This document shows, piece by piece, positions 1 through 64,000 of a stretch of 64,000 nucleotides of DNA. The notes beneath the pieces were generated by a model, which saw nothing but the letters and a program-made list of their open reading frames with translations, was not told where the DNA came from and searched no databases. Each line of letters opens with the position of its first letter. Positions within the stretch are counted from its first letter, which is position 1. The translations under genes and the position numbers were made by a program. The DNA is taken from positions 113,801 to 177,800 of the forward strand of contig NZ_JAKNHJ010000002.1 of assembly GCF_022133705.1 (NCBI RefSeq). Direction: 5' to 3'. The DNA comes from Varibaculum cambriense (lineage in GTDB: Bacteria > Actinomycetota > Actinomycetes > Actinomycetales > Actinomycetaceae).

Positions 1-608
1 CTAAGGAGCGCGGGGAACGCTTCGAAGGGTTCGAGGATTCGCAGTATTATTCCGGGCAGTATTTCGAGAAATATATTAACGGGGATTGGACTCCCAAGAC
101 CGAGAAATGCCGTCAACTGCTAGAAAAATCTTCCATCAACGTACCTACCAGCGAAGATTGGAAAAAACTGGCGGAAAAAGTCCGGGAATACGGAATGTAC
201 CACCAGAATCTGCAAGCGGTACCCCCAACCGGATCGATTTCCTATATCAATAACTCCACTTCCTCGATTCACCCGATTGTGGCCAAGATTGAAATTCGTA
301 AAGAAGGTAAAATCGGGCGGGTTTACTATCCGGCTCCCTATATGGATAACGATAACCTGGAGTATTACCAGGATGCTTACGAGATTGGTCCCCAAAAGAT
401 TATCGACACCTATGCGGTGGCCACCCAGCACGTAGACCAAGGGCTCAGCTTAACCCTGTTCTACCCGGATACGGTCACTACCCGCGAGGTAAACAAGAAC
501 TATATTTATGCTTGGCGTAAAGGCATTAAGACCCTCTACTATATGCGTCTGCGTCAGCACGCCCTACAGGGAACCGAGGTCGAAGGCTGCGTATCCTGTA
601 TGCTCTAA
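1..608 (+). CDS. nrdE: Class Ib ribonucleotide reductase alpha subunit, C-terminal part
   Basis: This is the C-terminal ~200 residues of the large subunit that reduces ribonucleoside diphosphates to deoxyribonucleotides. The reading frame is open from the window edge, so the 5' end lies outside. Visible NrdE landmarks are the [19 protein letters not shown] segment, the [11 protein letters not shown] segment, the [19 protein letters not shown] helix and the terminal CVSCML tail, whose two cysteines shuttle electrons from NrdH or thioredoxin to the active site. The usual partner nrdF is not directly downstream. It lies 1.1 kb away on the opposite strand, beyond an SDR gene. The identification is secure. 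Confidence 0.95.
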
Positions 609-740
609 GGCGCTGGAGGGCGTCGTAGCAGAGTCGGGAGACCATTTGTGAGCTTGCTCCGGTGCGGGGTTAGCGGCCGGGACAGTCAATCCTAAAGGCT
701 GCCGGCAGGACTGAGACTTGCACCCAGCGCCACCTGCAGT

Positions 741-1517
741 CTAATCCTGAGAGCGAGCTATCAGAGTGTTGGTTGCCTGGGCAACCGGACGGATAATAAC
801 CCGGTCGATATTCACGTGTGGCGGACGCGATAGGCACCAGCTGATTAAATCCGCAATATCCGCGGCGACTAAAGGTTTTTCCACCCCGCGATAGACCTGC
901 TCCGCGGCCTCTCTCGAGCCCAGGCGATTCAGAGAAAACTCGGGGGTTTTCACCATGCCCGGCGCGATTTCGATCAAGCGTACCGGCTCGCCCACCAGTT
1001 CTTGACGCAAAGTCAAGGGAATCATCTGTTCGGCGTGCTTAGCGGCCACGTACCCGCCGCCACCGGGATAGGTGTCGAGGGCGGCAGTAGAAGTAACATA
1101 CAGCAAGTCGCCACCATTTTCGCGCAGAGCAGGCAGAGTAGCTTGGGTGACATTCAATGCCGTAACCACGTTGCGCTGGTACATTTCTTCCCAGTCCGCT
1201 ACTTTGCCATCCGCTACCGAATCGGTGCCGATAGCGCCACCCGCGTTATTAACCACCGCGGTGAGCGAACCTTTTGATAACAGTTCAGCGACCATTTCCT
1301 CAACCGCCGCGCGGTCAGTTAAATCGCAGGCAAAGAACTCACAACCGGTTTCCGCCGCTAGTTTTTCCAGGCGTTCACGCCGGCGCGCTACCGCGATTAC
1401 TGCCCAACCGCTAGCACGTAGTTGCCGAACCGTTGCCTCGCCAATACCGGTAGAAGCACCAGTAACTAATACGCGGGAAGCGGGACGAGGCTGCGGGTAA
1501 GTAGGAATATCACTCAT
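741..1517 (-). CDS. SDR family NAD(P)-dependent oxidoreductase
   Basis: A 258-residue classical short-chain dehydrogenase/reductase, a cytosolic Rossmann-fold enzyme. The cofactor loop TGASTGIG is near residues 20-27, NNAG follows near residue 90, and the catalytic Tyr-x-x-x-Lys is in GYVAAKHA with the catalytic serine in the preceding YVTSTAAL strand. A basic ARRRER stretch after the second strand favours NADP(H). The closest general type is the NADP-dependent hydroxy-acid (serine/3-hydroxypropionate) dehydrogenases, but the substrate cannot be read from sequence. It is convergent with nrdE and lies downstream of nrdF on the same strand, separated from it by a strong hairpin. Confidence 0.88.
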   Translation of the reverse strand: MSDIPTYPQPRPASRVLVTGASTGIGEATVRQLRASGWAVIAVARRRERLEKLAAETGCEFFACDLTDRAAVEEMVAELLSKGSLTAVVNNAGGAIGTDSVADGKVADWEEMYQRNVVTALNVTQATLPALRENGGDLLYVTSTAALDTYPGGGGYVAAKHAEQMIPLTLRQELVGEPVRLIEIAPGMVKTPEFSLNRLGSREAAEQVYRGVEKPLVAADIADLISWCLSRPPHVNIDRVIIRPVAQATNTLIARSQD

Positions 1518-1581
1518 ACCTTTACGATAACCCGATTAAGGCAGTTGTGGGCAAAGGGGTTAAGAGATAAACCGGTAAATG

Positions 1582-1618
1582 TTTTGACCCGCCTGCTTAT
1601 AAGACAGGCGGGTCAAAA
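1582..1618 (-). terminator. Rho-independent-type hairpin after nrdF
   Basis: A perfect 14-bp inverted repeat: arm TTTTGACCCGCCTG at 1582-1595 and its complement at 1605-1618, with a 9-nt loop. The A/T ends of the arms supply a T-run on either strand. It lies about 80 bp past the nrdF stop and before the SDR start, so it should end the nrdF transcript. Confidence 0.8.
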
Positions 1619-1698
1619 AGCATTGTTTAGATCTGGCGCCGGGACACGAGGTCATGATCCATAAGAATCAGCCAGCGTCCTCGCCAAACGAAATAAAC

Positions 1699-2685
<987 letters not shown>

Positions 2686-2794
2686 TCATCCTCTGAGTTA
2701 ATTCGCGCAGCCGCCTCGTAAAGTTTGGGAGTTGCCCCGGGGCTACCATGCCAGTCTACAAGGCAAAGTAAAGTGCGGCATAGAATAGGAAACT

Positions 2795-4525
2795 ATGCGG
2801 GATGCAGATGAGCTAATTCGAAAAACAAAATCACTAGACGGTCGCTCCTATGGGGGCTATAAACAACTGCTTGGGCAATGGAGTTTCGGGGACTTTAGTT
2901 TCTCTATCGACCGGGTACAGTCTGATCCCTTCGCCCCGCCTTCAGCCTGCCGGATATTGGTGCCATTGGATACTGCCCAGATCCCCTCCGAGATCGCTCT
3001 AGATAAGTTAGCGCGGATAGCTGCCGGTGATTTCTTGGCACGGCGCGCCCGGAAGATTTTTGGGGCGAGGCGTTCGGGTGGGAAATCTGAAGCACAACTG
3101 CGGATCGCGCCGGTAGGGCAAGAAATCCTCCCGCGCTCCTCGGTAACCTTGAATGAAGAAGGGATGGAACTGCGCGTCCAGGTACCGTTTCCGGCGGCAG
3201 GCCGGCGGATTCTAGGACGTAATTTTGCGCGTTTCTTGGACTATGACCTGTGCGAATTGGTTTATAAAACCGTATGTTTTGGCGAGGACGACGGCCCAGA
3301 TTTAGCTGACCTTACTCGCCATATTCACACGCTCAAAGATCATGCGGCACTGCAAAAGATTCTTCATGAGCGTGGCTGGGTGGCTTTCGTGGCGGATGGG
3401 GCGCTGCTGGCTCGAGCCTCCGGGATCAGTGATTTACCGATGACAGACGCGGTGCCCTTCCAGCTACCTAAGGTATTAGGGGAGGATACGCCCTCGTCCC
3501 TGGTGCAAACTATAGAGCTGCCCTATAGCGGGAAAATATCCGGAATGGCGATCCCCAAAGGAATCACTGTGATTGTAGGGGGTGGCTATCACGGTAAATC
3601 TACCCTGCTAGAAGCCTTAGAGCGGGCGGTTTATCCCCATATTCCTGGGGATGGGCGCGAACTGGTAGCCACTTTACCCGATGCGATAAAAGTGCGCGCC
3701 GAGGATGGAAGGGCTATAACTGCCACTGATATTTCCCTATTTATCGGCGCGTTGCCCGGCGGGGCTGATACGCGACAGTTCTTTACTGAAAATGCCTCGG
3801 GTTCAACTTCACAGGCCGCAGCGATTACTGAAGCCATAGAATGCGGTTCGCGTGCGCTACTGATTGACGAAGATACCTCGGCTACCAACCTGTTGTTGCG
3901 CGATAGTCGGATGCGGCAGCTGGTGCGCAGCGAGCCGATTATTCCCCTAATCGACCGGGTAGGAGGCATTCGGGAGGAACTAGGGGTGTCCACCATTATG
4001 GTGATGGGAGGATCGGGAGATTTCCTGGATTTAGCCGACCAGGTGTTATTACTGGAAAACTATATTCCTTACGATGCCACCGCCAGGGCGCGGGAAGTAA
4101 GTAGGGGAGAGGCCGCGGCAAGTAGTACGGATAGCGCAGCCCCTGACTGGCCGCAAGAGGCAGTGCGCAAACGGCTCCTGCTATCTTGCCCGCCTCCACC
4201 TGCGGGGCGACGCGAAAAAACTCGCGCGGAAGGCACCGCCACTTTGCGTTTGAATCGGGAAGAAATCGATATTTCCGCCCTTGCTCAAGTAGTGGATCCC
4301 GGTCAAGCAGAAGCGATTGCTTACGCGATTCGAGCTTTGGTTACTGATGCTAACGGCAAAGAAACGATTGCGGATGCCTGCTCCCGCTTCGCTGCCGAGT
4401 TTACTTCCTCTAGCTGGCAGGCGTTCGCCGCTGGGCGTCACCCGGCGTTCCTGGCCGCGCCCCGACTCCAAGATATTTTCGCGGCGCTTTGCCGTTACCG
4501 GTACCTAAAAGCCCGCTCTGCCTAA
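2795..4525 (+). CDS. Predicted ABC-class ATPase (COG3044-like)
   Basis: A 576-residue soluble protein matching the 'predicted ATPase of the ABC class' family, whose cellular role is unknown. Visible features are a Walker A loop, GGGYHGKSTLLEALERAVY (near residue 270), a signature-like SGSTSQAAAITEAIECGSRA segment, and a Walker B strand, ALLIDEDTSATNLLLRD. MVMGGSGDFLDLADQVLLLENY follows. There is no signal peptide or membrane segment, so it is not a transporter subunit by itself. The N-terminal ~240 residues form the family-specific domain. Transcription is divergent from nrdF, and the start has AGGA 5 nt upstream. Confidence 0.85.
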   Translation: MRDADELIRKTKSLDGRSYGGYKQLLGQWSFGDFSFSIDRVQSDPFAPPSACRILVPLDTAQIPSEIALDKLARIAAGDFLARRARKIFGARRSGGKSEAQLRIAPVGQEILPRSSVTLNEEGMELRVQVPFPAAGRRILGRNFARFLDYDLCELVYKTVCFGEDDGPDLADLTRHIHTLKDHAALQKILHERGWVAFVADGALLARASGISDLPMTDAVPFQLPKVLGEDTPSSLVQTIELPYSGKISGMAIPKGITVIVGGGYHGKSTLLEALERAVYPHIPGDGRELVATLPDAIKVRAEDGRAITATDISLFIGALPGGADTRQFFTENASGSTSQAAAITEAIECGSRALLIDEDTSATNLLLRDSRMRQLVRSEPIIPLIDRVGGIREELGVSTIMVMGGSGDFLDLADQVLLLENYIPYDATARAREVSRGEAAASSTDSAAPDWPQEAVRKRLLLSCPPPPAGRREKTRAEGTATLRLNREEIDISALAQVVDPGQAEAIAYAIRALVTDANGKETIADACSRFAAEFTSSSWQAFAAGRHPAFLAAPRLQDIFAALCRYRYLKARSA

Positions 4526-4552
4526 GTCTCTCGTTAATTCCCCCGCGAATGT

Positions 4553-4850
4553 CGGGTCGCGGCCGGTAAAAGCGCTCGGTTGAGCGCGGAGGTGAAGTTT
4601 TTCCTCCTGCCGTTTTCCGCGTGGAGCCTGGGTTTTTCCTCCCGCCGTGTGCGCGGGGGAGAAGTTTTTCCTCCTGCCCAAAAATTTGGAAAACGTAGCG
4701 ACGTTTTCCAAATCTTGCGCCCACCTAGCCTGCTCGGATAAAACTTCTCCCCCACGCATAAGGGTCGGGCGGTAAAAGATGCGAGAGGGGGCTTGATCTG
4801 AGCGCAGCGAGGATCACCGGGGTCCCCCGAGCGCTTTTACCACCCGACCT
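4553..4850. repeat. Composite palindromic repeat cluster, locus 1
   Basis: This gap between convergent genes holds three parts. A partial 'B' end (GGCCGGTAAAAGCGCTCGG) begins near 4560. A complete 'A' palindrome spans about 4651-4758, with outer arms GCGCGGGGGAGAAGTTTT and AAAACTTCTCCCCCACGC and inner arms TTTGGAAAACGT and ACGTTTTCCAAA. A complete 'B' palindrome at 4762-4850 is bounded by GTCGGGCGGTAAAAG and CTTTTACCACCCGAC. The same A and B elements recur at 6491-6692 and 28952-29325. No protein is likely here. Confidence 0.8.
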
Positions 4851-4896
4851 GAAGTAAGGTGTTAGATGAATTTCAGATGACTAAGGCGGGGGCAGG

Positions 4897-6384
4897 TTAG
4901 TTGGCTTGGTATTGCTGGGCGGCGGCTAGTTCTCGGCGGCGACGGTCAGCGAACTCGGCGCGAACTTTGGCATTATGCGGAGTGCGGCGTACCAGGAACG
5001 ACACTGCAGCAATAACCCCAATCCACAGGAGGCTCGCCAACATGGCATACAGGGTTGCTGGATCGAGGGCGAGGACGAACACCATCGCCACGATAAACAC
5101 ACTGATTACCGCGATAGAAAAATATCCACCGGGCATGGCAAATATTGATGCTTCATGTTTTTGGGGCAGACGGCGACGAAACTCTACGTAGGCGGCCACT
5201 ATCATCACCCATACGAACATAAATAGCACCGAAGCCACCGACGTTACCAGGGTAAATGCTTCCATTACCGTGCCGCCTACTGCCATCAGGGCAATGGAGG
5301 TAAGCAAGAACAGACAAGTGACTATCAGTGCATTTAAAGGTACGGAGCGACGGGAAAGCTTTCGGAAAAGCTTCGGGGCGTCACTGCGCAGCGCCATGGC
5401 GTACATCATCCGGGAGGTGGAATAAACTCCCGAGTTACACGAAGAGGCGGCCGAAGTCATTACCACCAGGTTCACTAGCGACGCCGCAAATACTAGCCCT
5501 ACTAGGGAGAATAGTCCTACGAAGGGAGAGGATTCCGGGTCGAGAGAATCCCAAGGAGTAACCGACATGATCGCTGCTAACGCCAAAACATAGAACAACA
5601 ACACCCGCAACGGAATCGAGTTAATCGCTTTGGGGAGAGATTTTTCTGGGTCTTTGGTTTCGGCGGCGGTAGTGCCGACCAGTTCGATTCCTACGAAACT
5701 AAAGATTGCTAGCTGGAATCCGCCCAAGAATCCGGATAAGCCATTCGGGAAGAATCCGGAACCAGTAACTCCCGGGTGTGACCAAAGATTAGTGATGGTG
5801 GCGCGCTGGCCATCGGGAGCAGTAAACCCGATAATCACCATTACGGTTCCGCAGCAGATCAGGGCAATAATCGCGATAATTTTTATCATCGAAAACCAGA
5901 ACTCGGTTTCTCCGAAGGCTTTCACCGTTAGGGCGTTAAGGAAAAACAACAGCGCCACGGTAGCAATCGCGGGAATCCATCGCGGCAGGTCTGGCCACCA
6001 AAAATTGAAATAACCGGCAATCGCGATCACTTCGGCGGTTCCGGTAACTATCCAACACAGCCAATACGTCCATCCCACAACGAAACCGGCACCTGGCCCT
6101 AAAAGGTCGGTGATGAAATCGGCGAAAGTGCCATAGCGGTGATTGGAAACTAACAATTCCCCCATGCATCGCATCACCAGGAATAGCACGGCTCCGATAA
6201 TGGCGTAAACCAACAGCACTGAAGGACCCGCCAAGTGAATCGTGCGTCCGGATCCCATAAACAGACCGGTGCCGATGGCTCCACCGATCGCGATTAACTG
6301 GATATGCCGATTCGAGAGGTTGCGTTGCAATCCCCCCGAATGACTATTAATAATGTCCTCAACCTCGACTGGTTTATTCGGCAT
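4897..6384 (-). CDS. cycA: Amino acid permease, CycA-like (D-Ser/D-Ala/Gly)
   Basis: A 495-residue APC-superfamily permease with about 12 hydrophobic segments, so an inner-membrane H+ symporter. The N-terminal family signature HIQLIAIGGAIGTGLFMGSG is present. The following HLAGPSVLLVYAIIGAVLF and MGELLVSNHRYGTFADFI segments resemble the D-serine/D-alanine/glycine transporter CycA more than aromatic or GABA permeases. The C terminus is a short basic, soluble tail (RRRRELAAAQQYQAN). It appears monocistronic and is bracketed by repeat clusters on both sides. Transporter class is certain; the substrate is inferred from family resemblance. Confidence 0.85.
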   Translation of the reverse strand: MPNKPVEVEDIINSHSGGLQRNLSNRHIQLIAIGGAIGTGLFMGSGRTIHLAGPSVLLVYAIIGAVLFLVMRCMGELLVSNHRYGTFADFITDLLGPGAGFVVGWTYWLCWIVTGTAEVIAIAGYFNFWWPDLPRWIPAIATVALLFFLNALTVKAFGETEFWFSMIKIIAIIALICCGTVMVIIGFTAPDGQRATITNLWSHPGVTGSGFFPNGLSGFLGGFQLAIFSFVGIELVGTTAAETKDPEKSLPKAINSIPLRVLLFYVLALAAIMSVTPWDSLDPESSPFVGLFSLVGLVFAASLVNLVVMTSAASSCNSGVYSTSRMMYAMALRSDAPKLFRKLSRRSVPLNALIVTCLFLLTSIALMAVGGTVMEAFTLVTSVASVLFMFVWVMIVAAYVEFRRRLPQKHEASIFAMPGGYFSIAVISVFIVAMVFVLALDPATLYAMLASLLWIGVIAAVSFLVRRTPHNAKVRAEFADRRRRELAAAQQYQAN

Positions 6385-6490
6385 TGGTGTTCCCTTATCG
6401 ATCGCTTTTCGTTTCCTCGATTTTAAGCGCTAAAACCCAAAACTAAGCAAACTGATGCCCATGTGCGCGTGATTGGCTTTCCTCTGGTAT

Positions 6491-6692
6491 CGGGTCGGGC
6501 CGTAAAAGCGCTCGGGGGACCCCGGTGATCCTCGCTTCGCTCGGCTCAAGCCCCCTCTCACATCTTTTACGGCTCGACCCTAGTGCGCGGGGGTTAGGTT
6601 TTATCCGAGTGGGTGCGGTGGGCATAAGAATTCGGAAAACGTCGTTACGTTTTCCGAATTCTTGGGCGGGAGGAAAAACCTAGCCCCCGCGC
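6491..6692. repeat. Composite palindromic repeat cluster, locus 2
   Basis: Between cycA and the phosphatase gene. The 'B' palindrome occupies 6491-6581, with ends GGGTCGGGCCGTAAAAG and CTTTTACGGCTCGACCC. It is followed directly by the 'A' palindrome at 6585-6692, with outer arms GCGCGGGGGTTAGGTTTT and AAAACCTAGCCCCCGCGC and inner arms AAGAATTCGGAAAACGT and ACGTTTTCCGAATTCTT around a CGTT loop. Relative to locus 1 the pair is inverted. The asymmetric arm sequences TATCCGAG and GGGCGGGAGG are kept in both loci. Confidence 0.85.
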
Positions 6693-6751
6693 CTGCCACC
6701 TCTAGCTACGTAAAAGAAAATATCGAGGTTGAGGACATTCAGAGAGAAGGG

Positions 6752-7231
6752 TCAGGAGATCTCGGAGAGGACTTCTAGGAGAACCGGAGTTACCCTCTCG
6801 ATTACTTCGAGGGTATCGGCAAACTCGCGTTCCCCGCCATACCAGGGATCGGGTACCTCCATATCGGCGGGGTTAGCCTCAGGATCAAATTCGCGGTAGA
6901 GGCGAATTTTGTTCTCATCTGCCCCCCAGCGCTGCGCCAGGCGGGTGAGGGCGCGTTTGTGTCCGCTAGTCATAGCTAGCAAGAGATCAAAATCGTTAAA
7001 ATCACTGCGACTAATCTGACGGGCATGATGGTCTGGCGTCAGCCAGCCATGATCTTCCAAGATATGTACGGCACGGTAATCTGGGGGATTGCCGTGTTCT
7101 TCGTCAGAGACTCCCACTGAATCAAAAACTAGGTTATCGAGAGCTTCTTCTTCGGCCTTTTGAGCGGCAACTGCCTGCGCCATTACTGAGCGACAGATGT
7201 TACCGGTACATACGAACAGTACCCGGGTCAA
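6752..7231 (-). CDS. Low-molecular-weight protein-tyrosine phosphatase
   Basis: A 159-residue cytosolic phosphatase of the arsenate-reductase-like LMW-PTP fold. The phosphate-binding loop is VCTGNICRS, with nucleophile Cys8 and Arg14, close to the N terminus as expected. The general-acid aspartate is in VPDPWYGG near residue 129. Such enzymes dephosphorylate tyrosine kinases and exopolysaccharide regulators or sugar phosphates; the target here is unknown. The start codon is TTG, supported by AAAGGA 6 nt upstream and by the need to keep the P-loop close to the N terminus. It lies 56 bp downstream of guaB1 on the same strand and may share its transcript. Confidence 0.92.
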   Translation of the reverse strand: MTRVLFVCTGNICRSVMAQAVAAQKAEEEALDNLVFDSVGVSDEEHGNPPDYRAVHILEDHGWLTPDHHARQISRSDFNDFDLLLAMTSGHKRALTRLAQRWGADENKIRLYREFDPEANPADMEVPDPWYGGEREFADTLEVIERVTPVLLEVLSEIS

Positions 7232-7287
7232 GGTGATTCCTTTCGCTAGTTATCCGGTTCGGTGTCTGCTTGCCTTATTTAACAGGT

Positions 7288-8727
7288 TTACCAGGAGCTT
7301 TCGACGGGAGCGCCCTCTTTATATCCGGCGGCGCTTTGAATTCCCACGATTGCTTTTTCCCGGAATTCTGCCTGGTTAGTGGCGCCCGCATAGGTGAAGG
7401 AGGAACGCACTCCCGCCAAGATCTGGTCGATCAAGTTTTCCACCCCGGGACGGGCGGGATCCAGGTACATCCGCGAGGTAGAAATCCCCTCTTCGAATAG
7501 TTCTTTACGGGCACGTTCAAAGCCGCGGGAGGTGGCATTACGGTTACGAACTGCCCGGCGGGAAGCCATCCCAAAGTTTTCCTTATAGGGGCGCCCATTC
7601 CCATCGCGCACAATGTCGCCAGGTGATTCGTGAGTACCGGCGAACCAGGAACCCACCATCACGTTAGAAGCTCCGGCGGCCAAGGCTAAGGCCACGTCCC
7701 GTGGGTGACGCACGCCGCCGTCAGCCCAAACATGTTTTCCTAGTTCGTGAGCGCGGCGGGAACATTCGAGTACCGCCGAGAATTGGGGGCGGCCTACACC
7801 GGTCGCCATCCGAGTGGTACACATTGCGCCGGGACCAATGCCGACTTTCAAAATATCGGCGCCGGCAGCAGCCAATTCGGTTACGGCGTCTGCGGTGACC
7901 ACGTTTCCCGCCACAATTGGCACCTCAACTGAGGTGGCTCGCACTGCCTTTAAAGCCTGGATGGTTTTATCTTGATAACCGTGGGCAGTGTCGACCACTA
8001 GGACATCTACCCCTGCTTCTACCAGTTGGCAGGCACGTCCCGTCACGTCACCGTTAATGCCGATTGCTGCGGCTACCCGCAGCTTGCCGTCTTTATCAGT
8101 GTTCGGGGTGTAGATGGAAGAACGCACCGCCCCTGGCGCGGTCATTACCCCGACTAGGCGTCCGTCAGTGTCTACTACTGCGCCGAGACCTAGGTGTTCT
8201 TCCGCTAATTGGCGGTAAGCGTCCTCGGGGCCGATCCCCTCCGGTAATAGCAAAGTGTGGGTATCCATTACCGTATGGAGCTGCGCAAAATGATCCACTC
8301 CGGTCAGTGCCGATTCGGGAACTACCCCTATCGGGTGGTTTTCTTGATCTACCACCAATACTGCGCGGTGGGAGCGCTTTGAAATCAAGGACAGAGCTGC
8401 CGCTACGGTGTCGTGCGGGCCGAGCACTACCGGGGTGTCATAGACCGTGTGACAGGCTTTAACCTCAGCAACGGTTTTCGCGATGATGTCACCGGGAACA
8501 TCTTGAGGCAGAGTTACTAGACCGCCGCGGCGAGAAACTGTTTCCGCCATCCGTTTTCCGGCGACCGCTGTCATATTCGCGACGATAATCGGCACGGTGG
8601 TGCCAGTGCCATCATCGGAAGATAAATCCACGTCGAAGCGGGAAGCTATCCCCGAACGTGAAGGAACCATAAAAACATCGTCATAGGTCAGCTCATAAGG
8701 TGCCGACATTCCATTTAAAAAGTGCAC
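7288..8727 (-). CDS. guaB1: GuaB1-family IMP dehydrogenase-related protein (GMP reductase)
   Basis: A 479-residue TIM-barrel enzyme with two CBS motifs inserted at about residues 95-205. The catalytic cysteine is Cys303 in [15 protein letters not shown], where the 'GAMCTTR' form is typical of GuaB1 rather than classical GuaB (GSICTTR). Family knowledge: actinobacterial GuaB1 acts as an NADPH-dependent GMP reductase, converting GMP to IMP and NH3 for purine salvage. The GTG start is chosen because MHFLNG matches the usual family N terminus. It faces a divergent purine-type phosphoribosyltransferase, which supports a salvage role. Confidence 0.9.
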
Positions 8728-8804
8728 GGCTACTCAGCTTAGTGCAAAGAAAGCAAAAGGGGGAGACCTTAATCAACCTAGAGAGTATTTCGAGGCATAC
8801 CAGG

Positions 8805-8860
8805 GAGCGTTTTCCCTGATAAATAACTTGGGGAAGGTAAATCAGGAAAAATATTCGCTC
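8805..8860. promoter_or_regulatory. Nested inverted repeat between guaB1 and the PRTase gene
   Basis: The 174-bp divergent intergenic region holds an imperfect nested palindrome: GAGCG (8805) and CCTGAT (8815), matched by ATCAGG (8841) and CGCTC (8856), with A/T-rich spacers. It lies between the two start codons and could be an operator shared by both salvage genes or a folded leader. I do not recognise it as a known riboswitch. Confidence 0.4.
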
Positions 8861-8901
8861 GCAGTTTAAAAAAGTTTGCTAAAGGTAGCTAGGCTAGTTT
8901 T

Positions 8902-9432
8902 ATGGCAGATATACACGATCGGGAAGTCCTTACCTGGCAAGGATTCGGAGATGCTACCCGAAAAATTGCGCAAAATATTGTAGATTCCGGGTGGATGCCC
9001 GAGTTAGTAGTGGCGGTGGCTCGGGGCGGATTGTTACCGGCGGGTGCGTTGTCTTACGCGCTAGGGCTCAAAGCAATCGGCACCATGAATGTAGAGTTTT
9101 ATACCGATATCGAGGAAACTCTGCCCGAGCCGGTGCTAATTCCGCCGTTAATGGATGTTTCCGCCCTGTCCGGTAAGCGAGTATTGGTAGTCGATGATGT
9201 TGCCGACTCGGGGAAAACTCTAGAATTGGTGATGCGCTTGATTCGCGAACGCGGGATTCCTTCTGGGCAAGAAGGCGAGCGGGTAGCGGTTTCAGAAGCC
9301 AAATGTGCTTGTATCTATGTGAAGTCGCGGTCGATTATTACTCCCGACTATGTACTAAAGCATACCGATAAATGGATTAATTTCCCCTGGTCGACTCTGC
9401 CTCCGGTTACAGCGGAAGGGTTGGGACATTAG
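8902..9432 (+). CDS. Phosphoribosyltransferase (purine salvage type)
   Basis: A 176-residue type I phosphoribosyltransferase. The PRPP-binding loop is VLVVDDVADSGKTLELV near residues 94-110, and the N-terminal VVAVARGGLLPAGALSYALG holds the pyrophosphate-binding loop. This pattern fits xanthine/hypoxanthine-guanine enzymes, which make XMP, IMP or GMP from base plus PRPP; the exact base is not decidable. It is divergent from guaB1. No Shine-Dalgarno is evident. A TAGGCT hexamer at 8890-8895 ends 6 nt before the ATG, so the mRNA may be leaderless. Confidence 0.85.
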   Translation: MADIHDREVLTWQGFGDATRKIAQNIVDSGWMPELVVAVARGGLLPAGALSYALGLKAIGTMNVEFYTDIEETLPEPVLIPPLMDVSALSGKRVLVVDDVADSGKTLELVMRLIRERGIPSGQEGERVAVSEAKCACIYVKSRSIITPDYVLKHTDKWINFPWSTLPPVTAEGLGH

Positions 9433-9469
9433 GGGCAATCGCTAGTTACCATCCTCGTTTTCCAGCGGG

Positions 9470-9997
9470 GTGAGGCTACTTTTGAAAGTAGACAGTTTGG
9501 AAGAGGTATTAGCATTAGCGCGCCGCACCTTGGATGCCTGCGGCCTACAGGACTGGGAAGTTGATCTAGATCATGCACGCCGCCGGGCTGGCGCCTGCCA
9601 TTTTGGAGATAAACGGATTAGTTTTTCTCGCTATCTGCTCCCGCTCTACGATTCGGCTGCCGCGCGCGAAGTTGTTTTACACGAGGTCGCTCACGCGCAA
9701 GTAGGACCTAAGGTGGGGCATGGTAAGCGCTGGCAGCAGGCGGTTAAAGCCCTAGGAGGCAACGCTGAACGGACGGTATCCCCAGATGCGCCCTCCCTCC
9801 CGGCTCCCTGGATCGGGGTATGTAAAGCCGGACACCGTATTGAACGTTTCCGCACTCCCACCCGGGTTTTAGCCTGCTCTAAGTGTTCTCGTTACTTTAA
9901 AGCAGAAAACATTTTCACTTGGACCTACCGGGGAGCCCCTCCCCGTCACCACCGGGCATACCTGCGCGAACTCCGCAAGATTTGCGCCAATCAGTAA
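9470..9997 (+). CDS. SprT-like zinc metalloprotease-domain protein
   Basis: A 175-residue protein of the SprT/Spartan-like family. The zinc-peptidase motif HEVAHA gives His71, Glu72 and His75, and His84 in GHGKRW is the likely third ligand. A C-terminal zinc ribbon uses Cys118 with Cys136 and Cys139 (ACSKCSRYF). Eukaryotic relatives cut DNA-protein crosslinks; bacterial roles are poorly known, so substrate and process are not assigned. The GTG start follows the PRTase stop by 37 bp, suggesting co-transcription. Confidence 0.85.
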   Translation: MRLLLKVDSLEEVLALARRTLDACGLQDWEVDLDHARRRAGACHFGDKRISFSRYLLPLYDSAAAREVVLHEVAHAQVGPKVGHGKRWQQAVKALGGNAERTVSPDAPSLPAPWIGVCKAGHRIERFRTPTRVLACSKCSRYFKAENIFTWTYRGAPPRHHRAYLRELRKICANQ

Positions 9998-10084
9998 AAT
10001 CAACATCGAGGTGACAGAAGGATTTTTCGTTCTGACCCCTTAAACTGGATGTTGAAAAGTTATCGACTAAGTTACAGGGAATGT

Positions 10085-11476
10085 ATGGATAGTTATCAGA
10101 CGGCACAACCCTCTGCCGGATCCCCCTTCCCTGTTGCCGGAAATTCAAAGAAGTCGGCGGTACAATCTTCCAACGTACAGACCGCGACGATCGCTGGTTA
10201 TCGCCTGTTAAAGGCCTTGGGCTCGGGCACTATGGGTGAAGTGTGGAAGGTCGCTGATCCTTGGGGGAACTTATACGCCGCTAAGATTTTGCGTTCCAAA
10301 TTGGCAATCAAGCCCGGGATTGTTCAACGCTTTCGAATGGAAAAAGATTTGGTCACCGGGGTGCGGCATCAAAATATTGTAGAGGTTTATGACCTGATCC
10401 AGACCCCGGAATATATGGCGATCATTATGGAATATACCGATGGCGGGGATTTGGGGGAGCTGCTGAAAAAGCAGGGTACGCTGCTGCCTTTAGATGCCGT
10501 CTACTATTGCATGGGTATTGCCGCTGGTCTGTCTCCGATTCATCATGCCGGAATTGTCCATCGTGACCTAAAGCCTTCGAATATTTTGTTGCAACTACAA
10601 GGGGGCTACCTGGTGCCCAAAATTGCGGATTTTGGGTTAGCCCGGTGGATTGATCCCCGTTACGAAATCCAGACTACGAAGCGTTCTGGAACCCCCTACT
10701 ATATGGCTCCCGAAATGATTGAAGGCAAAGGGGTGAGCTCCAAAACCGATATTTATTCCCTGGGAGTGATTCTTTACGAGTTGCTCTGCGGAATCACCCC
10801 TTTTAGAGGTTCGGTGGCGGAAGTGTTAAACCATCAGTTCTACGATATGCCGGGAATGCTACCGGGAATTCCCAGCTCTTTGTGGAATGTGATTACCCAA
10901 ATGCTGGCGAAAGAAACTTCGGTACGACCCAGTGCTGCCCAGACCCACGCCCTCTTGAAGTCGGTAGTTGACCAGGTTCGTTCCCTTGAAGCCCTGGAGG
11001 TGTTGAAGGAGCCCCCGCCTCCGCAACCTTTAGCCGATGTGGTGCGGGTTTCCCCGCCGGATGCTCAAACTTCCTTGGCCTCGGTCAAACCGATCATTCC
11101 CGCCCACGATGAGGCCGAAACCCAGTCGGGGCAGACGGCTCACGGGCGGGTGGAACCGGCGGCTCCCGTCTGGCAACCGGTGACTTTACCTCCGGCGATT
11201 ATGGTAAACACCGAGGATGCTATCGGGGCAGGAGCGGGATCTCCCGGGGACTTTTCGCCGCCGAGGGAGCAGGAGGATTCTGTAAATGAGCAAACCCTGG
11301 GAGCCTGGATGAACAGTTCAGATTTTTCTGAGAATGTAGCAATAGTTTCTCCCCGACAGGGTGCGCTAACTCCCCGCCGGAGTGCAGCCAAAGAAATCGC
11401 CGGCGGAGTCGCGATCGGCTTAGCTGTTGGTGCTCTAATCACCCTGGTAGCAGCGGTAGTTTTGCTACTGTTTTAA
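10085..11476 (+). CDS. Membrane-anchored serine/threonine protein kinase
   Basis: A Hanks-type kinase of about 463 residues. Numbering from the ATG at 10085, the glycine loop is LGSGTMGEVW, the ATP-binding lysine is Lys67 (YAAKIL), the catalytic loop HRDLKPSN has Asp161, and DFG Asp182 and the APE motif follow. The kinase domain covers about residues 37-310. A Pro/Ala-rich linker then leads to one C-terminal transmembrane helix (GVAIGLAVGALITLVAAVV), so the kinase faces the cytosol and no extracellular sensor remains. No PASTA repeats are present. AGGGA precedes 10085; an in-frame ATG at 10049 would add 12 residues but lacks a ribosome site. Confidence 0.9.
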   Translation: MDSYQTAQPSAGSPFPVAGNSKKSAVQSSNVQTATIAGYRLLKALGSGTMGEVWKVADPWGNLYAAKILRSKLAIKPGIVQRFRMEKDLVTGVRHQNIVEVYDLIQTPEYMAIIMEYTDGGDLGELLKKQGTLLPLDAVYYCMGIAAGLSPIHHAGIVHRDLKPSNILLQLQGGYLVPKIADFGLARWIDPRYEIQTTKRSGTPYYMAPEMIEGKGVSSKTDIYSLGVILYELLCGITPFRGSVAEVLNHQFYDMPGMLPGIPSSLWNVITQMLAKETSVRPSAAQTHALLKSVVDQVRSLEALEVLKEPPPPQPLADVVRVSPPDAQTSLASVKPIIPAHDEAETQSGQTAHGRVEPAAPVWQPVTLPPAIMVNTEDAIGAGAGSPGDFSPPREQEDSVNEQTLGAWMNSSDFSENVAIVSPRQGALTPRRSAAKEIAGGVAIGLAVGALITLVAAVVLLLF

Positions 11477-11486
11477 GGGATCCAGC

Positions 11487-14400
11487 TTAGTCTTGCGCCT
11501 CTTTTAGAAGTTTGCTTAGGCGCGGTAGTGAAACGCGTTCGCGAGTACCCAGGGGCTGGGCAAACAGCGAGACCCGTAACTCTTCTATTAGCCAGCGGCC
11601 GTGGATGAGGGCGGCTACGGCAGTAGGATCTGCGGCTAGGTTTTCCTGGTTTTCTAGCTTTCCGCTTGCACCCTCCCAAATAGCTAGAGCCTGTTCTTCC
11701 TGTTGGCTTCCCTTGCTGCGCCCCTGACTTGCTTTTTGTAGACGAGTAGCTATCGCCTGTAAATAGCGTCCTAAATCCTCAGCTCCCTCACACAAGTCCC
11801 ACAGGAACCCCGGGTAGATCAGCTGTGATAGTTGGGAGCGCACCTGGGTAACTTCCCCTAAGGCTGCGAGGGGGAAATGCGAGGATAGTGCGGCTGATAC
11901 CTCCCGGTAGCTGGCACCAACCTCCCCAAGTTCGCGGGCGAGGACGTACACTTCGTCCTCGAAACGGTCACGGAAATCTGCAGCGAACTGCCGCAGGGTG
12001 GAAGAGTCCCGAACTGTCCAGGTGTCGGCCTGGGCTTTTTTGAGGCAGCGCCAGGTGGCAACCAGTTGCAGATCGGAAAGTAATGCTACTTTTTCGTAGG
12101 GCAGTGCCGCCAGGTTTAGCGCTAAACGAGCTGGCCAGCGCGTAAAGATGCGGCTAGGTGGTAAGTAAAGCTGGGAGCAAAGCAGGCAGGTAACCCCAAA
12201 GTGTTGGGCACGCTGAGCCTGCTGCAAGCTGTCGAAGCGCGCCACTCGCACCGGGAATATTGGGGAAGCGGGATCCTGCCGGCTATTGTTGTCGCCGCTT
12301 GATCGGGCAGAAGAGGGGTTTTCGTAGCGGTTTTTTTGCGAGCCAGTAAGCAGTGATAATCCGAAGGGACGCGGAAGACGCTGCGGCAGTAACCCCGGGA
12401 AGGATCTTCCAGACATCTCACCGGCAGAAATAGTTATTTCAGCAGGTAAAACTGCGTGTTGGTTGCGTATTTGCGGCCAAGCAGAAGAAAAATCTGTTTC
12501 CGGGAAACGCTGCTTGGAGGCCTTAGTAGCTTCCTGATTGCTACGCCTCGTTTGGGAAGGGACAGGGTTTTTCTGCCTGCTTTCGGCTTTGCTTACCTGC
12601 GAGAGCGCTTCCCGGATGACCTGTTTGCGGGCCGCGCGCCCTTTTTTACCGTAGCGCTTCTGCAGTTTTTCGAGGTCACGAGAATAAATCTGCTCTTTCC
12701 CTACGCGCAGCGCAAAACGAATGCGCAAATGGGCAGGTAAACTCGCGACCGCTTGGGAAAATTCTTGTTCGGTTACCTCCACGGCGCGCAGCTGGTCAAG
12801 AGCCGCAATGAAAAGTGAAGCCAGCGGACGGGAGGGGGCAGTGTGATTGTTATTGCTTGCGGCTTCGCCTTGGTCGCGGTGGCTATGATTTTCACCAGTG
12901 CTCGCAGCGTTAGCAGCAGCGGGGTTGTGGTCTTTTGAGGAGTGGCTATTTTTCTCGTGTCTTGCGTTAGGGTCAGGTGTTGCTGAGCTACCCTTGTCCT
13001 CACTGCCCATATTTCCCGTATCTTTAGGATTGGGGTCGCTGGGGGGAGTAGATTTATCGCCGTTATCAATCCCCGCCCAAGCAGCTAGGCGTCCCAGGGA
13101 AGCTTGTAGCGCTTCCTCTTGTTTAATCTGCACCGGGGTAGGTTCGTGGCTTTCGGCGGCGCCGGTAGCAGCCGTGGGATTAGCTAGTTCCCGCTCAATC
13201 CATCTGCTTACTTCTGCCCCCACCTGCGGGGCAGGTACTAGTTGGCGGCGTACCGCTTTCGGTAACGCTCGAATCAGCGCGGTGAATAGCTCTGGCCACA
13301 GCCCCGGAACCGTCCATTGGAATTCTTGCGGATTAAGGTAGGGCAGCTGCTCCAGTGTGACTTGGCAGGTAATGCCATCTTCTTCCTTGCCGGGAGCAAA
13401 CTGATATTGCAGGGGCAAACTAAACTCTGCCCCTATCCAGCGGTCAGGGAAACCCGAAGTGGAAAGCTGGGTGAGTTTGCCCGCCAGATTGGTTTGGTTT
13501 CCAATCGATTTATCTGCGGCTTCACCGCTGGAGTAGTTGCGGGGAGCGCTAGTCTTGGCAGCAGACGGCAACAATACGTCCTCGGGATAATCCAAAATAT
13601 GGGGGTCATCTTGACGTTTGAACCAGGCCGCAAAAGTTCCCGGATTGGTTACTTCTTTGCCCAAGCGGGCAGCGAAAAATGCCGCCAAAGCGTCCTCGCC
13701 GGCAACAATCCCGGCCTGGCGGGTACGTTGCTCAACTTCTAGGGCACGCTGCAGCAGCTTTTCATTGCGTTTTAAGAAGGGATAGTTTAAGGAGGCATCC
13801 CCTCTGACTAGTGCATTAGTGATAAAGAGGGCGCGTGCCCACTGCTTCGCGGTCTGCGGGGACTGCTCACCGGGCAGATTAACATTAGCTGCTACCGGTG
13901 ATAGCGCAGGCATGGCTTTATTCCCGAGTCGAGACAGAGGTATCGGCACATCAGCAGCAATCGTGAGGCCATACAGGGTAATGCGCTCCGGTACCATTGC
14001 GGTACCTTTCCGGCTCGACCAATACGGTTCCCCATAGGAGCGTTTTACCAGGTGCTTTCCCGCATGAATAATCCAACCAGGATTAACCCGGGCAACGTTG
14101 CGGGCAAAAAGCCGCGAGGTTTCCACCAGTTCGGCAGCCATTACCCAATCGAATGTGCGGTTAGAGAGCCCAGAACCAGGCCAAATCGTGAAGCGAGCAC
14201 CACGCGGAGCCAAATACTGTTTGGCGCGCTGATCCCAGTTACCAATCCCAGATAGCATTCCTACCAGCAAGGAACGGTGAATCGCATCCGTGTCGGAATG
14301 CTTGGAAGTCAGGCTTTGGCAAGCCGCAATCAGTTCGGTGGATTCCGGGTCTGGCCGGTAGCTTGAGCGGGAGGGCTTCGCTAGGGGACGCGCGTTAATT

Positions 14401-16280
14401 CCTAGTTCTTTTAATAGTTGCCGCAGTTGGTGGGTAAGGTCTTGCCATTCCCGGGTACGCAAATAATGCAAGAATTCGCGCTGGCACATTTTCCTAAAAG
14501 CACTCCCGGACAGGTCACGGGATTGAGTGCGCAGGTAGCGCCAAAGATTTAAGTAAGTCAGGAAGTCAGAACTGGAATCCAAGAAACGCGAATGAGCTTG
14601 ATCGGCAGCTTCTTGGTGTTCTAGAGGGCGCAGGCGTACATCTTGCATCGACAGCGCCGAAACAATAACTAATGCCTCCGATACGCAGCCGCGCCGGTCC
14701 GCCTCCAGCAGCATTCGGGCTAACCGCGGATCAATCGGCAACTTGGCGAGGCGTTTGCCCAATTTGGTAAGGCGATACCCCTCGGAGTTTTCGCTCCGCT
14801 GCGAGAGCGCCCCCAATTCGTAAAGCAACTGCTCTCCGTCCCGGACTTGCCGAGGATCCGGGGCATCAATAAAGGGAAAATCGGCCACTTTCCCCAGGTT
14901 TAGCGAGGCCATCGCCAAAATCACTGAAGCTAGGGAAGTACGCAATATCTCGGGTTCAGTAAAACGCGGGCGTGCCAGGAAGTTCTCTTCCGAATACAGC
15001 CGGATACAAATCCCCTCGCTAATCCGCCCGCAACGCCCCGCCCGCTGGCGGGCGCTGGCTTGGGAAACTTCTTCAATCGGTAGGCGCTGTACTTTAGTGC
15101 GCTGCGAATAGCGAGAAATCCGCGCCAGACCAGGGTCAATCACATATTTAATACCCGGCACGGTTAGTGAAGTTTCCGCCACATTGGTGGCGAGCACAAT
15201 TCGCGGATAAGGATGCGGGGCGAAGATGCGTTGCTGTTCGGCCGGAGACAATCGGGCAAACAGCGGCAGTATTTCCACAGCTCCCGGAGTGTTTGTACGT
15301 TCCCCGGCGCGCACGTACCGGGAACCCAAATGCGCGGCGAGGGCGGCCTCGGTGTCCCGAATATCCCGCTCACCGGGCAAAAACACCAAAATATCGCCGG
15401 GGTCGCCAGCAAAAAGTTCATCAACCGCCTGGCAGATTCCCTCAGTTTGGTCTTTCACTTCACCGCGGGCGGTTCCCGATTTCTGCTGTTCAAAAAGATT
15501 CTTGCGGTTCTGCCCAGGGGTTTCCTCTTCTCCTACTTCGTCCTCACCCTGAGTATCCGATCCCTCCAGGGGGCGGTAACGTATCTCAACCGGGTAGGTG
15601 CGACCAGATACCTCAATAATCGGCACTGGGTAACCGGGACGGGAAAAATGCTCGGCAAAACGCTGAGAATCAATAGTTGCCGAGGTAATAATGACTTTCA
15701 AATCCGGGCGGCGCGGCAACAGGCGCGCCAAATACCCCAAAATAAAATCAATGTTCAAGGAGCGTTCGTGGGCTTCATCCACAATGATGGTGTCATAGCG
15801 TTTCAGCAGGGGATCGGTGCGGATTTCCGCTAATAAAATCCCATCTGTCATTAACTTGACCATGGTTTTGCTAGAGACTACATCGGTAAAACGCACCTGG
15901 AACCCGATAGTTTGACCTAGCTCTTCCCTAAGCTCACTGGCAATGCGGGTAGCTACTGAGCGAGCCGCAATTCGCCGCGGCTGAGTGTGTCCGATTAATG
16001 CGCCGCGTCCTCTGCCTAGCTCTAGGCAAATTTTTGGCAGCTGGGTAGTTTTCCCGGATCCAGTTTCCCCGGAAACCACTACCACCTGGTTGTTAGCGAT
16101 AGCTTCCGCGATTTCTTGCCGCCGGGCACTTACTGGAAGCTCCTCGGGATAGGAGATAGTAGCAGGCGCATTATTTAAGGTTTTCGCGTGGCGGCGGGCA
16201 GGATGCTTAGCTTCCTTATCGGGTTTTTTGGCTCGCGCAGGGCGCTTATCCTGCTTGCCAGCTGCGTGCTGCTCGCTCAT
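11487..16280 (-). CDS. hrpA: ATP-dependent RNA helicase HrpA (DEAH box)
   Basis: A 1597-residue DEAH/RHA helicase. After a basic N-terminal tail come Walker A GETGSGKTTQLP (near residue 71), the DEAH box in IIVDEAHERS, the SATID motif, and the QRAGRCGR motif VI. A long C-terminal half carries the HrpA-specific domain (DUF3418 type). E. coli HrpA, known for rescuing stalled ribosomes, is about 300 residues shorter. Much of the excess is a hydrophilic Asn/Asp/Ser/His-rich low-complexity stretch at about residues 1043-1150. The gene converges on the kinase gene, with only 10 bp between stops. Its start has GGGAGGG upstream. Confidence 0.95.
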   Translation of the reverse strand: MSEQHAAGKQDKRPARAKKPDKEAKHPARRHAKTLNNAPATISYPEELPVSARRQEIAEAIANNQVVVVSGETGSGKTTQLPKICLELGRGRGALIGHTQPRRIAARSVATRIASELREELGQTIGFQVRFTDVVSSKTMVKLMTDGILLAEIRTDPLLKRYDTIIVDEAHERSLNIDFILGYLARLLPRRPDLKVIITSATIDSQRFAEHFSRPGYPVPIIEVSGRTYPVEIRYRPLEGSDTQGEDEVGEEETPGQNRKNLFEQQKSGTARGEVKDQTEGICQAVDELFAGDPGDILVFLPGERDIRDTEAALAAHLGSRYVRAGERTNTPGAVEILPLFARLSPAEQQRIFAPHPYPRIVLATNVAETSLTVPGIKYVIDPGLARISRYSQRTKVQRLPIEEVSQASARQRAGRCGRISEGICIRLYSEENFLARPRFTEPEILRTSLASVILAMASLNLGKVADFPFIDAPDPRQVRDGEQLLYELGALSQRSENSEGYRLTKLGKRLAKLPIDPRLARMLLEADRRGCVSEALVIVSALSMQDVRLRPLEHQEAADQAHSRFLDSSSDFLTYLNLWRYLRTQSRDLSGSAFRKMCQREFLHYLRTREWQDLTHQLRQLLKELGINARPLAKPSRSSYRPDPESTELIAACQSLTSKHSDTDAIHRSLLVGMLSGIGNWDQRAKQYLAPRGARFTIWPGSGLSNRTFDWVMAAELVETSRLFARNVARVNPGWIIHAGKHLVKRSYGEPYWSSRKGTAMVPERITLYGLTIAADVPIPLSRLGNKAMPALSPVAANVNLPGEQSPQTAKQWARALFITNALVRGDASLNYPFLKRNEKLLQRALEVEQRTRQAGIVAGEDALAAFFAARLGKEVTNPGTFAAWFKRQDDPHILDYPEDVLLPSAAKTSAPRNYSSGEAADKSIGNQTNLAGKLTQLSTSGFPDRWIGAEFSLPLQYQFAPGKEEDGITCQVTLEQLPYLNPQEFQWTVPGLWPELFTALIRALPKAVRRQLVPAPQVGAEVSRWIERELANPTAATGAAESHEPTPVQIKQEEALQASLGRLAAWAGIDNGDKSTPPSDPNPKDTGNMGSEDKGSSATPDPNARHEKNSHSSKDHNPAAANAASTGENHSHRDQGEAASNNNHTAPSRPLASLFIAALDQLRAVEVTEQEFSQAVASLPAHLRIRFALRVGKEQIYSRDLEKLQKRYGKKGRAARKQVIREALSQVSKAESRQKNPVPSQTRRSNQEATKASKQRFPETDFSSAWPQIRNQHAVLPAEITISAGEMSGRSFPGLLPQRLPRPFGLSLLTGSQKNRYENPSSARSSGDNNSRQDPASPIFPVRVARFDSLQQAQRAQHFGVTCLLCSQLYLPPSRIFTRWPARLALNLAALPYEKVALLSDLQLVATWRCLKKAQADTWTVRDSSTLRQFAADFRDRFEDEVYVLARELGEVGASYREVSAALSSHFPLAALGEVTQVRSQLSQLIYPGFLWDLCEGAEDLGRYLQAIATRLQKASQGRSKGSQQEEQALAIWEGASGKLENQENLAADPTAVAALIHGRWLIEELRVSLFAQPLGTRERVSLPRLSKLLKEAQD

Positions 16281-16970
16281 CGCCCTCCCTTACCGCTGTG
16301 AAGCCAGTCTAACAATCCACAAGGCGAGGGTAATTTTCTGCTTCTGATTATTTTGCGAATCACTCGCTATTTCATCGCGGGAAGAGTTTGATTCCAAGGA
16401 GTTGGAGGGGAGCGAAGCCTGGTAATAATCAGCAGATATTTAAAGACTGCATGCGTCCATAAAACATGTTCTATCTCACAGTTAAATAATTTTTAAAAAT
16501 TAGCATTAACTTATTGTGCAATATAAGTTAAATTGTTCCAGTTGGTAGAATTTTAAATTAATGTAAAGGTACTTTAGTCCCGCATTGGGACTCAGTAGTT
16601 TTGCCTTTATGAAAATATGAAAAGATTCTAAAATAAAATATCATAAAAATCCTTGCGGGACGCTAGGTGCTCTTGTAAACTTAGTTCGTGGCGTGGCTAC
16701 AAAGGCCGGCTTGTAAAGTACGTAAAGGTGCGTACGAGCCTCACCGCCTCCGGGGCGGGGATTTGCGACTAAATAAAAGAGTTTTGGACTATTGGCGTCT
16801 GAAACTTTTTACTTTTCAATATGTAATTGAAAATCTAAAAATTGGTCTTTTAAATGGTAATTTCTATTATTTAATAGATCAAAATATTTTCTTCAGTGTC
16901 GAAGAAAAAAGGGTTTTATTCCGACCCTATCAATACCAATTTCCTCAGGGATAACTTGAAAGGATTCCGT
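16281..16970. other. AT-rich intergenic region upstream of the cai-type island
   Basis: About 690 bp with no convincing gene. Base composition falls sharply, with long A/T tracts at 16480-16670 and 16780-16920, against a much more balanced neighbourhood. Small hairpins are present, for example AGTCCC at 16576 with GGGACT at 16587. An 88-codon open frame at 16688 lacks codon structure and a ribosome site. The region probably contains the promoter of the downstream operon and may mark the edge of acquired DNA. Confidence 0.6.
16813..16833. promoter_or_regulatory. Candidate operator, perfect 8+5+8 palindrome
   Basis: TTTTCAAT at 16813-16820 is followed by a 5-nt spacer and its exact complement ATTGAAAA at 16826-16833, about 140 bp before the MFS start. 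Size and symmetry fit a TetR-type operator, and a TetR gene lies in the island. The link is inferred only. Confidence 0.4.
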
Positions 16971-18314
16971 ATGAAAATGTTTAGAAGCGGCGAAGTTGTT
17001 GCCTTGGACCTTTCCCGGGGTAGACGCGTAATGCTGTTGGTATTAGTATCAATGGCCAGTTCAATGATTTATCTACCTCCATATATGAAAATAGTGTTTT
17101 ATGACCCGTTGATGAAGGCGTTGAACTGCACGAATGCCGATCTTGGGGTGTTGATGTCCGCATATGCGACAACCGCTTTGATTTGTTATCTGCCTTCAGG
17201 GATAGTGGCTGACAAATTTAGAATGCGAACTCTGAATGCGGCCGGTTTGATCTCTACAGCCGCCCTAACCTTCGTGTTTGCTCTACTTCCGTCTGTTGGT
17301 ACCTTGATGCTGGTCTTTGTCGCAATGGGGGTTACTACCATCTTGGTTTGGTGGGGAGTGCGCTTCAAACTGGTACGACTGATTTCTGAGGAGGAATCTT
17401 ACGGGCGCAATATTGGTATTTCCTACGGTATATATGGAGCCGTGGGCCTCGTTTGTGGCTTTTTACAAATGGGAATTATCGGTCTGTTCGGGAAGCAATT
17501 TGACCTCGCGATTTCCACCACTCTGGCGGTAATCGGAGGATTGCTGCTACTAATGGGGATTCTTTCGATATTCTTGGTGCCCAAGTTTGCGGGAGAGATC
17601 GGCTCTGCAGATTCGTCTGGTTTTAATTTCTCGATGGTACTAACCGCCTTGAAAATGCCGGTAGTTTGGTTGTGTGCCGGAACGATGTTTTTCGTTTACT
17701 TCTATTACACCGGGGTTGCTTACACTACGCCTTATTTGCAAAACGTACTTGGTGCATCTCTGGGGGTAGTGTCTTTCGTATCGATAGTTCGCACCTATGC
17801 GGTAACCCTAATATCAGGACCAATTTTTGGGGTAATCACTAAACGGAATGGTTCTCCCTCGAAGGTCATTATTGGCGGTTCAATAATCGTGGTTTGTGGG
17901 ATGCTCTCCTTGATGCTTCTACCCCACGAAGCTAGTTTCGCGGTAGTCGGAGCTATCGTAACTATCCTGCTGGGCTTTGTGGCTAACGGGGCTTATGGCA
18001 TTGCTTCATCCCAGTTGTCGGAAGGTAAGGTGCCCATCTCAGTGTTCGGCACGGCTACGGGATTACTCTCGGTTATCGGTTTCGCCCCTGATACGTTCTC
18101 TTCTACGTGGTTTGGGGTGCTTATCGATAAACACGGTAACGGAGCATATCCGCAAATTTTCTTGATCCTCGCAGTTTCAGCTCTACTGGCGGTGCTATTT
18201 GCTGGTGCCCTGCTACTTTATGTGCGTAAGAATAAGGTCAAGCTGGAACAAGTAGAAGAAAAACTCGGAGAATCCGCCTTAGAGGACGATGCCCATTCAA
18301 AGAAGAACAACTAA
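16971..18314 (+). CDS. MFS transporter, likely carrier for the cai-type island
   Basis: A 447-residue, 12-helix major facilitator protein. The ATG at 16971 is preferred over the longer frame because AAAGGA lies 6 nt upstream and the N terminus then matches family architecture. The loop 2-3 signature is recognisable as GIVADKFRMRTL. It ends 9 bp before the hydrolase gene and begins the gene run that includes caiA-, caiB- and caiC-like genes. E. coli uses the unrelated BCCT antiporter CaiT at this step, so this protein probably imports the pathway substrate or exchanges it with product. Substrate is inferred from context alone. Confidence 0.85.
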   Translation: MKMFRSGEVVALDLSRGRRVMLLVLVSMASSMIYLPPYMKIVFYDPLMKALNCTNADLGVLMSAYATTALICYLPSGIVADKFRMRTLNAAGLISTAALTFVFALLPSVGTLMLVFVAMGVTTILVWWGVRFKLVRLISEEESYGRNIGISYGIYGAVGLVCGFLQMGIIGLFGKQFDLAISTTLAVIGGLLLLMGILSIFLVPKFAGEIGSADSSGFNFSMVLTALKMPVVWLCAGTMFFVYFYYTGVAYTTPYLQNVLGASLGVVSFVSIVRTYAVTLISGPIFGVITKRNGSPSKVIIGGSIIVVCGMLSLMLLPHEASFAVVGAIVTILLGFVANGAYGIASSQLSEGKVPISVFGTATGLLSVIGFAPDTFSSTWFGVLIDKHGNGAYPQIFLILAVSALLAVLFAGALLLYVRKNKVKLEQVEEKLGESALEDDAHSKKNN

Positions 18315-18323
18315 GGAGAAGTT

Positions 18324-19289
18324 ATGGTAAACAAACTTGATGTACCACATTTGTGGTCGCAAGAGACTGAGCGCGCGGTAGCAAAGCAAGAAGAATTAGC
18401 AAAGGGAGTCTATTCCACAGATCAGTCCTTCGAGGAAATGCGGATTGCTTATAACAAGGAACGAGCTTACTGGAACCAAGATCCCCCTGAAATGGTGGAA
18501 GTGCGCGATGACACGGTCCCGACCGATAAAGGCGAAGTTAGAATCAGGCAGTACCGACCGGTTGAGGCGAAGACGCTTCCCTGTGTCATGTTTTTCCATG
18601 GCGGCGGCTGGGTGTTGGGCAATCTTGACACCCATGACCGGATGGCCAAGCTAATCGCCAGGGAAACCGGCGCAGCTGTGGTAGCGACTGATTACTCGCT
18701 ATCCCCAGAGGCTAAGTATCCCCAACCGATCGAAGAGGCAGTCCAGGTTTTCCACTATTTGCAAGACAACCATGAAGAGTGGGGGATAGATCCCAGGGAC
18801 TTCTCATTCACTGGGGATTCTGGCGGTGCACATATTTCACTTGCTACTTTCTTAGCTTTGCGGGGGGAAGGAATAAACCTTAGTGATATTCGTGCATTAC
18901 TGCTGTTTTATGGATGGTTCGGGCTCAGTGACTCAATGAGCTCCCGGCTACTAGGTGGATGGTGGGACGGATTGACTCAAGATGACTTCGATTTTTACAA
19001 GAGTCTCGCTTTGAAGGACATGTCGGAAACTAAACAGCCCTATGTTGATCTTTTCCGCAATGATCTGACCAAACATATGCCTCCAGTTTATCTGGCAGCA
19101 GCAGAACTGGATCCTTTGCTGGATGATTCCCGCCTGCTCTCAAAAATACTTGAGGCGAATAAAATACCGGTGCAGTTGGATGTATTTGCAGGGACAATCC
19201 ATGCTTTCTTACATCACTCCCGGATGCTAAAAGCAGCTAACGAAGCTATCGAAAATGCGGGCAGGTTCTACCAGAAGTTTGCCCGATAA
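18324..19289 (+). CDS. Alpha/beta hydrolase (HSL-like esterase)
   Basis: A 321-residue alpha/beta hydrolase of the hormone-sensitive-lipase group. The oxyanion motif is FHGGGW at residues 91-96, the nucleophile elbow GDSGG has Ser166, and the acid and base are likely Asp263 (AELDPLLDDS) and His293 (TIHAF). There is no signal peptide, so it is cytosolic. It has a strong AAGGAG site and sits between the carrier and caiA-like gene. The context suggests hydrolysis of an ester form of the substrate, for example an O-acyl derivative, but that is inference. E. coli cai operons have no such enzyme. Confidence 0.85.
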   Translation: MVNKLDVPHLWSQETERAVAKQEELAKGVYSTDQSFEEMRIAYNKERAYWNQDPPEMVEVRDDTVPTDKGEVRIRQYRPVEAKTLPCVMFFHGGGWVLGNLDTHDRMAKLIARETGAAVVATDYSLSPEAKYPQPIEEAVQVFHYLQDNHEEWGIDPRDFSFTGDSGGAHISLATFLALRGEGINLSDIRALLLFYGWFGLSDSMSSRLLGGWWDGLTQDDFDFYKSLALKDMSETKQPYVDLFRNDLTKHMPPVYLAAAELDPLLDDSRLLSKILEANKIPVQLDVFAGTIHAFLHHSRMLKAANEAIENAGRFYQKFAR

Positions 19290-19301
19290 GACCAGAGGTT
19301 T

Positions 19302-19332
19302 CTGGGGCGCTGACAATCTTCCAGCGCCCCAG
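19302..19332 (+). terminator. Strong hairpin between hydrolase and caiA-like gene
   Basis: An 11-bp perfect stem: CTGGGGCGCTG at 19302-19312 and its complement at 19322-19332, with a 9-nt loop. No T-run follows, so it is better read as an mRNA-stability or partial-termination hairpin separating the carrier/hydrolase part of the operon from the enzyme part. Confidence 0.5.
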
Positions 19333-19359
19333 GCATAACCCCATTGAAAGGAGAGAGCA

Positions 19360-20493
19360 TTGGAGTTCTCACTAAATGAAGATCAACAGATTATGGTTGA
19401 TGCTTTTCGCGAAGTGATGGAATCTAGGAATTGGGAAACCTATTTTCATGAATGCGACGAGACCCATACCTACCCCGAAGAATGGGTCAATGCTATTTGT
19501 GAGGTTGGTTTTGATCGAATAACGATTCCCGAAGAGTACGACGGCCTAGGTTTGGACTGGGTAACCATGACCGCGGCCTATGAGGAACTGGGGCGCTTGG
19601 GTGGCCCCACTTACGTCCTCTACCAGTTACCGGCGTTAGAAACCGTTTTGAAAAACGGTACCGACGAGCAAAAAGAAGCTGTTCTTGCCTTCTTAGGTAC
19701 CGGCAAACAAGTGCTGAACTATGCGATGACTGAACCGTCAGCAGGCTCGTCTTTTGAAGATATGCGAACCACCTACACTCGCCGTGATGGGAAAATTTAC
19801 CTAAATGGTCATAAGACTTTCCAGACCTCGGGAATGCACGTCCCCTACATGGTTGTCATGGCACGTGACAGTGAGGACAGCAGCAAGTACACGGAGTGGT
19901 TTGTAGATATGGCGAAATCTGGCATAACCAAGGAGCCACTAGAAAAGCTAGGCCTCCGTATGGATTCATGTGCCGAGATATACCTCGAAAACGTGGAACT
20001 AGAGGAGTCCGATAGGTTTGGAGAGGAGGGCGGTGCCTTCCGCCGCGTAGTAGGTGATTTTAACCTAGAGCGTTTCTTGGTTGCCTTAACGAATTACGGA
20101 ACCGCTTATTGTGCCTATGAGGATGCGGCTCGTTATGCTAATCAACGAGAGCAGGGCGGGAGAGCAATTGGAAAGTACCAGTTGGTTCAACTGAAGTTTG
20201 CTGACATGAAAGTAAAACTAACCAACATGAGAAATATGCTCTATGAAATTGCCTGGCGTCACGATCAAGGTTTACTCGGTCGCGGCGAGGGCTCAATGGC
20301 AAAGTACTACTGCTCGCACGCGGCATTTGAAGTGGTAGATGAGGCTTTGCAGGTGCTGGCGGGAATAGGTATCGCAGGAGAGCATCGGGTGCAGCGGTTC
20401 TGGCGTGATTTGCGGGTAGACCGGGTCTCTGGCGGAACCGACGAAATGATGATTCTGGACACCGCCTTTATGGCGCTGCGTCCTTACCGCTAG
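19360..20493 (+). CDS. caiA: CaiA-like acyl-CoA dehydrogenase (crotonobetainyl-CoA reductase family)
   Basis: A 377-residue flavin acyl-CoA dehydrogenase that matches E. coli CaiA along its whole length from memory, for example [39 protein letters not shown] and [13 protein letters not shown]. CaiA reduces crotonobetainyl-CoA to gamma-butyrobetainyl-CoA with electrons from ETF. The loop that holds the catalytic Glu in MCAD-type enzymes reads SGGTDEM here, as I recall it also does in CaiA. It has a TTG start, with AAAGGAGAGAG upstream. It is followed 9 bp later by the caiB-like gene. The family is secure; the natural substrate may be an analogue of crotonobetaine. Confidence 0.9.
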
Positions 20494-20502
20494 GGGGCAG
20501 AG

Positions 20503-21714
20503 ATGAACACGGATAAGCCTTCATTCGGAGCGCTTGATGATGTCAGGGTGTTGTACTCTGCAGTCGAAATTGCCGCGCCAACTGCCGCGGCAATAATGGG
20601 CGAGTGGGGAGCGGATGTGACCTGGATGGAGAATATCTGGACTGGTGACTCCATGCGGGACACCAAGTGGGTCAAGGAAATGGAACGGCGAAATATGCGT
20701 TCTCTTTCTATCCATCCCTTTACTTACGAAGGTAAAGAGGTACTCGTACGGCTGATAAAAGACACCGATATTTTTATCGAGGCCTCTAAAGGTCCCGTGT
20801 GGAAGCGTAAAGGGATTACCGATGAGCAGCTGTGGGAGGTTAATCCGTCTCTAGTTATCGTGCACGTATCAGGGTTTGGTCAGTGGGGTGACTCATCGAG
20901 AATTAATGCCGCTGCCTATGATCTCACGGTTGCTGCTTATGCCGGTTTGATCGCGCAAAATGGAAGCCCCGAACAGCCTATGAACATAGCACCCTACGGT
21001 GCCGACTACTTTAATGCGTTGATGATTATCTCTGCCAGTCTGGCAGCCTTGCACAAATCCCGTTTAACCGGGCAGGGGGAAAGCATTGATGTAGCCATGT
21101 ACGAAACGATTTTGCGTGTTGGTAGCTATTACATGATGGATTACCTAAATGAAGGGATAACTTATCCCCGACCTGGTGCCCGTCATCAAAACCTTTGTGC
21201 TATTGGTGAGTGGGAATGTAAAGATGGTTTCATCGGCCTTTGTGTATACGGGGTGCCGCAGAATAAGTATCTGCTCGAGACTATCGGCCTGGGAGATCTC
21301 TGGGGTACCGATGACTATCCCGAGGACACCTCTGCCTTGTGGCTGGACAGTCCGCAGGCTGATTTGATTCAGCGAAAGTTAGAGGAATATCTGAAAACGC
21401 AGTCCAAGTTCGAGGTTGAAAAGGACTTTTCGGCACACAAGATTGCGGCACAGGTGGTTAATGAATTCGATGATCTACTTAGGGAATCTCATGTCAAGGA
21501 CAGAGAGTGTTTCATCGAATGGGACAACGCGCAAGGAAAGAGGGTCAAGGGACTGAATACTTTCCCGAAGTTTACTAATAATCCTGGGGGTTTCTGGCGA
21601 CCGATGCCTGCGTTGGGTGCCGATTCCAGAGATGTATTGGAACGTGCCGGATTCAGCGCGGAAGATATTGAGCGTTTTAAAGAGTCCGGCAATATTAGAT
21701 TCGATGGGGAGTGA
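20503..21714 (+). CDS. caiB: CaiB-like CoA-transferase (class III)
   Basis: A 403-residue family III CoA-transferase that moves CoA between the product and incoming substrate. CaiB hallmarks include DIFIEASKGP, KGITDEQLW, HVSGFGQWG, GESIDVAMYE, MMDYLNEG and PKFTNNPGGFWRPMP. The catalytic aspartate is Asp168 in APYGADYF, matching Asp169 of E. coli CaiB. The C-terminal part ends in the usual RAGFSAEDIERF helix. It is tightly spaced after caiA and its stop overlaps the proposed caiC start, so the three are co-translated. The residues around the carnitine-binding pocket were not compared, so the substrate remains open. Confidence 0.9.
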   Translation: MNTDKPSFGALDDVRVLYSAVEIAAPTAAAIMGEWGADVTWMENIWTGDSMRDTKWVKEMERRNMRSLSIHPFTYEGKEVLVRLIKDTDIFIEASKGPVWKRKGITDEQLWEVNPSLVIVHVSGFGQWGDSSRINAAAYDLTVAAYAGLIAQNGSPEQPMNIAPYGADYFNALMIISASLAALHKSRLTGQGESIDVAMYETILRVGSYYMMDYLNEGITYPRPGARHQNLCAIGEWECKDGFIGLCVYGVPQNKYLLETIGLGDLWGTDDYPEDTSALWLDSPQADLIQRKLEEYLKTQSKFEVEKDFSAHKIAAQVVNEFDDLLRESHVKDRECFIEWDNAQGKRVKGLNTFPKFTNNPGGFWRPMPALGADSRDVLERAGFSAEDIERFKESGNIRFDGE

Positions 21715-23284
21715 AGAGGACGCGCCCAACGTTATAGGTGGGCGTAATCATTCGGCTATGTTTGACACCGCTAAGAATACGACGATTAGGGATCTGTGGC
21801 GACGGCAGTGCGCCACCTTCCCTGATCGTCCTTTCTTAGTATTTGTCAATACGGATACCCAGGAATGCGTCACCTACAGCTATCAAGATTTTGACCACCT
21901 TACGGAGCAATTTGCGGCTTTACTTGCCGAACGGGGATTACGAAAGGGAGATCGCTTGTGCGTCTACCTGGATAACTGTGTTGAATTCCTGGTCGCGCTA
22001 CTTGCTGCCCCCAAAATTGGGGTGGTTATCGTACCGGTAAATGCAGCTTCGACAGTTAAAGAGTATCTTTACATCGTTAATAAAACTCGGCCACGTCTGG
22101 TACTTACGAGACAAGATTGCTATCGACAAGCAGGGCTCCCCGATTTTTCGCCTCCGGCTATCCTAGTTGACGATCCTGGCGAGGGGTCTTTCCTACGTGA
22201 GCTGCAAAAATCTAATAAGACGGTGCCAACATCAGAGATTGAGCCCCTTGATCTCTGGGAAATCATGTTCACTTCCGGTACCACTTCGTCCCCTAAAGGA
22301 GTAATGCTCACCAACGCCAATGCAGTTTTTTCTGGTCTGTATGTCAATTGGGAGTTGAGTATGACTTGTCGAGATCGCTACCTGACTTCGATGGTGGTTT
22401 CTCATGTCAACTTCCAACTTTCGGCGCTAGCCCCAGTAATCACTGCTGGTGCCACATTGGTCTTACAATCTCGCTACTCCGCAAAACGCTTTTGGGAGGA
22501 AGCCCGGATCCGCCACGCTACCTTAGCGCAGGGTATGGCCATGATTGTGCGGACAATGCTCCGACAGCCGAAGAAGTTGGAAGAGCAGAACCACTGTGTG
22601 CGAGAAATGCACTATTTTCTACCCATATCGATTGGGGAAAAACAAGAATTTTGTGCCCGATTTGGGGTGAGTTTATTTAATAACTACGGATTAACTGAAA
22701 GTCTAGTGGGGGTAATTACGGATTCGCCTCACGCAGAGCGACGCTGGCCCTCGATTGGCAAAGTAGGTCCTACTTATCAGGTGCGTTTAGTGGACTCACA
22801 GGGGGAGGACAATCCAGGTAAAGAGGGCGGAAGCATTGAAATTCACGGAACTCCGGGAATCAATTTGATGGCAGGCTACTGGGAGGATCCACAAGCAACC
22901 AGGCGAGTGCTTTCCGAGGACGGATGGTTAAGAACTGATGACTACGCTTTACAAGACCGGGATGGGTGGTATTACTTCCTCGGGCGGGACTCGGATCTTA
23001 TAAAACGAGGCGGGGAAAATGTATCCGCGGCAGAAGTAGAAAATGTATTGATGCAATGCCCGGGGGTACAGCAAGCGGCAGTTATTGGGGTTCCCGATAG
23101 TATTCGAGACCAGGCTATCAAGGCTTTTGTTGTATTGGAGTCTGGTGTCAAATATAGCCAAGCGGAAATTATCAGTTTCGCGCAAGAAAATCTTTCATAT
23201 TACAAAGTTCCCAGTTCTGTGGAATTTCGCAGGGAACTCCCGCAAGGAAAATACGGCAAAGTTGCAAAGAATAAGTTGGCCTAA
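21704..23284 (+). CDS. caiC: CaiC-like acyl-CoA ligase (betaine-CoA ligase family)
   Basis: An adenylate-forming acyl-CoA synthetase of about 526 residues, resembling E. coli CaiC throughout. The AMP-binding motif is FTSGTTSSPKGVML, then NNYGLTESLVGVI, the GWLRTDDYA aspartate, DLIKRGGENVSAAEVEN and the catalytic lysine region LPQGKYGKVAKNKL. It activates the substrate with ATP and CoA to prime the CaiB cycle. The ATG at 21704 overlaps the caiB end and suits translational coupling; ATG 21758 would give an N terminus closer to E. coli CaiC. Neither has a strong ribosome site. The motif TDDYA replaces the more usual TGD. Confidence 0.88.
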   Translation: MGSEEDAPNVIGGRNHSAMFDTAKNTTIRDLWRRQCATFPDRPFLVFVNTDTQECVTYSYQDFDHLTEQFAALLAERGLRKGDRLCVYLDNCVEFLVALLAAPKIGVVIVPVNAASTVKEYLYIVNKTRPRLVLTRQDCYRQAGLPDFSPPAILVDDPGEGSFLRELQKSNKTVPTSEIEPLDLWEIMFTSGTTSSPKGVMLTNANAVFSGLYVNWELSMTCRDRYLTSMVVSHVNFQLSALAPVITAGATLVLQSRYSAKRFWEEARIRHATLAQGMAMIVRTMLRQPKKLEEQNHCVREMHYFLPISIGEKQEFCARFGVSLFNNYGLTESLVGVITDSPHAERRWPSIGKVGPTYQVRLVDSQGEDNPGKEGGSIEIHGTPGINLMAGYWEDPQATRRVLSEDGWLRTDDYALQDRDGWYYFLGRDSDLIKRGGENVSAAEVENVLMQCPGVQQAAVIGVPDSIRDQAIKAFVVLESGVKYSQAEIISFAQENLSYYKVPSSVEFRRELPQGKYGKVAKNKLA

Positions 23285-23305
23285 AAGCAAATTCAAAGGA
23301 GAATC

Positions 23306-24184
23306 ATGGCTCGTATAAAAACAGAAATGGTAGGCAAAGAGTTCGGTCCCTTCATTCGGGACTACAATTTCCGTGATCTTGAGTTATTCGCCTTAGGATG
23401 CGGAGCAGGTATCGATGGAAAAGAAGGACTGGAATATTTAAACGAGGGCGATCCCCGTTCACCCAAGCTAAAAGTACTTCCCATGTTCGGAGCAATGTTG
23501 ATTGTCGATCAAGAGATAACTCGCACTATCGATTATGGGTATAACTATGCCGGATCTTTGCATTGGGGTTTTGATATTCGCTTCGAGCAGCCAATCACCA
23601 AAATGTCCGACCGCTTAGAAACTAGAGTGGTGCTGCAAGGGCTCTTTGATCGGGGTGAAGGTAGAGGTTTACTAGCTCAACATGTAGGAAGAACCTATGA
23701 CTCAGACGGTAACCTTCTTTTCACTAATGAGTCCTGGGATTGCCTAATTTATGACGGTGGCTGGGGTGGCCCGAAAGCACCAAAAGACTTGGTTGAGATG
23801 CCCGAGCGTCCTGCCGATATCGAAGTTACGGAACGCATTCCCGAAAACCAAGCTCTGATCTATCGACTTTCTGGTGACTGGCATCCGCAACACATTGACT
23901 GGGAGTATGCCAAGGAGAACGGGCAGCCGCGTCCTATTTTGCATGCAATCTCATATGCCGGTATGGTCATGCGCCATGCCATTGCGCAATATTTCCCAGG
24001 AGAACCAGACAGGATAACTCGCTTCAAGACGAGGATTACCAGTCCCGTACTTCCAGGACAAGTTCTGAAGACTCAATTGTGGCAGGTAGGATCCGGAGAG
24101 TTGAGATTCCGTCTCGTTGATGAGGATGCCAAAACTACCGGAGCAAAACCCCATTTGAACTGGGGAATTATTGAGTTTAAGTAA
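23306..24184 (+). CDS. MaoC-like double-hotdog enoyl-CoA hydratase
   Basis: A 292-residue hydratase of the MFE-2/MaoC (R-specific enoyl-CoA hydratase) type. The C-terminal hotdog has the catalytic motif DWHPQHID, giving Asp191 and His196, followed by PRPILHAISYAGM as in peroxisomal hydratase 2. The N-terminal hotdog, from about residue 55, is the degenerate substrate-binding half. It has an AAAGGAG site and is the last gene of the + strand run. In E. coli the matching step, hydration of crotonobetainyl-CoA to carnitinyl-CoA, is done by the unrelated crotonase CaiD, so this looks like a non-homologous replacement. Confidence 0.85.
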   Translation: MARIKTEMVGKEFGPFIRDYNFRDLELFALGCGAGIDGKEGLEYLNEGDPRSPKLKVLPMFGAMLIVDQEITRTIDYGYNYAGSLHWGFDIRFEQPITKMSDRLETRVVLQGLFDRGEGRGLLAQHVGRTYDSDGNLLFTNESWDCLIYDGGWGGPKAPKDLVEMPERPADIEVTERIPENQALIYRLSGDWHPQHIDWEYAKENGQPRPILHAISYAGMVMRHAIAQYFPGEPDRITRFKTRITSPVLPGQVLKTQLWQVGSGELRFRLVDEDAKTTGAKPHLNWGIIEFK

Positions 24185-24212
24185 GAAAGGGTGTCGATGA
24201 TCGGGAGTCGTG

Positions 24213-24239
24213 TTCCCGGGTAGGAATCTATCCCGGGAA
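24213..24239. terminator. Bidirectional hairpin between maoC-like and tetR genes
   Basis: TTCCCGGG at 24213-24220 and CCCGGGAA at 24232-24239 form a perfect 8-bp stem in the 60-bp gap between convergent stops. Outer GTGTCG (24191) and CGACAC (24247) could extend it. Its place between convergent genes suits two-way termination. Confidence 0.55.
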
Positions 24240-24244
24240 ACTGG

Positions 24245-24877
24245 CTACGACACTAGGCGGCGATTATGGTCGGAATGGAGGTCTGAATGCAAGGAAAGTT
24301 GGTCAGATACCACAGACTCTGCGTATTCGCGGAACTCGGTTTTGAAGCAATCAATATTTGCAGGATCCAAGCAAAAAGCTCGCATCAGAACCGAGCCCTC
24401 AACTGCATCCAACAAACGAGTGATCGACTGGTCACCGGGAATAATTCCTGCTTGTTTAAACTTCCACAGTTTGCTGCGCAGCTGAGAAATCGGTTGATCG
24501 TAGGTAATCGAATGAATCTTGGCGATCACCGGTTGATCGCTGGAAGCCATTTCCACAAAGATTCGGCGCACGGCCTGGGAAGATTGGCCAAAATAGAGAT
24601 CCAGTCGGTACTCAATTTCATCTAAAAGGAGGTCTTGGACGGTGTCACCAGTAGGAACGTGTTCGCTAACTAGGTGCTCGAACGCGGAAATCAGCAGGGT
24701 TTCGCGGTTACGGAAGCGGTTGTACATGGTGGATTTTCCTACGCCAGCTTCTTTTGCCACCTGGGTAAGATTGAAACCCGCCCACCCAGATTGTCCATAT
24801 ACCGTTAGGGCAGCGCGAAGAATTTTTCCATCAGCAAGTGTGTCGCGGGGGCGACCTATCTGGGGCTTCGGTGTCAC
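24245..24877 (-). CDS. TetR family transcriptional regulator
   Basis: A 210-residue regulator. The N-terminal helix-turn-helix is NLTQVAKEAGVGKSTMYNRF at about residues 32-51, followed by a ligand-binding domain without recognisable specificity. The start is set at GTG 24877 because GAGGAGG lies 5 nt upstream; the much longer open frame upstream overlaps the fixA promoter. The gene sits between the cai-like and fix-like operons and is divergent from fixA, so it probably controls one or both in response to a substrate or CoA ester. Confidence 0.88.
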   Translation of the reverse strand: MTPKPQIGRPRDTLADGKILRAALTVYGQSGWAGFNLTQVAKEAGVGKSTMYNRFRNRETLLISAFEHLVSEHVPTGDTVQDLLLDEIEYRLDLYFGQSSQAVRRIFVEMASSDQPVIAKIHSITYDQPISQLRSKLWKFKQAGIIPGDQSITRLLDAVEGSVLMRAFCLDPANIDCFKTEFREYAESVVSDQLSLHSDLHSDHNRRLVS

Positions 24878-25071
24878 CAGATCCTCCTCAAAATGGCTAG
24901 CTACCCTCACCGTAGCACAGGAAATGCACATTCTGGCGGAAAAAAATTTTATTACCAAACTAATTGTAAAAACGAAAAACCCGCGATGCAAGAGCGAGGT
25001 AGCAGTGTCATTAGACGGGCTTTCCCGTAGGCATGCCGTCGCGAAAGCATCACCTATGGAAGGAGAAAAAC

Positions 25072-25833
25072 GTGAGTATTGTAGTTGCGTATAAATACGC
25101 GGCAAATCCACAAGATGCACTGGTAAAACCCGATGGAGAAGTTGATTGGAGCCGGGTAAAACCAGCACTTTCAGATTATGATCCGGTAGCGATAACTGTC
25201 GGACGTAGTCTAGCTGACGCCCTAGACACTACTTTGGTGGGGATTTCTGTCGGAGGGGAGAGCGTAGCTTCGTCTATGGCAAAGAAGACTGCGTTATCTC
25301 GGGGACTAGACAGTGCGCTGGTAGTAGCTGACGCGGCTACCGCAAGCTGGAATGCGAGTAAAACAGCATCTGCTCTGGCTGAACTGGTTGGCAAAGTGTC
25401 CGATGTGAAACTAGTGATAACCGGAGACTCCTCAATTGATGAGGGATCCCGGATAACCTCTGCTCTGATTGCTGGCTATTTGGGTTGGCCCTGTTTTCAA
25501 GACGTGTGTGCCGTAGAACCTGCAGGAGCTGGTTATCGCGTAAGTCAGATTGTAGCTGGAGGCGTAAAAGTTCTGGAGGTTTCCACTCCCGCAGTGTTGG
25601 CGATGAGCTCGGATGCGGCAGCGGTAAAACCACCTGCGATGCGGGAGGTGTTAGCTGCTAATAAGAAACCTCTCGAGGTTGTTCCGGTATCAGACCTGAA
25701 CATTGTCTCTGTTGAGCAAGAGATCGTCGGCTCGAGCAAACCTGAATCTAGGATGCGTAAACAGCAAATCTTCTCTGGCGAGAATGCAGCTTCCGAGTTG
25801 ATCACCGCACTACACTCCGAGAACGTCCTTTAG
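25072..25833 (+). CDS. fixA: Electron transfer flavoprotein beta subunit, FixA-like
   Basis: A 253-residue ETF beta-type protein. It forms a heterodimer with the next gene product, binds adenine nucleotide/FAD, and carries electrons to the CaiA-like enzyme. The family pattern is clear: VVAYKYAANPQD, then DYDPVAITVGRSLAD, the glycine-rich SVGGESVASSMAKKTALSRGLD, and VAGGVKVLEVSTPAVLAMSS. The start is GTG 25072, with AAGGAG 6 nt upstream, rather than the ATG at 25033. About 195 bp separate it from the divergent tetR start, and this gap must hold both promoters. It is followed 15 bp later by fixB. Confidence 0.9.
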   Translation: MSIVVAYKYAANPQDALVKPDGEVDWSRVKPALSDYDPVAITVGRSLADALDTTLVGISVGGESVASSMAKKTALSRGLDSALVVADAATASWNASKTASALAELVGKVSDVKLVITGDSSIDEGSRITSALIAGYLGWPCFQDVCAVEPAGAGYRVSQIVAGGVKVLEVSTPAVLAMSSDAAAVKPPAMREVLAANKKPLEVVPVSDLNIVSVEQEIVGSSKPESRMRKQQIFSGENAASELITALHSENVL

Positions 25834-25848
25834 GAAAGGAAAAAGAAA

Positions 25849-26718
25849 ATGTCTGATACCTGGATTATCGCTGAAGACGGCGCGATTTCGGCGCTGGTAG
25901 AAATTGGAAAGAACTACGGCGGAAAAACAAATGTGGTACTGGTAGGAGATGCCGAAATTAAGGGTGTAGATCGGGTAATTCGTATTCCCAAAACGCCCGA
26001 TCAGCCGGTAGAAACGTTAGCTCCGGCAGTGGTGGCTAGCCTGCGACCTGAGTCAGAAGACATTATCCTGGCCGGCAATACTCCCGGCTCGCGGGTGCTA
26101 GCGGGAGCAGTAGCGGCAAAACTTGGAGTTCCAATATTTTTCGGGCTGCAAACAATTAGCCCGGGTGAAATAACTGTTTCCCGCTACGGGGGAATAACTT
26201 TGCAAACCTTCCGAATCAATGGATCGGTTGTGGCGGTAGTGGATGGGGGAACTGAAACCGAAGGAGATACCCCAATCCTCGAGGAGGGATCTACAGCTGC
26301 TTACGACGTTAAAGTTGTTTCGGTAGACAAATCCGAGAGTGTAAAAACTCCTTTGGGGGCGGCGCGCAGAGTTGTTTCTGCTGGTAGAGGTTTTAAGAAT
26401 GCTGAAGACTTAAAGCTACTAGCGCAGTTCGCAGATTCAATAGGTGCTGAGGTTGCCTGTTCGCGGCCGCTTGCCGAAGGTGCTGGTTGGTTGGAACGTG
26501 ACCGGTATGTAGGAATCTCTGGGCAGCATATTAGCCCCGAGTTGTATATCGCTGTGGGAATTTCAGGGCAACTCCAGCACACTGCTGGGATGTCTAATGC
26601 TGCTACCGTGGTAGTTATTAACAGTGACGAGCGGGCTCCCTTCTTCAAACAGGCAGACTACGGTATTGTGGGAGATCTGTACGAGGTAATACCCGCCCTG
26701 ACGGAGGCAGCGAGATAA
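25849..26718 (+). CDS. fixB: Electron transfer flavoprotein alpha subunit, FixB-like
   Basis: A 289-residue ETF alpha subunit, which binds FAD and pairs with FixA. The C-terminal FAD domain is typical: VSAGRGFKNAEDLKLLAQFA, EVACSRPLAEGAGWLERDRYVG, then SPELYIAVGISGQLQHTAGM and VVVINSDERAPFFKQADYGIVGD. The N-terminal domain is somewhat short for the family. It lies 15 bp after fixA and 3 bp before fixC, so the set is one operon. Together FixAB should hand electrons to the CaiA-like reductase or take them from it. Confidence 0.92.
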   Translation: MSDTWIIAEDGAISALVEIGKNYGGKTNVVLVGDAEIKGVDRVIRIPKTPDQPVETLAPAVVASLRPESEDIILAGNTPGSRVLAGAVAAKLGVPIFFGLQTISPGEITVSRYGGITLQTFRINGSVVAVVDGGTETEGDTPILEEGSTAAYDVKVVSVDKSESVKTPLGAARRVVSAGRGFKNAEDLKLLAQFADSIGAEVACSRPLAEGAGWLERDRYVGISGQHISPELYIAVGISGQLQHTAGMSNAATVVVINSDERAPFFKQADYGIVGDLYEVIPALTEAAR

Positions 26719-26721
26719 AAC

Positions 26722-28017
26722 ATGAGTGTGGAATACGATTTCGATGTCATCATCGTAGGTGGCGGCGTCGCCGGAACGGTATGTGCCTACCTTTTAGCAA
26801 AAGAGGATCACCAGGTCTTGTTGATTGAGCGCGGCTCGGAAGTGGGGGCTAAGAACCTTTCGGGCGGGGTGTTCTACTGCCAGGTAATGAACCAGATTTT
26901 CCCCGGCTTCATTGAAAAAGCCCCAGTTGAACGAAAAATCACCAAGAACATTCTTTCCTTCCTGAACCCGACCTCCGCCGTAAATATGGAGTATTGGGAT
27001 CAAAGGCTAACTGATCCGGTAAACGCGGTCAGCGTTCTGCGCGCCAAACTTGACCCTTGGCTGGCGGAGCAGGCAGAAGCAGCCGGTGCCACCATTATGC
27101 CAGGCATGAAAGTTGATGAACTGGTGCGCGAGGGCGGCAAATTCTGCGGAGTGCGTGCGGGAGAAGACACCGTATACGGCAAAATAATCGTGGCAGCAGA
27201 CGGGGTGAACTCCTTCCTCGCGCAATATGCCGGGATTCGCCCTAAAGAACCGCTGGGTCACCTGGGGGTGGGGGTAAAATCTGTTATCCAGCTAGGGGAA
27301 GAAACCCTGAAAGAACGCTTCAACCTGCAAGAGGGCGAGGGCGCGGCCTATCAAATGGTAGGGGACTGCACTCAAGGAGTAGCAGGCGGCGGCTTCCTGT
27401 ACACCAACCGGGATTCGGTTTCTATCGGGATCGTGGCGATGCTAGATGACCTGAAGAAAAAACAGTTATCTTCCTCTGAACTGCATGATCATTTCTTACA
27501 GCACCCCTATATCGAACCGTTCCTGCGCGGAGGAAAACTGCTCGAATATGGCTGCCATCTGGTAGCCGAGGGTGGTAAATCCATGCAACAAGGACTGGTA
27601 CATGACGGGCTGATTCTGATAGGCGACGCCGCCGGTTTCACCCTCAACACCGGGTTCACGATTCGGGGAATGGATTTGGCAGCCGGATCTGCCCAAGCCG
27701 CCGCCAGCGCCATTGATACCGCACTCAAAGCAGAAAACTATAGCGCGTCCTCGTTAAATAAATATCTGGAAAACTACCAGGCGTCTTTCGTTGGTAAAGA
27801 TATGGAAACTTTCGCGCGCGCGCCGCAGTTCCTACACAACCAGGAACTATACGGCCAGGTAGGACGGCTCGCGGCGGACGTGTTCCACGGGGTCTATAAC
27901 CTGGATACCACCCCGCGACAGCGGCTATTACCAGTGGCGCGGGCAGCGTTGAAGAAATCGCCACTGAGTATGCGCCGCCTGGTGAAGCTCGGTTTACAAG
28001 CAGTGAGGTCGATTTAA
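26722..28017 (+). CDS. fixC: FixC-like flavoprotein (ETF-quinone oxidoreductase family)
   Basis: A 431-residue FAD protein homologous to FixC and the flavin part of ETF:quinone oxidoreductase. The N-terminal dinucleotide fold is VIIVGGGVAGTVCAYLLA, followed by the GSEVGAKNLSGGVFY motif characteristic of FixC, and a second FAD motif GLILIGDAAGFTLNTGFTIRGMD. It passes electrons between the quinone pool or a reductant and FixAB, with the ferredoxin FixX. Its stop is one base before the fixX start. Compared with the enzymes upstream its codon use looks more like the chromosomal housekeeping genes. Confidence 0.92.
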   Translation: MSVEYDFDVIIVGGGVAGTVCAYLLAKEDHQVLLIERGSEVGAKNLSGGVFYCQVMNQIFPGFIEKAPVERKITKNILSFLNPTSAVNMEYWDQRLTDPVNAVSVLRAKLDPWLAEQAEAAGATIMPGMKVDELVREGGKFCGVRAGEDTVYGKIIVAADGVNSFLAQYAGIRPKEPLGHLGVGVKSVIQLGEETLKERFNLQEGEGAAYQMVGDCTQGVAGGGFLYTNRDSVSIGIVAMLDDLKKKQLSSSELHDHFLQHPYIEPFLRGGKLLEYGCHLVAEGGKSMQQGLVHDGLILIGDAAGFTLNTGFTIRGMDLAAGSAQAAASAIDTALKAENYSASSLNKYLENYQASFVGKDMETFARAPQFLHNQELYGQVGRLAADVFHGVYNLDTTPRQRLLPVARAALKKSPLSMRRLVKLGLQAVRSI

Positions 28018-28018
28018 A

Positions 28019-28315
28019 ATGACTGATTACCTTCCCGAATCCGTATCTGAGAGACTTAGCGCCAATATTTATGAGGTTGACGAAGAAGAATCCCATATCG
28101 TTATCGACCAAGAACTAGCGAAAGCCACGGACGCCGGCAAACTTCTAGAGCGCGTTTGCCCCGCTCATGTCTATACCGCCCGCGAGGACGGAACAGTCGA
28201 TATCGAATACGCCGCCTGCCTAGAATGTGGCACCTGCCTGGCAGTCGCTCCTCCCGGGGTGCTCAAATGGCGTTACCCGCGCTCCATGATGGGCATTAGT
28301 TACCGGGAGGGTTAA
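28019..28315 (+). CDS. fixX: FixX-like ferredoxin
   Basis: A 98-residue ferredoxin-like protein that partners FixC. Iron-sulfur ligands are visible as the single cysteine in RVCPAHVYT and the CLECGTC cluster (C-x2-C-x2-C). The ending LKWRYPRSMMGISYREG matches the conserved FixX tail. It is the last gene of fixABCX. No terminator is obvious in the 69 bp before the next gene. Confidence 0.92.
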   Translation: MTDYLPESVSERLSANIYEVDEEESHIVIDQELAKATDAGKLLERVCPAHVYTAREDGTVDIEYAACLECGTCLAVAPPGVLKWRYPRSMMGISYREG

Positions 28316-28384
28316 GTAATAGTAATCCGAAAGTAATCCCGCGGAAGTCGGATCGACTCGCAAAAAATAGTTATCCTTAAATGC

Positions 28385-28948
28385 ATGAGTACCCCTATGC
28401 AGATTCGTCAAGCTGAGACCGCCCGCGACATGTTAGATATTTTTGCGACTCGTCGCGCGGTTTTTCACCTGGAACAAGGCATCTCTTTGGATCGGGAAAT
28501 AGACGATATCGACTTCGCCCAGGGAACTATCCACCTTTTAGGCGAGGACGCCTCCGGCACTATCGCGGCCGCCAGAATCTCCCCGCCCAAAATTGGTATT
28601 CCTTCCGACCTGGCAGAAATGTTTCCCCAGCTGCCACGGGACACTATTACCGGGAAGCTAGGACGTTTTGCCGTACTGCCTGCCGCCCGCGGATGCGGTA
28701 ACGGTAAAGAACTGGTACTCGGTGCCGAACGTTTAGCGCTTAGTAATTGGGGGAGTTCCGAGGGCGGCGGAGTGGTGTTGTTGCAAGTCGCGGCGCAGGC
28801 TCCAGTAATCGGGTTCTATCAAAAACTCGGCTACCGGCTAGTTACTTCCCGCGACCCCTACCTGGATGCTGGAATCGAACACCGCGACCTGGTGAAGCTG
28901 GTGGAGCCGCAGGCCAGTGTGGTGCAGTTTCCCGGCCGTTGGCTTTAG
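28385..28948 (+). CDS. GNAT family N-acetyltransferase
   Basis: A 187-residue acetyltransferase of the GNAT fold. The acetyl-CoA-binding A motif is GRFAVLPAARGCGNGKELV near residues 96-114, and the B region ends in VIGFYQKLGYRLV. An EHRDLVKL strand follows. The substrate is unknown. It follows fixX by about 70 bp without a clear promoter, but its function does not obviously belong to the cai/fix pathway. A palindromic repeat element starts 3 bp after its stop codon and may serve as its terminator. Confidence 0.82.
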   Translation: MSTPMQIRQAETARDMLDIFATRRAVFHLEQGISLDREIDDIDFAQGTIHLLGEDASGTIAAARISPPKIGIPSDLAEMFPQLPRDTITGKLGRFAVLPAARGCGNGKELVLGAERLALSNWGSSEGGGVVLLQVAAQAPVIGFYQKLGYRLVTSRDPYLDAGIEHRDLVKLVEPQASVVQFPGRWL

Positions 28949-28951
28949 GCT

Positions 28952-29325
28952 GCGCGGGGGATTGGTTTTATCCGAGTGGGTGCGGTGGGCATAAGAATTC
29001 GGAAAATGCCTGCGGTCTTTTTCCGAATTCTTGGGCGGGAGGAAAAACCAATCCCCCGCGTATCCACGCCAGTCATTTGCGGTAGCGCGCTGCCTGTTGT
29101 GTCTTGGTGCGGGGCGGCTGGCTCGGTAAAAGCACTTCGGGGTTCTGTCACCGGCTTTGTAGGGGTGTCGCGAGGAGGAGGATTTTGCCTCCTGCCCAAA
29201 GAGTTAGAAAAGACTCCAGTCTTTTCTAACTCTTACGCCCACCTAGCCTAATCGGCATAAATCCTCCTCCCCGCTTTCGCTACTTAACGTGTCCCTCCCA
29301 CATCTTTTACCGGCCGCGGCTCGTG
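28952..29325. repeat. Composite palindromic repeat cluster, locus 3
   Basis: This fills the gap between the acetyltransferase and OPT genes. One 'A' palindrome spans 28952-29060, with outer arms GCGCGGGGGATTGGTTTT and AAAACCAATCCCCCGCG and inner arms AAGAATTCGGAAAA and TTTTCCGAATTCTT. A second, diverged 'A' at 29172-29273 has inner arms AAGAGTTAGAAAAGAC and GTCTTTTCTAACTCTT. The second lies between two halves of a 'B' element: GGCTCGGTAAAAGCAC near 29120 and CACATCTTTTACCGGCC near 29302. That arrangement suggests A was inserted into B. Confidence 0.8.
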
Positions 29326-29340
29326 TGCTTTGGAAATCCT

Positions 29341-31284
29341 CTAGGCAGAAGCCTGTTTCTTTGCGTAGCGGTAGCCCCAAAGCGCTATAGCGACGAAGAT
29401 AACCAGCCCGACCAGGGAGGACGTTCCTGACCAGGAATCAGGTACTATTGCCAGCGGCTCTCCGCTGCCAGTGCCTCCCACAATCGCAGCGTAAACCACG
29501 CCCCACAGGCTTTCCCCTACTATTAACCCGGTGGCGAGCAAAGTTCCCATTCGGGAAGCCGCCTCCGGATTCTTTCGAGTCTTAGCCCAGCGGTTAAAGA
29601 GAACTCCGCAGGTAGCGCCAACCGGAATCAAGATGGTGAGGGTGATAGGCAGATACATTCCCATCCCCACTGCGATTGGAGGCAGCGAGTAACGAGATGT
29701 GGTGTGCTTTAGAATCTCGTCTATTAAGATGATGGCCACCCCGATCAATGCTCCAAGACCCAGCAGACTCCAGTCAATATCGCCTCCAAAGACCCCTTTG
29801 GTAAGTTCAGCAATCAGAGACGCTTGCGGAGCAGCCAGCGCATTCTTGCCCGCACCAGGGGCTCCTTGAAATCCGAAAGCCGTGTTCATCAGCTGTAACA
29901 CCGGTGGAATTATTAAAGAGCCGAAACCTACCCCTATTATCAGCGCCACCTGCTGTTTCCAAGGGGTAGAGTTCACCAATTGACCGGTTTTAAGGTCTTG
30001 TAAGTTGTCGTTAGAAATAGTGGCAATACCAAATATGATTGCCGCCGTGAACAGGGTGTACGCGACAAGGGTCTTAGGGTCGGCACCGGCCGGAGTCGCT
30101 AGTTTAATTACCAGAGCCGTCAGAATTGCTACCAAGATTCCCACCCCAGAAACCGGGCTGTTTGACGAACCTATCAGTCCCGCCATATATCCGCAGACGC
30201 TGGCAACTGCGAGCCCAAGTGCCAAAATGAACACGATTGACAAGAAAATTAGTCCACCCGTGTGATGCTCTAAGGAACTGCCCCGCAAAAATAGCCACAA
30301 TAGAACCCCGATAGGAATCATTAAAGCTAAGGTGATACCGATAACCCAAGACGCTGGCAGGTCTCGTTCTTGTGGGGGGACAGTGAATCCACCTTTACGT
30401 TTACGAGACGCACTAATGGATTCGCGCATTCCTTGAAAAATCGGTCCAATAATTTTTAGGAACGTCCAAATCGCAGCGATAGCGATGGTGCCAGCGCCTA
30501 CGAAACGTACATCGGAAGCAAAAATTCCTTGCACGCCCTCGGCAATATCCCCGCTGCCGAGCTGACCAGAAGAGAAGTAAGGAAGCAGCACCCCATAGCT
30601 GATTAGCATGCCGCAAATCATGGCGATACCGACACCCAGACCTACCAAATGTCCAATCCCGATAAGCGCTAATGACAGGCTAGTTCCCACCATAGTGCCA
30701 CCCGCTCCCACTTTAAACGCGGTGGTGACAGAGGAAAGCGCGACTTTAAGATTAGTAAGCAAACTGAAAAATGCGGAAGAAATAGCTCCCCAAACGATCA
30801 CGTGCAGACCCCGGCGGTTGTCGGCGGCGCCTTCGCTAGTGTCCCCAACTTTTAGGACTTCCGCCGCCGCTACGCCCTCGGGAAAAGAAAGGTCAGAACC
30901 GGTTACGAGGGCGCGCCGCAAGGGAATAGAATAGGTAACCCCCAAAATCCCTCCCAGGGCGCATAAGAGGGCGGTAGTCCAATAGGGGAAGCCGGTCCAC
31001 CAGCCGACCATGATTAGGCCAGGTAGCACAAAAATGATTGCCGACAAGGTTCCGGCTGCCGAAGCAATGGTCTGTACGATGTTGTTTTCTTGCACGGTAT
31101 GATCTTTGAAATACCGCAAGATTGCCATGGAAATAACGGCCGCCGGAATTGAGGTGGCAAAAGTCAGCCCCACTTTTAACCCTAAATAAACATTTGCGGC
31201 TGTGAAGATTAAGGTGATGATTCCCCCGATAATCACTCCGCGAATAGTTAGTTCTTTTACTGCTGTTTTCGATTCAGTTGTCAT
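29341..31284 (-). CDS. OPT family oligopeptide/metal-chelate transporter
   Basis: A 647-residue, strongly hydrophobic protein of the oligopeptide transporter family, with roughly 14-16 membrane segments. The N-terminal pattern is typical of prokaryotic OPTs: RGVIIGGIITLIFTAANVYL, then GLKVGLTFATSIPAAVISM and NIVQTIASAAGTLSAIIFVLPG. Members carry peptides or metal-siderophore complexes driven by protons; the cargo here is unknown. The start has GGAG upstream. It is monocistronic and divergent from the SSS symporter across a 372-bp intergenic region. Confidence 0.9.
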   Translation of the reverse strand: MTTESKTAVKELTIRGVIIGGIITLIFTAANVYLGLKVGLTFATSIPAAVISMAILRYFKDHTVQENNIVQTIASAAGTLSAIIFVLPGLIMVGWWTGFPYWTTALLCALGGILGVTYSIPLRRALVTGSDLSFPEGVAAAEVLKVGDTSEGAADNRRGLHVIVWGAISSAFFSLLTNLKVALSSVTTAFKVGAGGTMVGTSLSLALIGIGHLVGLGVGIAMICGMLISYGVLLPYFSSGQLGSGDIAEGVQGIFASDVRFVGAGTIAIAAIWTFLKIIGPIFQGMRESISASRKRKGGFTVPPQERDLPASWVIGITLALMIPIGVLLWLFLRGSSLEHHTGGLIFLSIVFILALGLAVASVCGYMAGLIGSSNSPVSGVGILVAILTALVIKLATPAGADPKTLVAYTLFTAAIIFGIATISNDNLQDLKTGQLVNSTPWKQQVALIIGVGFGSLIIPPVLQLMNTAFGFQGAPGAGKNALAAPQASLIAELTKGVFGGDIDWSLLGLGALIGVAIILIDEILKHTTSRYSLPPIAVGMGMYLPITLTILIPVGATCGVLFNRWAKTRKNPEAASRMGTLLATGLIVGESLWGVVYAAIVGGTGSGEPLAIVPDSWSGTSSLVGLVIFVAIALWGYRYAKKQASA

Positions 31285-31656
31285 CGTAGGCCGATCTCCT
31301 TGGTCACATACGCCAAGTTCAGGATACGACCTGACGGGAGATTTAAAAAACGGGGTTAATACCTGACTTACGTGTATAAAATCGTTGTTTTTGTGGTTTG
31401 ATCAGGGGGTATGATGCTTTGAATATGCTTTGAGAGGCAGCGTGCAAATCAAGTTAGTTGTAAAACAAAAAGGAGGTTATAAACGAAACATCCACTAGCG
31501 GGTAAAGATGGAGAAAAAAATTAGTAAAACATACTTTTGTGGTGAGCTGGTCGCAGTATAGTGGCAGATAGCCGCCAAAGCCCGGGTGATTCCCCTCTCG
31601 GATAATCACCTAAGCTATGACGGGATAATAATGTCTTTTCTTATAAGGGGGAGGGA
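31285..31656. promoter_or_regulatory. Divergent regulatory region, OPT / SSS symporter
   Basis: A 372-bp gap between divergent transporter genes, A/T-rich in its centre. GGTGATT near 31585 and AATCACC near 31605 form a 7-bp inverted repeat with a 12-nt spacer, a possible operator about 45-70 bp before the symporter start. AAAGGAGG near 31470 is not followed by a usable start. I see no RNA gene. Confidence 0.4.
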
Positions 31657-33432
31657 ATGATCCACCCGATACTTATGCCCAATGAGGTAACTACCTTGAT
31701 TGAGCCCAAGTTTTACGACTATTTCCCAATTATTGTTTACTTCGCGTTTGTAGTGGCCGTTGGGTTCATGATGAAGCGAAAGGCCAGTTCATCTGATGAA
31801 TTCTTGACTGGTGGGCGTTCGTTACCAGCCTGGGTGACTGGTCTGGCTTTCGTGTCTGCCAACTTGGGCGCAGTTGAGATTATGGGAATGAGTGCTAACG
31901 GTGCACAATATGGTCTGCCCACGTTCCATTATTTTTGGCTGGGCGCGATCCCGGCAATGCTGTTCCTAGGTATTGTGATGATGCCGTTCTATTACGGTTC
32001 GAAAGTCCGCTCGGTTCCTGAGTTTATGCTTAAGCGGTACGGAACTGCCGCTCATCTAATCAACGGGCTTTCCTTTGCCCTCGCGCAGCTGCTAATCGCC
32101 GGGGTAAACCTGTATTTGCTAGGTAAAATCGTTAACGGAATGTTGGGAATCCCGTTATGGATTTCCCTGATTATTGCTGCGCTAATCGTGCTGACCTATA
32201 TCAGCATCGGCGGTCTGGCGGCCGCCATTTACAACGAAGTTTTGCAGTTCTTCGTGATTGTCGCCGCGCTACTGCCGGTGACTTTGATTGGCTTATATCG
32301 CGTAGGTGGCTATCGAGGATTAACCGAGAAAATCACCAAATGGGCAAATGAGGCCACTAATCCGGTGTATCAGGATCCGAATAACCAGCTGCATTCATGG
32401 CCGGGCACGCTATTGTCGGGCTTCAACTCGCCCGCAATGTCAATATTTGGCTTGGTTATGGGGTTAGGGTTTGTTTTGGCTTTCGGTTATTGGACCACAA
32501 ACTTCGTGGAAGTCCAACGGGCGATGGCTTCAGATTCGATTTCTGCCGCCCAAAAGACTCCGATTATTGGAACCTTCGTGAAAATGTTTATTCCATTCCT
32601 GGTGATTATCCCGGGTATGGTAGCTGGGGTATTGATTCCGGAAATTGTAAAGCTCAAGGGCGGGCCAGATTTTATGGGGGTAGGCGAGGAAGCGCTCGCG
32701 AACCTATCCTCTCACGTCCCGGCGGGTTATGAAGTCAGCTACAACGATGCCATGCTGCTCATGATGCGGGATTTGCTACCTAATGGTTTGCTTGGTTTGG
32801 CGATTGCCGGTTTGCTGGCTTCCTTTATGGCAGGGATGGCAGCGAACGTATCTGCTTTTAACACGGTGTTTACGGTTGATATTTATGAGGCCTATTTCAA
32901 ACCGAATGAATCCGATGAGCACTACCTGAAGGTGGGACGCAACGCCACTATTGTGGCCTGTACCGTCGCGGTATTTACTGCGTTGATTGCCTCCCTGTAC
33001 CCGAACATTATGGACTTGCTGCAGCAGTTGTTCTCTATGTTTAACGCGCCGCTGTTTGCCTGTTTTATTATCGGTATGCTCTGGAAACGGGCAACCCCCT
33101 CGGGAGGCTGGACCGGTTTGTTGTTTGGTACTTTAGCCGCGTTATTGGTTAACGTCTTGTGCTGGAACAAGATCTTAGAGCTGCCCGGCCAAGGCCAAGC
33201 GTTCATTGCTGCGGGCGCGGCCTTTGTAGTCGGCGTGCTGGTAAACGTGGTGGTTTCCCTGTTTACCAAACCCAAGGATTATGCAGAGTTGGAGGGCTTC
33301 GTTTGGTCGCTTACTCCTAAAGAACGCCGCGTTGACCCGAACTTACATAAGTTGCCGGTAATGCGCCGTCCTATTCCACTCGCGATAGTAGCCGGTGTGC
33401 TGGTGATCGCCTTGAATACGTTTTTCCACTAG
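31657..33432 (+). CDS. Sodium:solute symporter (SSS family, sugar-type)
   Basis: A 591-residue Na+-coupled symporter of the LeuT fold, with about 14 membrane helices. Family features are the N-terminal SSDEFLTGGRSLPAWVTGLAFVSANLGAVE segment, carrying the GGRS and SAN motifs, and YISIGGLAAAIYNEVLQFFV around the Na+ site. The Glu/Asn-rich N-terminal half resembles sugar (SGLT-like) symporters. The neighbours are a small membrane protein, a NahK-like sugar kinase and a beta-helix protein, which together favour a sugar or amino-sugar oligosaccharide as cargo. The start is well supported by GGGGGAGGG. Confidence 0.9.
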   Translation: MIHPILMPNEVTTLIEPKFYDYFPIIVYFAFVVAVGFMMKRKASSSDEFLTGGRSLPAWVTGLAFVSANLGAVEIMGMSANGAQYGLPTFHYFWLGAIPAMLFLGIVMMPFYYGSKVRSVPEFMLKRYGTAAHLINGLSFALAQLLIAGVNLYLLGKIVNGMLGIPLWISLIIAALIVLTYISIGGLAAAIYNEVLQFFVIVAALLPVTLIGLYRVGGYRGLTEKITKWANEATNPVYQDPNNQLHSWPGTLLSGFNSPAMSIFGLVMGLGFVLAFGYWTTNFVEVQRAMASDSISAAQKTPIIGTFVKMFIPFLVIIPGMVAGVLIPEIVKLKGGPDFMGVGEEALANLSSHVPAGYEVSYNDAMLLMMRDLLPNGLLGLAIAGLLASFMAGMAANVSAFNTVFTVDIYEAYFKPNESDEHYLKVGRNATIVACTVAVFTALIASLYPNIMDLLQQLFSMFNAPLFACFIIGMLWKRATPSGGWTGLLFGTLAALLVNVLCWNKILELPGQGQAFIAAGAAFVVGVLVNVVVSLFTKPKDYAELEGFVWSLTPKERRVDPNLHKLPVMRRPIPLAIVAGVLVIALNTFFH

Positions 33433-33446
33433 GGGAGGTAAGACAA

Positions 33447-33758
33447 ATGAAGCAAAAGAAGATCCACCTTTACGATATTCGAGTTGTTTGTGGCCTGGTG
33501 CTGGGGATTATCGGATTGTTCCTGATTGTGTGCGGTCTGGTAATTGAGCCGGCTACCGTTCCGGACTATGTGGAAAATAATCTAGAAGGAATAAATAACA
33601 CCCCGATTAATGCCAATATGTATTCCGGCGTAGGGCTACTGATTACTGCTCTGGTGTTCCTGGCCTGGACTTGGTTTAATCCCAGTGCCGGTATGGGGAA
33701 TCCGGATGAGGACACTAAACCCGCCCACGAGAACGTTACTTCGGGGGATCCGCGCTAG
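33447..33758 (+). CDS. Small two-helix membrane protein
   Basis: A 103-residue protein of no family I recognise. Two hydrophobic helices are visible, VVCGLVLGIIGLFLIVCGLV and YSGVGLLITALVFLAWTWF, with a short loop between and a hydrophilic, acidic C terminus. It has a strong GGGAGGT site 14 bp after the symporter stop, so it is translated with the symporter and is likely an accessory subunit. A strong hairpin ends the pair. Confidence 0.75.
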   Translation: MKQKKIHLYDIRVVCGLVLGIIGLFLIVCGLVIEPATVPDYVENNLEGINNTPINANMYSGVGLLITALVFLAWTWFNPSAGMGNPDEDTKPAHENVTSGDPR

Positions 33759-33781
33759 TAATCAGTTTGTTTACCCCTTCC

Positions 33782-33831
33782 AAGAGCGAGCACGCAATGT
33801 AGGCATAGAGCATGGTTGCGTGCTCGCTCTT
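33782..33831 (+). terminator. Strong terminator after the symporter pair
   Basis: A perfect 16-bp stem: AAGAGCGAGCACGCAA at 33782-33797 and its complement at 33816-33831, with an 18-nt loop and T-rich 3' end. It sits 24 bp after the small membrane protein, separating the transport genes from the kinase gene. Confidence 0.85.
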
Positions 33832-33912
33832 TGAAAACGGTGAAAAGTCGGGCGGTAATATTGTTGCGGGGTCTGTCATGGCTGATTGGCCAACGGTAGC
33901 TAAAGGAACTAG

Positions 33913-35031
33913 ATGATGCAGGATTTACAAGTTGCGCAGGTGCGTCGGGCGGTTGAAAACTTTCGGGTTAAAGGTGATTTCCTTACCGCTACCCCTTACG
34001 GTTCGGGACACATCAACGAGACTTTATTGGCCAAATGTCGCCTGGAAGACGGCAGCGAACTGCCACTGACTTTGCAGCGTATTAATACTGATATTTTTAC
34101 TAATCCCGTGCAGTTAATGGAAAACGTTGCGGCAGTTACCGAGTTCTTACGGGAACGTATCCAACAGGAGGGGGGCAATCCAGATCGGGAGACGCTGCGA
34201 ATAATCCGCACATTTGACGGATACCCTTGTTACCACGATCCGGATGGGAACTGGTGGCGGATGTACAGCTATATTGACAATGCTTTCACCCTAGATTTGA
34301 TTGAGGATCCGCAAGATTTTTATCAGTCTGGTTTAGCTTTCGGCAGTTTTCAGCGTCGCCTGGCGGATTTCCCAGCAGATTCTTTACATGAAGTGATTCC
34401 GCGCTTCCATGACACTGTTGACCGCTTCGCTCAGTTTGAGCAGGCGATAGCTCTTGATCCTTTAGGGCGCGCCAACCAAGTTGGGGAAGATATTGACTTT
34501 TATCGCCGATACGAACATTTGGCGCACGCATTTGCTGATCTACAAAAAGCAGGAAAGCTACCTTTGCGGGTAACCCATAATGATACCAAGCTAAACAATG
34601 TACTAATTGATGCGGACACCGGTAAAGCAATCGCGGTTATTGATTTGGATACCGTGATGCCAGGACTGGCGATAAATGATTTCGGGGATTCGATTCGTTT
34701 CGGAGCTTCTACTGGTGCGGAGGACGAGACTGACCTTACTAGAGTGTCGTGTTCTATGGAGCTGTTTACCGCGTTTACTAAAGGGTTCTTAGAGGGCGTA
34801 CAAGGAAGGTTAACTGATTTAGAGATTGAGTTGCTTCCTCTGGGTGCCCAGGTGATGACCTATGAATGCGGAATGCGGTTTTTGACTGATTATCTGCTGG
34901 GGGATAAATACTTTAAGATTCACCGCCCAGAACACAATTTGGATCGATCTCGTACCCAGGCCAAACTGGTTCGTGATATGGAAAGTAAATTCTCGATGAT
35001 GCAACAGATAGTTGCGGAAAACGCCGCCTAG
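33913..35031 (+). CDS. NahK-like N-acetylhexosamine kinase family phosphotransferase
   Basis: A 372-residue phosphotransferase of the aminoglycoside-kinase fold. The catalytic segment VTHNDTKLNNVLID and the following VIDLDTVMPGLAINDFGDSIRFGAST closely match bifidobacterial N-acetylhexosamine 1-kinase NahK, which phosphorylates GlcNAc/GalNAc at C1 in the lacto-N-biose/galacto-N-biose pathway. No GLNBP phosphorylase or uridylyltransferase is nearby, so the pathway role is less certain than the fold. The start follows AAAGGAA. It precedes the beta-helix protein by 99 bp and comes after the symporter genes. Confidence 0.8.
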   Translation: MMQDLQVAQVRRAVENFRVKGDFLTATPYGSGHINETLLAKCRLEDGSELPLTLQRINTDIFTNPVQLMENVAAVTEFLRERIQQEGGNPDRETLRIIRTFDGYPCYHDPDGNWWRMYSYIDNAFTLDLIEDPQDFYQSGLAFGSFQRRLADFPADSLHEVIPRFHDTVDRFAQFEQAIALDPLGRANQVGEDIDFYRRYEHLAHAFADLQKAGKLPLRVTHNDTKLNNVLIDADTGKAIAVIDLDTVMPGLAINDFGDSIRFGASTGAEDETDLTRVSCSMELFTAFTKGFLEGVQGRLTDLEIELLPLGAQVMTYECGMRFLTDYLLGDKYFKIHRPEHNLDRSRTQAKLVRDMESKFSMMQQIVAENAA

Positions 35032-35130
35032 ATTACCTGGGTGGTTCAGACTGTTTGGTTAACGGAAGGCTGTAAACAGACCCGGTAGTTAGATACAGTA
35101 ATGGTTCTACCTATAGATACAGAGAGGCGC

Positions 35131-36840
35131 ATGATGAAGGCGGTAGCGGGCAGGGATTACTATGTCTCTGATAGTTGCGGAAATGATAATAACTCAGGAA
35201 CCAGTTGTGAACAGCCATTTAAATCCTTGGCGAAAATAAACGATATTAAACTCCAGCCGGGCGATAGGGTTTTGTTGAAACGAGGAGACACCTGGAACGG
35301 TCAGGCTCTCCGTATTAAGAGTGGTTCTGCCGGATCTGCACAGGCACCTATTGAAATCAAACCTTATGGTGAGGGGAACGCGCGTCCAGTAATTAACGCT
35401 AACGGGCAGGGACGGTGGTACCAGGATTATCACGCCAGTATTGAGCTGCATCGCAATAAAGCAGAAATCTCTAGTGCGGTACTCCTCAAAGATGTTAATT
35501 ATTTGGAGATTTCTGGTTTGGAAGTGACCAATGACCGGGAAATGAATCCCGATGCTGATCCGAAAGAGTTTAACGACGGTTTAGCACTGGATCGTACGGG
35601 AATAGCCGGCATTGCCGAGGATGGGCCTATGCGGCACATTGTGGTCTCGGATATGTATGTTCACGATGTCGACGGCAATATCTACGATAAACACCTGGCT
35701 AATGGCGGTATTTATTTCATTGCTCACTATCCCCAATCGGGAAAACCGGCGACTGCAGAAGAGGAAATTGCGCGTTTTGATGATTTGCAGATACTGAATA
35801 ACCGGGTAGAAGATGTTAGTCGTTGGGGGATAGCTGCAGGTTACACTGCCTATCAAAATCTAATTGATCAACCGCAAGATGGCCCAATTCCCGATGAGGT
35901 TATCGCAAAATATGGTTCTAGTCGGGTAGTGATTCGCGGCAATTATGTTAGGGACGCAGGTGGAGATGCGATCACTACTATGTATTGCGATCGCCCTTTG
36001 ATTGAATACAACGTTTCTGAGGGAGCCGCCAAGTTCATTAACGACTCCGACTATTTATATCCCTGCAATATCGAGGGACCGCAGGAGTCTGACTGGGGTC
36101 GGGTAGCCGCCGCGATCTGGCCTTGGCGCTGTAAGAATGCGATTTTTCAATACAATGAGGCCTACAATACCAGCAACGCATATAACGGGAATGGAGATGG
36201 CCAACCTTGGGATGCTGACTATGGTGACGGAACCATCTACCAGTACAACTATTCCTATGGCAATAGCGGTGCCACCATTATGTTTTGCGAAAAAGGTTCC
36301 CTACATAACGTATTTCGCTACAACATTGCCCATAGTGACGGGCGTGGGGCTTTAGATTTATCGGGACAAATTGATGCCCATGTTTATAACAATACTTTTA
36401 TCCTCGCGAGTGGTTCTAGCGTGATTACCAGGGGAGATGCGCCGGCGATAATAGAAAATAATATCTTCTATAAGCCGGACGGGGTTACACAGGTAACTGA
36501 GAACTGGGAGGCAGGAAACCAGACCTATGACTACAACTTGTATTATAACTTTTCTTCATTGCCTGAAGATCTACATAAACAAGTAGTCGCCGCGAGGTCT
36601 GCGCTATTATGCGACGACTCGGCAGTTCCTATTGCAGCTGACCGCAAGGCGCGCCCTCATGACGGTTCTACTAGTAGTACCGTTTTTGATGGTTTCAAGC
36701 CGGCTGCTGATTCTGCAGCTATCCACGCGGGGAAACCGATTGTAGATGCCAACGGCTGCCCGGTAGAAAAGGACTTCTTAGGTAACCCTGTTGCGGGTCG
36801 TCCCACAATCGGTGCCATTGAAGCTGTTAGTAACAAGTAA
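35131..36840 (+). CDS. Right-handed parallel beta-helix protein, putative glycosidase
   Basis: About 569 residues of beta-helix architecture. The opening DYYVSDSCGNDNNSGTS, then PFKSLAKINDIKLQPGDRVL, is the usual start of such proteins, and repeated Asn-rich turns (ILNNRVEDV, VIRGNYVRDAGG, VYNNTFIL, IIENNIFYK) form the coils. Many relatives are secreted polysaccharide lyases or glycoside hydrolases. Here no signal peptide is visible, so it may act in the cytosol on an imported oligosaccharide. The ATG pair at 35131/35134 is chosen because GAGAGG lies just upstream; an ATG at 35101 has none. The exact reaction is unknown. Confidence 0.75.
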   Translation: MMKAVAGRDYYVSDSCGNDNNSGTSCEQPFKSLAKINDIKLQPGDRVLLKRGDTWNGQALRIKSGSAGSAQAPIEIKPYGEGNARPVINANGQGRWYQDYHASIELHRNKAEISSAVLLKDVNYLEISGLEVTNDREMNPDADPKEFNDGLALDRTGIAGIAEDGPMRHIVVSDMYVHDVDGNIYDKHLANGGIYFIAHYPQSGKPATAEEEIARFDDLQILNNRVEDVSRWGIAAGYTAYQNLIDQPQDGPIPDEVIAKYGSSRVVIRGNYVRDAGGDAITTMYCDRPLIEYNVSEGAAKFINDSDYLYPCNIEGPQESDWGRVAAAIWPWRCKNAIFQYNEAYNTSNAYNGNGDGQPWDADYGDGTIYQYNYSYGNSGATIMFCEKGSLHNVFRYNIAHSDGRGALDLSGQIDAHVYNNTFILASGSSVITRGDAPAIIENNIFYKPDGVTQVTENWEAGNQTYDYNLYYNFSSLPEDLHKQVVAARSALLCDDSAVPIAADRKARPHDGSTSSTVFDGFKPAADSAAIHAGKPIVDANGCPVEKDFLGNPVAGRPTIGAIEAVSNK

Positions 36841-37020
36841 ACACGCTGATAGTGGCTTGTTGGTAGTGAATGCCTGGAGTCGATAATCCTTATCTGATTA
36901 GCGGATCGACAGAAGGAAATGTTGGTAACGCGCCAGTTAACCCCTAGGGTGACGCGAAGGCGCATCCAAATTTTTCTACAAATACCCTTGCGAGAGCGGA
37001 GGAGGTGTGTTAGCTTTATT

Positions 37021-37040
37021 TTACGCAAACGTTTGCGTAA
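37021..37040. promoter_or_regulatory. LacI-family operator, perfect 20-bp palindrome
   Basis: TTACGCAAAC at 37021-37030 is followed directly by its exact complement GTTTGCGTAA at 37031-37040. The central CG flanked by AAA/TTT is the LacI/GalR signature. It lies 30 bp before the nucleoside hydrolase start, overlapping or just downstream of a plausible promoter (TTGCGA near 36986, TAGCTT near 37009). The operon encodes its own LacI regulator. Confidence 0.8.
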
Positions 37041-37070
37041 CGATTTAAGAATCGCTCTAAGGAGACAAAG

Positions 37071-38015
37071 ATGTCGCGAAAAATCATCCTGGACTGCGAT
37101 CCCGGGCATGACGATGCCATTGCCATGCTGCTTGCTCATGCTAGTCCCGAGATTGAACTATTGGCGGTTACCACCGTTGGAGGAAACCAGACTCTGGCGA
37201 AGGTCACCAATAACGCCCAGCGTATAGCCACTGTTTATGGTATGCAGGGGGTGCCGATCGCCTCCGGTTGTGATCGCCCGTTGGTTCGTAAGCCCGAAGT
37301 GGCCCCCGGGCAACACGGAGAATCCGGCTTGGATGGGGTGGAACTGCCCGAGCCGCAGCCGCTGGTTAATCAACATGCGGTAGACCTGATCATTGACACT
37401 ATTATGAGTCACGAGCCAGGAGAAATTACCCTGGTACCTACCGGTCCGCTCACCAATATTGCGATGGCAGTGCGCAAAGAGCCGCGCATTGTAGAACGGG
37501 TGCGAGAAGTCGTACTTATGGGTGGTGGTTACCACGTAGGCAATTGGTCGGCGGTCGCCGAATTTAATATCAAAGTCGATCCCGAGGCGGCGCATATCGT
37601 GTTCAATGAGCCTTGGGAAGTGGTGATGGTGGGATTAGATCTAACCCACCAGGCACTCGCTACCGATGAAATTACCACGAAGATCCAAAAACTTGGTGGC
37701 CCGGTTGCCCAGTTCGTGCTGGATCTGTTCGTATTCTTCCGTAAGGCATATCAAGACTCGCAAGGCTTTGACTTCCCACCAGTACACGATCCCTGCACCG
37801 TGGCCTATTTAATCGACCCCTCGATCGTGAAAACCGTGAGAGTGCCCATCAATATTGAGTTGCGTGGAGAGCTAACCGTGGGAATGACTGTTGCCGACTT
37901 TAGGGAACCGGCAGGGGAAGGATGCCATACTAAGGCAGCCACTGACCTTGATTTCGAACGTTTCTGGGAGCTAGTTATCGACTCCATTGACCGGATCCAG
38001 AAAGGGGACTGCTAA
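37071..38015 (+). CDS. rih: Ribonucleoside hydrolase
   Basis: A 314-residue inosine/uridine-preferring nucleoside hydrolase, cutting ribonucleosides to free base and ribose. The calcium-binding motif DCDPGHDDAIAMLLA is at the N terminus, the VPTGPLTNIA and VLMGGG elements follow, and the C-terminal HDPCTVAYL supplies the conserved Asp. It is the first gene of a four-gene operon (hydrolase, MFS carrier, LacI regulator, ribokinase), with AAGGAG upstream. The released ribose would be phosphorylated by the ribokinase. RihA, B and C subtypes cannot be separated by eye. Confidence 0.92.
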   Translation: MSRKIILDCDPGHDDAIAMLLAHASPEIELLAVTTVGGNQTLAKVTNNAQRIATVYGMQGVPIASGCDRPLVRKPEVAPGQHGESGLDGVELPEPQPLVNQHAVDLIIDTIMSHEPGEITLVPTGPLTNIAMAVRKEPRIVERVREVVLMGGGYHVGNWSAVAEFNIKVDPEAAHIVFNEPWEVVMVGLDLTHQALATDEITTKIQKLGGPVAQFVLDLFVFFRKAYQDSQGFDFPPVHDPCTVAYLIDPSIVKTVRVPINIELRGELTVGMTVADFREPAGEGCHTKAATDLDFERFWELVIDSIDRIQKGDC

Positions 38016-39412
38016 TGAAAAAAGTACGTTCCGTAGGCGCGGTGATGACCGCGCTGCTAGTAGCTTGTTTTGCGTTTCAGCTAAACGCGTCTATGCTTTC
38101 ACCTGCCCTGGTGCTGATGGAAAAAGAACTTCACACCACCGCGGCGATGATTGGCTTAACTCAGACCGTGTTCTTTACGGCGGCTGCTCTTTTCAGTCTG
38201 TTCCTACCGCGACTCGGAGATATGATCGGTCGGCGCAAACTGTTGACCGCTATGATGGTGCTCACTGCTATAGGGTGTGCCATCTCTGCCCTAGCAGGAG
38301 TTACCGGTTCAGTTGCGCTACTGTTCATTGGCCGCACCATCCAAGGTGTTGCCGGGCCGACAGTCCCCCTATGTTTGATCATGCTACGAGTTGCTGTACC
38401 TGATCCGAAACGCTACGGCACCCTCATGGGCGTTATTACCGCAGTTAACGGCGGTATCGCCGGAATAGATGCCATTGCAGGAGGCTGGCTGGCGAAGAAT
38501 TTCGGATTTGCCTCAGTCTTTTGGACGATGGCAGTGATCGCAGCGATCGCCGCAGTGGCAGTACGCTCGCTAACCGATGAATCAACAGTGGACAGTCCGC
38601 AGCCAATGGATTGGCTGGGCACGCTTTACCTGGTGGTGGCAGTAGGTGCCGCCTTAACCGCCATTAACGAGATCGCTAAACTAAAAGCGGCAAACTGGCT
38701 GCTAGTTATCATCCTCGTGCTTGCCAGTGCCCTATGTTTCTTGCTGTTCTGGCGTCAAGAAGGCAAAACCGAACATCCGCTGGTTACCCGTCACTATCTG
38801 CGGTCGCGCAGTACCTGGGCTTTGTTGCTGACTACCATACTTACCATGACTGGCATCTTCGCGATCATGAACGGAATCGTGCCCTCTATTGCCCAAGATG
38901 CTAAGTTTGGTGCAGCGCTGGGTGCAGACGTGGTCTCTTTTTGGACGCTCACTCCCTATGCAATCGCTGGCCTAGTGATGGGGCCGGTAGCGGGTACCCT
39001 CGCGGGACGCTTCGGATATCGCAAAGTATTACGGTACGGGCTTATTGGTTCTCTGATCTCCCTAGCGATTTTGGCGCTCACTATGAATGGCGCTGCCGCC
39101 TGGGTGCTGCTAGTAGTATCTATACTTGCTGGTCTAGCCTATGCTGGTACCGCAAATATTATGCTTAACGGTCTTGGAATTGTACTATCACCCTCCGATA
39201 ATCCTGGTTACCTTCCCGGACTTAACGCGGGAGCTTTCAACCTGGGTGCGGGTATTTCCTTCGCAGTGCTCTATGCGGTGATGACCTCATTAGGAGGAGG
39301 CTACGGAGGGCATTTAGGCGCTATTATTGCGGGTGGCATCCTTCTGGTTTTGGCTCTCGGATCATCCTTCCTAATCCCGCAGCCAACTGGCCAGGACGAA
39401 ATAGCCAGTTAG
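38015..39412 (+). CDS. MFS transporter, DHA-like; probable nucleoside carrier
   Basis: A 465-residue major facilitator with about 14 hydrophobic segments, as in the DHA2 drug/H+ antiporter group. The loop 2-3 motif is GDMIGRRKLLT, and a conserved motif-C-like GIDAIAGGWLAKNFGFASVFW segment is present. The start overlaps the hydrolase stop by one base (TAATG), so translation is coupled. By context it should import nucleosides or ribose, even though close relatives are annotated as drug exporters. Confidence 0.87.
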   Translation: MKKVRSVGAVMTALLVACFAFQLNASMLSPALVLMEKELHTTAAMIGLTQTVFFTAAALFSLFLPRLGDMIGRRKLLTAMMVLTAIGCAISALAGVTGSVALLFIGRTIQGVAGPTVPLCLIMLRVAVPDPKRYGTLMGVITAVNGGIAGIDAIAGGWLAKNFGFASVFWTMAVIAAIAAVAVRSLTDESTVDSPQPMDWLGTLYLVVAVGAALTAINEIAKLKAANWLLVIILVLASALCFLLFWRQEGKTEHPLVTRHYLRSRSTWALLLTTILTMTGIFAIMNGIVPSIAQDAKFGAALGADVVSFWTLTPYAIAGLVMGPVAGTLAGRFGYRKVLRYGLIGSLISLAILALTMNGAAAWVLLVVSILAGLAYAGTANIMLNGLGIVLSPSDNPGYLPGLNAGAFNLGAGISFAVLYAVMTSLGGGYGGHLGAIIAGGILLVLALGSSFLIPQPTGQDEIAS

Positions 39413-39443
39413 CACGCAGTTTGATGTCTAACGAGGGAACGCT

Positions 39444-40436
39444 ATGACTACTATTAGACAAATCGCCGAACAACTAGGTGTCAATGTCTCAACGGTCTCG
39501 CGTTCCCTCAACGATTCCCCCACTATCCCAGATAGTACTAAGCAGCGGGTACGCGAGATAGCTGACCAACTTGGCTATCGTAAAGATATGAGAGCAGCGT
39601 CAATGCGTGCCGGTAAGAGCCTGCTCATCGGGGTGGTAGTGGGGGATATCGTTAACCCTTTTTTTGCCGAACTAGCTGATCGCATTGAACGCCAAACCCG
39701 AGCCAAGGGCTACCAAATCATGCTTGGTAATGGCGGAGAAGAACCGGGGGCTCAAGAAAAAATAGTGGAAACTATGCTGTCGCAAAATATCGATGGCTTG
39801 TTGTTAACTCCTGCTGGAAGACCGACCTCGAAGATGCTTTCCCACATTAAGGAAGTGCCTACTGTGGCGGTTGACCGTAAGATTACCGGAGCCGAGATCG
39901 ACAGTGTCGGCTGCGATTTCAGTCAAGCAGTTACGCAGTTAGCTGCACATTTTGCGGCGAATGGTTACCAATCAGTGGCAGTGCTGTCAGGTCCAGAATC
40001 CACCAGTACCGGGGATAGTCGGCACCGGATGCTGAGCGCAGCGCTCGCGGAAGCCGGTATCTCCAGAGTGCAAGCATATTCGAGCCCATTCCAAGAGACC
40101 GGAGGAGACGCGGCGATAAAGCAGGTGCTAGCAAAAGGGACACCGGATGCCCTGGTATGTGCCTCTGGGGTTATTGCCTTGGGAGCGATGCTAGGACTAA
40201 AAGCGTGCCAGATTCGTCCCGGATTAGATATCGGGATCGCCACGTTTGACCGTCTGAACTGGTTAGAGGCGATGACGCCCTCCGTGACCATGATTGATAC
40301 TGACATTTCCAAGATGGCTGACCTGGCAGTGAATCTGCTGCTGAAAAGAATAGCTGGTAGAGGCGGTGAACCAGTAGAAAAAAACACTACCGCGAAACTA
40401 CTGCTGCGGGAATCAACTCCAAAGCTAGCAAACTAA
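39444..40436 (+). CDS. LacI family transcriptional regulator of the nucleoside operon
   Basis: A 330-residue regulator. The helix-turn-helix TIRQIAEQLGVNVSTVSRSLN occupies the first ~22 residues, followed by a hinge helix region and a periplasmic-binding-protein-like sensor domain (GVVVGDIVNPFFAELADRIE). It lies within the operon it likely controls through the palindrome at 37021-37040. The effector is probably ribose, a nucleoside or a phosphorylated derivative; this is inferred from neighbours. Its start has GAGGGAA upstream. Confidence 0.92.
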   Translation: MTTIRQIAEQLGVNVSTVSRSLNDSPTIPDSTKQRVREIADQLGYRKDMRAASMRAGKSLLIGVVVGDIVNPFFAELADRIERQTRAKGYQIMLGNGGEEPGAQEKIVETMLSQNIDGLLLTPAGRPTSKMLSHIKEVPTVAVDRKITGAEIDSVGCDFSQAVTQLAAHFAANGYQSVAVLSGPESTSTGDSRHRMLSAALAEAGISRVQAYSSPFQETGGDAAIKQVLAKGTPDALVCASGVIALGAMLGLKACQIRPGLDIGIATFDRLNWLEAMTPSVTMIDTDISKMADLAVNLLLKRIAGRGGEPVEKNTTAKLLLRESTPKLAN

Positions 40437-40463
40437 CTATTACTAAAAACTTGGGGAGACGAC

Positions 40464-41435
40464 ATGAAAAACTCGAAGGATATAGTGGCTACCGCCCAGC
40501 AGGTGCTGTCCTCTATCGGGGCACCAGTGACGGTGATGGGGTCGATCAATGCTGATTTGACGGTGGAAACTGAGCGGCTTCCTCGGCCAGGTGAAACCGT
40601 GATCGGCGGGCCGGTAGTTACTCTCCCGGGAGGAAAATCTGCTAATCAGGCAGTAACTTGCTCTCTTTTAGGGGCAAAAACCAAGCTGATAGGGGCTTTA
40701 GGTAACGACAGTCACGGTGACCTCCTGCTGGATTCTTTAAACAAGGCGGGAGTAGACACTGCTGGGATTCGGCGCTGCGAGGAGCCATCCGGATCTACCA
40801 TGATTACTGTGGACGCGGCGGGAGAAAACACTATTGTTTACTCAGCCGGCGCGAATGCACTGGTAAATGCAGATTTCGTGCGGGAAGAAAGTCAGATAAT
40901 TACTTCGGCGAAAATCCTGGGCTTATGTTTGGAAGCTCCGCTGGATGCGGTGGAGGAAGCGGCAAGAATAGCCCACGACGCCGGGGTACAGGTGGTGCTG
41001 AACTTCTCGCCCATCACCCAGGTGCCGGAATCGTTGCTGAAACTGGTTGATGTGCTGATTGTTAATCAGCATGAACTGGCGGTACTGGGAGGCCAAGAAA
41101 TTGACGTGACTAACCTGGACGAGCTGCGTAAAGCGGTTGCCGACCTCGGGTTCGAACAGGTAGTTCTAACTTTAGGTGGTAGTGGGTCTTTGGTGCTAGA
41201 TTCCGGCGAAGTAACCCGGATCCCTATTTTTGAGGTCGATACTGTAGATACCACCGGAGCCGGGGATTCCTTTATGGGCTCTCTGCTGAGCGCGTTGGCT
41301 GCAGGATGTTCACTTTCTGAGGGCGCCTGCCTGGCGGCGGCAGTTTCTTCACTGGCAACCGTCAGAATGGGGGCACAATCCTCTTACTGGAGCGCCCGTG
41401 AAGTTCGTGACTTCTTGTCGCAACAGACAAGGTGA
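40464..41435 (+). CDS. rbsK: Ribokinase (PfkB family)
   Basis: A 323-residue PfkB-family sugar kinase. Motif 1 is GGPVVTLPGGKSANQAV and motif 2 is VDTTGAGDSFMGSLLSAL with the catalytic Asp; NQHELAVLGG and VVLTLGGSGSLVL lie between. It should make ribose 5-phosphate from ribose released by the hydrolase. A deoxyribokinase activity cannot be excluded. It is the last gene of the operon, 27 bp after the regulator. The first ~17 residues extend before the usual ribokinase start, but the ATG has GGGGAG upstream. Confidence 0.88.
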   Translation: MKNSKDIVATAQQVLSSIGAPVTVMGSINADLTVETERLPRPGETVIGGPVVTLPGGKSANQAVTCSLLGAKTKLIGALGNDSHGDLLLDSLNKAGVDTAGIRRCEEPSGSTMITVDAAGENTIVYSAGANALVNADFVREESQIITSAKILGLCLEAPLDAVEEAARIAHDAGVQVVLNFSPITQVPESLLKLVDVLIVNQHELAVLGGQEIDVTNLDELRKAVADLGFEQVVLTLGGSGSLVLDSGEVTRIPIFEVDTVDTTGAGDSFMGSLLSALAAGCSLSEGACLAAAVSSLATVRMGAQSSYWSAREVRDFLSQQTR

Positions 41436-41873
41436 GCCGCGGGTATTATGCAACGGGGTGGTTTCCTTAATCGCGCAACCTGGACGCTAGGAAAGTGATA
41501 TTTGCGCCGGCTAAAGAGGTTTTAGTTATAACTGTGGGGTCGGATTGTAACTAAGGTAAGCCCCACTTTCCTTCATGAGTGTCGCCGCTCGATCCGGTGA
41601 TGCTGAGTGCCAAGAACTAAGCGCCGCTAGGTAGCTACTTCATCTCGGCGCGTCCTTTTTATCCGTTGTTTCCGAAGACTTTCTGAGGGCAACGGTTTAG
41701 TTTTCCTATGGCTCGCCTTCCCTTAGAGGCATTGCTTTGCTTTCCGAGGGCGAAGCTTTTCCTGCCTCTTTTACCTAGTCCCTTGCTGTCCAAAATCTTT
41801 TGTACTGCTAAGGTGACCGTGAAGTTACAAAGAATGCCGAGAGGCAAAATGCGCAGATAAACGGAGGTGCCCA
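41436..41873. other. Intergenic region without a recognised gene
   Basis: 438 bp between the ribokinase and VIT genes. GTGGGG near 41534 and GCCCCAC near 41560 form a short stem. TAAGGTAAGCCCCACTT at 41552-41568 resembles a DtxR/IdeR iron box at about 12 of 17 positions, which is suggestive only. No tRNA, riboswitch or convincing small ORF was seen. Confidence 0.35.
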
Positions 41874-42626
41874 ATGAGTCTGGCGGGCGAAAGATTACTA
41901 GGCAAATCTTCCGATTCACGGCAGCGAGATGAGCATACCGATGAAAGCGTAAAGACGGCCTCCAAGCTTAATTGGTTGCGTGCCGGGGTTCTGGGAGCTA
42001 ATGACGGTATCGTTTCAACCGCCGGCGTAGTAGTCGGGGTGGCAGCTGCTGACCCGCAGAACAATATCGCGATCTTTACCGCTGGGATGGCGGCCGTGGT
42101 CGCGGGGGCTATTTCCATGGCGGCCGGCGAATATGTTTCCGTATCTACCCAGAAAGATACGGAGCAGGCGCTGGTTCATAAAGAAAAGACGCGGTTGAAG
42201 AAAGATCCCGAGGCCGAGTTTGAAGGACTGATTAAGGTTTACGAAGCCAAAGGGTTATCTGCTGAAACTGCCCGGAAAGTAGCGAGCGAATACTCTGCGA
42301 TTGATCCGGTAGCGGCGCAGGTAGAGGCGCGTTACTCAATTGATTCGGAAGAATTTGTTAATCCCTGGAACGCTGCTTTTTCTTCTGCGATTTCCTTTGT
42401 CTTAGGCGCAGTGCTGCCGATGCTGGCCATTCTGCTGTTCCCGCCGGCCTCCAAGTTTATCGCCACCTTCATTTTGACGCTGGTGGCGCTAGGTTTAGCG
42501 GGATACACCTCCGCTTGGCTCTCAGAAGCTCCCCGAGGACGTGCCGTCATCCGGGTGATTATCGGAGGCGCCCTCGCCATGCTGATTACCGGCGCAGTCG
42601 GCCACTTGGTGGGTCTTTCGCTGTAA
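41874..42626 (+). CDS. VIT family Fe/Mn transporter
   Basis: A 250-residue membrane protein of the CCC1/VIT1 family, which exports or stores Fe(II) or Mn(II). The opening NWLRAGVLGANDGIVSTAGVVVGVAAA and the following MAAGEYVSVSTQKDTE are family signatures; the latter is followed by the cytosolic helical metal-binding loop with EKTRLKKDPEAEFEGL. Three C-terminal hydrophobic segments complete about five helices. The start has a GGAGG site. It is monocistronic. Confidence 0.92.
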   Translation: MSLAGERLLGKSSDSRQRDEHTDESVKTASKLNWLRAGVLGANDGIVSTAGVVVGVAAADPQNNIAIFTAGMAAVVAGAISMAAGEYVSVSTQKDTEQALVHKEKTRLKKDPEAEFEGLIKVYEAKGLSAETARKVASEYSAIDPVAAQVEARYSIDSEEFVNPWNAAFSSAISFVLGAVLPMLAILLFPPASKFIATFILTLVALGLAGYTSAWLSEAPRGRAVIRVIIGGALAMLITGAVGHLVGLSL

Positions 42627-42842
42627 TCGGCCTGCTACCTCTATTTCGACTTGTAGTAACGGGGATGACTATATTCCTGTCTCCCTGCGACCTTTGCGGA
42701 GCAAAAAACTTGAGGTGAAACGGTACCAGACCAGTTCACTGACTTGGTGCAGAAGCGGGAGCTCCAGTACGTTTCAGTTTTCTGTTTCTCTGGTTCATGG
42801 TCACCATGTTCACTTGGTTATTTCAGTGCCAGGTGCTGTGCC

Positions 42843-45347
42843 TTATTGTCGGGACTGGTTTGCATAATCGCGCAGGGCGCTGACTTCGGTGTGGATGCTT
42901 TCCAGGGCGCGAAGCGCTGCCATAATTGACTGTTCTGTGGGGCGGAGCAGTCGGGAGATTCGTCCAAGTAAGGGCAACTTCTGCTTCAAGGTGTCCAGTT
43001 CCGGCACGCGAGTTTGGGCAGCAAGCTGTTCCAGGGAGATGCTGAGATCTTGTAAAAGATCCTCTTCCCCTATTGTTGACAGGTCTTTGCCTATTTCTAG
43101 GGAGCCATTAATTCGTTCTCTAATCATTCCCCAGTCGTTTGTTAATCTAGAAGCTGCATCTTCCAGACGATTTGCTTGCGGATCTAAAAGGCGGGCGTGC
43201 TTAGCTATGATGGCGGGTTTAAATTCTCCGACGGTAATGGCTTCGATACTTTGGTTTAACTGGTCACCTAAGGTGTCTATTTCTTTGCCAAACGTTTCTG
43301 CGTCTGCATTGAAGGTTTCAGAGACTTCCTGTATTCCTTCCAAGATCTCTTCAAGGGTAATACGGGTTTGGGGTTCGTCGGGTTTTTGCCTGGTGTGCAA
43401 GGCAGCGGTAGTTGCCGCGAGTTCTTGCCTGGATTCAACTGTCTGCTGCAGGCTAGTCGAGATTTTGTCAGCCACCTCGTCTAGCACCTGTCGGTTCTCA
43501 GACCTAAGGTCTGTAACGCTGACTTCTTCATACTGGTAGCTTTGAAGTTTTTTCCATAGCGAATCTTGTTGCAATGCTTGAGGAATAGCTTGAATGAGTA
43601 TGGGAAGAATGGCTTTATAGCTGGCTTTTTCGGCTGCAGTTGCAAATCTCTCAACTTCTTTGCGGCAATCAGGGGATTTGAGGTAGCGAGGGCTGACAAA
43701 ACTCAGTAGGAACGCAGTTGTCTCCAGTTCAGACATCAGGACATTTTCCCATGATTGCCCCCATTTCACGTCACGGTCTGTAAAGATGCTAAGGGTTTCG
43801 CCGGTTTTCATTTCGTATTGGTCAGCAATTTTTTCAACGAGTTTAAGTAATCCACCGTATACGGTTTCATTGTCGGCATGCGCGTAGCTAACAAAAATAG
43901 TTGCGGCAGGGGACTCGGTGCCAGTTTTTTGTCCGGGGGAGAGGATCACTTCGGTTGGTTTCAAACTTATTCTTTCTACAAGGGATTTATTTTGGGAAGC
44001 TAACACGCTAGGTTTTTTACCTAGCTCTTCTGGTGAGGGCGCAGGGTAATCTCCCAAGAGCTGGTAAGGGATTGCCCACATACCATCCTCAATTTCCCTT
44101 ACTCGTTCGCAAGTACAAACTACAAAACCTCTGCGAAACTTTCTCCCGGCCTTGCCGCAGTCCTCACGAAAACGGCGTAAACCGCGAAAATCTGAACTGT
44201 TAGGAGTGCTGGTGAGTTTGACTTCCACACCCACTGCCCCAGAAGTGTCATTTAACAGAACTAGGTCGACCTCGTCATCACGATTCCCTGTCCGTACCCG
44301 CCAATACCCCAACTGGTAGCTGGTGCTTGCCCAGCCAATCTCCGCTCTGATCTGATTAGCAACCCAGTTCTCCAAGACCTGACCGGCGGTAGCAGGGAAA
44401 GAAGAAATATCATGCCCGCGACGCGATAAGGACTCGCAAACCGTGGAGGTGTCCACTGCGTGCATTTTTGGAGCTCCCCGCCCCACACTCGCTGCCGAGC
44501 CTCGAAAGTTAGCCAAACTATATACCAAAAAGCGTTCCGTTAAAATATCTAGATAACGCCCCACTGTACGGACATCCATCTTTAGCTCGTTGGCTAAACG
44601 ATCTTTGTTTAAAATGCCACCAGGATATGCTAGGAGCGCGTCGAGAAGCGCTCTCGCCCGCAAAATATCCACGGCCTGACCCGGAACTAACTCACGTCCC
44701 AACGACATCTCATTTTCAGAAAAAACTTGCTGGTTTACCTGCGCCAAATTTATTATCCCGGGATTTGCCCCCGGAATGCATAGCGAGGGCATACCCCCAT
44801 AACGCAAAACAGCGATCAAATCCGCATCGGAGGAAGCAAAACTTTGCTCAGCTGCCGGGGCCCAGTCCCCGTAAAACAACGCATCAGCCAGGGAATAACC
44901 GTCGGAAAGAGAACGCCCGGCAAGCTCACTAGCAGTAAAAGGCAGCAGCTCAAGGCGCTGCGCTCTTCCTGTTAGCCAATCCGCCTCTCCCGGCCGAGAC
45001 CGCCCAATACCGGCCGAGCCGCATAGAATGAAACGGTGTTTATCCTCGACCCGGTCTACAACTGCCTTCACATGCTGGGTCACGTCGGGCAAAAGTTGCG
45101 CCTCATCAATAACGCTATAGTTTGGCAAACGTGACAACCATTCCTGCGGGTCACGCTTTGCGGCGCGCAAAGATTCTCTATCCGTAGAAAAACTGAAATA
45201 CTCCGGTCTTTCCCCGTTAGCTAAGGTGAGATTTTGCAACAACGTGGTCTTTCCCACCGCACGTCGTCCCTCTAAAATCTGCACCGGCAGACTAGAGCTA
45301 GCTGCCAATCGCTTTGCCAAACCCCTGGGGAAAAAAACACCGGCCAT
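42843..45347 (-). CDS. AAA ATPase / DUF4143-type protein fused to a TIR domain
   Basis: A single open frame of 834 residues. Residues 1-220 are an AAA-type ATPase: Walker A GRRAVGKTT (G27-T35, Lys33) and Walker B YSVIDEAQLL (Asp81, Glu82). Residues ~225-280 form a winged-helix-like segment. Residues ~320-430 are DUF4143-like, with a possible PD-(D/E)XK core: DDEVDLVLL around Asp361, then Glu375-Val-Lys377. Residues ~482-600 are a TIR domain (IFVSYAHADNE, SIFTDRDVKWGQSW, SPRYLKSPDCRKEVERF), with Glu564 at the NADase catalytic position. The rest is helical, probably coiled coil. It neighbours the CRISPR locus; a defence role is inferred. Confidence 0.85.
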   Translation of the reverse strand: MAGVFFPRGLAKRLAASSSLPVQILEGRRAVGKTTLLQNLTLANGERPEYFSFSTDRESLRAAKRDPQEWLSRLPNYSVIDEAQLLPDVTQHVKAVVDRVEDKHRFILCGSAGIGRSRPGEADWLTGRAQRLELLPFTASELAGRSLSDGYSLADALFYGDWAPAAEQSFASSDADLIAVLRYGGMPSLCIPGANPGIINLAQVNQQVFSENEMSLGRELVPGQAVDILRARALLDALLAYPGGILNKDRLANELKMDVRTVGRYLDILTERFLVYSLANFRGSAASVGRGAPKMHAVDTSTVCESLSRRGHDISSFPATAGQVLENWVANQIRAEIGWASTSYQLGYWRVRTGNRDDEVDLVLLNDTSGAVGVEVKLTSTPNSSDFRGLRRFREDCGKAGRKFRRGFVVCTCERVREIEDGMWAIPYQLLGDYPAPSPEELGKKPSVLASQNKSLVERISLKPTEVILSPGQKTGTESPAATIFVSYAHADNETVYGGLLKLVEKIADQYEMKTGETLSIFTDRDVKWGQSWENVLMSELETTAFLLSFVSPRYLKSPDCRKEVERFATAAEKASYKAILPILIQAIPQALQQDSLWKKLQSYQYEEVSVTDLRSENRQVLDEVADKISTSLQQTVESRQELAATTAALHTRQKPDEPQTRITLEEILEGIQEVSETFNADAETFGKEIDTLGDQLNQSIEAITVGEFKPAIIAKHARLLDPQANRLEDAASRLTNDWGMIRERINGSLEIGKDLSTIGEEDLLQDLSISLEQLAAQTRVPELDTLKQKLPLLGRISRLLRPTEQSIMAALRALESIHTEVSALRDYANQSRQ

Positions 45348-45374
45348 GTATTAAATCCTACATTAAATGGGTAA

Positions 45375-45401
45375 AAAAAACTACATTGAGAGTAGTTTTT
45401 T
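45375..45401. promoter_or_regulatory. Hairpin element upstream of the TIR-ATPase, copy 1
   Basis: AAAAAACTAC at 45375-45384, loop ATTGAGA, and the exact complement GTAGTTTTTT at 45392-45401. It lies 28 bp before the TIR-ATPase start. The 18-mer AAAAACTACATTGAGAGT recurs inside a hairpin at 54616-54654. The remainder of the 230-bp gap to cas3 holds no gene. Confidence 0.6.
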
Positions 45402-45577
45402 AGTTATTTTCAGATAGGGACTTATTTATCTTTCCCTGGGTGAGCGCGGGCGCTACCTGCGATCTGATTTAATTTACTTCCTTACGCGAGCCACGGAGAT
45501 GGTATGACCGTTGCAGCGGTCAAAGGATAGGTCATAAAACCCGAGATATTCGCCCTCCTAAGGGGTTTACTAAAAGA

Positions 45578-48143
45578 GTGGTCTCAGATTTTTTTCTTTC
45601 CGAAACGGCGTTGTCAATTTGGGCAAAAACTAATTTTTGGCATTCGGCTCCTCCCGAGGACGTAAATAAGCAATGGTTGCCACTCGCTGTGCATATGGCA
45701 GATTCGGGAGAAGTTGCTGAGCTGATATGGGATAACTATCTGTCCCCTCGACAGCGGAAGCTGTTGGTAGAACCGTTACCGCGGGTAGAGACGATTGAAC
45801 AGTCTTCGCGAAACGCCTTAAGCTTAGTAAAGCTAATCGTGGGCGCCCATGACATTGGGAAATGCTCCCCTATGTTCCTTACCCAGAACACCGAGCTTTA
45901 TGAGCGGATATTTGAAAACGGCGATGACTCCCTAACTAAATACCAGCGGGCAGATGAACTGCGAGGAAATAGCCCACACTCTTGGATAGGCGAAATAGCG
46001 TTTGAAAGATGGCTAGAATCGCGCTGGAATCCGGATATACAATCCAAGAGAAGTGTCAAACAACTGGGATCGATAATCGGTGCTCACCACGGGCGTCCGG
46101 TGTCTCAGCAGCGACATCGTTATATGGAGAATCCCAATCTTCCTGGGGAGGTTAGCGGCGATGACAGCTGGAGGCGGATCCGCCGGGAGCTACTAGAATG
46201 GTGGATGAACTGGACTGGCAGTCAAGAAATTGTAGATCAGTGCCAAGGGCTGATTTTCCCAACTACCTGGCAAAGCTTGGTGGCAGGGATTACCGTGATG
46301 GCCGACTGGATTGCTTCGAATCAAGAGCTTTTCCCTCTGGTTGACTGGAACGAGCTATATCCGAAAAGGTTGCTATCTCCTGATCACCATCGCGATCGCA
46401 CTAAAGCTGCGTGGGAGAAGCTGCATTTGCCGCCCTCCTGGCAACCGGAAATACTATCTCAAGACCCCGATGAACTGTTGCAAACCCTGTTCGCGTTAGA
46501 CGCTGATGCTCATGCACGCCCCGCGCAGGTGGCAGCGGTAGAAGCCGCTGAAAAAATGACTCTACCCGGCATGATGATAATCGAGGAGGTGATGGGGGCA
46601 GGCAAGACTGAGGCGGCGTTAATGGCGGCCACCATTTTGGCGAAGCGGGCAGGAACTTCTGGGGTGTTGGTGGCTCTACCGACAAAAGCTACTACGGATG
46701 CCATGTTTTCTAGAGTTGTCGAATGGGCGCAGACCTCGGCGAAAAGTGGTTTTAGCCTAAAACTTCAACACGGAAATTCCGGCGATGCGGAAACCGGTAG
46801 TCGTGGGAGGAAATCAAGTCGCAGCGCAAGCCAAAGGGGAAGGGGCGGGTTCGTCCTCGCAAACTCCCATATATCCAGCGCTTTCTTACTCGGATGGGCC
46901 AGGAGTTCAAGTTCGCCCTCTGCCGGTATTAACTACCAAAGAGATCGAAGTGGAGCATTGGGAAGGCGAGGCTGGGCTGGTCGCAGATCTGCAAACGCGA
47001 CTCCAAAATGGGGGATGTGCCCTGGTAGTACGCAATACGGTCGCTAATGCGCAACGTACCTATGAAACCTTGCGGACAGTATTCGGAGAGGACGTTCGTT
47101 TGGTGCATTCGCGTTTTACCCAGCAAGATCGCCAAGATAACGACGAATGGCTGGTGCGTACCTTTGGAAAACCCGGAAAATCTCGCCGCCCCAAGCGGGC
47201 AATCGTGGTGGGTACCCAGGTGGTTGAGCAGAGCCTAGATATTGACTTCGATGTCCTTTACAGTGATCTAGCACCGATTGACCTGGTGTTTCAACGTATG
47301 GGGCGGGTTCATCGTCACCAAAGAGACGCTCGCCCGCATCTGGTTTCCCACCCGCGCTGTATCCTAATGGGGATCCCCACTAAAGGTAGTTCAAAGCCGC
47401 AAGTTGATCGGGGCTCAACCTATGTTTATGACGAGGACGTGCTGCTGCGAACTGCGGCTTATGTTCTTGATAAAGAGGGCAAGGGGGAGGTCTGGCGGAT
47501 TCCTGAGGATATCGGGACGGCGGTAGCTGCTGTGTACGAGGAAACCGGGGTCACCCCCGATTTGTGGAGCGACACCTTAGAACGGACAAAGAAGAAAAAG
47601 GAAGATAAAGCGCTTTCTAAAACCGAGGGCGCAGCTATGGGACTGTTAGCATCGCCGGCTAATAGTGCTACCGCCTCCTTGATTGGCTGGCTTGGCGGCG
47701 ATAATCCGGATGGTGATCCCGATGAAATGGGAATCGTTGGGGTTCGGGATGGCGATTCCGGAGTGGAAGTGCTGCTGGTAGAACAGCGCGGAGAAAACAT
47801 TGGGGCGATTCCTACTGATCGCCACCCAGAATCTCGAGAAATCGATTTACAAGAATTACCGAGCGGCGCACTGCGGGAGCGGCTAATGCGGTCTTTAGTG
47901 TCTATACCGTCCACGCGCCTGCGGGTGAAAGGCCGAGGTCTTGAGGAGGTCATCGATGAATTCGTTCACGAGCTGGAAAAGAAAACTCGTGATCTGGGGG
48001 TCAATTGGGAAAAAGATTTTATGCTGCGAGGCCAAGTAATCTTGCCACTGCAGGGTGGGGAATATCGAACCGGGTTTGGGAAAACTATTTCCTACCGGAG
48101 AGAAGTGGGTCTGCAAATTTTTGATACTGATTCGGATGTATAA
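45578..48143 (+). pseudogene. cas3: Type I-E cas3, frameshifted with internal deletion
   Basis: This is the nuclease-helicase of a type I-E system, now in two frames. The first frame (45578-47047, GTG start) reads as Cas3 up to about 46800: HD nuclease motif VGAHDIGK near residue 91, IIGAHHGRP, Walker A GAGKTEAA near residue 340, and LPTKATTDAM. The second frame (open from 46785 to 48143) resumes with YPALSYSDGPGVQ, CALVVRNTVANAQ, VVGTQVVEQSLDIDFD and RMGRVHRH. Between them the DEVH box and SAT motif are missing in every frame, so roughly 85 residues were deleted as well as the frame changed. It should be inactive. Confidence 0.88.
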
Positions 48144-48184
48144 ACCGGTATTTAGCTGTAGCTTTAATGGTGTGTAATCGGTGT

Positions 48185-48212
48185 GGATGATCCCCGCAAA
48201 GGCGGGGCAGGG
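48185..48212 (-). repeat. Degenerate inverted CRISPR-repeat-like sequence
   Basis: It resembles the reverse complement of the array repeat at about 21 of 28 positions, keeping the CCCCGC/GCGGGG stem. It lies in the 190-bp scar between the cas3 remnant and the cas5 fragment, where cse1, cse2 and cas7 would normally be. It could be coincidental hairpin DNA. Confidence 0.4.
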
Positions 48213-48333
48213 GTGTTGCGTGGTTCCCACACACGGATCATCTCAAGTTTTCTCGAGCTCTGCTTATGTTATCAGCGATGATGGCTAGCTTGAGCGAAGT
48301 GAGCGAGACTATTTTGAAAGAAAATAAAGAAGA

Positions 48334-48543
48334 ATCATCGGTCTGCTAGCGGCAGCGCAAGGACGCCGCCGGGTGGATCCTGTTGAGGATTTAGTAGACC
48401 TGAAAATGGCGGTTCGCATCGATCAACCGGGAACTCGGGAACGGGATTTTCATACCACCCATTCCTTTGATGGCGAGACTTCCTATCCTCTGTCTGACCG
48501 CTATTACCTGGCAGACTGGGGTGTTCGCCGGGACTCGGCATAG
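48334..48543 (+). pseudogene. cas5e: cas5e fragment
   Basis: The frame encodes IIGLLAAAQGRRRVDPVEDL followed by VDLKMAVRIDQPGTRERDF, SFDGETSYPLSDRYYLAD and a short nonsense tail. This matches the early-middle part of Cas5e (CasD), the Cascade subunit that holds the crRNA 5' handle; about the first 30 residues and the C-terminal half are absent. At about 48511-48518 the sequence switches directly into the end of cas1 in another frame, so it marks a deletion that also removed cas6e. No start codon or ribosome site is present. Confidence 0.85.
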
Positions 48544-48863
48544 TGCATACTGGGCATTCGCGCTCCTTTGTGTTTGATATTGCTGATTTGTATAAGGCTG
48601 AATTTGTGATTCCGCTGGCATTCCAGATTGTTTCCGAGGGCGAGCAGGACGTTGCCACCAGAATGCGGATTAAGCTACGTGACCAGGTCTTTCAAAGTAG
48701 ACTGCTGAAACGGTGTGCGCAAGATATTATCTTTTTGCTTACCGGGGAGCGAGATGCTTCGGTAGAAGTTCAGGAGAACCGTAATCGGTTGTGGGATTAC
48801 TATCAAGGAAATGTCGAGGGCGGGTCTAACTATGCAGCTGAGGCGGGGGAGGCTCCGTTTTGA
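48516..48863 (+). pseudogene. cas1: cas1e C-terminal fragment
   Basis: About 115 residues from the C-terminal part of type I-E Cas1: LGCSPGLGIVHTGHSRSFVF then DIADLYKAEFVIPLAFQIV. This region includes the conserved His and the Asp of the integrase active site, but the N-terminal ~200 residues are gone. The upstream boundary is the cas5e junction near 48516. Its stop overlaps the cas2 start (TGATG), as in intact operons, so only the 5' part was lost. A truncated protein could start at GTG 48543, but it would not form the normal Cas1 dimer. Confidence 0.88.
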
Positions 48864-49267
48864 TGGTTTTAATCTTAACGGCCTGCCCTCCGGGGCTGCG
48901 CGGATATCTAACGCGCTGGCTGTTAGAGGCTTCACCGGGAGTATTCGTGGGGAGGCTGTCTGCCCGGGTGAGGGAGAACCTGTGGGATTTAGTGGTTGCG
49001 GAGCGGAAACAGGGTAAGGCGCTGCTGATATATAGCACCAATAATGAGCAAGGTTGTGCTGTGCGCTCGGCTGGGCATAAATGGAATCCAATAGAACTCG
49101 AGGGGATGACATTGCTGCAGCATCCCGAGCGAATCAAAAGTAATAGTTCAGCGGGGGATGGGCGGCGACGGGAACCGGGATGGCAGCAAGGGAAAACTAG
49201 TGATAATGAAGGCTATGGGTGGTCGATAGCTGCCAGGCGCAGAAGAATGCGTAAACGTAAACCCTAA
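48863..49267 (+). CDS. cas2: Type I-E CRISPR-associated endoribonuclease Cas2
   Basis: A 134-residue Cas2e, the only intact cas gene seen. The N terminus VLILTACPPGLRGYLTRWLL is the type I-E signature, followed by GVFVGRLSARVRENLW and a basic C-terminal tail (IAARRRRMRKRKP). Cas2 is the structural partner of Cas1 in spacer integration and would be useless without full Cas1. The ATG at 48863 overlaps the cas1 stop. It is 71 bp ahead of the first array repeat, the normal place for an I-E adaptation gene. Confidence 0.93.
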   Translation: MVLILTACPPGLRGYLTRWLLEASPGVFVGRLSARVRENLWDLVVAERKQGKALLIYSTNNEQGCAVRSAGHKWNPIELEGMTLLQHPERIKSNSSAGDGRRREPGWQQGKTSDNEGYGWSIAARRRRMRKRKP

Positions 49268-49338
49268 AAATTGAGGTAGCTACCTATAGGATGGCGTTAG
49301 AAAGGAATATTTTGGATCGATATTCCAGCTCAACGAGT
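49268..49338 (+). promoter_or_regulatory. CRISPR leader
   Basis: A 71-bp stretch between cas2 and the first repeat. It contains a GGTAGCTACC palindrome near 49275 and an inverted repeat GGAATAT (49304) / ATATTCC (49320). Repeat orientation (3' tail GATGATCC next to the spacer, like the E. coli crRNA 5' handle) places the leader here, so the array reads on the + strand. Confidence 0.65.
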
Positions 49339-51929
49339 AAATGCCCCGCACCTGCGGGGATGATCCTACGAAAAGAGACCCAAAATGACTGACTACGAAA
49401 AATGCCCCGCACCTGCGGGGATGATCCCTCGATTAAAGTCACCTCCAACGCTCTAAAGAGAAATGCCCCGCACCTGCGGGGATGATCCCCAATGCTCACA
49501 TGACGAAATCCTGGGCAGATGAAATGCCCCGCACCTGCGGGGATGATCCGCCGGGTAGTTTCCGCCGCGCGGTATGGGAAGTAAATGCCCCGCACCTGCG
49601 GGGATGATCCCTATTCCAACGTGACCGCATACAGCCGGCAGCTAAATGCCCCGCACCTGCGGGGATGATCCGAACACTAGTAGGCGCGCCCGCCGTTAAC
49701 CTCAAAATGCCCCGCACCTGCGGGGATGATCCCCAAACTTCGATAGGTATCGAACACGCTAACAAAAATGCCCCGCACCTGCGGGGATGATCCGGTGCGG
49801 ATAAAGTCCAAGAACTAGCATCTATAAAATGCCCCGCACCTGCGGGGATGATCCTGAGCAGCTCGCGAAAAAGCAGCAGCCCCAAGAAAATGCCCCGCAC
49901 CTGCGGGGATGATCCCCAGGCGACCGGCTATATGCGCGCGGTGTGGACAAATGCCCCGCACCTGCGGGGATGATCCGAACCCCCGGTTGAGGATCAGCCC
50001 CCACTTGATAAATGCCCCGCACCTGCGGGGATGATCCCGAGCCGGAAAGGTAACTAATGCAGCCTGAACTAAATGCCCCGCACCTGCGGGGATGATCCCG
50101 TTCTGGTGATCTGGCGGGCTCTATTCGGGTGAAATGCCCCGCACCTGCGGGGATGATCCGTTTCTAGTTTCTGAGGGGCGCCCGGCAACTACAAATGCCC
50201 CGCACCTGCGGGGATGATCCCCGTAATACTCAGCTGAACACCCCTTTCCGTCCAAATGCCCCGCACCTGCGGGGATGATCCGGCTCTCGCTGGGGCAGTT
50301 ACAGCTGATAGGAAAAATGCCCCGCATCTGCGGGGATGATCCAACCACGGCAGATGTAGCCCAAATTACCGGCAAAAATGCCCCGCATCTGCGGGGATGA
50401 TCCTGACACGCGCGCCGGGCTAGGCCAAATCTTAGGAAATGCCCCGCATCTGCGGGGATGATCCCCGCATCCCGCCAAAACCAAAACGGTCAATGGGAAA
50501 TGCCCCGCATCTGCGGGGATGATCCCCAGTTTGCTCCGGTGGGGGTGTAGGAATGGCGAAATGCCCCGCATCTGCGGGGATGATCCCCGGAAAAAGTTTA
50601 AGGGGCACCTGGGAACCTTAAATGCCCCGCATCTGCGGGGATGATCCGATTCGACACTACCCACCAGGGCGCTTGCCGAAAAATGCCCCGCATCTGCGGG
50701 GATGATCCCTCTTGGCGAGATAATGCCTCATGTTATAGCGCAAATGCCCCGCATCTGCGGGGATGATCCCTGCGACGGTTACCGGAGTTTCTACCCTGGT
50801 TTAAATGCCCCGCATCTGCGGGGATGATCCGTTGCGAGATTTGCTAGTGGCTGGAGGTATGTCAAATGCCCCGCATCTGCGGGGATGATCCCCCTGGCTA
50901 GGGAAGTCACCAGCCGGAAAAACCAAATGCCCCGCATCTGCGGGGATGATCCCTGAGGGAGCTATCGTGATCCATGCAGTAGAAGCAAATGCCCCGCATC
51001 TGCGGGGATGATCCTGGGGCCGGCTGCTCTTGGGGTGTGGCTCATGGAAATGCCCCGCATCTGCGGGGATGATCCCCCCACCATCCGTAACTCACTAGGA
51101 TATATGGGAAATGCCCCGCATCTGCGGGGATGATCCCCTCGACTAGAGAGCCACCAGCAAGAAAACCAAAAATGCCCCGCATCTGCGGGGATGATCCGGG
51201 CTTAGGCAAGAACTCTTTTAAGGCGCTCGAAAATGCCCCGCATCTGCGGGGATGATCCCAGGGCGATGCCGGGCGTCTCGAAATCGACTGAAAATGCCCC
51301 GCATCTGCGGGGATGATCCCAAATCCGCAACCTTTAGAACCGTTATTACCAGAAATGCCCCGCATCTGCGGGGATGATCCAATGGTTAGTCGCGAATACA
51401 TGGACACCATGCGAAATGCCCCGCATCTGCGGGGATGATCCCCCACTGCTCCGCAGGGTCAGTGGTTCCACGGCAAATGCCCCGCATCTGCGGGGATGAT
51501 CCGGCAAGGCTATTGTGCAGGGGATAAAGGAACCGAAATGCCCCGCACCTGCGGGGATGATCCCCGTAATACTCAGCTGAACACCCCTTTCCGTCCAAAT
51601 GCCCCGCACCTGCGGGGATGATCCGGCTCTCGCTGGGGCAGTTACAGCTGATAGGAAAAATGCCCCGCATCTGCGGGGATGATCCTCTTTGCTATTCAGC
51701 TCCTGTAGAACATCCTGGAAATGCCCCGCACCTGCGGGGATGATCCGCTAGTTAGTAGGGACATTGATTCACCAGGATGAAATGCCCCGCACCTGCGGGG
51801 ATGATCCTCTTAGCTAGATTTTCCAGCCAAGAAGCTTATTAAATGCCCCGCACCTGCGGGGATGATCCCGGTGGCTAGTTCGTTGTAGCTGTTGGCTGAT
51901 AAAATGCCCCGCACCTGCGGGGATGGTCC
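49339..51929 (+). CRISPR. Type I-E CRISPR array, 43 repeats / 42 spacers
   Basis: Repeats are 28 nt, with a CCCCGC/GCGGGG stem, AAATG before it and GATGATCC after it. Repeat period is 61 nt (33-nt spacers), with one 62-nt unit. Repeats 1-16, 37, 38 and 40-43 have CACCTG across the loop; repeats 17-36 and 39 have CATCTG. The last repeat ends GATGGTCC, marking the distal end. Spacers 15 and 16 (50221 and 50282) are repeated exactly as spacers 37 and 38 (51564 and 51625), including the flanking repeat variants. Apparent protein frames on the minus strand here are artefacts of repetition. Confidence 0.98.
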
Positions 51930-51998
51930 TTTATCTGAACTTATGTGTGCTATGGTAAACGGGACTATGACGCCTGCCGGCTGTTTTTAGGATTAATG

Positions 51999-52220
51999 AT
52001 GACCTACGATGAGCTTTATGTAACTTCGCGTGCTTTCTTCGAAGCTCATGCTACCCCTGAACAAATAGCCTTTTTAGATAGCCACGAAAAGTGTGATGGG
52101 GCTGGTTTCGTTGATTCCATCCTGTTCTTTATTGATCTGTTCCTTGGTGATATGCCGGGCGTGCCCGAAAAATTAGCCAATTGGCAAGCATCGCTAGATG
52201 CTCTTCCAGAATACGATTAA
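51999..52220 (+). CDS. Small acidic protein A, next to the array end
   Basis: A 73-residue, strongly acidic protein (about 14 Asp/Glu against 3 Lys/Arg) of no family I recognise. It begins MTYDELYVTSRAFFEAHATP and carries a hydrophobic SILFFIDLFLG segment in the middle. AGGA lies 6 nt before ATG 51999; an earlier GTG at 51945 has no ribosome site. It starts 69 bp after the last array repeat. It is related to the next gene (TY..LY...R...E..A.P pattern) and to a broken copy at 52919 that has the same spacing from a repeat. It could be an immunity, antitoxin or anti-CRISPR-like protein; nothing visible decides. Confidence 0.65.
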   Translation: MTYDELYVTSRAFFEAHATPEQIAFLDSHEKCDGAGFVDSILFFIDLFLGDMPGVPEKLANWQASLDALPEYD

Positions 52221-52337
52221 TCGAAATCGCCCCGGATAAAGATTTACTCATAGCGCCGGGAAGGTTTCTCTTTAGATAGAGCCACATCTTTACCGGGAAG
52301 CGATACGTCTAAGTATTGCTAAAGATAGGATTATTTC

Positions 52338-52601
52338 GTGCTAACCTACTTTGATTTATATAAACGGGTTCGGCGTCACCTCGAAAAAACAGCTAATCCC
52401 GCAGTGCAACAATTGATAGCAGATTACGAATACGGCGAGGGTGAAGACCTGGATTTTATTGTTTCGCTCGCTTTTGAGGAACAGGGCGAGCTACCGGAAA
52501 TCCTCTGTAAACAGCTAATAGCCTTACAAGATGATTATGCTAAGACCGGTGATTATCCCTTGCCTTTGTCGAAAGTAACCCGACAATATTTAAGGCAATA
52601 A
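52338..52601 (+). CDS. Small protein B, paralogue of protein A
   Basis: An 87-residue protein starting at GTG with AGGA upstream. It aligns with protein A: LTYFDLYKRVRRHLEKTANP against MTYDELYVTSRAFFEAHATP, then a GEDLDFIVSLAFEEQGELPE stretch against GAGFVDSILFFIDLFLGDMP. The C terminus is longer and ends in a basic helix (LSKVTRQYLRQ). It has no signal peptide or membrane helix. It is 117 bp after gene A and 97 bp before the mini-array. Function unknown; a paralogue pair lying between two pieces of CRISPR array is the main clue. Confidence 0.65.
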   Translation: MLTYFDLYKRVRRHLEKTANPAVQQLIADYEYGEGEDLDFIVSLAFEEQGELPEILCKQLIALQDDYAKTGDYPLPLSKVTRQYLRQ

Positions 52602-52698
52602 TCTCGCGGATTATCTAATTGGAGACTGTAGCCTTTAAGGCTTCCATCCCTGTGGGGGAGGAAGTGTTTGCATAGAGAAATGCCTAAATAATCCTGTC

Positions 52699-52848
52699 TA
52701 AGCGCCCGCACCTGCGGGGATGATCCCTCCTTGACTGGCAGGCAGATTGGTTTGCCCTGAAATGCCCCGTACCTGCGGGGATGATCCCGCCCCGGATCGG
52801 TATAGCCACAGGTGAGCCGTAAATGCCCCGCACCTGCGGGGATCGTGC
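52699..52848 (+). CRISPR. CRISPR mini-array, 3 repeats / 2 spacers
   Basis: Repeats at 52699, 52760 and 52821 keep the array repeat core and period (33-nt spacers). The first is degenerate at its 5' edge (TAAGCGCC), the second has GTACCTG in place of GCACCTG, and the third ends GATCGTGC instead of GATGATCC. It lies 770 bp beyond the main array, separated by genes A and B. Degeneration suggests it is old and inactive. Confidence 0.9.
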
Positions 52849-52918
52849 CTGGGTGGCACTATGTTTGTCATGGCGAACATGGATATAACGGTTAGTGACT
52901 ATTCCATGGATGAAAACG

Positions 52919-53015
52919 ATGACATACGATGAGCTTTATGCTTCTTCGCGCGCATTCTTTTAAGCTCATACCCCCCCGAACAGATAGCGATTCTAGATAG
53001 TCACGAAAAATGCTC
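52919..53015 (+). pseudogene. Broken copy of small acidic protein A
   Basis: The start reads MTYDELYASSRAFF and then a stop, where gene A has Phe-Glu: TTCGAA has become TTTTAA. Nucleotide similarity to gene A continues with base changes and a frame slip through CAGATAGCGATTCTAGATAG and CACGAAAAATGCTCTG to about 53015. It begins 70 bp after the last mini-array repeat, nearly the same distance as gene A from the main array, and the 70-bp upstream segments are alignable. It abuts the stop of the ATPase gene. Confidence 0.75.
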
Positions 53016-53039
53016 TGACCAGGTCTCGCAAACCTGCAG

Positions 53040-54455
53040 CTATTTTTCTAGGAAACTGTGTAGCCTCACGTCCTCGCGTCCTTGCGCGTGGCGGGCTAAT
53101 TCGGGGGTAAATCCTGACTTTGCGTAGACAGCGTAGCGGGGTGTCTTGTGGTGTTTGACTAATTTACTGCGGTTTTCTAGGGTTTTCAGGACATCAGTGC
53201 CGACGGGTTGACTGGACCACTTAGCTTCGATAAATAGAGTAGATTTATTCCCTCCGGCGACTAGATCGATTTCTTCGGATTGATGCGTTTTCGGGTCGCT
53301 ACCCCACCAGCGGGCACGATTTTGGTACAGCTCGACTAGCTTTCCAGCGGCATTGTCGCGGTCGAAAAGATCCGCGACAATCTGCTCGAAGCCCAGCCCC
53401 ATGAAACTGTTGAGTCCGGGAATAACGTTCGCTTCCAGAGCTGCTAAACCCGCACCCAGCTCGATAGTCGACAGGTTGGGCTGCACGAATTGGTACCAAA
53501 AACGGAAACAGCCGTCTTGAATCCGATAAATGGTTTTTCGCCCGCCCATTTTCATTGTCGCATTCCAGGGAATTTGTTTATCCACGATACCCAGATCCAT
53601 TAAGGCGCCAAGGTAGTTCGTGAGAACCCCGGTAGGAATCCCGGTTTTGGTAGCGATTTGATTGTGTTTTGAGGCTCCGTCAGAAATCGCTCGCAAAATA
53701 GAGCTATAGCGTTTTGGCTCTCGCAGTTCTTGTTTTAGTAGGTTTCCTGGTTCTTCCACCAGGCGGCCACTGGGATCAAAGAATAGTTTCGCCAGGTTCT
53801 CGGAAACGCTGGTACTGGTGTCAATAAAGTCGAGGTATTCCGCCACGCCACCGGTAGCAGCGTAAAGAACTGCGGCATCCAAACGGGGGAGAGGGGAGAG
53901 AAAATCCTCGGTATCCAAAAAATCAAAAGGTTTCAATCGAATCTGACCGGTACGCCGCCCATACAGAGGACTTTTCGCGGAGAGGACTTGCCGCTCCATG
54001 AAACTCATCGACGACCCGCACAAAATCAGATGCAGTCCGGTTCCTGCCCATTGAGAATCGCAAAACTTCTGCAGTAACGAAGAAATCGGCGGCCAACCCG
54101 CCGCCAAGTACGGAAACTCATCGATTACTAGTACAAACGGCGTCCGGCGAGCCACATCTGTCATGTCTGCAAACAGATCCTCAAAGGAGCCATAATGTGC
54201 CCGCGAGACCGTTAAACCTGGCTCGTTCAAGGCTTGGAACTGGGAAAATGTACGGGAAAAACTGTTCAAGTTTGTCTTCTTATCGGCCTCCAACGCCATA
54301 AAATATACAGCGGGCTTGTCAGCAATATATTCCCTAATCAGACGAGTTTTTCCGACCCGGCGGCGCCCATAGACAACGGTGAACTCGAAACGATCACTGC
54401 CCCACGCTCTCTCCAGCGCTTCTAGCTCGCGTTCGCGCCCGATAAAACGCTCCAT
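53040..54455 (-). CDS. ATP-binding protein, ATPase_2 / DUF234 type
   Basis: A protein of about 471 residues. The N-terminal ATPase has Walker A GRRRVGKTRLIREY near residues 30-43 and Walker B FVLVIDEFPYLAAG, with LHLILCGSSMSFM as sensor region. A winged-helix segment (KHNQIATKTGIPTGVLTNYL) follows, then a DUF234-type C-terminal domain with a nuclease-like core: EEIDLVAGG and LFIEAKW. Members are common in bacteria and archaea, often near mobile or defence genes, and their function is poorly known. ATG 54455 is preferred over GTG 54458 by spacing from GGGGG. It has the same broad plan as the N-terminal half of the TIR fusion. Confidence 0.87.
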   Translation of the reverse strand: MERFIGRERELEALERAWGSDRFEFTVVYGRRRVGKTRLIREYIADKPAVYFMALEADKKTNLNSFSRTFSQFQALNEPGLTVSRAHYGSFEDLFADMTDVARRTPFVLVIDEFPYLAAGWPPISSLLQKFCDSQWAGTGLHLILCGSSMSFMERQVLSAKSPLYGRRTGQIRLKPFDFLDTEDFLSPLPRLDAAVLYAATGGVAEYLDFIDTSTSVSENLAKLFFDPSGRLVEEPGNLLKQELREPKRYSSILRAISDGASKHNQIATKTGIPTGVLTNYLGALMDLGIVDKQIPWNATMKMGGRKTIYRIQDGCFRFWYQFVQPNLSTIELGAGLAALEANVIPGLNSFMGLGFEQIVADLFDRDNAAGKLVELYQNRARWWGSDPKTHQSEEIDLVAGGNKSTLFIEAKWSSQPVGTDVLKTLENRSKLVKHHKTPRYAVYAKSGFTPELARHAQGREDVRLHSFLEK

Positions 54456-54615
54456 CACTCACCCCCGATTCCAGAAATGCAGCTCATTCCCAGGATAGCC
54501 ACCGTGTCAGAGATTAGCAATATCGTAAACATGTATATCGAGATATTGTTAGCAAGGTGATTTTTGCTTCAGGGTCAGGGAAAACAGCATTTAGGTATCA
54601 AATACAGCATCCAAT

Positions 54616-54654
54616 GCATAATAAAAACTACATTGAGAGTGCTTTTTATTATGC
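54616..54654. promoter_or_regulatory. Hairpin element, copy 2
   Basis: A 12-bp perfect outer stem, GCATAATAAAAA at 54616-54627 with TTTTTATTATGC at 54643-54654, encloses CTAC, ATTGAGA and GTGC. It shares AAAAACTACATTGAGAGT (54623-54640) with the element at 45375. It lies 161 bp before the DUF234 ATPase start and 18 bp after the mnhG stop, so it could also act as terminator for the Mrp operon. Confidence 0.6.
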
Positions 54655-54672
54655 TTACGGGTGTAGATGAAT

Positions 54673-55056
54673 TTATCTGTCGCGGGTTACTGTAGGCGCA
54701 TCCTTACCAGGAAGTGGCAAATGTAAGTGGCGATAAACCGTTTCACCAGCATCTTTGATTTCGCCGCGTTGCTTAGCCGTTCTGCCGATCAAGTGAGCAC
54801 CAATCGGTGCCGTCAGAGTTTGCAGCACAATCGCTAGCAGCACTACAGTCAGCCACGACCAGGTTTGTCGAATCGCCACCAAGCCCAGACAAGTCAAAAT
54901 AAACCCGGTTAATTGCGGTTTTGTGGCAGCGTGTTGCCGTTGCAGCAAAGTTGGAAGCTTCACCACTCCAATGGCAGCAATCAGAGTCAAAGCAGAACCC
55001 AAGGTGAGAATCGCTATCCCCAGGTAGGTGAGGGCGTTGGACCAGCTTTCACTCAT
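54673..55056 (-). CDS. mnhG: Na+/H+ antiporter subunit G
   Basis: A 127-residue small membrane subunit of the Mrp (multi-subunit Na+/H+) antiporter. Three hydrophobic helices are visible: the first two around TLGSALTLIAAIGVVKLP and LTGFILTCLGLVAIR, the third in WLTVVLLAIVLQTLTAPIG. The GVVKLPTLLQRQHAATKPQ loop is the family signature. ATG 55056 is chosen because GGAGG lies 6 nt upstream; the longer frame runs back into mnhF. It overlaps mnhF by 8 bp and is the last gene of the operon. Confidence 0.9.
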   Translation of the reverse strand: MSESWSNALTYLGIAILTLGSALTLIAAIGVVKLPTLLQRQHAATKPQLTGFILTCLGLVAIRQTWSWLTVVLLAIVLQTLTAPIGAHLIGRTAKQRGEIKDAGETVYRHLHLPLPGKDAPTVTRDR

Positions 55057-55399
55057 CACGTCCTCCTTTCCCAATAACAGCGTCCGTTTTTGGTTCCGGT
55101 TTCTTAGCCACGTTCGGATCGGCATCTTGTGCCTGTTCGGCTGCGGAACGCTGCCCAATAATCCGCGCTACCGCGGTGGCAGTCAAGAAACTCACCAAAG
55201 TCAACACCAGTAAAACCTGCATAGTGTCATCGCGCTCCCCGGTCACTGACACCAAACAAATAATCCCGATGGTGATCGCGGTTAATAGATCCAAGGCCAC
55301 GGTACGATTCAAAATTCCTGGTCCGCGCCACAGCACGTACAAAGCCAGCAGTTCAGCGACACTGAGCATCGCCCAGTTTAAAACAAAAATCCAAGTCAT
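55049..55399 (-). CDS. mnhF: Na+/H+ antiporter subunit F
   Basis: A 116-residue subunit with three membrane helices. The conserved core RGPGILNRTVALDLLTAITIG, with the Asp of the R-x(n)-ALD motif, identifies MrpF. A hydrophilic C-terminal tail of about 30 residues (EQAQDADPNVAKKPEPKTD) is longer than usual. It overlaps mnhG and follows mnhE by 5 bp, so translation is coupled across the operon. Confidence 0.9.
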   Translation of the reverse strand: MTWIFVLNWAMLSVAELLALYVLWRGPGILNRTVALDLLTAITIGIICLVSVTGERDDTMQVLLVLTLVSFLTATAVARIIGQRSAAEQAQDADPNVAKKPEPKTDAVIGKGGRDE

Positions 55400-55404
55400 A
55401 GTGC

Positions 55405-56214
55405 CTACTGCCTCTCACCATCGGGTCGTAGTTGGGCGTCCTCATCAATGACATACCGGCTCCGCGCAGAATAGGGGATTTTACCCGCCGCTACCAACTG
55501 CTCGTAGCGTTGTAAACGCTCCTGAGCTTCTTGAATCTCTGCCTTACTGCCCAAAGCTTTCACAATTCTCATTTCGAGGGCGTGTAAAGATTTCTCTACC
55601 CCGCGCGCCCCTTTAGATAGGTCACGATCTAACACATGCAAAGTTACTCGCGAAGGGTTTATCCGAGCCCTCACCACTAAAGAACCTGGCACCAGGCAGG
55701 TCATCGCGGAAGCCATGGTTAAATAAAACTCTGAGCGGGTCACCATCTCCACTTCTACCATCTGCGGACGAGCAGGTTTGTTTCTGAGCACCACATAAGC
55801 TACTTGCAGAGCAGAAGCCAAAAGATCCCAACCGAAGCGGAGCGCCAGCCAAGCAACCTGCAAGGGACGGAATCTTTTTACCGGATTAACATGCGGCATC
55901 GGGAAAAATATTTGCAACCCCACCGCGATCAGCACGCCACCGCCGATAGAAACAGCAGACAGGTCACGAATCAGCAGCATCCAGACCGCAAACAACCAGG
56001 CACTCATCCCTAGGGAGCAGCGCCGCGGTAGTCTTCTTAACCGCTGTTTCAGACTTGGGCGCGAAGAGGCAGCGTTGACGGGGGTAATCTCGCCCTGGTG
56101 CTTCCTATTCTTTTGGCTCGCGCCAGATCTTTCTGGTAACTGAGACCCCTTAGCCGGGGCAGGAGTTGCAGCTATAGTTTGCTGAGCCCTGTCATCGCGG
56201 CTGTCACTAATCAT
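55405..56214 (-). CDS. mnhE: Na+/H+ antiporter subunit E
   Basis: A 269-residue MrpE with the usual core at about residues 75-230: hydrophobic helices AWLFAVWMLLI and VGLQIFFPM, then AWLALRFGWDLLASALQVAYVVL and SAMTCLVPGSLVVRARINPSRVTLHVLD. The first ~70 residues are a hydrophilic, Ala/Pro/Arg-rich extension not normal for the family, and a C-terminal soluble tail of similar character follows. It overlaps mnhD by 8 bp. A later start cannot be excluded, but none has a better ribosome site that I can see. Confidence 0.88.
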   Translation of the reverse strand: MISDSRDDRAQQTIAATPAPAKGSQLPERSGASQKNRKHQGEITPVNAASSRPSLKQRLRRLPRRCSLGMSAWLFAVWMLLIRDLSAVSIGGGVLIAVGLQIFFPMPHVNPVKRFRPLQVAWLALRFGWDLLASALQVAYVVLRNKPARPQMVEVEMVTRSEFYLTMASAMTCLVPGSLVVRARINPSRVTLHVLDRDLSKGARGVEKSLHALEMRIVKALGSKAEIQEAQERLQRYEQLVAAGKIPYSARSRYVIDEDAQLRPDGERQ

Positions 56215-57919
56215 TGCTACCTCCCCTCACTGGTAGAGATCCATATGATTTTCGTGGGGACAGTGATAAAGCATCAAAAAGAACGCTCTTGGTAGTGGTT
56301 TCAGCCGCAGCGGTATCCGCTTGGTTCCCGTCCTCGTTTAAAAAATCTTCCCGATTCCCCGAAGAAAGCTTCGAGATTCCGTGCCCGCGTCCGTCTTCTC
56401 CCAAAACCGCGCGTTGATATTCAGCGCGTGTCATAGAGATAGTGGCGCGTTCGGTGAAAGTGTAGACCGGCCCGGCAAATACCGACAGGCCAATCGTTAC
56501 CGCGGTTAGGAAACCGGTTGCCGCCCAGACTCCCCGGGGGATGCGGGCAGCAGGATTCAAGGTATCTACGGCTTCCTCTTCTTCACCGCCACTTTCTTGC
56601 GCAGATTCACGTCCCTGCCAGAAAGTTTGTAGCCAGATCTTGACCACCACATAGAGCGTCAGTAGGGAGGCAACTAGTCCCGCAGCCAGCAGTGCCCAGG
56701 CCAGGGGAGTATTGCGGGCCGCCGTCGCCTCAGCTAGCCCTAGTTTGCCCAAAAAACCAGTCAAAGGTGGGAAACCCACCAGGTTGAAAGCCGGAATCAA
56801 ATACCAGATCGCTAGTAGCGGTGAAATCTTAGCTAAGGAGTGCAGACGGCGCAGCGAGGTCGAACCGCCGATTTTCTCCATCATGCCTGCCACTAAGAAC
56901 AAGGTGGTTTGCACCAGAATATGGTGGACAGCGTAAAACACTGCCGAAGCGATCCCCAGGGTGTTAGCTAGAGAAATCCCCCAAATCATGAAACCGATAT
57001 GGGAAACCAAGGTAAAAGAAAGCAACCGTTTAATATCGTCCTGGGCAACCGCCCCCAAGATTCCTACGATCATAGTGAGAATCCCGACTATCGCCAGTAC
57101 CACATCTACCGGGGAGGTCGGGAAAATAAGTACCTGCATCCGGATAATCGCATACACCCCAACTTTGGTTAGCAATCCCGCAAATACTGCGGTGATCGGG
57201 GCGGGAGCTGTGGGGTACGAGTCTGGCAACCAAGCGGAAAGCGGGAACACTGCCGCCTTCAAACCAAAGGCTACCAGGAATAATGTTTGGATCAGCATGG
57301 CGACTGCCGGATCGATTTCAGTTAGCCGCATAGAAAGCTGTGCCATGTTCATGGTGCCGCAAGCGCCGTAAAGGCTGGCAAGTGCTACCAGGAAAATCGC
57401 TGACCCCACCATCGAAACTGCCACGTAAACCGTGCCGGATCGGATGCGATCCCGGGTGCCTCCCAGAGTAATTAACACAAACGAGGAGGTGAGCAGAATT
57501 TCTACCCCCACGTAGAGGTTAAACATATCTCCGGTGAGGAACGCGTTATTTACTCCGGCGCATAACACCAGGTAGGTGGGGTGGAAAATCGGAGTAGGAA
57601 TATCCTGTGATTCGTGGACGGTACCTTCTGAGAGCGAATAAGCCAGTACCGCCACCATTACCACTAAGGAAGTACATAGCATTATTGCCGCGAGACGGTC
57701 AGCTACCAGGGAGATTCCAATCGGAGCCGCCCAAGACCCCACATCTAAAACCAGCGTCGCTTTATCAGTTAACCCTAGAATCGCCAGGGCAAAGATTAAA
57801 GAAAGCGACAGCGTCACAAAGGCAACCGCCGACTGTATCCGGTAATGCCTCCCTAATCCCAAAGTTAAGGCTGCCGCTAGCAGGGGAAGAAGAACTGGTA
57901 ACGCTAAAAGAAAGTTCAC
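56207..57919 (-). CDS. mnhD: Na+/H+ antiporter subunit D
   Basis: A 570-residue proton-translocating subunit related to NADH dehydrogenase chains L/M/N, with about 14 helices. Family segments include FNLYVGVEILLTSSFVLITLG with its conserved Glu, GLKAAVFPLSAWLPDSYPTAPAPITAVFAG with Lys and the DSYPTAP loop, and LSFTLVSHIGFMIWG. The C-terminal ~80 residues are hydrophilic. The ATG overlaps the mnhC stop by 4 bp. Confidence 0.93.
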   Translation of the reverse strand: MNFLLALPVLLPLLAAALTLGLGRHYRIQSAVAFVTLSLSLIFALAILGLTDKATLVLDVGSWAAPIGISLVADRLAAIMLCTSLVVMVAVLAYSLSEGTVHESQDIPTPIFHPTYLVLCAGVNNAFLTGDMFNLYVGVEILLTSSFVLITLGGTRDRIRSGTVYVAVSMVGSAIFLVALASLYGACGTMNMAQLSMRLTEIDPAVAMLIQTLFLVAFGLKAAVFPLSAWLPDSYPTAPAPITAVFAGLLTKVGVYAIIRMQVLIFPTSPVDVVLAIVGILTMIVGILGAVAQDDIKRLLSFTLVSHIGFMIWGISLANTLGIASAVFYAVHHILVQTTLFLVAGMMEKIGGSTSLRRLHSLAKISPLLAIWYLIPAFNLVGFPPLTGFLGKLGLAEATAARNTPLAWALLAAGLVASLLTLYVVVKIWLQTFWQGRESAQESGGEEEEAVDTLNPAARIPRGVWAATGFLTAVTIGLSVFAGPVYTFTERATISMTRAEYQRAVLGEDGRGHGISKLSSGNREDFLNEDGNQADTAAAETTTKSVLFDALSLSPRKSYGSLPVRGGSND

Positions 57920-58344
57920 AGTTCCCTCCGTTTACGGCCACGTTTCTTATCTAGCTCATCCAGATCCAGGCGTAGGAAGCGTTCGGTGTCGCCAACTTTC
58001 TTCGCTAAGCGCCGATCTTCCAGGTCATCGGTGACCTCGTCATGTCCCGATAGCCTCCAGGAACGGTAGGCAAGTGCCAATCCGAACGCTGTAGTGGCCA
58101 TCGACAGCACTATCGCAGTTAGAATCATTCCCTGCGGCAAAGGATCTGACATTTTTGACAGGGCAGTACCCAGGATTGGAGCTGTACCAGCGCGTCCTCC
58201 CTGGGACAGCAGGAATAAATTAATCCCATTACCCAGTAGCCCTAATCCAATAACGATCCGGGTTAAAGTACGTTCGGTGACCAGGTAAACCCCGCAGGCA
58301 ACCAGAAATCCGGCAGCCAACAACAGGCAGAGAGAAACGCTCAT
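57916..58344 (-). CDS. mnhC: Na+/H+ antiporter subunit C
   Basis: A 142-residue subunit related to NuoK. Three helices are visible, with the typical TRIVIGLGLLGNGINLFLLS and PLPQGMILTAIVLSMATTAFGLALAYRS segments. A charged C-terminal tail of about 35 residues (ERFLRLDLDELDKKRGRKRR) follows. Its start overlaps the mnhA stop by one base, and its stop overlaps the mnhD start. Confidence 0.92.
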   Translation of the reverse strand: MSVSLCLLLAAGFLVACGVYLVTERTLTRIVIGLGLLGNGINLFLLSQGGRAGTAPILGTALSKMSDPLPQGMILTAIVLSMATTAFGLALAYRSWRLSGHDEVTDDLEDRRLAKKVGDTERFLRLDLDELDKKRGRKRREL

Positions 58345-61300
58345 TACTTTGCCTCCTGCACTTTAGAAACGGACACGCTATGTACCAGGTTCTTTTCTTT
58401 TTCTTCCGAGGGCGCGTCCACAGTTTCCTCTTCATCATCGGGTAAGCCAACGGCATGATCCACCGGATCTTGCCGGCCGGTAATATCGGCTTCGGGCAGC
58501 TGATGCCCCGCAGATTCGCCCTGGCGGTCAATCTCCGAACCCAGAGATTGCAATAAATCCAGTACTACCCCGATAACCAGCAAATACACCCCAATATCTA
58601 GCCCCATTGCCGATGTAAAGTGCAGTTCCCCCAAAATCCCTAAATCAAGATGAGCTTCTACGCTTTGTAAAATGGTGTAGCCAAACGCTAGCGGAATCAA
58701 GGCGCTAACTACCGCGGTGGTCATGCCGAACGCAATAATCCCGCCCGGTCTGGCCGGAACCGCCTCTAAAAGTTCAAAGCGTCCTCCCGCAAAATAACGG
58801 ATCGTAATCCCAATCCCGGCAACCATGCCTCCAATAAAGCCTCCGCCGGGGTTGTTGTGGCCGATAAACAATAGCCATACCGATACCAGCAGTAAAGTGT
58901 GGTACAAGATCCGGGTAGAAACTTCCAGCAGAATCGAGCGGCGGCGCGGACTAATTAACGTAGCAACCGCCAGCCAAGTTTGTTGGGGGCCAGCGGAAAT
59001 CTTACGTAAATGCCCCCGACGCCGCCGCGCCCTCATCAATAGTCGGCGCCGGCGTGCACGATGGGAACTAGCCAGGGCGCTAGATAGCCCACGCAGGTAG
59101 ATCAGGGCAGTAACCCCGGTAGCGGCAACTAGGAGTACCGAAAGTTCACCCACAGTATCCCAGGCTCTAACGTCTACCAACAAGATATTGACCAGGTTTT
59201 GTCCCCCGGCAAAAATACTTCCTTCGGTAGTGACCAGGTTCGAGACTGGTTCATGAATGCGGGCAGAGGACGTGGAAAGCCCCAATAGCACGATGCCTAC
59301 TCCGCAGGCAGCGGCTATTAAAACCCGATAGCCGGGAGCCCAGCGGCTCACTCGGCGTGAAAACCGGGCTGGTAGGCGTCGCAAAACCAGTAAAAACAAT
59401 GTAAGAGTGACCGCTTCTACCACCAACTGGGTAAGCGCTAAGTCCGGAGCCCCCTGCAGTACGTAAATGGCGGCCACAGCGGCTCCGCAAGCCGACAGCG
59501 CCAGTACTGCATTCAGGCGGCGCTGGGCAACAACACAGATGGCAGCCATGCCGATCAGAGCGAAACAAATGAATGCTTGCCCGAAGGAATCTGCGAAATG
59601 CCAGCTGTGCATATCGTTAATTCCCAGTAGGCATACCCCAGTTGCCACTGCCGAAACCGTAAATATCACTGAAAGGTCAGCCGGAAGAGAACCGGTTTGT
59701 ACCTTACCTGTAACCCAAGCAGCCCCCTGCTCCAAAGCACGGATAGCCCGCGAATACAGCCCCTGGGCACTCCATCGCGGCGAAAAAGCTAACCGTCGCT
59801 GCAGTCGTGCCAGCCGTGCCCGCTTCCAAAACAAGCCAAAACCAGCCGCCAAGATAAAGACAGTTACTAAGGCAGGCAATACTCCCGACCAAAGATGTAG
59901 ATTCCCCGGATCTTGCTGATAACTTTGGATCGCGGTTGGCCGCAAAAAATGGTCAAGGACGCTCGGCAAGAATCCGAGAATTACCGAAAGCCCGGTAAGT
60001 ATCCCGGGGATCGCCGTGAGCATCTTGCCGGTTGCGCGCAATTTTTGCCGATGAGGACAAGTTCCTTTACGGTCATGCTTATGACTGAAAGCACCCCAAA
60101 AATAGCGTAGTGAATAGGCAAAGGTTAATGCGGAGCCCACAATCAGCGCTGCGAAAACTATCGCCGATTGCCGGTTGCCTGCCGAACCCACCAGGGTGGT
60201 AATCGCATGTTCTTTCCCCAAATATCCGCTGGTAATCGGGATTCCGGACATAGACAGTATGCCCGCTAAGGCGCAGGTAGCCAAGGTACGAGAACGCTCT
60301 CCCAAGCCGCACAGGCTGGGGAACTCGCGGGTGCCGGTTTGTTTTTCTATCGTCCCAGTAGTCAGGAATAATCCGGATTTAAAGGTGGAATGGGCAGTCA
60401 GAACACACAAACCAGCCAGGTAAAGCTGGGGGCTGCCCGAACCGATAAGCATTGTCAGGAATCCCAGTTGGGATACAGTTCCAAAAGCCAACACTAGTTT
60501 AAGGTCGGTTTGTCGCAACGCCGCGTAGCCTCCTAGCAGCATTGTCGTTGCCCCTAAAATAATGATTGCCCAGGTAAGTGCGGGGAAGAGGGCAAATGCG
60601 GGCGCAAACCGGGCGATTAGGTAGATCCCCGCTTTTACCATGGCGGCCGCGTGTAGGAACGCCGAAACCGGAGTGGGAGCGGCCATCGCGGAGGGGAGCC
60701 AGAAGTGAGTCGGGAAAATCGCCGACTTAGTAACTGCCGCAAATAAAATCAAGGCTAATCCACAGCCAGCCGCAACCGGTTCTACCTGAGTGCCCAGGGC
60801 AGTCGGGGAGGACAAAACGGTTAAGAGGTCGCTAATCCTAAAGGAGCCCCCCGGCATGATCCCCAGGATCACAAACCCCGCGAACATACTTAAAGAACCG
60901 GTGGTGGTCACTAAGATTGCTTGGCGGGCAGCGGCGCGGGAGGCGCGTTCCTCAGCTTCGTGACCGATCAAAATAAAGGAACTGAAAGTAGTAATTTCCC
61001 AGAAGAAGTAGAGGGTCATGGTGTGATCTGCCAAGACCAGACCAGACATCGAGGCTGCAAAACCCAGGAAAGCGGCAATGAATTGGCCAAGCCGGGGAGA
61101 ATCCTTGGAGAAATACTGTGCGCAGTACACCAGGATTAGCGAGCCGACCAAGTTAATTACTATAAGCATTAGCCAAGATAAACCAGTGAGTCGAAACCCT
61201 ATTTCCAGATCTAGCGCGCTTGACCATTGATAAAACTCCGCTATTTCCTGAGATCCAGTGCCGAACGCTTCCCGGGTGTGAGATAGCGTCCAGACGAGGA

Positions 61301-61427
61301 CGCTAAGGGGTATGAGGGCAGCAAAGTAAAATGTGCGTTGCCTAAAATACTTAACTAGGAAGGGGATGAGCAACGCCGCCAAGAAGTAGCACCCAATCAG
61401 CGGGGCGGCGTGATCCCACAAGAGCAT
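58344..61427 (-). CDS. mnhA: Na+/H+ antiporter subunit A with fused subunit B
   Basis: About 1027 residues, the first gene of the six-gene Mrp operon. The N-terminal two-thirds is the NuoL-like part: FFWEITTFSSFILIGHEAEE, then TKSAIFPTHFWLPSAMAAPTP and TVSQLGFLTMLIG. A middle MbhD-like section follows, with LQGAPDLALTQLVVEAVTLT. The last ~170 residues are the MnhB domain (FIGHNNPGGGFIGGMVAGIG). A separate mnhB gene is absent, in line with the fusion. Mrp antiporters exchange Na+ for H+ in pH and salt homeostasis. ATG 61427, with GGAA upstream, is preferred over TTG 61463. Confidence 0.92.
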   Translation of the reverse strand: MLLWDHAAPLIGCYFLAALLIPFLVKYFRQRTFYFAALIPLSVLVWTLSHTREAFGTGSQEIAEFYQWSSALDLEIGFRLTGLSWLMLIVINLVGSLILVYCAQYFSKDSPRLGQFIAAFLGFAASMSGLVLADHTMTLYFFWEITTFSSFILIGHEAEERASRAAARQAILVTTTGSLSMFAGFVILGIMPGGSFRISDLLTVLSSPTALGTQVEPVAAGCGLALILFAAVTKSAIFPTHFWLPSAMAAPTPVSAFLHAAAMVKAGIYLIARFAPAFALFPALTWAIIILGATTMLLGGYAALRQTDLKLVLAFGTVSQLGFLTMLIGSGSPQLYLAGLCVLTAHSTFKSGLFLTTGTIEKQTGTREFPSLCGLGERSRTLATCALAGILSMSGIPITSGYLGKEHAITTLVGSAGNRQSAIVFAALIVGSALTFAYSLRYFWGAFSHKHDRKGTCPHRQKLRATGKMLTAIPGILTGLSVILGFLPSVLDHFLRPTAIQSYQQDPGNLHLWSGVLPALVTVFILAAGFGLFWKRARLARLQRRLAFSPRWSAQGLYSRAIRALEQGAAWVTGKVQTGSLPADLSVIFTVSAVATGVCLLGINDMHSWHFADSFGQAFICFALIGMAAICVVAQRRLNAVLALSACGAAVAAIYVLQGAPDLALTQLVVEAVTLTLFLLVLRRLPARFSRRVSRWAPGYRVLIAAACGVGIVLLGLSTSSARIHEPVSNLVTTEGSIFAGGQNLVNILLVDVRAWDTVGELSVLLVAATGVTALIYLRGLSSALASSHRARRRRLLMRARRRRGHLRKISAGPQQTWLAVATLISPRRRSILLEVSTRILYHTLLLVSVWLLFIGHNNPGGGFIGGMVAGIGITIRYFAGGRFELLEAVPARPGGIIAFGMTTAVVSALIPLAFGYTILQSVEAHLDLGILGELHFTSAMGLDIGVYLLVIGVVLDLLQSLGSEIDRQGESAGHQLPEADITGRQDPVDHAVGLPDDEEETVDAPSEEKEKNLVHSVSVSKVQEAK

Positions 61428-61701
61428 AGCTAGTTCCAATCCACTTCTAGGTTTTCCGTCCAACAGCTTCTAGGTGAGTACTCATCGTATCGTGAACCGA
61501 AATTATTGGGGAGTTTCGCCCCAAAAGCGACAGTAGTTTGCGCGGGAGGGAGGACGCTTCCTCTTTAGGTTCTCGTGGGGATTACTATGGTTTTTGATTA
61601 GCTGAATCTTGCTTGTTTACGATTAAGTCGAGCTTTCAAGTGATGGAGAACACTTTCTCGTGACGTAATAAGTGGGAATATGCGGTACTATAGTCCTATA
61701 T

Positions 61702-61713
61702 CTTGATGTCAAG
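61702..61713. promoter_or_regulatory. Palindromic operator candidate before sucC
   Basis: CTTGA-TG-TCAAG is a perfect palindrome 23 bp upstream of the sucC start, just after a TATAGT hexamer that could be the -10 element. The position suits a repressor site on the sucCD promoter. Similar CTTGA/TCAAG sites have, as I recall, been described for MarR-type regulators of TCA genes in actinobacteria; that link is unverified. Confidence 0.45.
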
Positions 61714-61736
61714 GTACTTAATGAGAGGACGTGCAA

Positions 61737-62903
61737 GTGGACCTTTACGAATACCAGGCTCGCGACCTATTTGAGGCGCACGGGGTTCCCGTGTTAGCCG
61801 GAATCGTGGCCGAAACTCCTGAAGAAGCTCAAAAAGCTGCCGAGAAACTCGCCCAGCCCCTGGTGGTGGTAAAAGCTCAAGTCAAGACGGGTGGCCGTGG
61901 GAAAGCCGGCGGGGTTAAACTAGCTCGCAGTCCCCAGGAAGCACGCGAAAAAGCCGAAGAAATCCTGGGTATGGATATTAAGGGACATACCGTACACCGG
62001 GTGTTAGTTGCCGCTGGTGCCGATATCGCTTCTGAATACTATTTCTCGATTCTGCTTGACCGTTCAAATCGCCGCCACCTGGCCATGTGCTCCAAAGAAG
62101 GCGGTATGGAGATTGAGCAACTGGCCAAAGAACGCCCAGAAGCCTTGGCGAAGGTACCCTTGCCGGTTACTGGCATTGACGGAGAGGTCGCCCGCAAGAT
62201 TCTTGCACAGGCCGGTTTTGAGGATGAAGAAGTCATCAGTAAAGCCGTGCCGGTGCTAGAAGAGCTCTGGGACGTATATCAGGGTGAGGATGCCACGCTA
62301 GTAGAGGTAAACCCCTTGGTGTCCAGTGAAGAGGGCGAAATTATTGCCTTGGATGGGAAAGTTACCTTGGATGATAACGCCCGTTTCCGTCATCCCGGTC
62401 ATGAGGAACTGGTGGATAAACGCACAGAAGATCCCCTGGAAGCCAAAGCGAAAGAAAAAGGCTTGAACTATGTACACCTAGAAGGTCAGGTAGGAATCAT
62501 CGGTAACGGCGCTGGTTTGGTGATGTCAACTTTGGACGTGGTCGCTTACGCCGGCGAAGAATACGGGGTAAAACCAGCGAACTTCCTCGATATTGGGGGC
62601 GGAGCCTCCGCGCAGGTAATGGCTGATGGGCTGGACGTGATTCTGGGTGATCCCCAGGTCAAGTCGGTATTCGTAAACGTATTCGGCGGAATCACTGCCT
62701 GTGATCAGGTGGCTTCCGGAATCGTTAAAGCAATTGAAATCTTGGGGGATAAAGCCACTAAGCCGCTGGTGGTACGCCTAGATGGCAACTCAGTAGAAGT
62801 TGGTCGCAAGATTTTGGAAGAAGCGAACCTAGAGCAAGTGACCATGGTAGAAACTATGGACGCTGGCGCCGCCCAGGCAGCTAAACTCGCAGCTGGCTGT
62901 TAA
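61737..62903 (+). CDS. sucC: Succinate-CoA ligase, beta subunit
   Basis: A 388-residue ADP/GDP-forming ligase subunit with an ATP-grasp domain. It starts [20 protein letters not shown]; the nucleotide-binding [21 protein letters not shown] and the [20 protein letters not shown] segment follow, then the CoA-ligase domain [15 protein letters not shown] and [10 protein letters not shown]. Together with SucD it makes succinate and ATP from succinyl-CoA in the TCA cycle. GTG 61737 is chosen over GTG 61731 because GAGAGGA is 7 nt upstream and the family N terminus then fits. It is followed 29 bp later by sucD. Confidence 0.95.
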
Positions 62904-62932
62904 GAATCGGTAAAAGAATAAGGAGAAACCAA

Positions 62933-63865
62933 ATGTCAGTATTCCTTGATTCCTCAGCCCGGATTGTCGTACAGGGCATGACCGGTTCCGAGGGACGCAA
63001 ACACACCCGATTAATGCTAGGGGCCGGTACCAACGTGGTAGGGGGAACCAACCCCAAGAAAGCCGGGCAAACGGTCGATTTCGATATCGTCCCCCTAGGC
63101 GAGGCCGCAGAAAAGAAAGGCATTCAAGCCGGAACAGTTTCGGTGCCGGTATTTGGCACCGTGAAAGAAGCCATGGAAAAAGAGGGCGCGAATGTTTCGG
63201 TAGTATTCGTTCCCCCGCGTTTTGCTAAGGGCGCAGTATTAGAGGCCGTAGAGGCCGGGATGCCGCTGATTGTGGTGATTACCGAGGGGATTCCGGTACA
63301 AGATTCCACCGAGTTCGTAACTGCCGCCCTGGAAAAGGGCTGCCGGATTATCGGTCCGAACTGCCCGGGGATTATTACGCCGGGACAGTCAAATGTGGGC
63401 ATTACCCCGGCAGATATTACCGGTTCCGGCCCCATCGGGCTGGTTTCCAAATCCGGTACTTTGACCTATCAAATGATGTTTGAGCTGCGCGATATTGGCT
63501 TTACCACCTGTATGGGGATCGGCGGTGACCCGGTGGTGGGCACCACCCATATCGATGCGCTCGAGGCCTTCGAAAAAGACCCCGACACCAAAGTAATCGT
63601 GATGATTGGCGAGATTGGGGGAGATGCGGAAGAGCGCGCCGCCGACTATATCGCCGCTAATGTCACCAAACCGGTGATCGCCTATGTAGCAGGCTTTACT
63701 GCTCCTAAAGGTAAAACCATGGGGCATGCGGGGGCTATCGTCTCCGGTTCCGCCGGGACTGCCCAAGCCAAGAAAGAAGCCTTGGAAGCCCATGGCGTAA
63801 AAGTCGGGAAGACTCCTTCCCAAACAGCCGAGCTGGCGCGGGAGGCATTTAAGGCTCTTAGCTAA
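62933..63865 (+). CDS. sucD: Succinate-CoA ligase, alpha subunit
   Basis: A 310-residue alpha subunit. The CoA-binding Rossmann start is [20 protein letters not shown] with [13 protein letters not shown], the [14 protein letters not shown] and [12 protein letters not shown] segments follow, and the phosphorylated histidine is in [12 protein letters not shown] near residue 262. The length is slightly above the E. coli protein (289). It has AAGGAG upstream and forms an operon with sucC. Confidence 0.96.
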
Positions 63866-63901
63866 CTGACGGTTAGTGCCAAATAGCCAGGTTACCTGCT
63901 G

Positions 63902-63930
63902 TTGACAGGCGGATTGCTAAAATCTAGATA
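63902..63930 (+). promoter_or_regulatory. Near-consensus sigma-A promoter
   Basis: TTGACA at 63902-63907, a 17-nt spacer, and TAGATA at 63925-63930. The predicted transcription start is at about 63937-63938, where an ATG begins a frame (MSHVLFDCREHPG) that stays open to the window end. No ribosome site can fit, so a leaderless gene is likely, but only 21 codons are visible. Confidence 0.6.
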
Positions 63931-64000
63931 CCTATAAATGTCGCATGTTCTTTTTGATTGTCGTGAGCATCCAGGAAGTAGACCAGTCCCGAAAGTACCG

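Follow-up and report, generated by a model that had tools for sequence, protein, structure and literature searches.

A cai/fix-type island of Varibaculum cambriense with an MFS carrier, an esterase and a MaoC hydratase, most likely involved in reductive carnitine metabolism

The question raised by this locus is what purpose a carnitine-type gene cluster may serve in an actinobacterium when it carries neither the carrier nor the hydratase known from Escherichia coli. The DNA analysed (referred to as the window) is a stretch of 64,000 nucleotides from Varibaculum cambriense, in which an earlier note had recognised CaiA-, CaiB- and CaiC-like genes followed by FixABCX-type genes, along with an MFS gene and a MaoC gene; all of these were recovered as intact open reading frames. 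The gene list of that note was incomplete, as an Aes-type esterase gene located between the MFS gene and caiA had been missed. The features of the island are:

16971..18314, + strand, MFS1, an MFS carrier upstream of caiA, in the position taken by caiT in E. coli (Pfam MFS_1, E 1.9e-19; frame open from a GTG at 16896, with the N-termini of relatives fitting a start at 16971)
18324..19289, + strand, Aes/HSL-type esterase, a proposed acylcarnitine hydrolase (NCBIfam acetyl esterase, 394 bits, cut-off 389; HGGG and GDSGG motifs present)
19360..20493, + strand, CaiA, crotonobetainyl-CoA reductase, TTG start (NCBIfam, 669 bits, cut-off 540)
20503..21714, + strand, CaiB, carnitine CoA-transferase (NCBIfam, 656 bits, cut-off 413)
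21758..23284, + strand, CaiC-like betaine CoA ligase (best NCBIfam match crotonobetaine/carnitine-CoA ligase, 518 bits, below the cut-off of 651; frame open from 21617, the start being set by comparison and uncertain)
23306..24184, + strand, MaoC double-hotdog hydratase 2 occupying the CaiD position (motif GDWHPQHIDW, with Asp191 and His196 retained)
24245..24880, - strand, TetR-family regulator between the MaoC gene and fixA (Pfam TetR_N, E 1.2e-9; start approximate, frame running to 25168)
25019..25048, no strand assigned, imperfect 15+15-nt inverted repeat before fixA, a candidate operator
25072..25833, + strand, FixA-type ETF beta subunit (GTG start after AAGGAG; frame open from 25033)
25849..26718, + strand, FixB-type ETF alpha subunit (NCBIfam and BLASTP)
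26722..28017, + strand, FixC-type ETF:quinone oxidoreductase (NCBIfam and BLASTP)
28019..28315, + strand, FixX-type ferredoxin (NCBIfam and BLASTP)

The place and strand of the TetR gene are conserved in many relatives. The inverted repeat is a weak candidate which could have arisen by chance, and its use as an operator is possible.

With regard to the enzymes named in the earlier note, CaiA and CaiB exceed the curated carnitine cut-offs, whereas the CaiC-like protein falls short of its own, even though crotonobetaine/carnitine-CoA ligase is the best of 106 NCBIfam families for this protein. BLASTP identities to E. coli K-12 amount to 60% for CaiA, 42% for CaiB and 39% for CaiC, and the best PDB match of CaiB is E. 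coli CaiB (E 1e-102). The Fix proteins are more distant (FixA 26%, FixB 34%, FixC 43%, FixX 41%); the label ‘FixABCX-type’ is right but loose, since PRK12342 and PRK10015 (which we take to be YdiQ and YdiS) score above the FixA and FixC models in the NCBIfam search, with all scores below cut-off. The absences previously reported hold within the island, where no match to CaiT, CaiD or CaiE was found and where no protein matched the thiolase or 3-hydroxyacyl-CoA dehydrogenase families of NCBIfam and Pfam. Across the 2.23-Mb assembly, CaiA is the sole acyl-CoA dehydrogenase found by a CaiA query at E 1e-5, which counts against general β-oxidation, and ordinary β-oxidation was rejected on this basis. 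A CaiD query (E 0.001) retrieved one crotonase from the genome, aligned at 28% identity over residues 92-259; this lone match lies near a MenD-like match (under cut-off) and may be MenB. Two BCCT transporters encoded elsewhere in the genome are 26-28% identical to CaiT.

Comparison with caiTABCDE-fixABCX of E. coli reveals the same order of CaiA, CaiB and CaiC with FixABCX nearby, but CaiT, CaiD, CaiE and CaiF are missing from the window, where MFS1, the esterase, MaoC and TetR are found instead. A cluster of this kind has already been published for Propionibacterium freudenreichii (Roder et al. 2024, PMC11007987), being composed, in the sections of that report used here, of an MFS gene, a hydrolase gene, caiABC, an enoyl-CoA hydratase gene, a second MFS gene and fixABCX, without caiD and caiT. 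Its likeness to the window is judged from gene content, and extends to MFS, α/β-hydrolase, caiABC, hydratase, fixABCX and the lack of caiT and caiD; as given in the same sections, it differs from the window in having the second MFS gene, placed between caiABC and fixABCX, and its hydratase is called just ‘enoyl-CoA hydratase’. According to these sections, carriage of the MFS and hydrolase genes by a strain goes with depletion of octanoyl- and decanoylcarnitine and with an increase in carnitine and putative γ-butyrobetaine, this phenotype being an association and the identification of γ-butyrobetaine being putative (PMC11007987).

To determine how far this arrangement extends, 79 named loci were compared, which correspond to the best 80 of 165 matches obtained with an actinobacterial CaiB and are a sample and not a census. 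In 36 of the 38 Actinomycetota loci among them, MFS1 and this MaoC occur and CaiT and CaiD are absent, the two exceptions being short contigs; within the same 38, MFS1 is matched in 37, the esterase in 35 and a second MFS gene in 32. This second MFS gene, to which E. coli yaaU (adjoining fixX) corresponds, has no match in the window island. The order MFS1-esterase-CaiA-CaiB-CaiC-MaoC is repeated in Actinomycetaceae, in Cellulomonadaceae and in one more family (f42), and a match to MFS1 at 31% identity lies upstream of caiA in a Bacillota locus without CaiT (L047). The survey of related genomes proposed in the earlier note thus bears out the replacement of CaiT and CaiD by MFS and MaoC, although not as a local swap, as the actinobacterial MFS1/MaoC cluster is widespread and no local oddity. 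The word ‘swap’ moreover presumes the E. coli form to be the original one, which the trees do not settle; rooting of the CaiB tree to date CaiD against MaoC was abandoned because the outgroup branches were far too long.

From its sequence, the MaoC protein was assigned to hydratase 2, as it has two domains and retains the catalytic Asp and His. Pfam identifies MaoC_dehydratas (E 2.6e-18) and, at 28.6 bits against a cut-off of 27, the N-terminal domain of MFE-2 hydratase 2, with no match in NCBIfam, and human MFE-2 hydratase 2 (PDB 1s9c) aligns over both domains with the motif Asp and His in register, its motif reading GDWNPLHIDP as opposed to GDWHPQHIDW in the window. All 26 non-cai hydratase-2 rows share the motif GDxNPLHxDP, and in the MaoC tree these 26 unlinked copies are placed across one branch with an SH-aLRT of 100, on which grounds a general hydratase 2 was rejected. 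The island hydratase belongs to a hydratase-2 clade of its own, marked by a distinct motif (GDxHPQHxDW), which is new here. A MaoC query against 296 genomes of the phylum gave 64 matches at E 1e-20, of which four (its own included) reach at least 61% identity and are all located in cai islands, the remainder being at or below 36%.

The same clade is linked to CaiT in at least eight loci of three other phyla, and type 1 MaoC is present in at least six CaiT-bearing clusters without an E. coli-type CaiD (L052, L054, L055, L060, L062 and L067); the whole genomes of all of these except L055 were searched and gave no CaiD above 41%, only crotonases of 32-41%. The Bacillota operons L052, L054 and L055 (Neobacillus, Schinkia and Peptococcaceae) have the order CaiT-CaiA-CaiB-FixABCX-CaiC-MaoC-MFS2 and a CaiA of 76-81% identity to that of E. 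coli. They share with the actinobacteria the MaoC clade, the CaiB branch and the lack of CaiD in the cluster; unlike the window they carry CaiT (41-42% to E. coli) and have no esterase match. It is very unlikely that MaoC is not a carnitine dehydratase but has a side role, with crotonobetaine itself being imported and reduced. Members of the clade need not all be hydratases, as the catalytic Asp has been lost from the type-2 copies of three loci, but type 1, the window included, keeps both Asp and His, and the island offers no candidate hydratase other than MaoC. Among the five nearest relatives, MaoC is also more strongly conserved than any other aligned protein of the island (78-84% identity, compared with 72-77% for CaiA and 73-77% for CaiB; CaiC reaches 46-51% in four full-length alignments to nearest relatives).

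The substrate was approached through diagnostic positions, defined for CaiB as those which never vary among CaiT-linked CaiB proteins and are not shared by Frc and YfdE, and for CaiA as those which never vary among CaiT-linked CaiA proteins and are not shared by YdiO. Window CaiB keeps 46 of 53 such positions (31-52 in other rows without CaiT) and window CaiA 37 of 55 (36-53 in other rows without CaiT). Named actinobacterial CaiA proteins, in loci from the best 80 of 165 CaiB matches, share 56-70% identity with E. coli CaiA and are placed in the tree outside the Bacillota-Proteobacteria-Campylobacterota branch, which leaves room for a shift of substrate. Action on another carnitine-like betaine or on an unsaturated acid, imported by the MFS carrier, would agree with the 18 changed positions in CaiA, with the CaiC score and with the lack of a BCCT carrier in the island; it is nevertheless quite unlikely in view of the positions retained by CaiB, the Bacillota intermediates with CaiT and MaoC, and the carnitine phenotype that the consulted sections of the P. 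freudenreichii report describe (PMC11007987). The same retained positions, the MaoC of the same clade in CaiT-bearing operons of other phyla and this phenotype, published for an actinobacterial cluster of equal gene content, support the carnitine reading of the earlier note and make carnitine the best-supported substrate.

The most likely function of the island is that carnitine is freed from esters and then reduced when oxygen is short, and we give such a reductive carnitine fermentation fed by acylcarnitines a probability of about 0.78. The carnitine model is favoured by CaiA and CaiB scores above curated cut-offs, by the CaiT-linked MaoC and by the recurring gene order, while the esterase points to acylcarnitines as feedstock. 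Against it count the CaiC score and the nearest named Propionibacteriaceae locus among the best 80 of 165 CaiB matches (L041), in which, unlike in the window, fixAB lies between caiB and caiC. We infer the individual steps, which way the electrons flow and what is transported as follows. MFS1 would import carnitine or acylcarnitine, from the latter of which the esterase would take off the acyl group. Next, CaiC would prime the cycle with a CoA thioester, and CaiB would load incoming carnitine with the CoA of the product γ-butyrobetainyl-CoA. The thioester would be dehydrated by MaoC to crotonobetainyl-CoA and then reduced by CaiA with electrons from the FixAB flavoprotein, to which FixC/FixX would deliver electrons from the quinone or ferredoxin pool. 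Finally, γ-butyrobetaine would exit the cell.

Hydratase 2 generates (3R)-hydroxyacyl-CoA. By CIP geometry a (3R) product of this shape corresponds to (S)-, i.e. D-, carnitine, which raises a question of stereochemistry: hydratase-2 geometry predicts D-carnitinyl-CoA as the putative MaoC product, and this expectation of D- rather than L-carnitine also counts against the carnitine model. The MaoC module could have been built for the other enantiomer, with CaiB of MaoC operons under selection to use D-carnitine or both enantiomers, which we consider rather unlikely. It would fit the trees (fast IQ-TREE runs in which SH-aLRT is the sole measure of branch support; the CaiB trees omit 16 loci, near-duplicates having been removed by hand, and the CaiA and MaoC trees omit 27 loci), in which CaiB appears to assort by hydratase type, CaiC only partly so, and CaiA, with its achiral substrate, by species, a pattern that is new here; a branch (99) sets the CaiD-linked rows apart in each of the two CaiB trees. 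The comparison of co-assortment by CaiA identity band used 20 of 84 loci, and its eight CaiD-MaoC pairs in the 85-90% band are in effect one organism, Enterobacillus, as inferred from CaiT values. In both Ferrimonas kyonanensis and F. sediminum, CaiD occurs next to MaoC type 1, an arrangement expected of a pair that interconverts the D and L forms. However, CaiT, necessarily an importer of a chiral substrate, assorts by species and not by hydratase, contacts between CaiB and the hydratase could also produce co-assortment, and F. sediminum has a CaiB of the CaiD type despite its MaoC. The CaiC tree rejects the CaiD rows as one group (AU test, p 8e-9; 23 of 84 loci, with groups named after earlier trees had been viewed, so that p values are descriptive). 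In addition, D-carnitine does not exist in nature according to the part of PMC2131755 used here, and the P. freudenreichii phenotype concerns milk acylcarnitines that are presumably L, as far as the consulted sections of PMC11007987 go. A broader proposal, possible though tentative, is that CaiB, CaiC and the hydratase constitute a replaceable module dictated by the chiral substrate: the MaoC form (found in four phyla) would be a D-carnitine pathway or a hydratase 2 with inverted facial selectivity, the two-hydratase operons of Ferrimonas would act as CoA-level carnitine racemases, and the E. coli crotonase form would be later.

As to the history of the island, it is absent from five congeners in which fixCX is intact and under selection, preceded by a short apparent remnant of fixB (judged by eye). 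Recent horizontal gain was set aside on this account, and loss of the island in the sister species fits better. The presence of fixCX without fixAB in these species suggests a role of FixCX independent of the usual flavoprotein partner.

Trimethylamine, which has been tied to heart disease in the literature, can arise from the γ-butyrobetaine that is formed out of carnitine. A survey database demands, as described in the part of PMC11857547 used here, all six caiTABCDE genes in one genome, and a survey with such a requirement is likely to miss MaoC-type clusters, for example those of Actinomycetaceae. The MaoC clade, in turn, makes it testable whether a hydratase-2 fold can form L-carnitinyl-CoA.

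The island (window 16971-28315) carries on the plus strand genes for an MFS carrier (MFS1), an Aes-type esterase, CaiA, CaiB, CaiC and MaoC, a double-hotdog protein of the hydratase-2 kind, then TetR on the minus strand, and FixA, FixB, FixC and FixX on the plus strand. The earlier note's reading of CaiA-, CaiB- and CaiC-type genes followed by FixABCX is confirmed, with CaiA (669 bits versus 540) and CaiB (656 versus 413) exceeding their curated cut-offs and with carnitine ligase as the best family for CaiC, at 518 bits and below its cut-off of 651. The esterase lies over the NCBI acetyl-esterase cut-off (394 bits versus 389). Identity to the E. coli K-12 counterparts amounts to 60% for CaiA, 42% for CaiB, 39% for CaiC and 26-43% for FixABCX. 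The claim that CaiT, CaiD and CaiE are missing from the cluster also held, none of them having a match within the island. The assembly (2.23 Mb, 73 contigs) encodes two BCCT transporters outside the island, at 26-28% identity to CaiT (G000:C34:55861-57327 and G000:C72:11090-12550, G000 being the window's own genome). Downstream of the island, an OPT-family oligopeptide transporter and a sodium:solute symporter are located at window 29341-33432, and window 35101-36840 partially matches the lacto-N-biosidase LnbX family (593 bits versus a cut-off of 2500).

At E 1e-30 a CaiB query hit seven of 59 relatives: the genome that holds the window, five genomes from as many other genera of the family, at 73-78% identity, and a remote match of 28%. 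No hit came from the five congeners. A scan of GTDB species genomes yielded 165 relatives, the best 80 of which were kept and gave 79 loci that represent the best matches to an actinobacterial CaiB only and hence no unbiased census. Among these, 36 of the 38 Actinomycetota loci contain MFS1 and MaoC without CaiT or CaiD, the remaining two (L045 and L049) being short contigs. The 33 Pseudomonadota loci include 29 with CaiT and CaiD, one with CaiT, CaiD and MaoC (L064), and three with CaiT and MaoC in the locus, including L061, whose genome encodes CaiD elsewhere. CaiT accompanies MaoC in three of four Bacillota loci, the fourth having an MFS1-like gene and MaoC; the four Campylobacterota loci comprise one with CaiT and MaoC, two with CaiT and a 41-43% crotonase, and one with CaiT and neither MaoC nor a crotonase in view. 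Three further islands, from another actinobacterial family (f42), are ordered MFS1-esterase-CaiA-CaiB-CaiC-MaoC-MFS2, and two of these loci also hold a crotonase 40% identical to CaiD. In relatives' islands a second MFS gene (MFS2), matching E. coli YaaU, lies between MaoC and the Fix genes, and an MBL-fold hydrolase is often found there as well (second MFS/MBL at L012:13092-14408 and L014:14373-14984); neither occurs in the window's island.

The window's MaoC aligns with human hydratase 2 (PDB 1s9c, E 5e-32), including the motif Asp and His, which are the catalytic residues. A MaoC search at E 1e-20 across 296 genomes from the phylum gave 64 matches; four of these (own included) show at least 61% identity and are all situated in cai islands, the rest reaching at most 36%. 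A tree that included 26 hydratases unlinked to cai genes places the cai-linked copies on one side of a branch (SH-aLRT support 100). GDxNPLHxDP is present in all 26 outgroup hydratases, and GD[YFW]HPQH[IV]DW in 36 of 41 type-1 cai-linked copies (which retain Asp and His), the five deviating copies being three from f42 (GDWHQQHIDF), that of locus L036 (HINW) and the first copy of locus L062 (GDTHPQHVDW). Relative to the outgroup motif, the cai-linked one has His for Asn, Gln for Leu and an aromatic residue for Pro, which might suit a cationic substrate. The motif Asp is lost in three type-2 copies (L061, the second of L062 and the first of L067); Asn, Cys or Ile occupies its position in these copies, which adjoin cai genes. 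Among 21 genomes selected through their loci, 15 have a MaoC-free cai cluster (13 with CaiD and two Campylobacter), and in none of these 15 did the rest of the genome give a MaoC match at E 1e-20. CaiD and type-1 MaoC adjoin each other in Ferrimonas (L064; genomes G353 and G355).

Judging from the protein trees, CaiB type tracks hydratase type, with two exceptions. The 15 CaiD-linked rows of the CaiB tree form one side of a branch (support 99); on the CaiA tree the CaiD/MaoC label requires four changes, because Enterobacillus tribolii (MaoC) lies inside Enterobacterales and the Ferrimonas copies group by genus. When CaiA, CaiT, CaiB and CaiC of 23 selected loci were subjected to group tests (AU tests on groups named after earlier trees, the p values hence being descriptive), Enterobacterales plus Enterobacillus formed one group for CaiA (support 96) and CaiT (83, not starred), whereas such a single group was rejected for CaiB (p 5e-61) and for CaiC (p 1e-46). 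CaiC gave a less tidy picture, in that the test also rejected a single group of its CaiD rows (p 8e-9). At a CaiA identity of 80-85%, mean CaiB identity among 20 selected loci is 81% between CaiD loci (34 pairs) versus 57% when a CaiD locus is paired with a MaoC locus (31 pairs). The exceptions are F. sediminum, which pairs MaoC with a CaiD-type CaiB, and the Campylobacterales locus L062, which has MaoC and one CaiB of which groups with Campylobacter loci.

Hydratase 2 produces (3R)-hydroxyacyl-CoA. By our hand derivation, replacement of the 4-methyl by trimethylammonio-methyl alters the CIP order, and therefore the (3R)-like shape would correspond to (S)-, i.e. D-carnitine, and the crotonase-like shape to L-carnitine. 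Hydratase-2 geometry thus predicts a MaoC-type module suited to D-carnitine, and a MaoC serving L-carnitine would act on the opposite face; we nevertheless consider a D-carnitine module unlikely, since CaiT, which necessarily carries the chiral substrate, does not track hydratase type.

All five congeners (G001-G005) possess the flanking HrpA-type helicase and GNAT genes, and the 20-kb stretches searched in them hold no match to MFS1 through fixB of the window. At their loci (L147-L151) an intact fixC-fixX pair is retained, with no fixAB or cai genes alongside (fixC 91-97% identity and no stops; fixX 90-94%). Directly upstream of fixC, a short stretch resembles by eye the fixB 3' end, which would fit a deletion. 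Among the congeners, dN/dS is 0.04-0.07 for fixC and 0.03-0.08 for fixX, similar to the neighbouring GNAT gene, and the orphan pair is therefore under purifying selection. All six genomes encode a further ETF alpha subunit, which aligns with part of FixB at 37-39% identity and is a possible partner of the orphan FixCX.

A literature search, with most subscription papers outside it and hence weak evidence, retrieved no paper combining crotonobetainyl-CoA with MaoC; titles and abstract openings on CaiB, carnitine and Actinobacteria disclosed no actinobacterial cai cluster, and MaoC was absent among the matches listed for MaoC, carnitine and CaiA. Several Enterobacterales loci with cai/fix genes (L066, L072, L086 and L087) also carry an esterase with 64-71% identity to E. 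coli Aes, in L086 over a partial stretch only, which hints at a possible link between Aes and carnitine esters.

A cluster of this kind is already in print for Propionibacterium freudenreichii: PMC11007987 describes an MFS transporter and an α/β-hydrolase near caiABC, with caiABC separated from fixABCX by a second MFS gene and one for an enoyl-CoA hydratase, and with caiD and caiT absent. Beyond that paper, no such cluster was evident by title among the matches listed for P. freudenreichii, acylcarnitine and butyrobetaine. Isolates carrying the first MFS and hydrolase genes deplete octanoyl- and decanoylcarnitine and show raised carnitine and putative γ-butyrobetaine (PMC11007987). In gene content, the cluster equals the window's island with one further MFS gene added. 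Within Propionibacteriaceae, locus L041 has MFS1, esterase and MaoC of the window's clade but, unlike the window, places fixAB between caiB and caiC. Given this phenotype, the matching gene set and L041, acylcarnitine and carnitine reduction is the best explanation of the island's function in V. cambriense.
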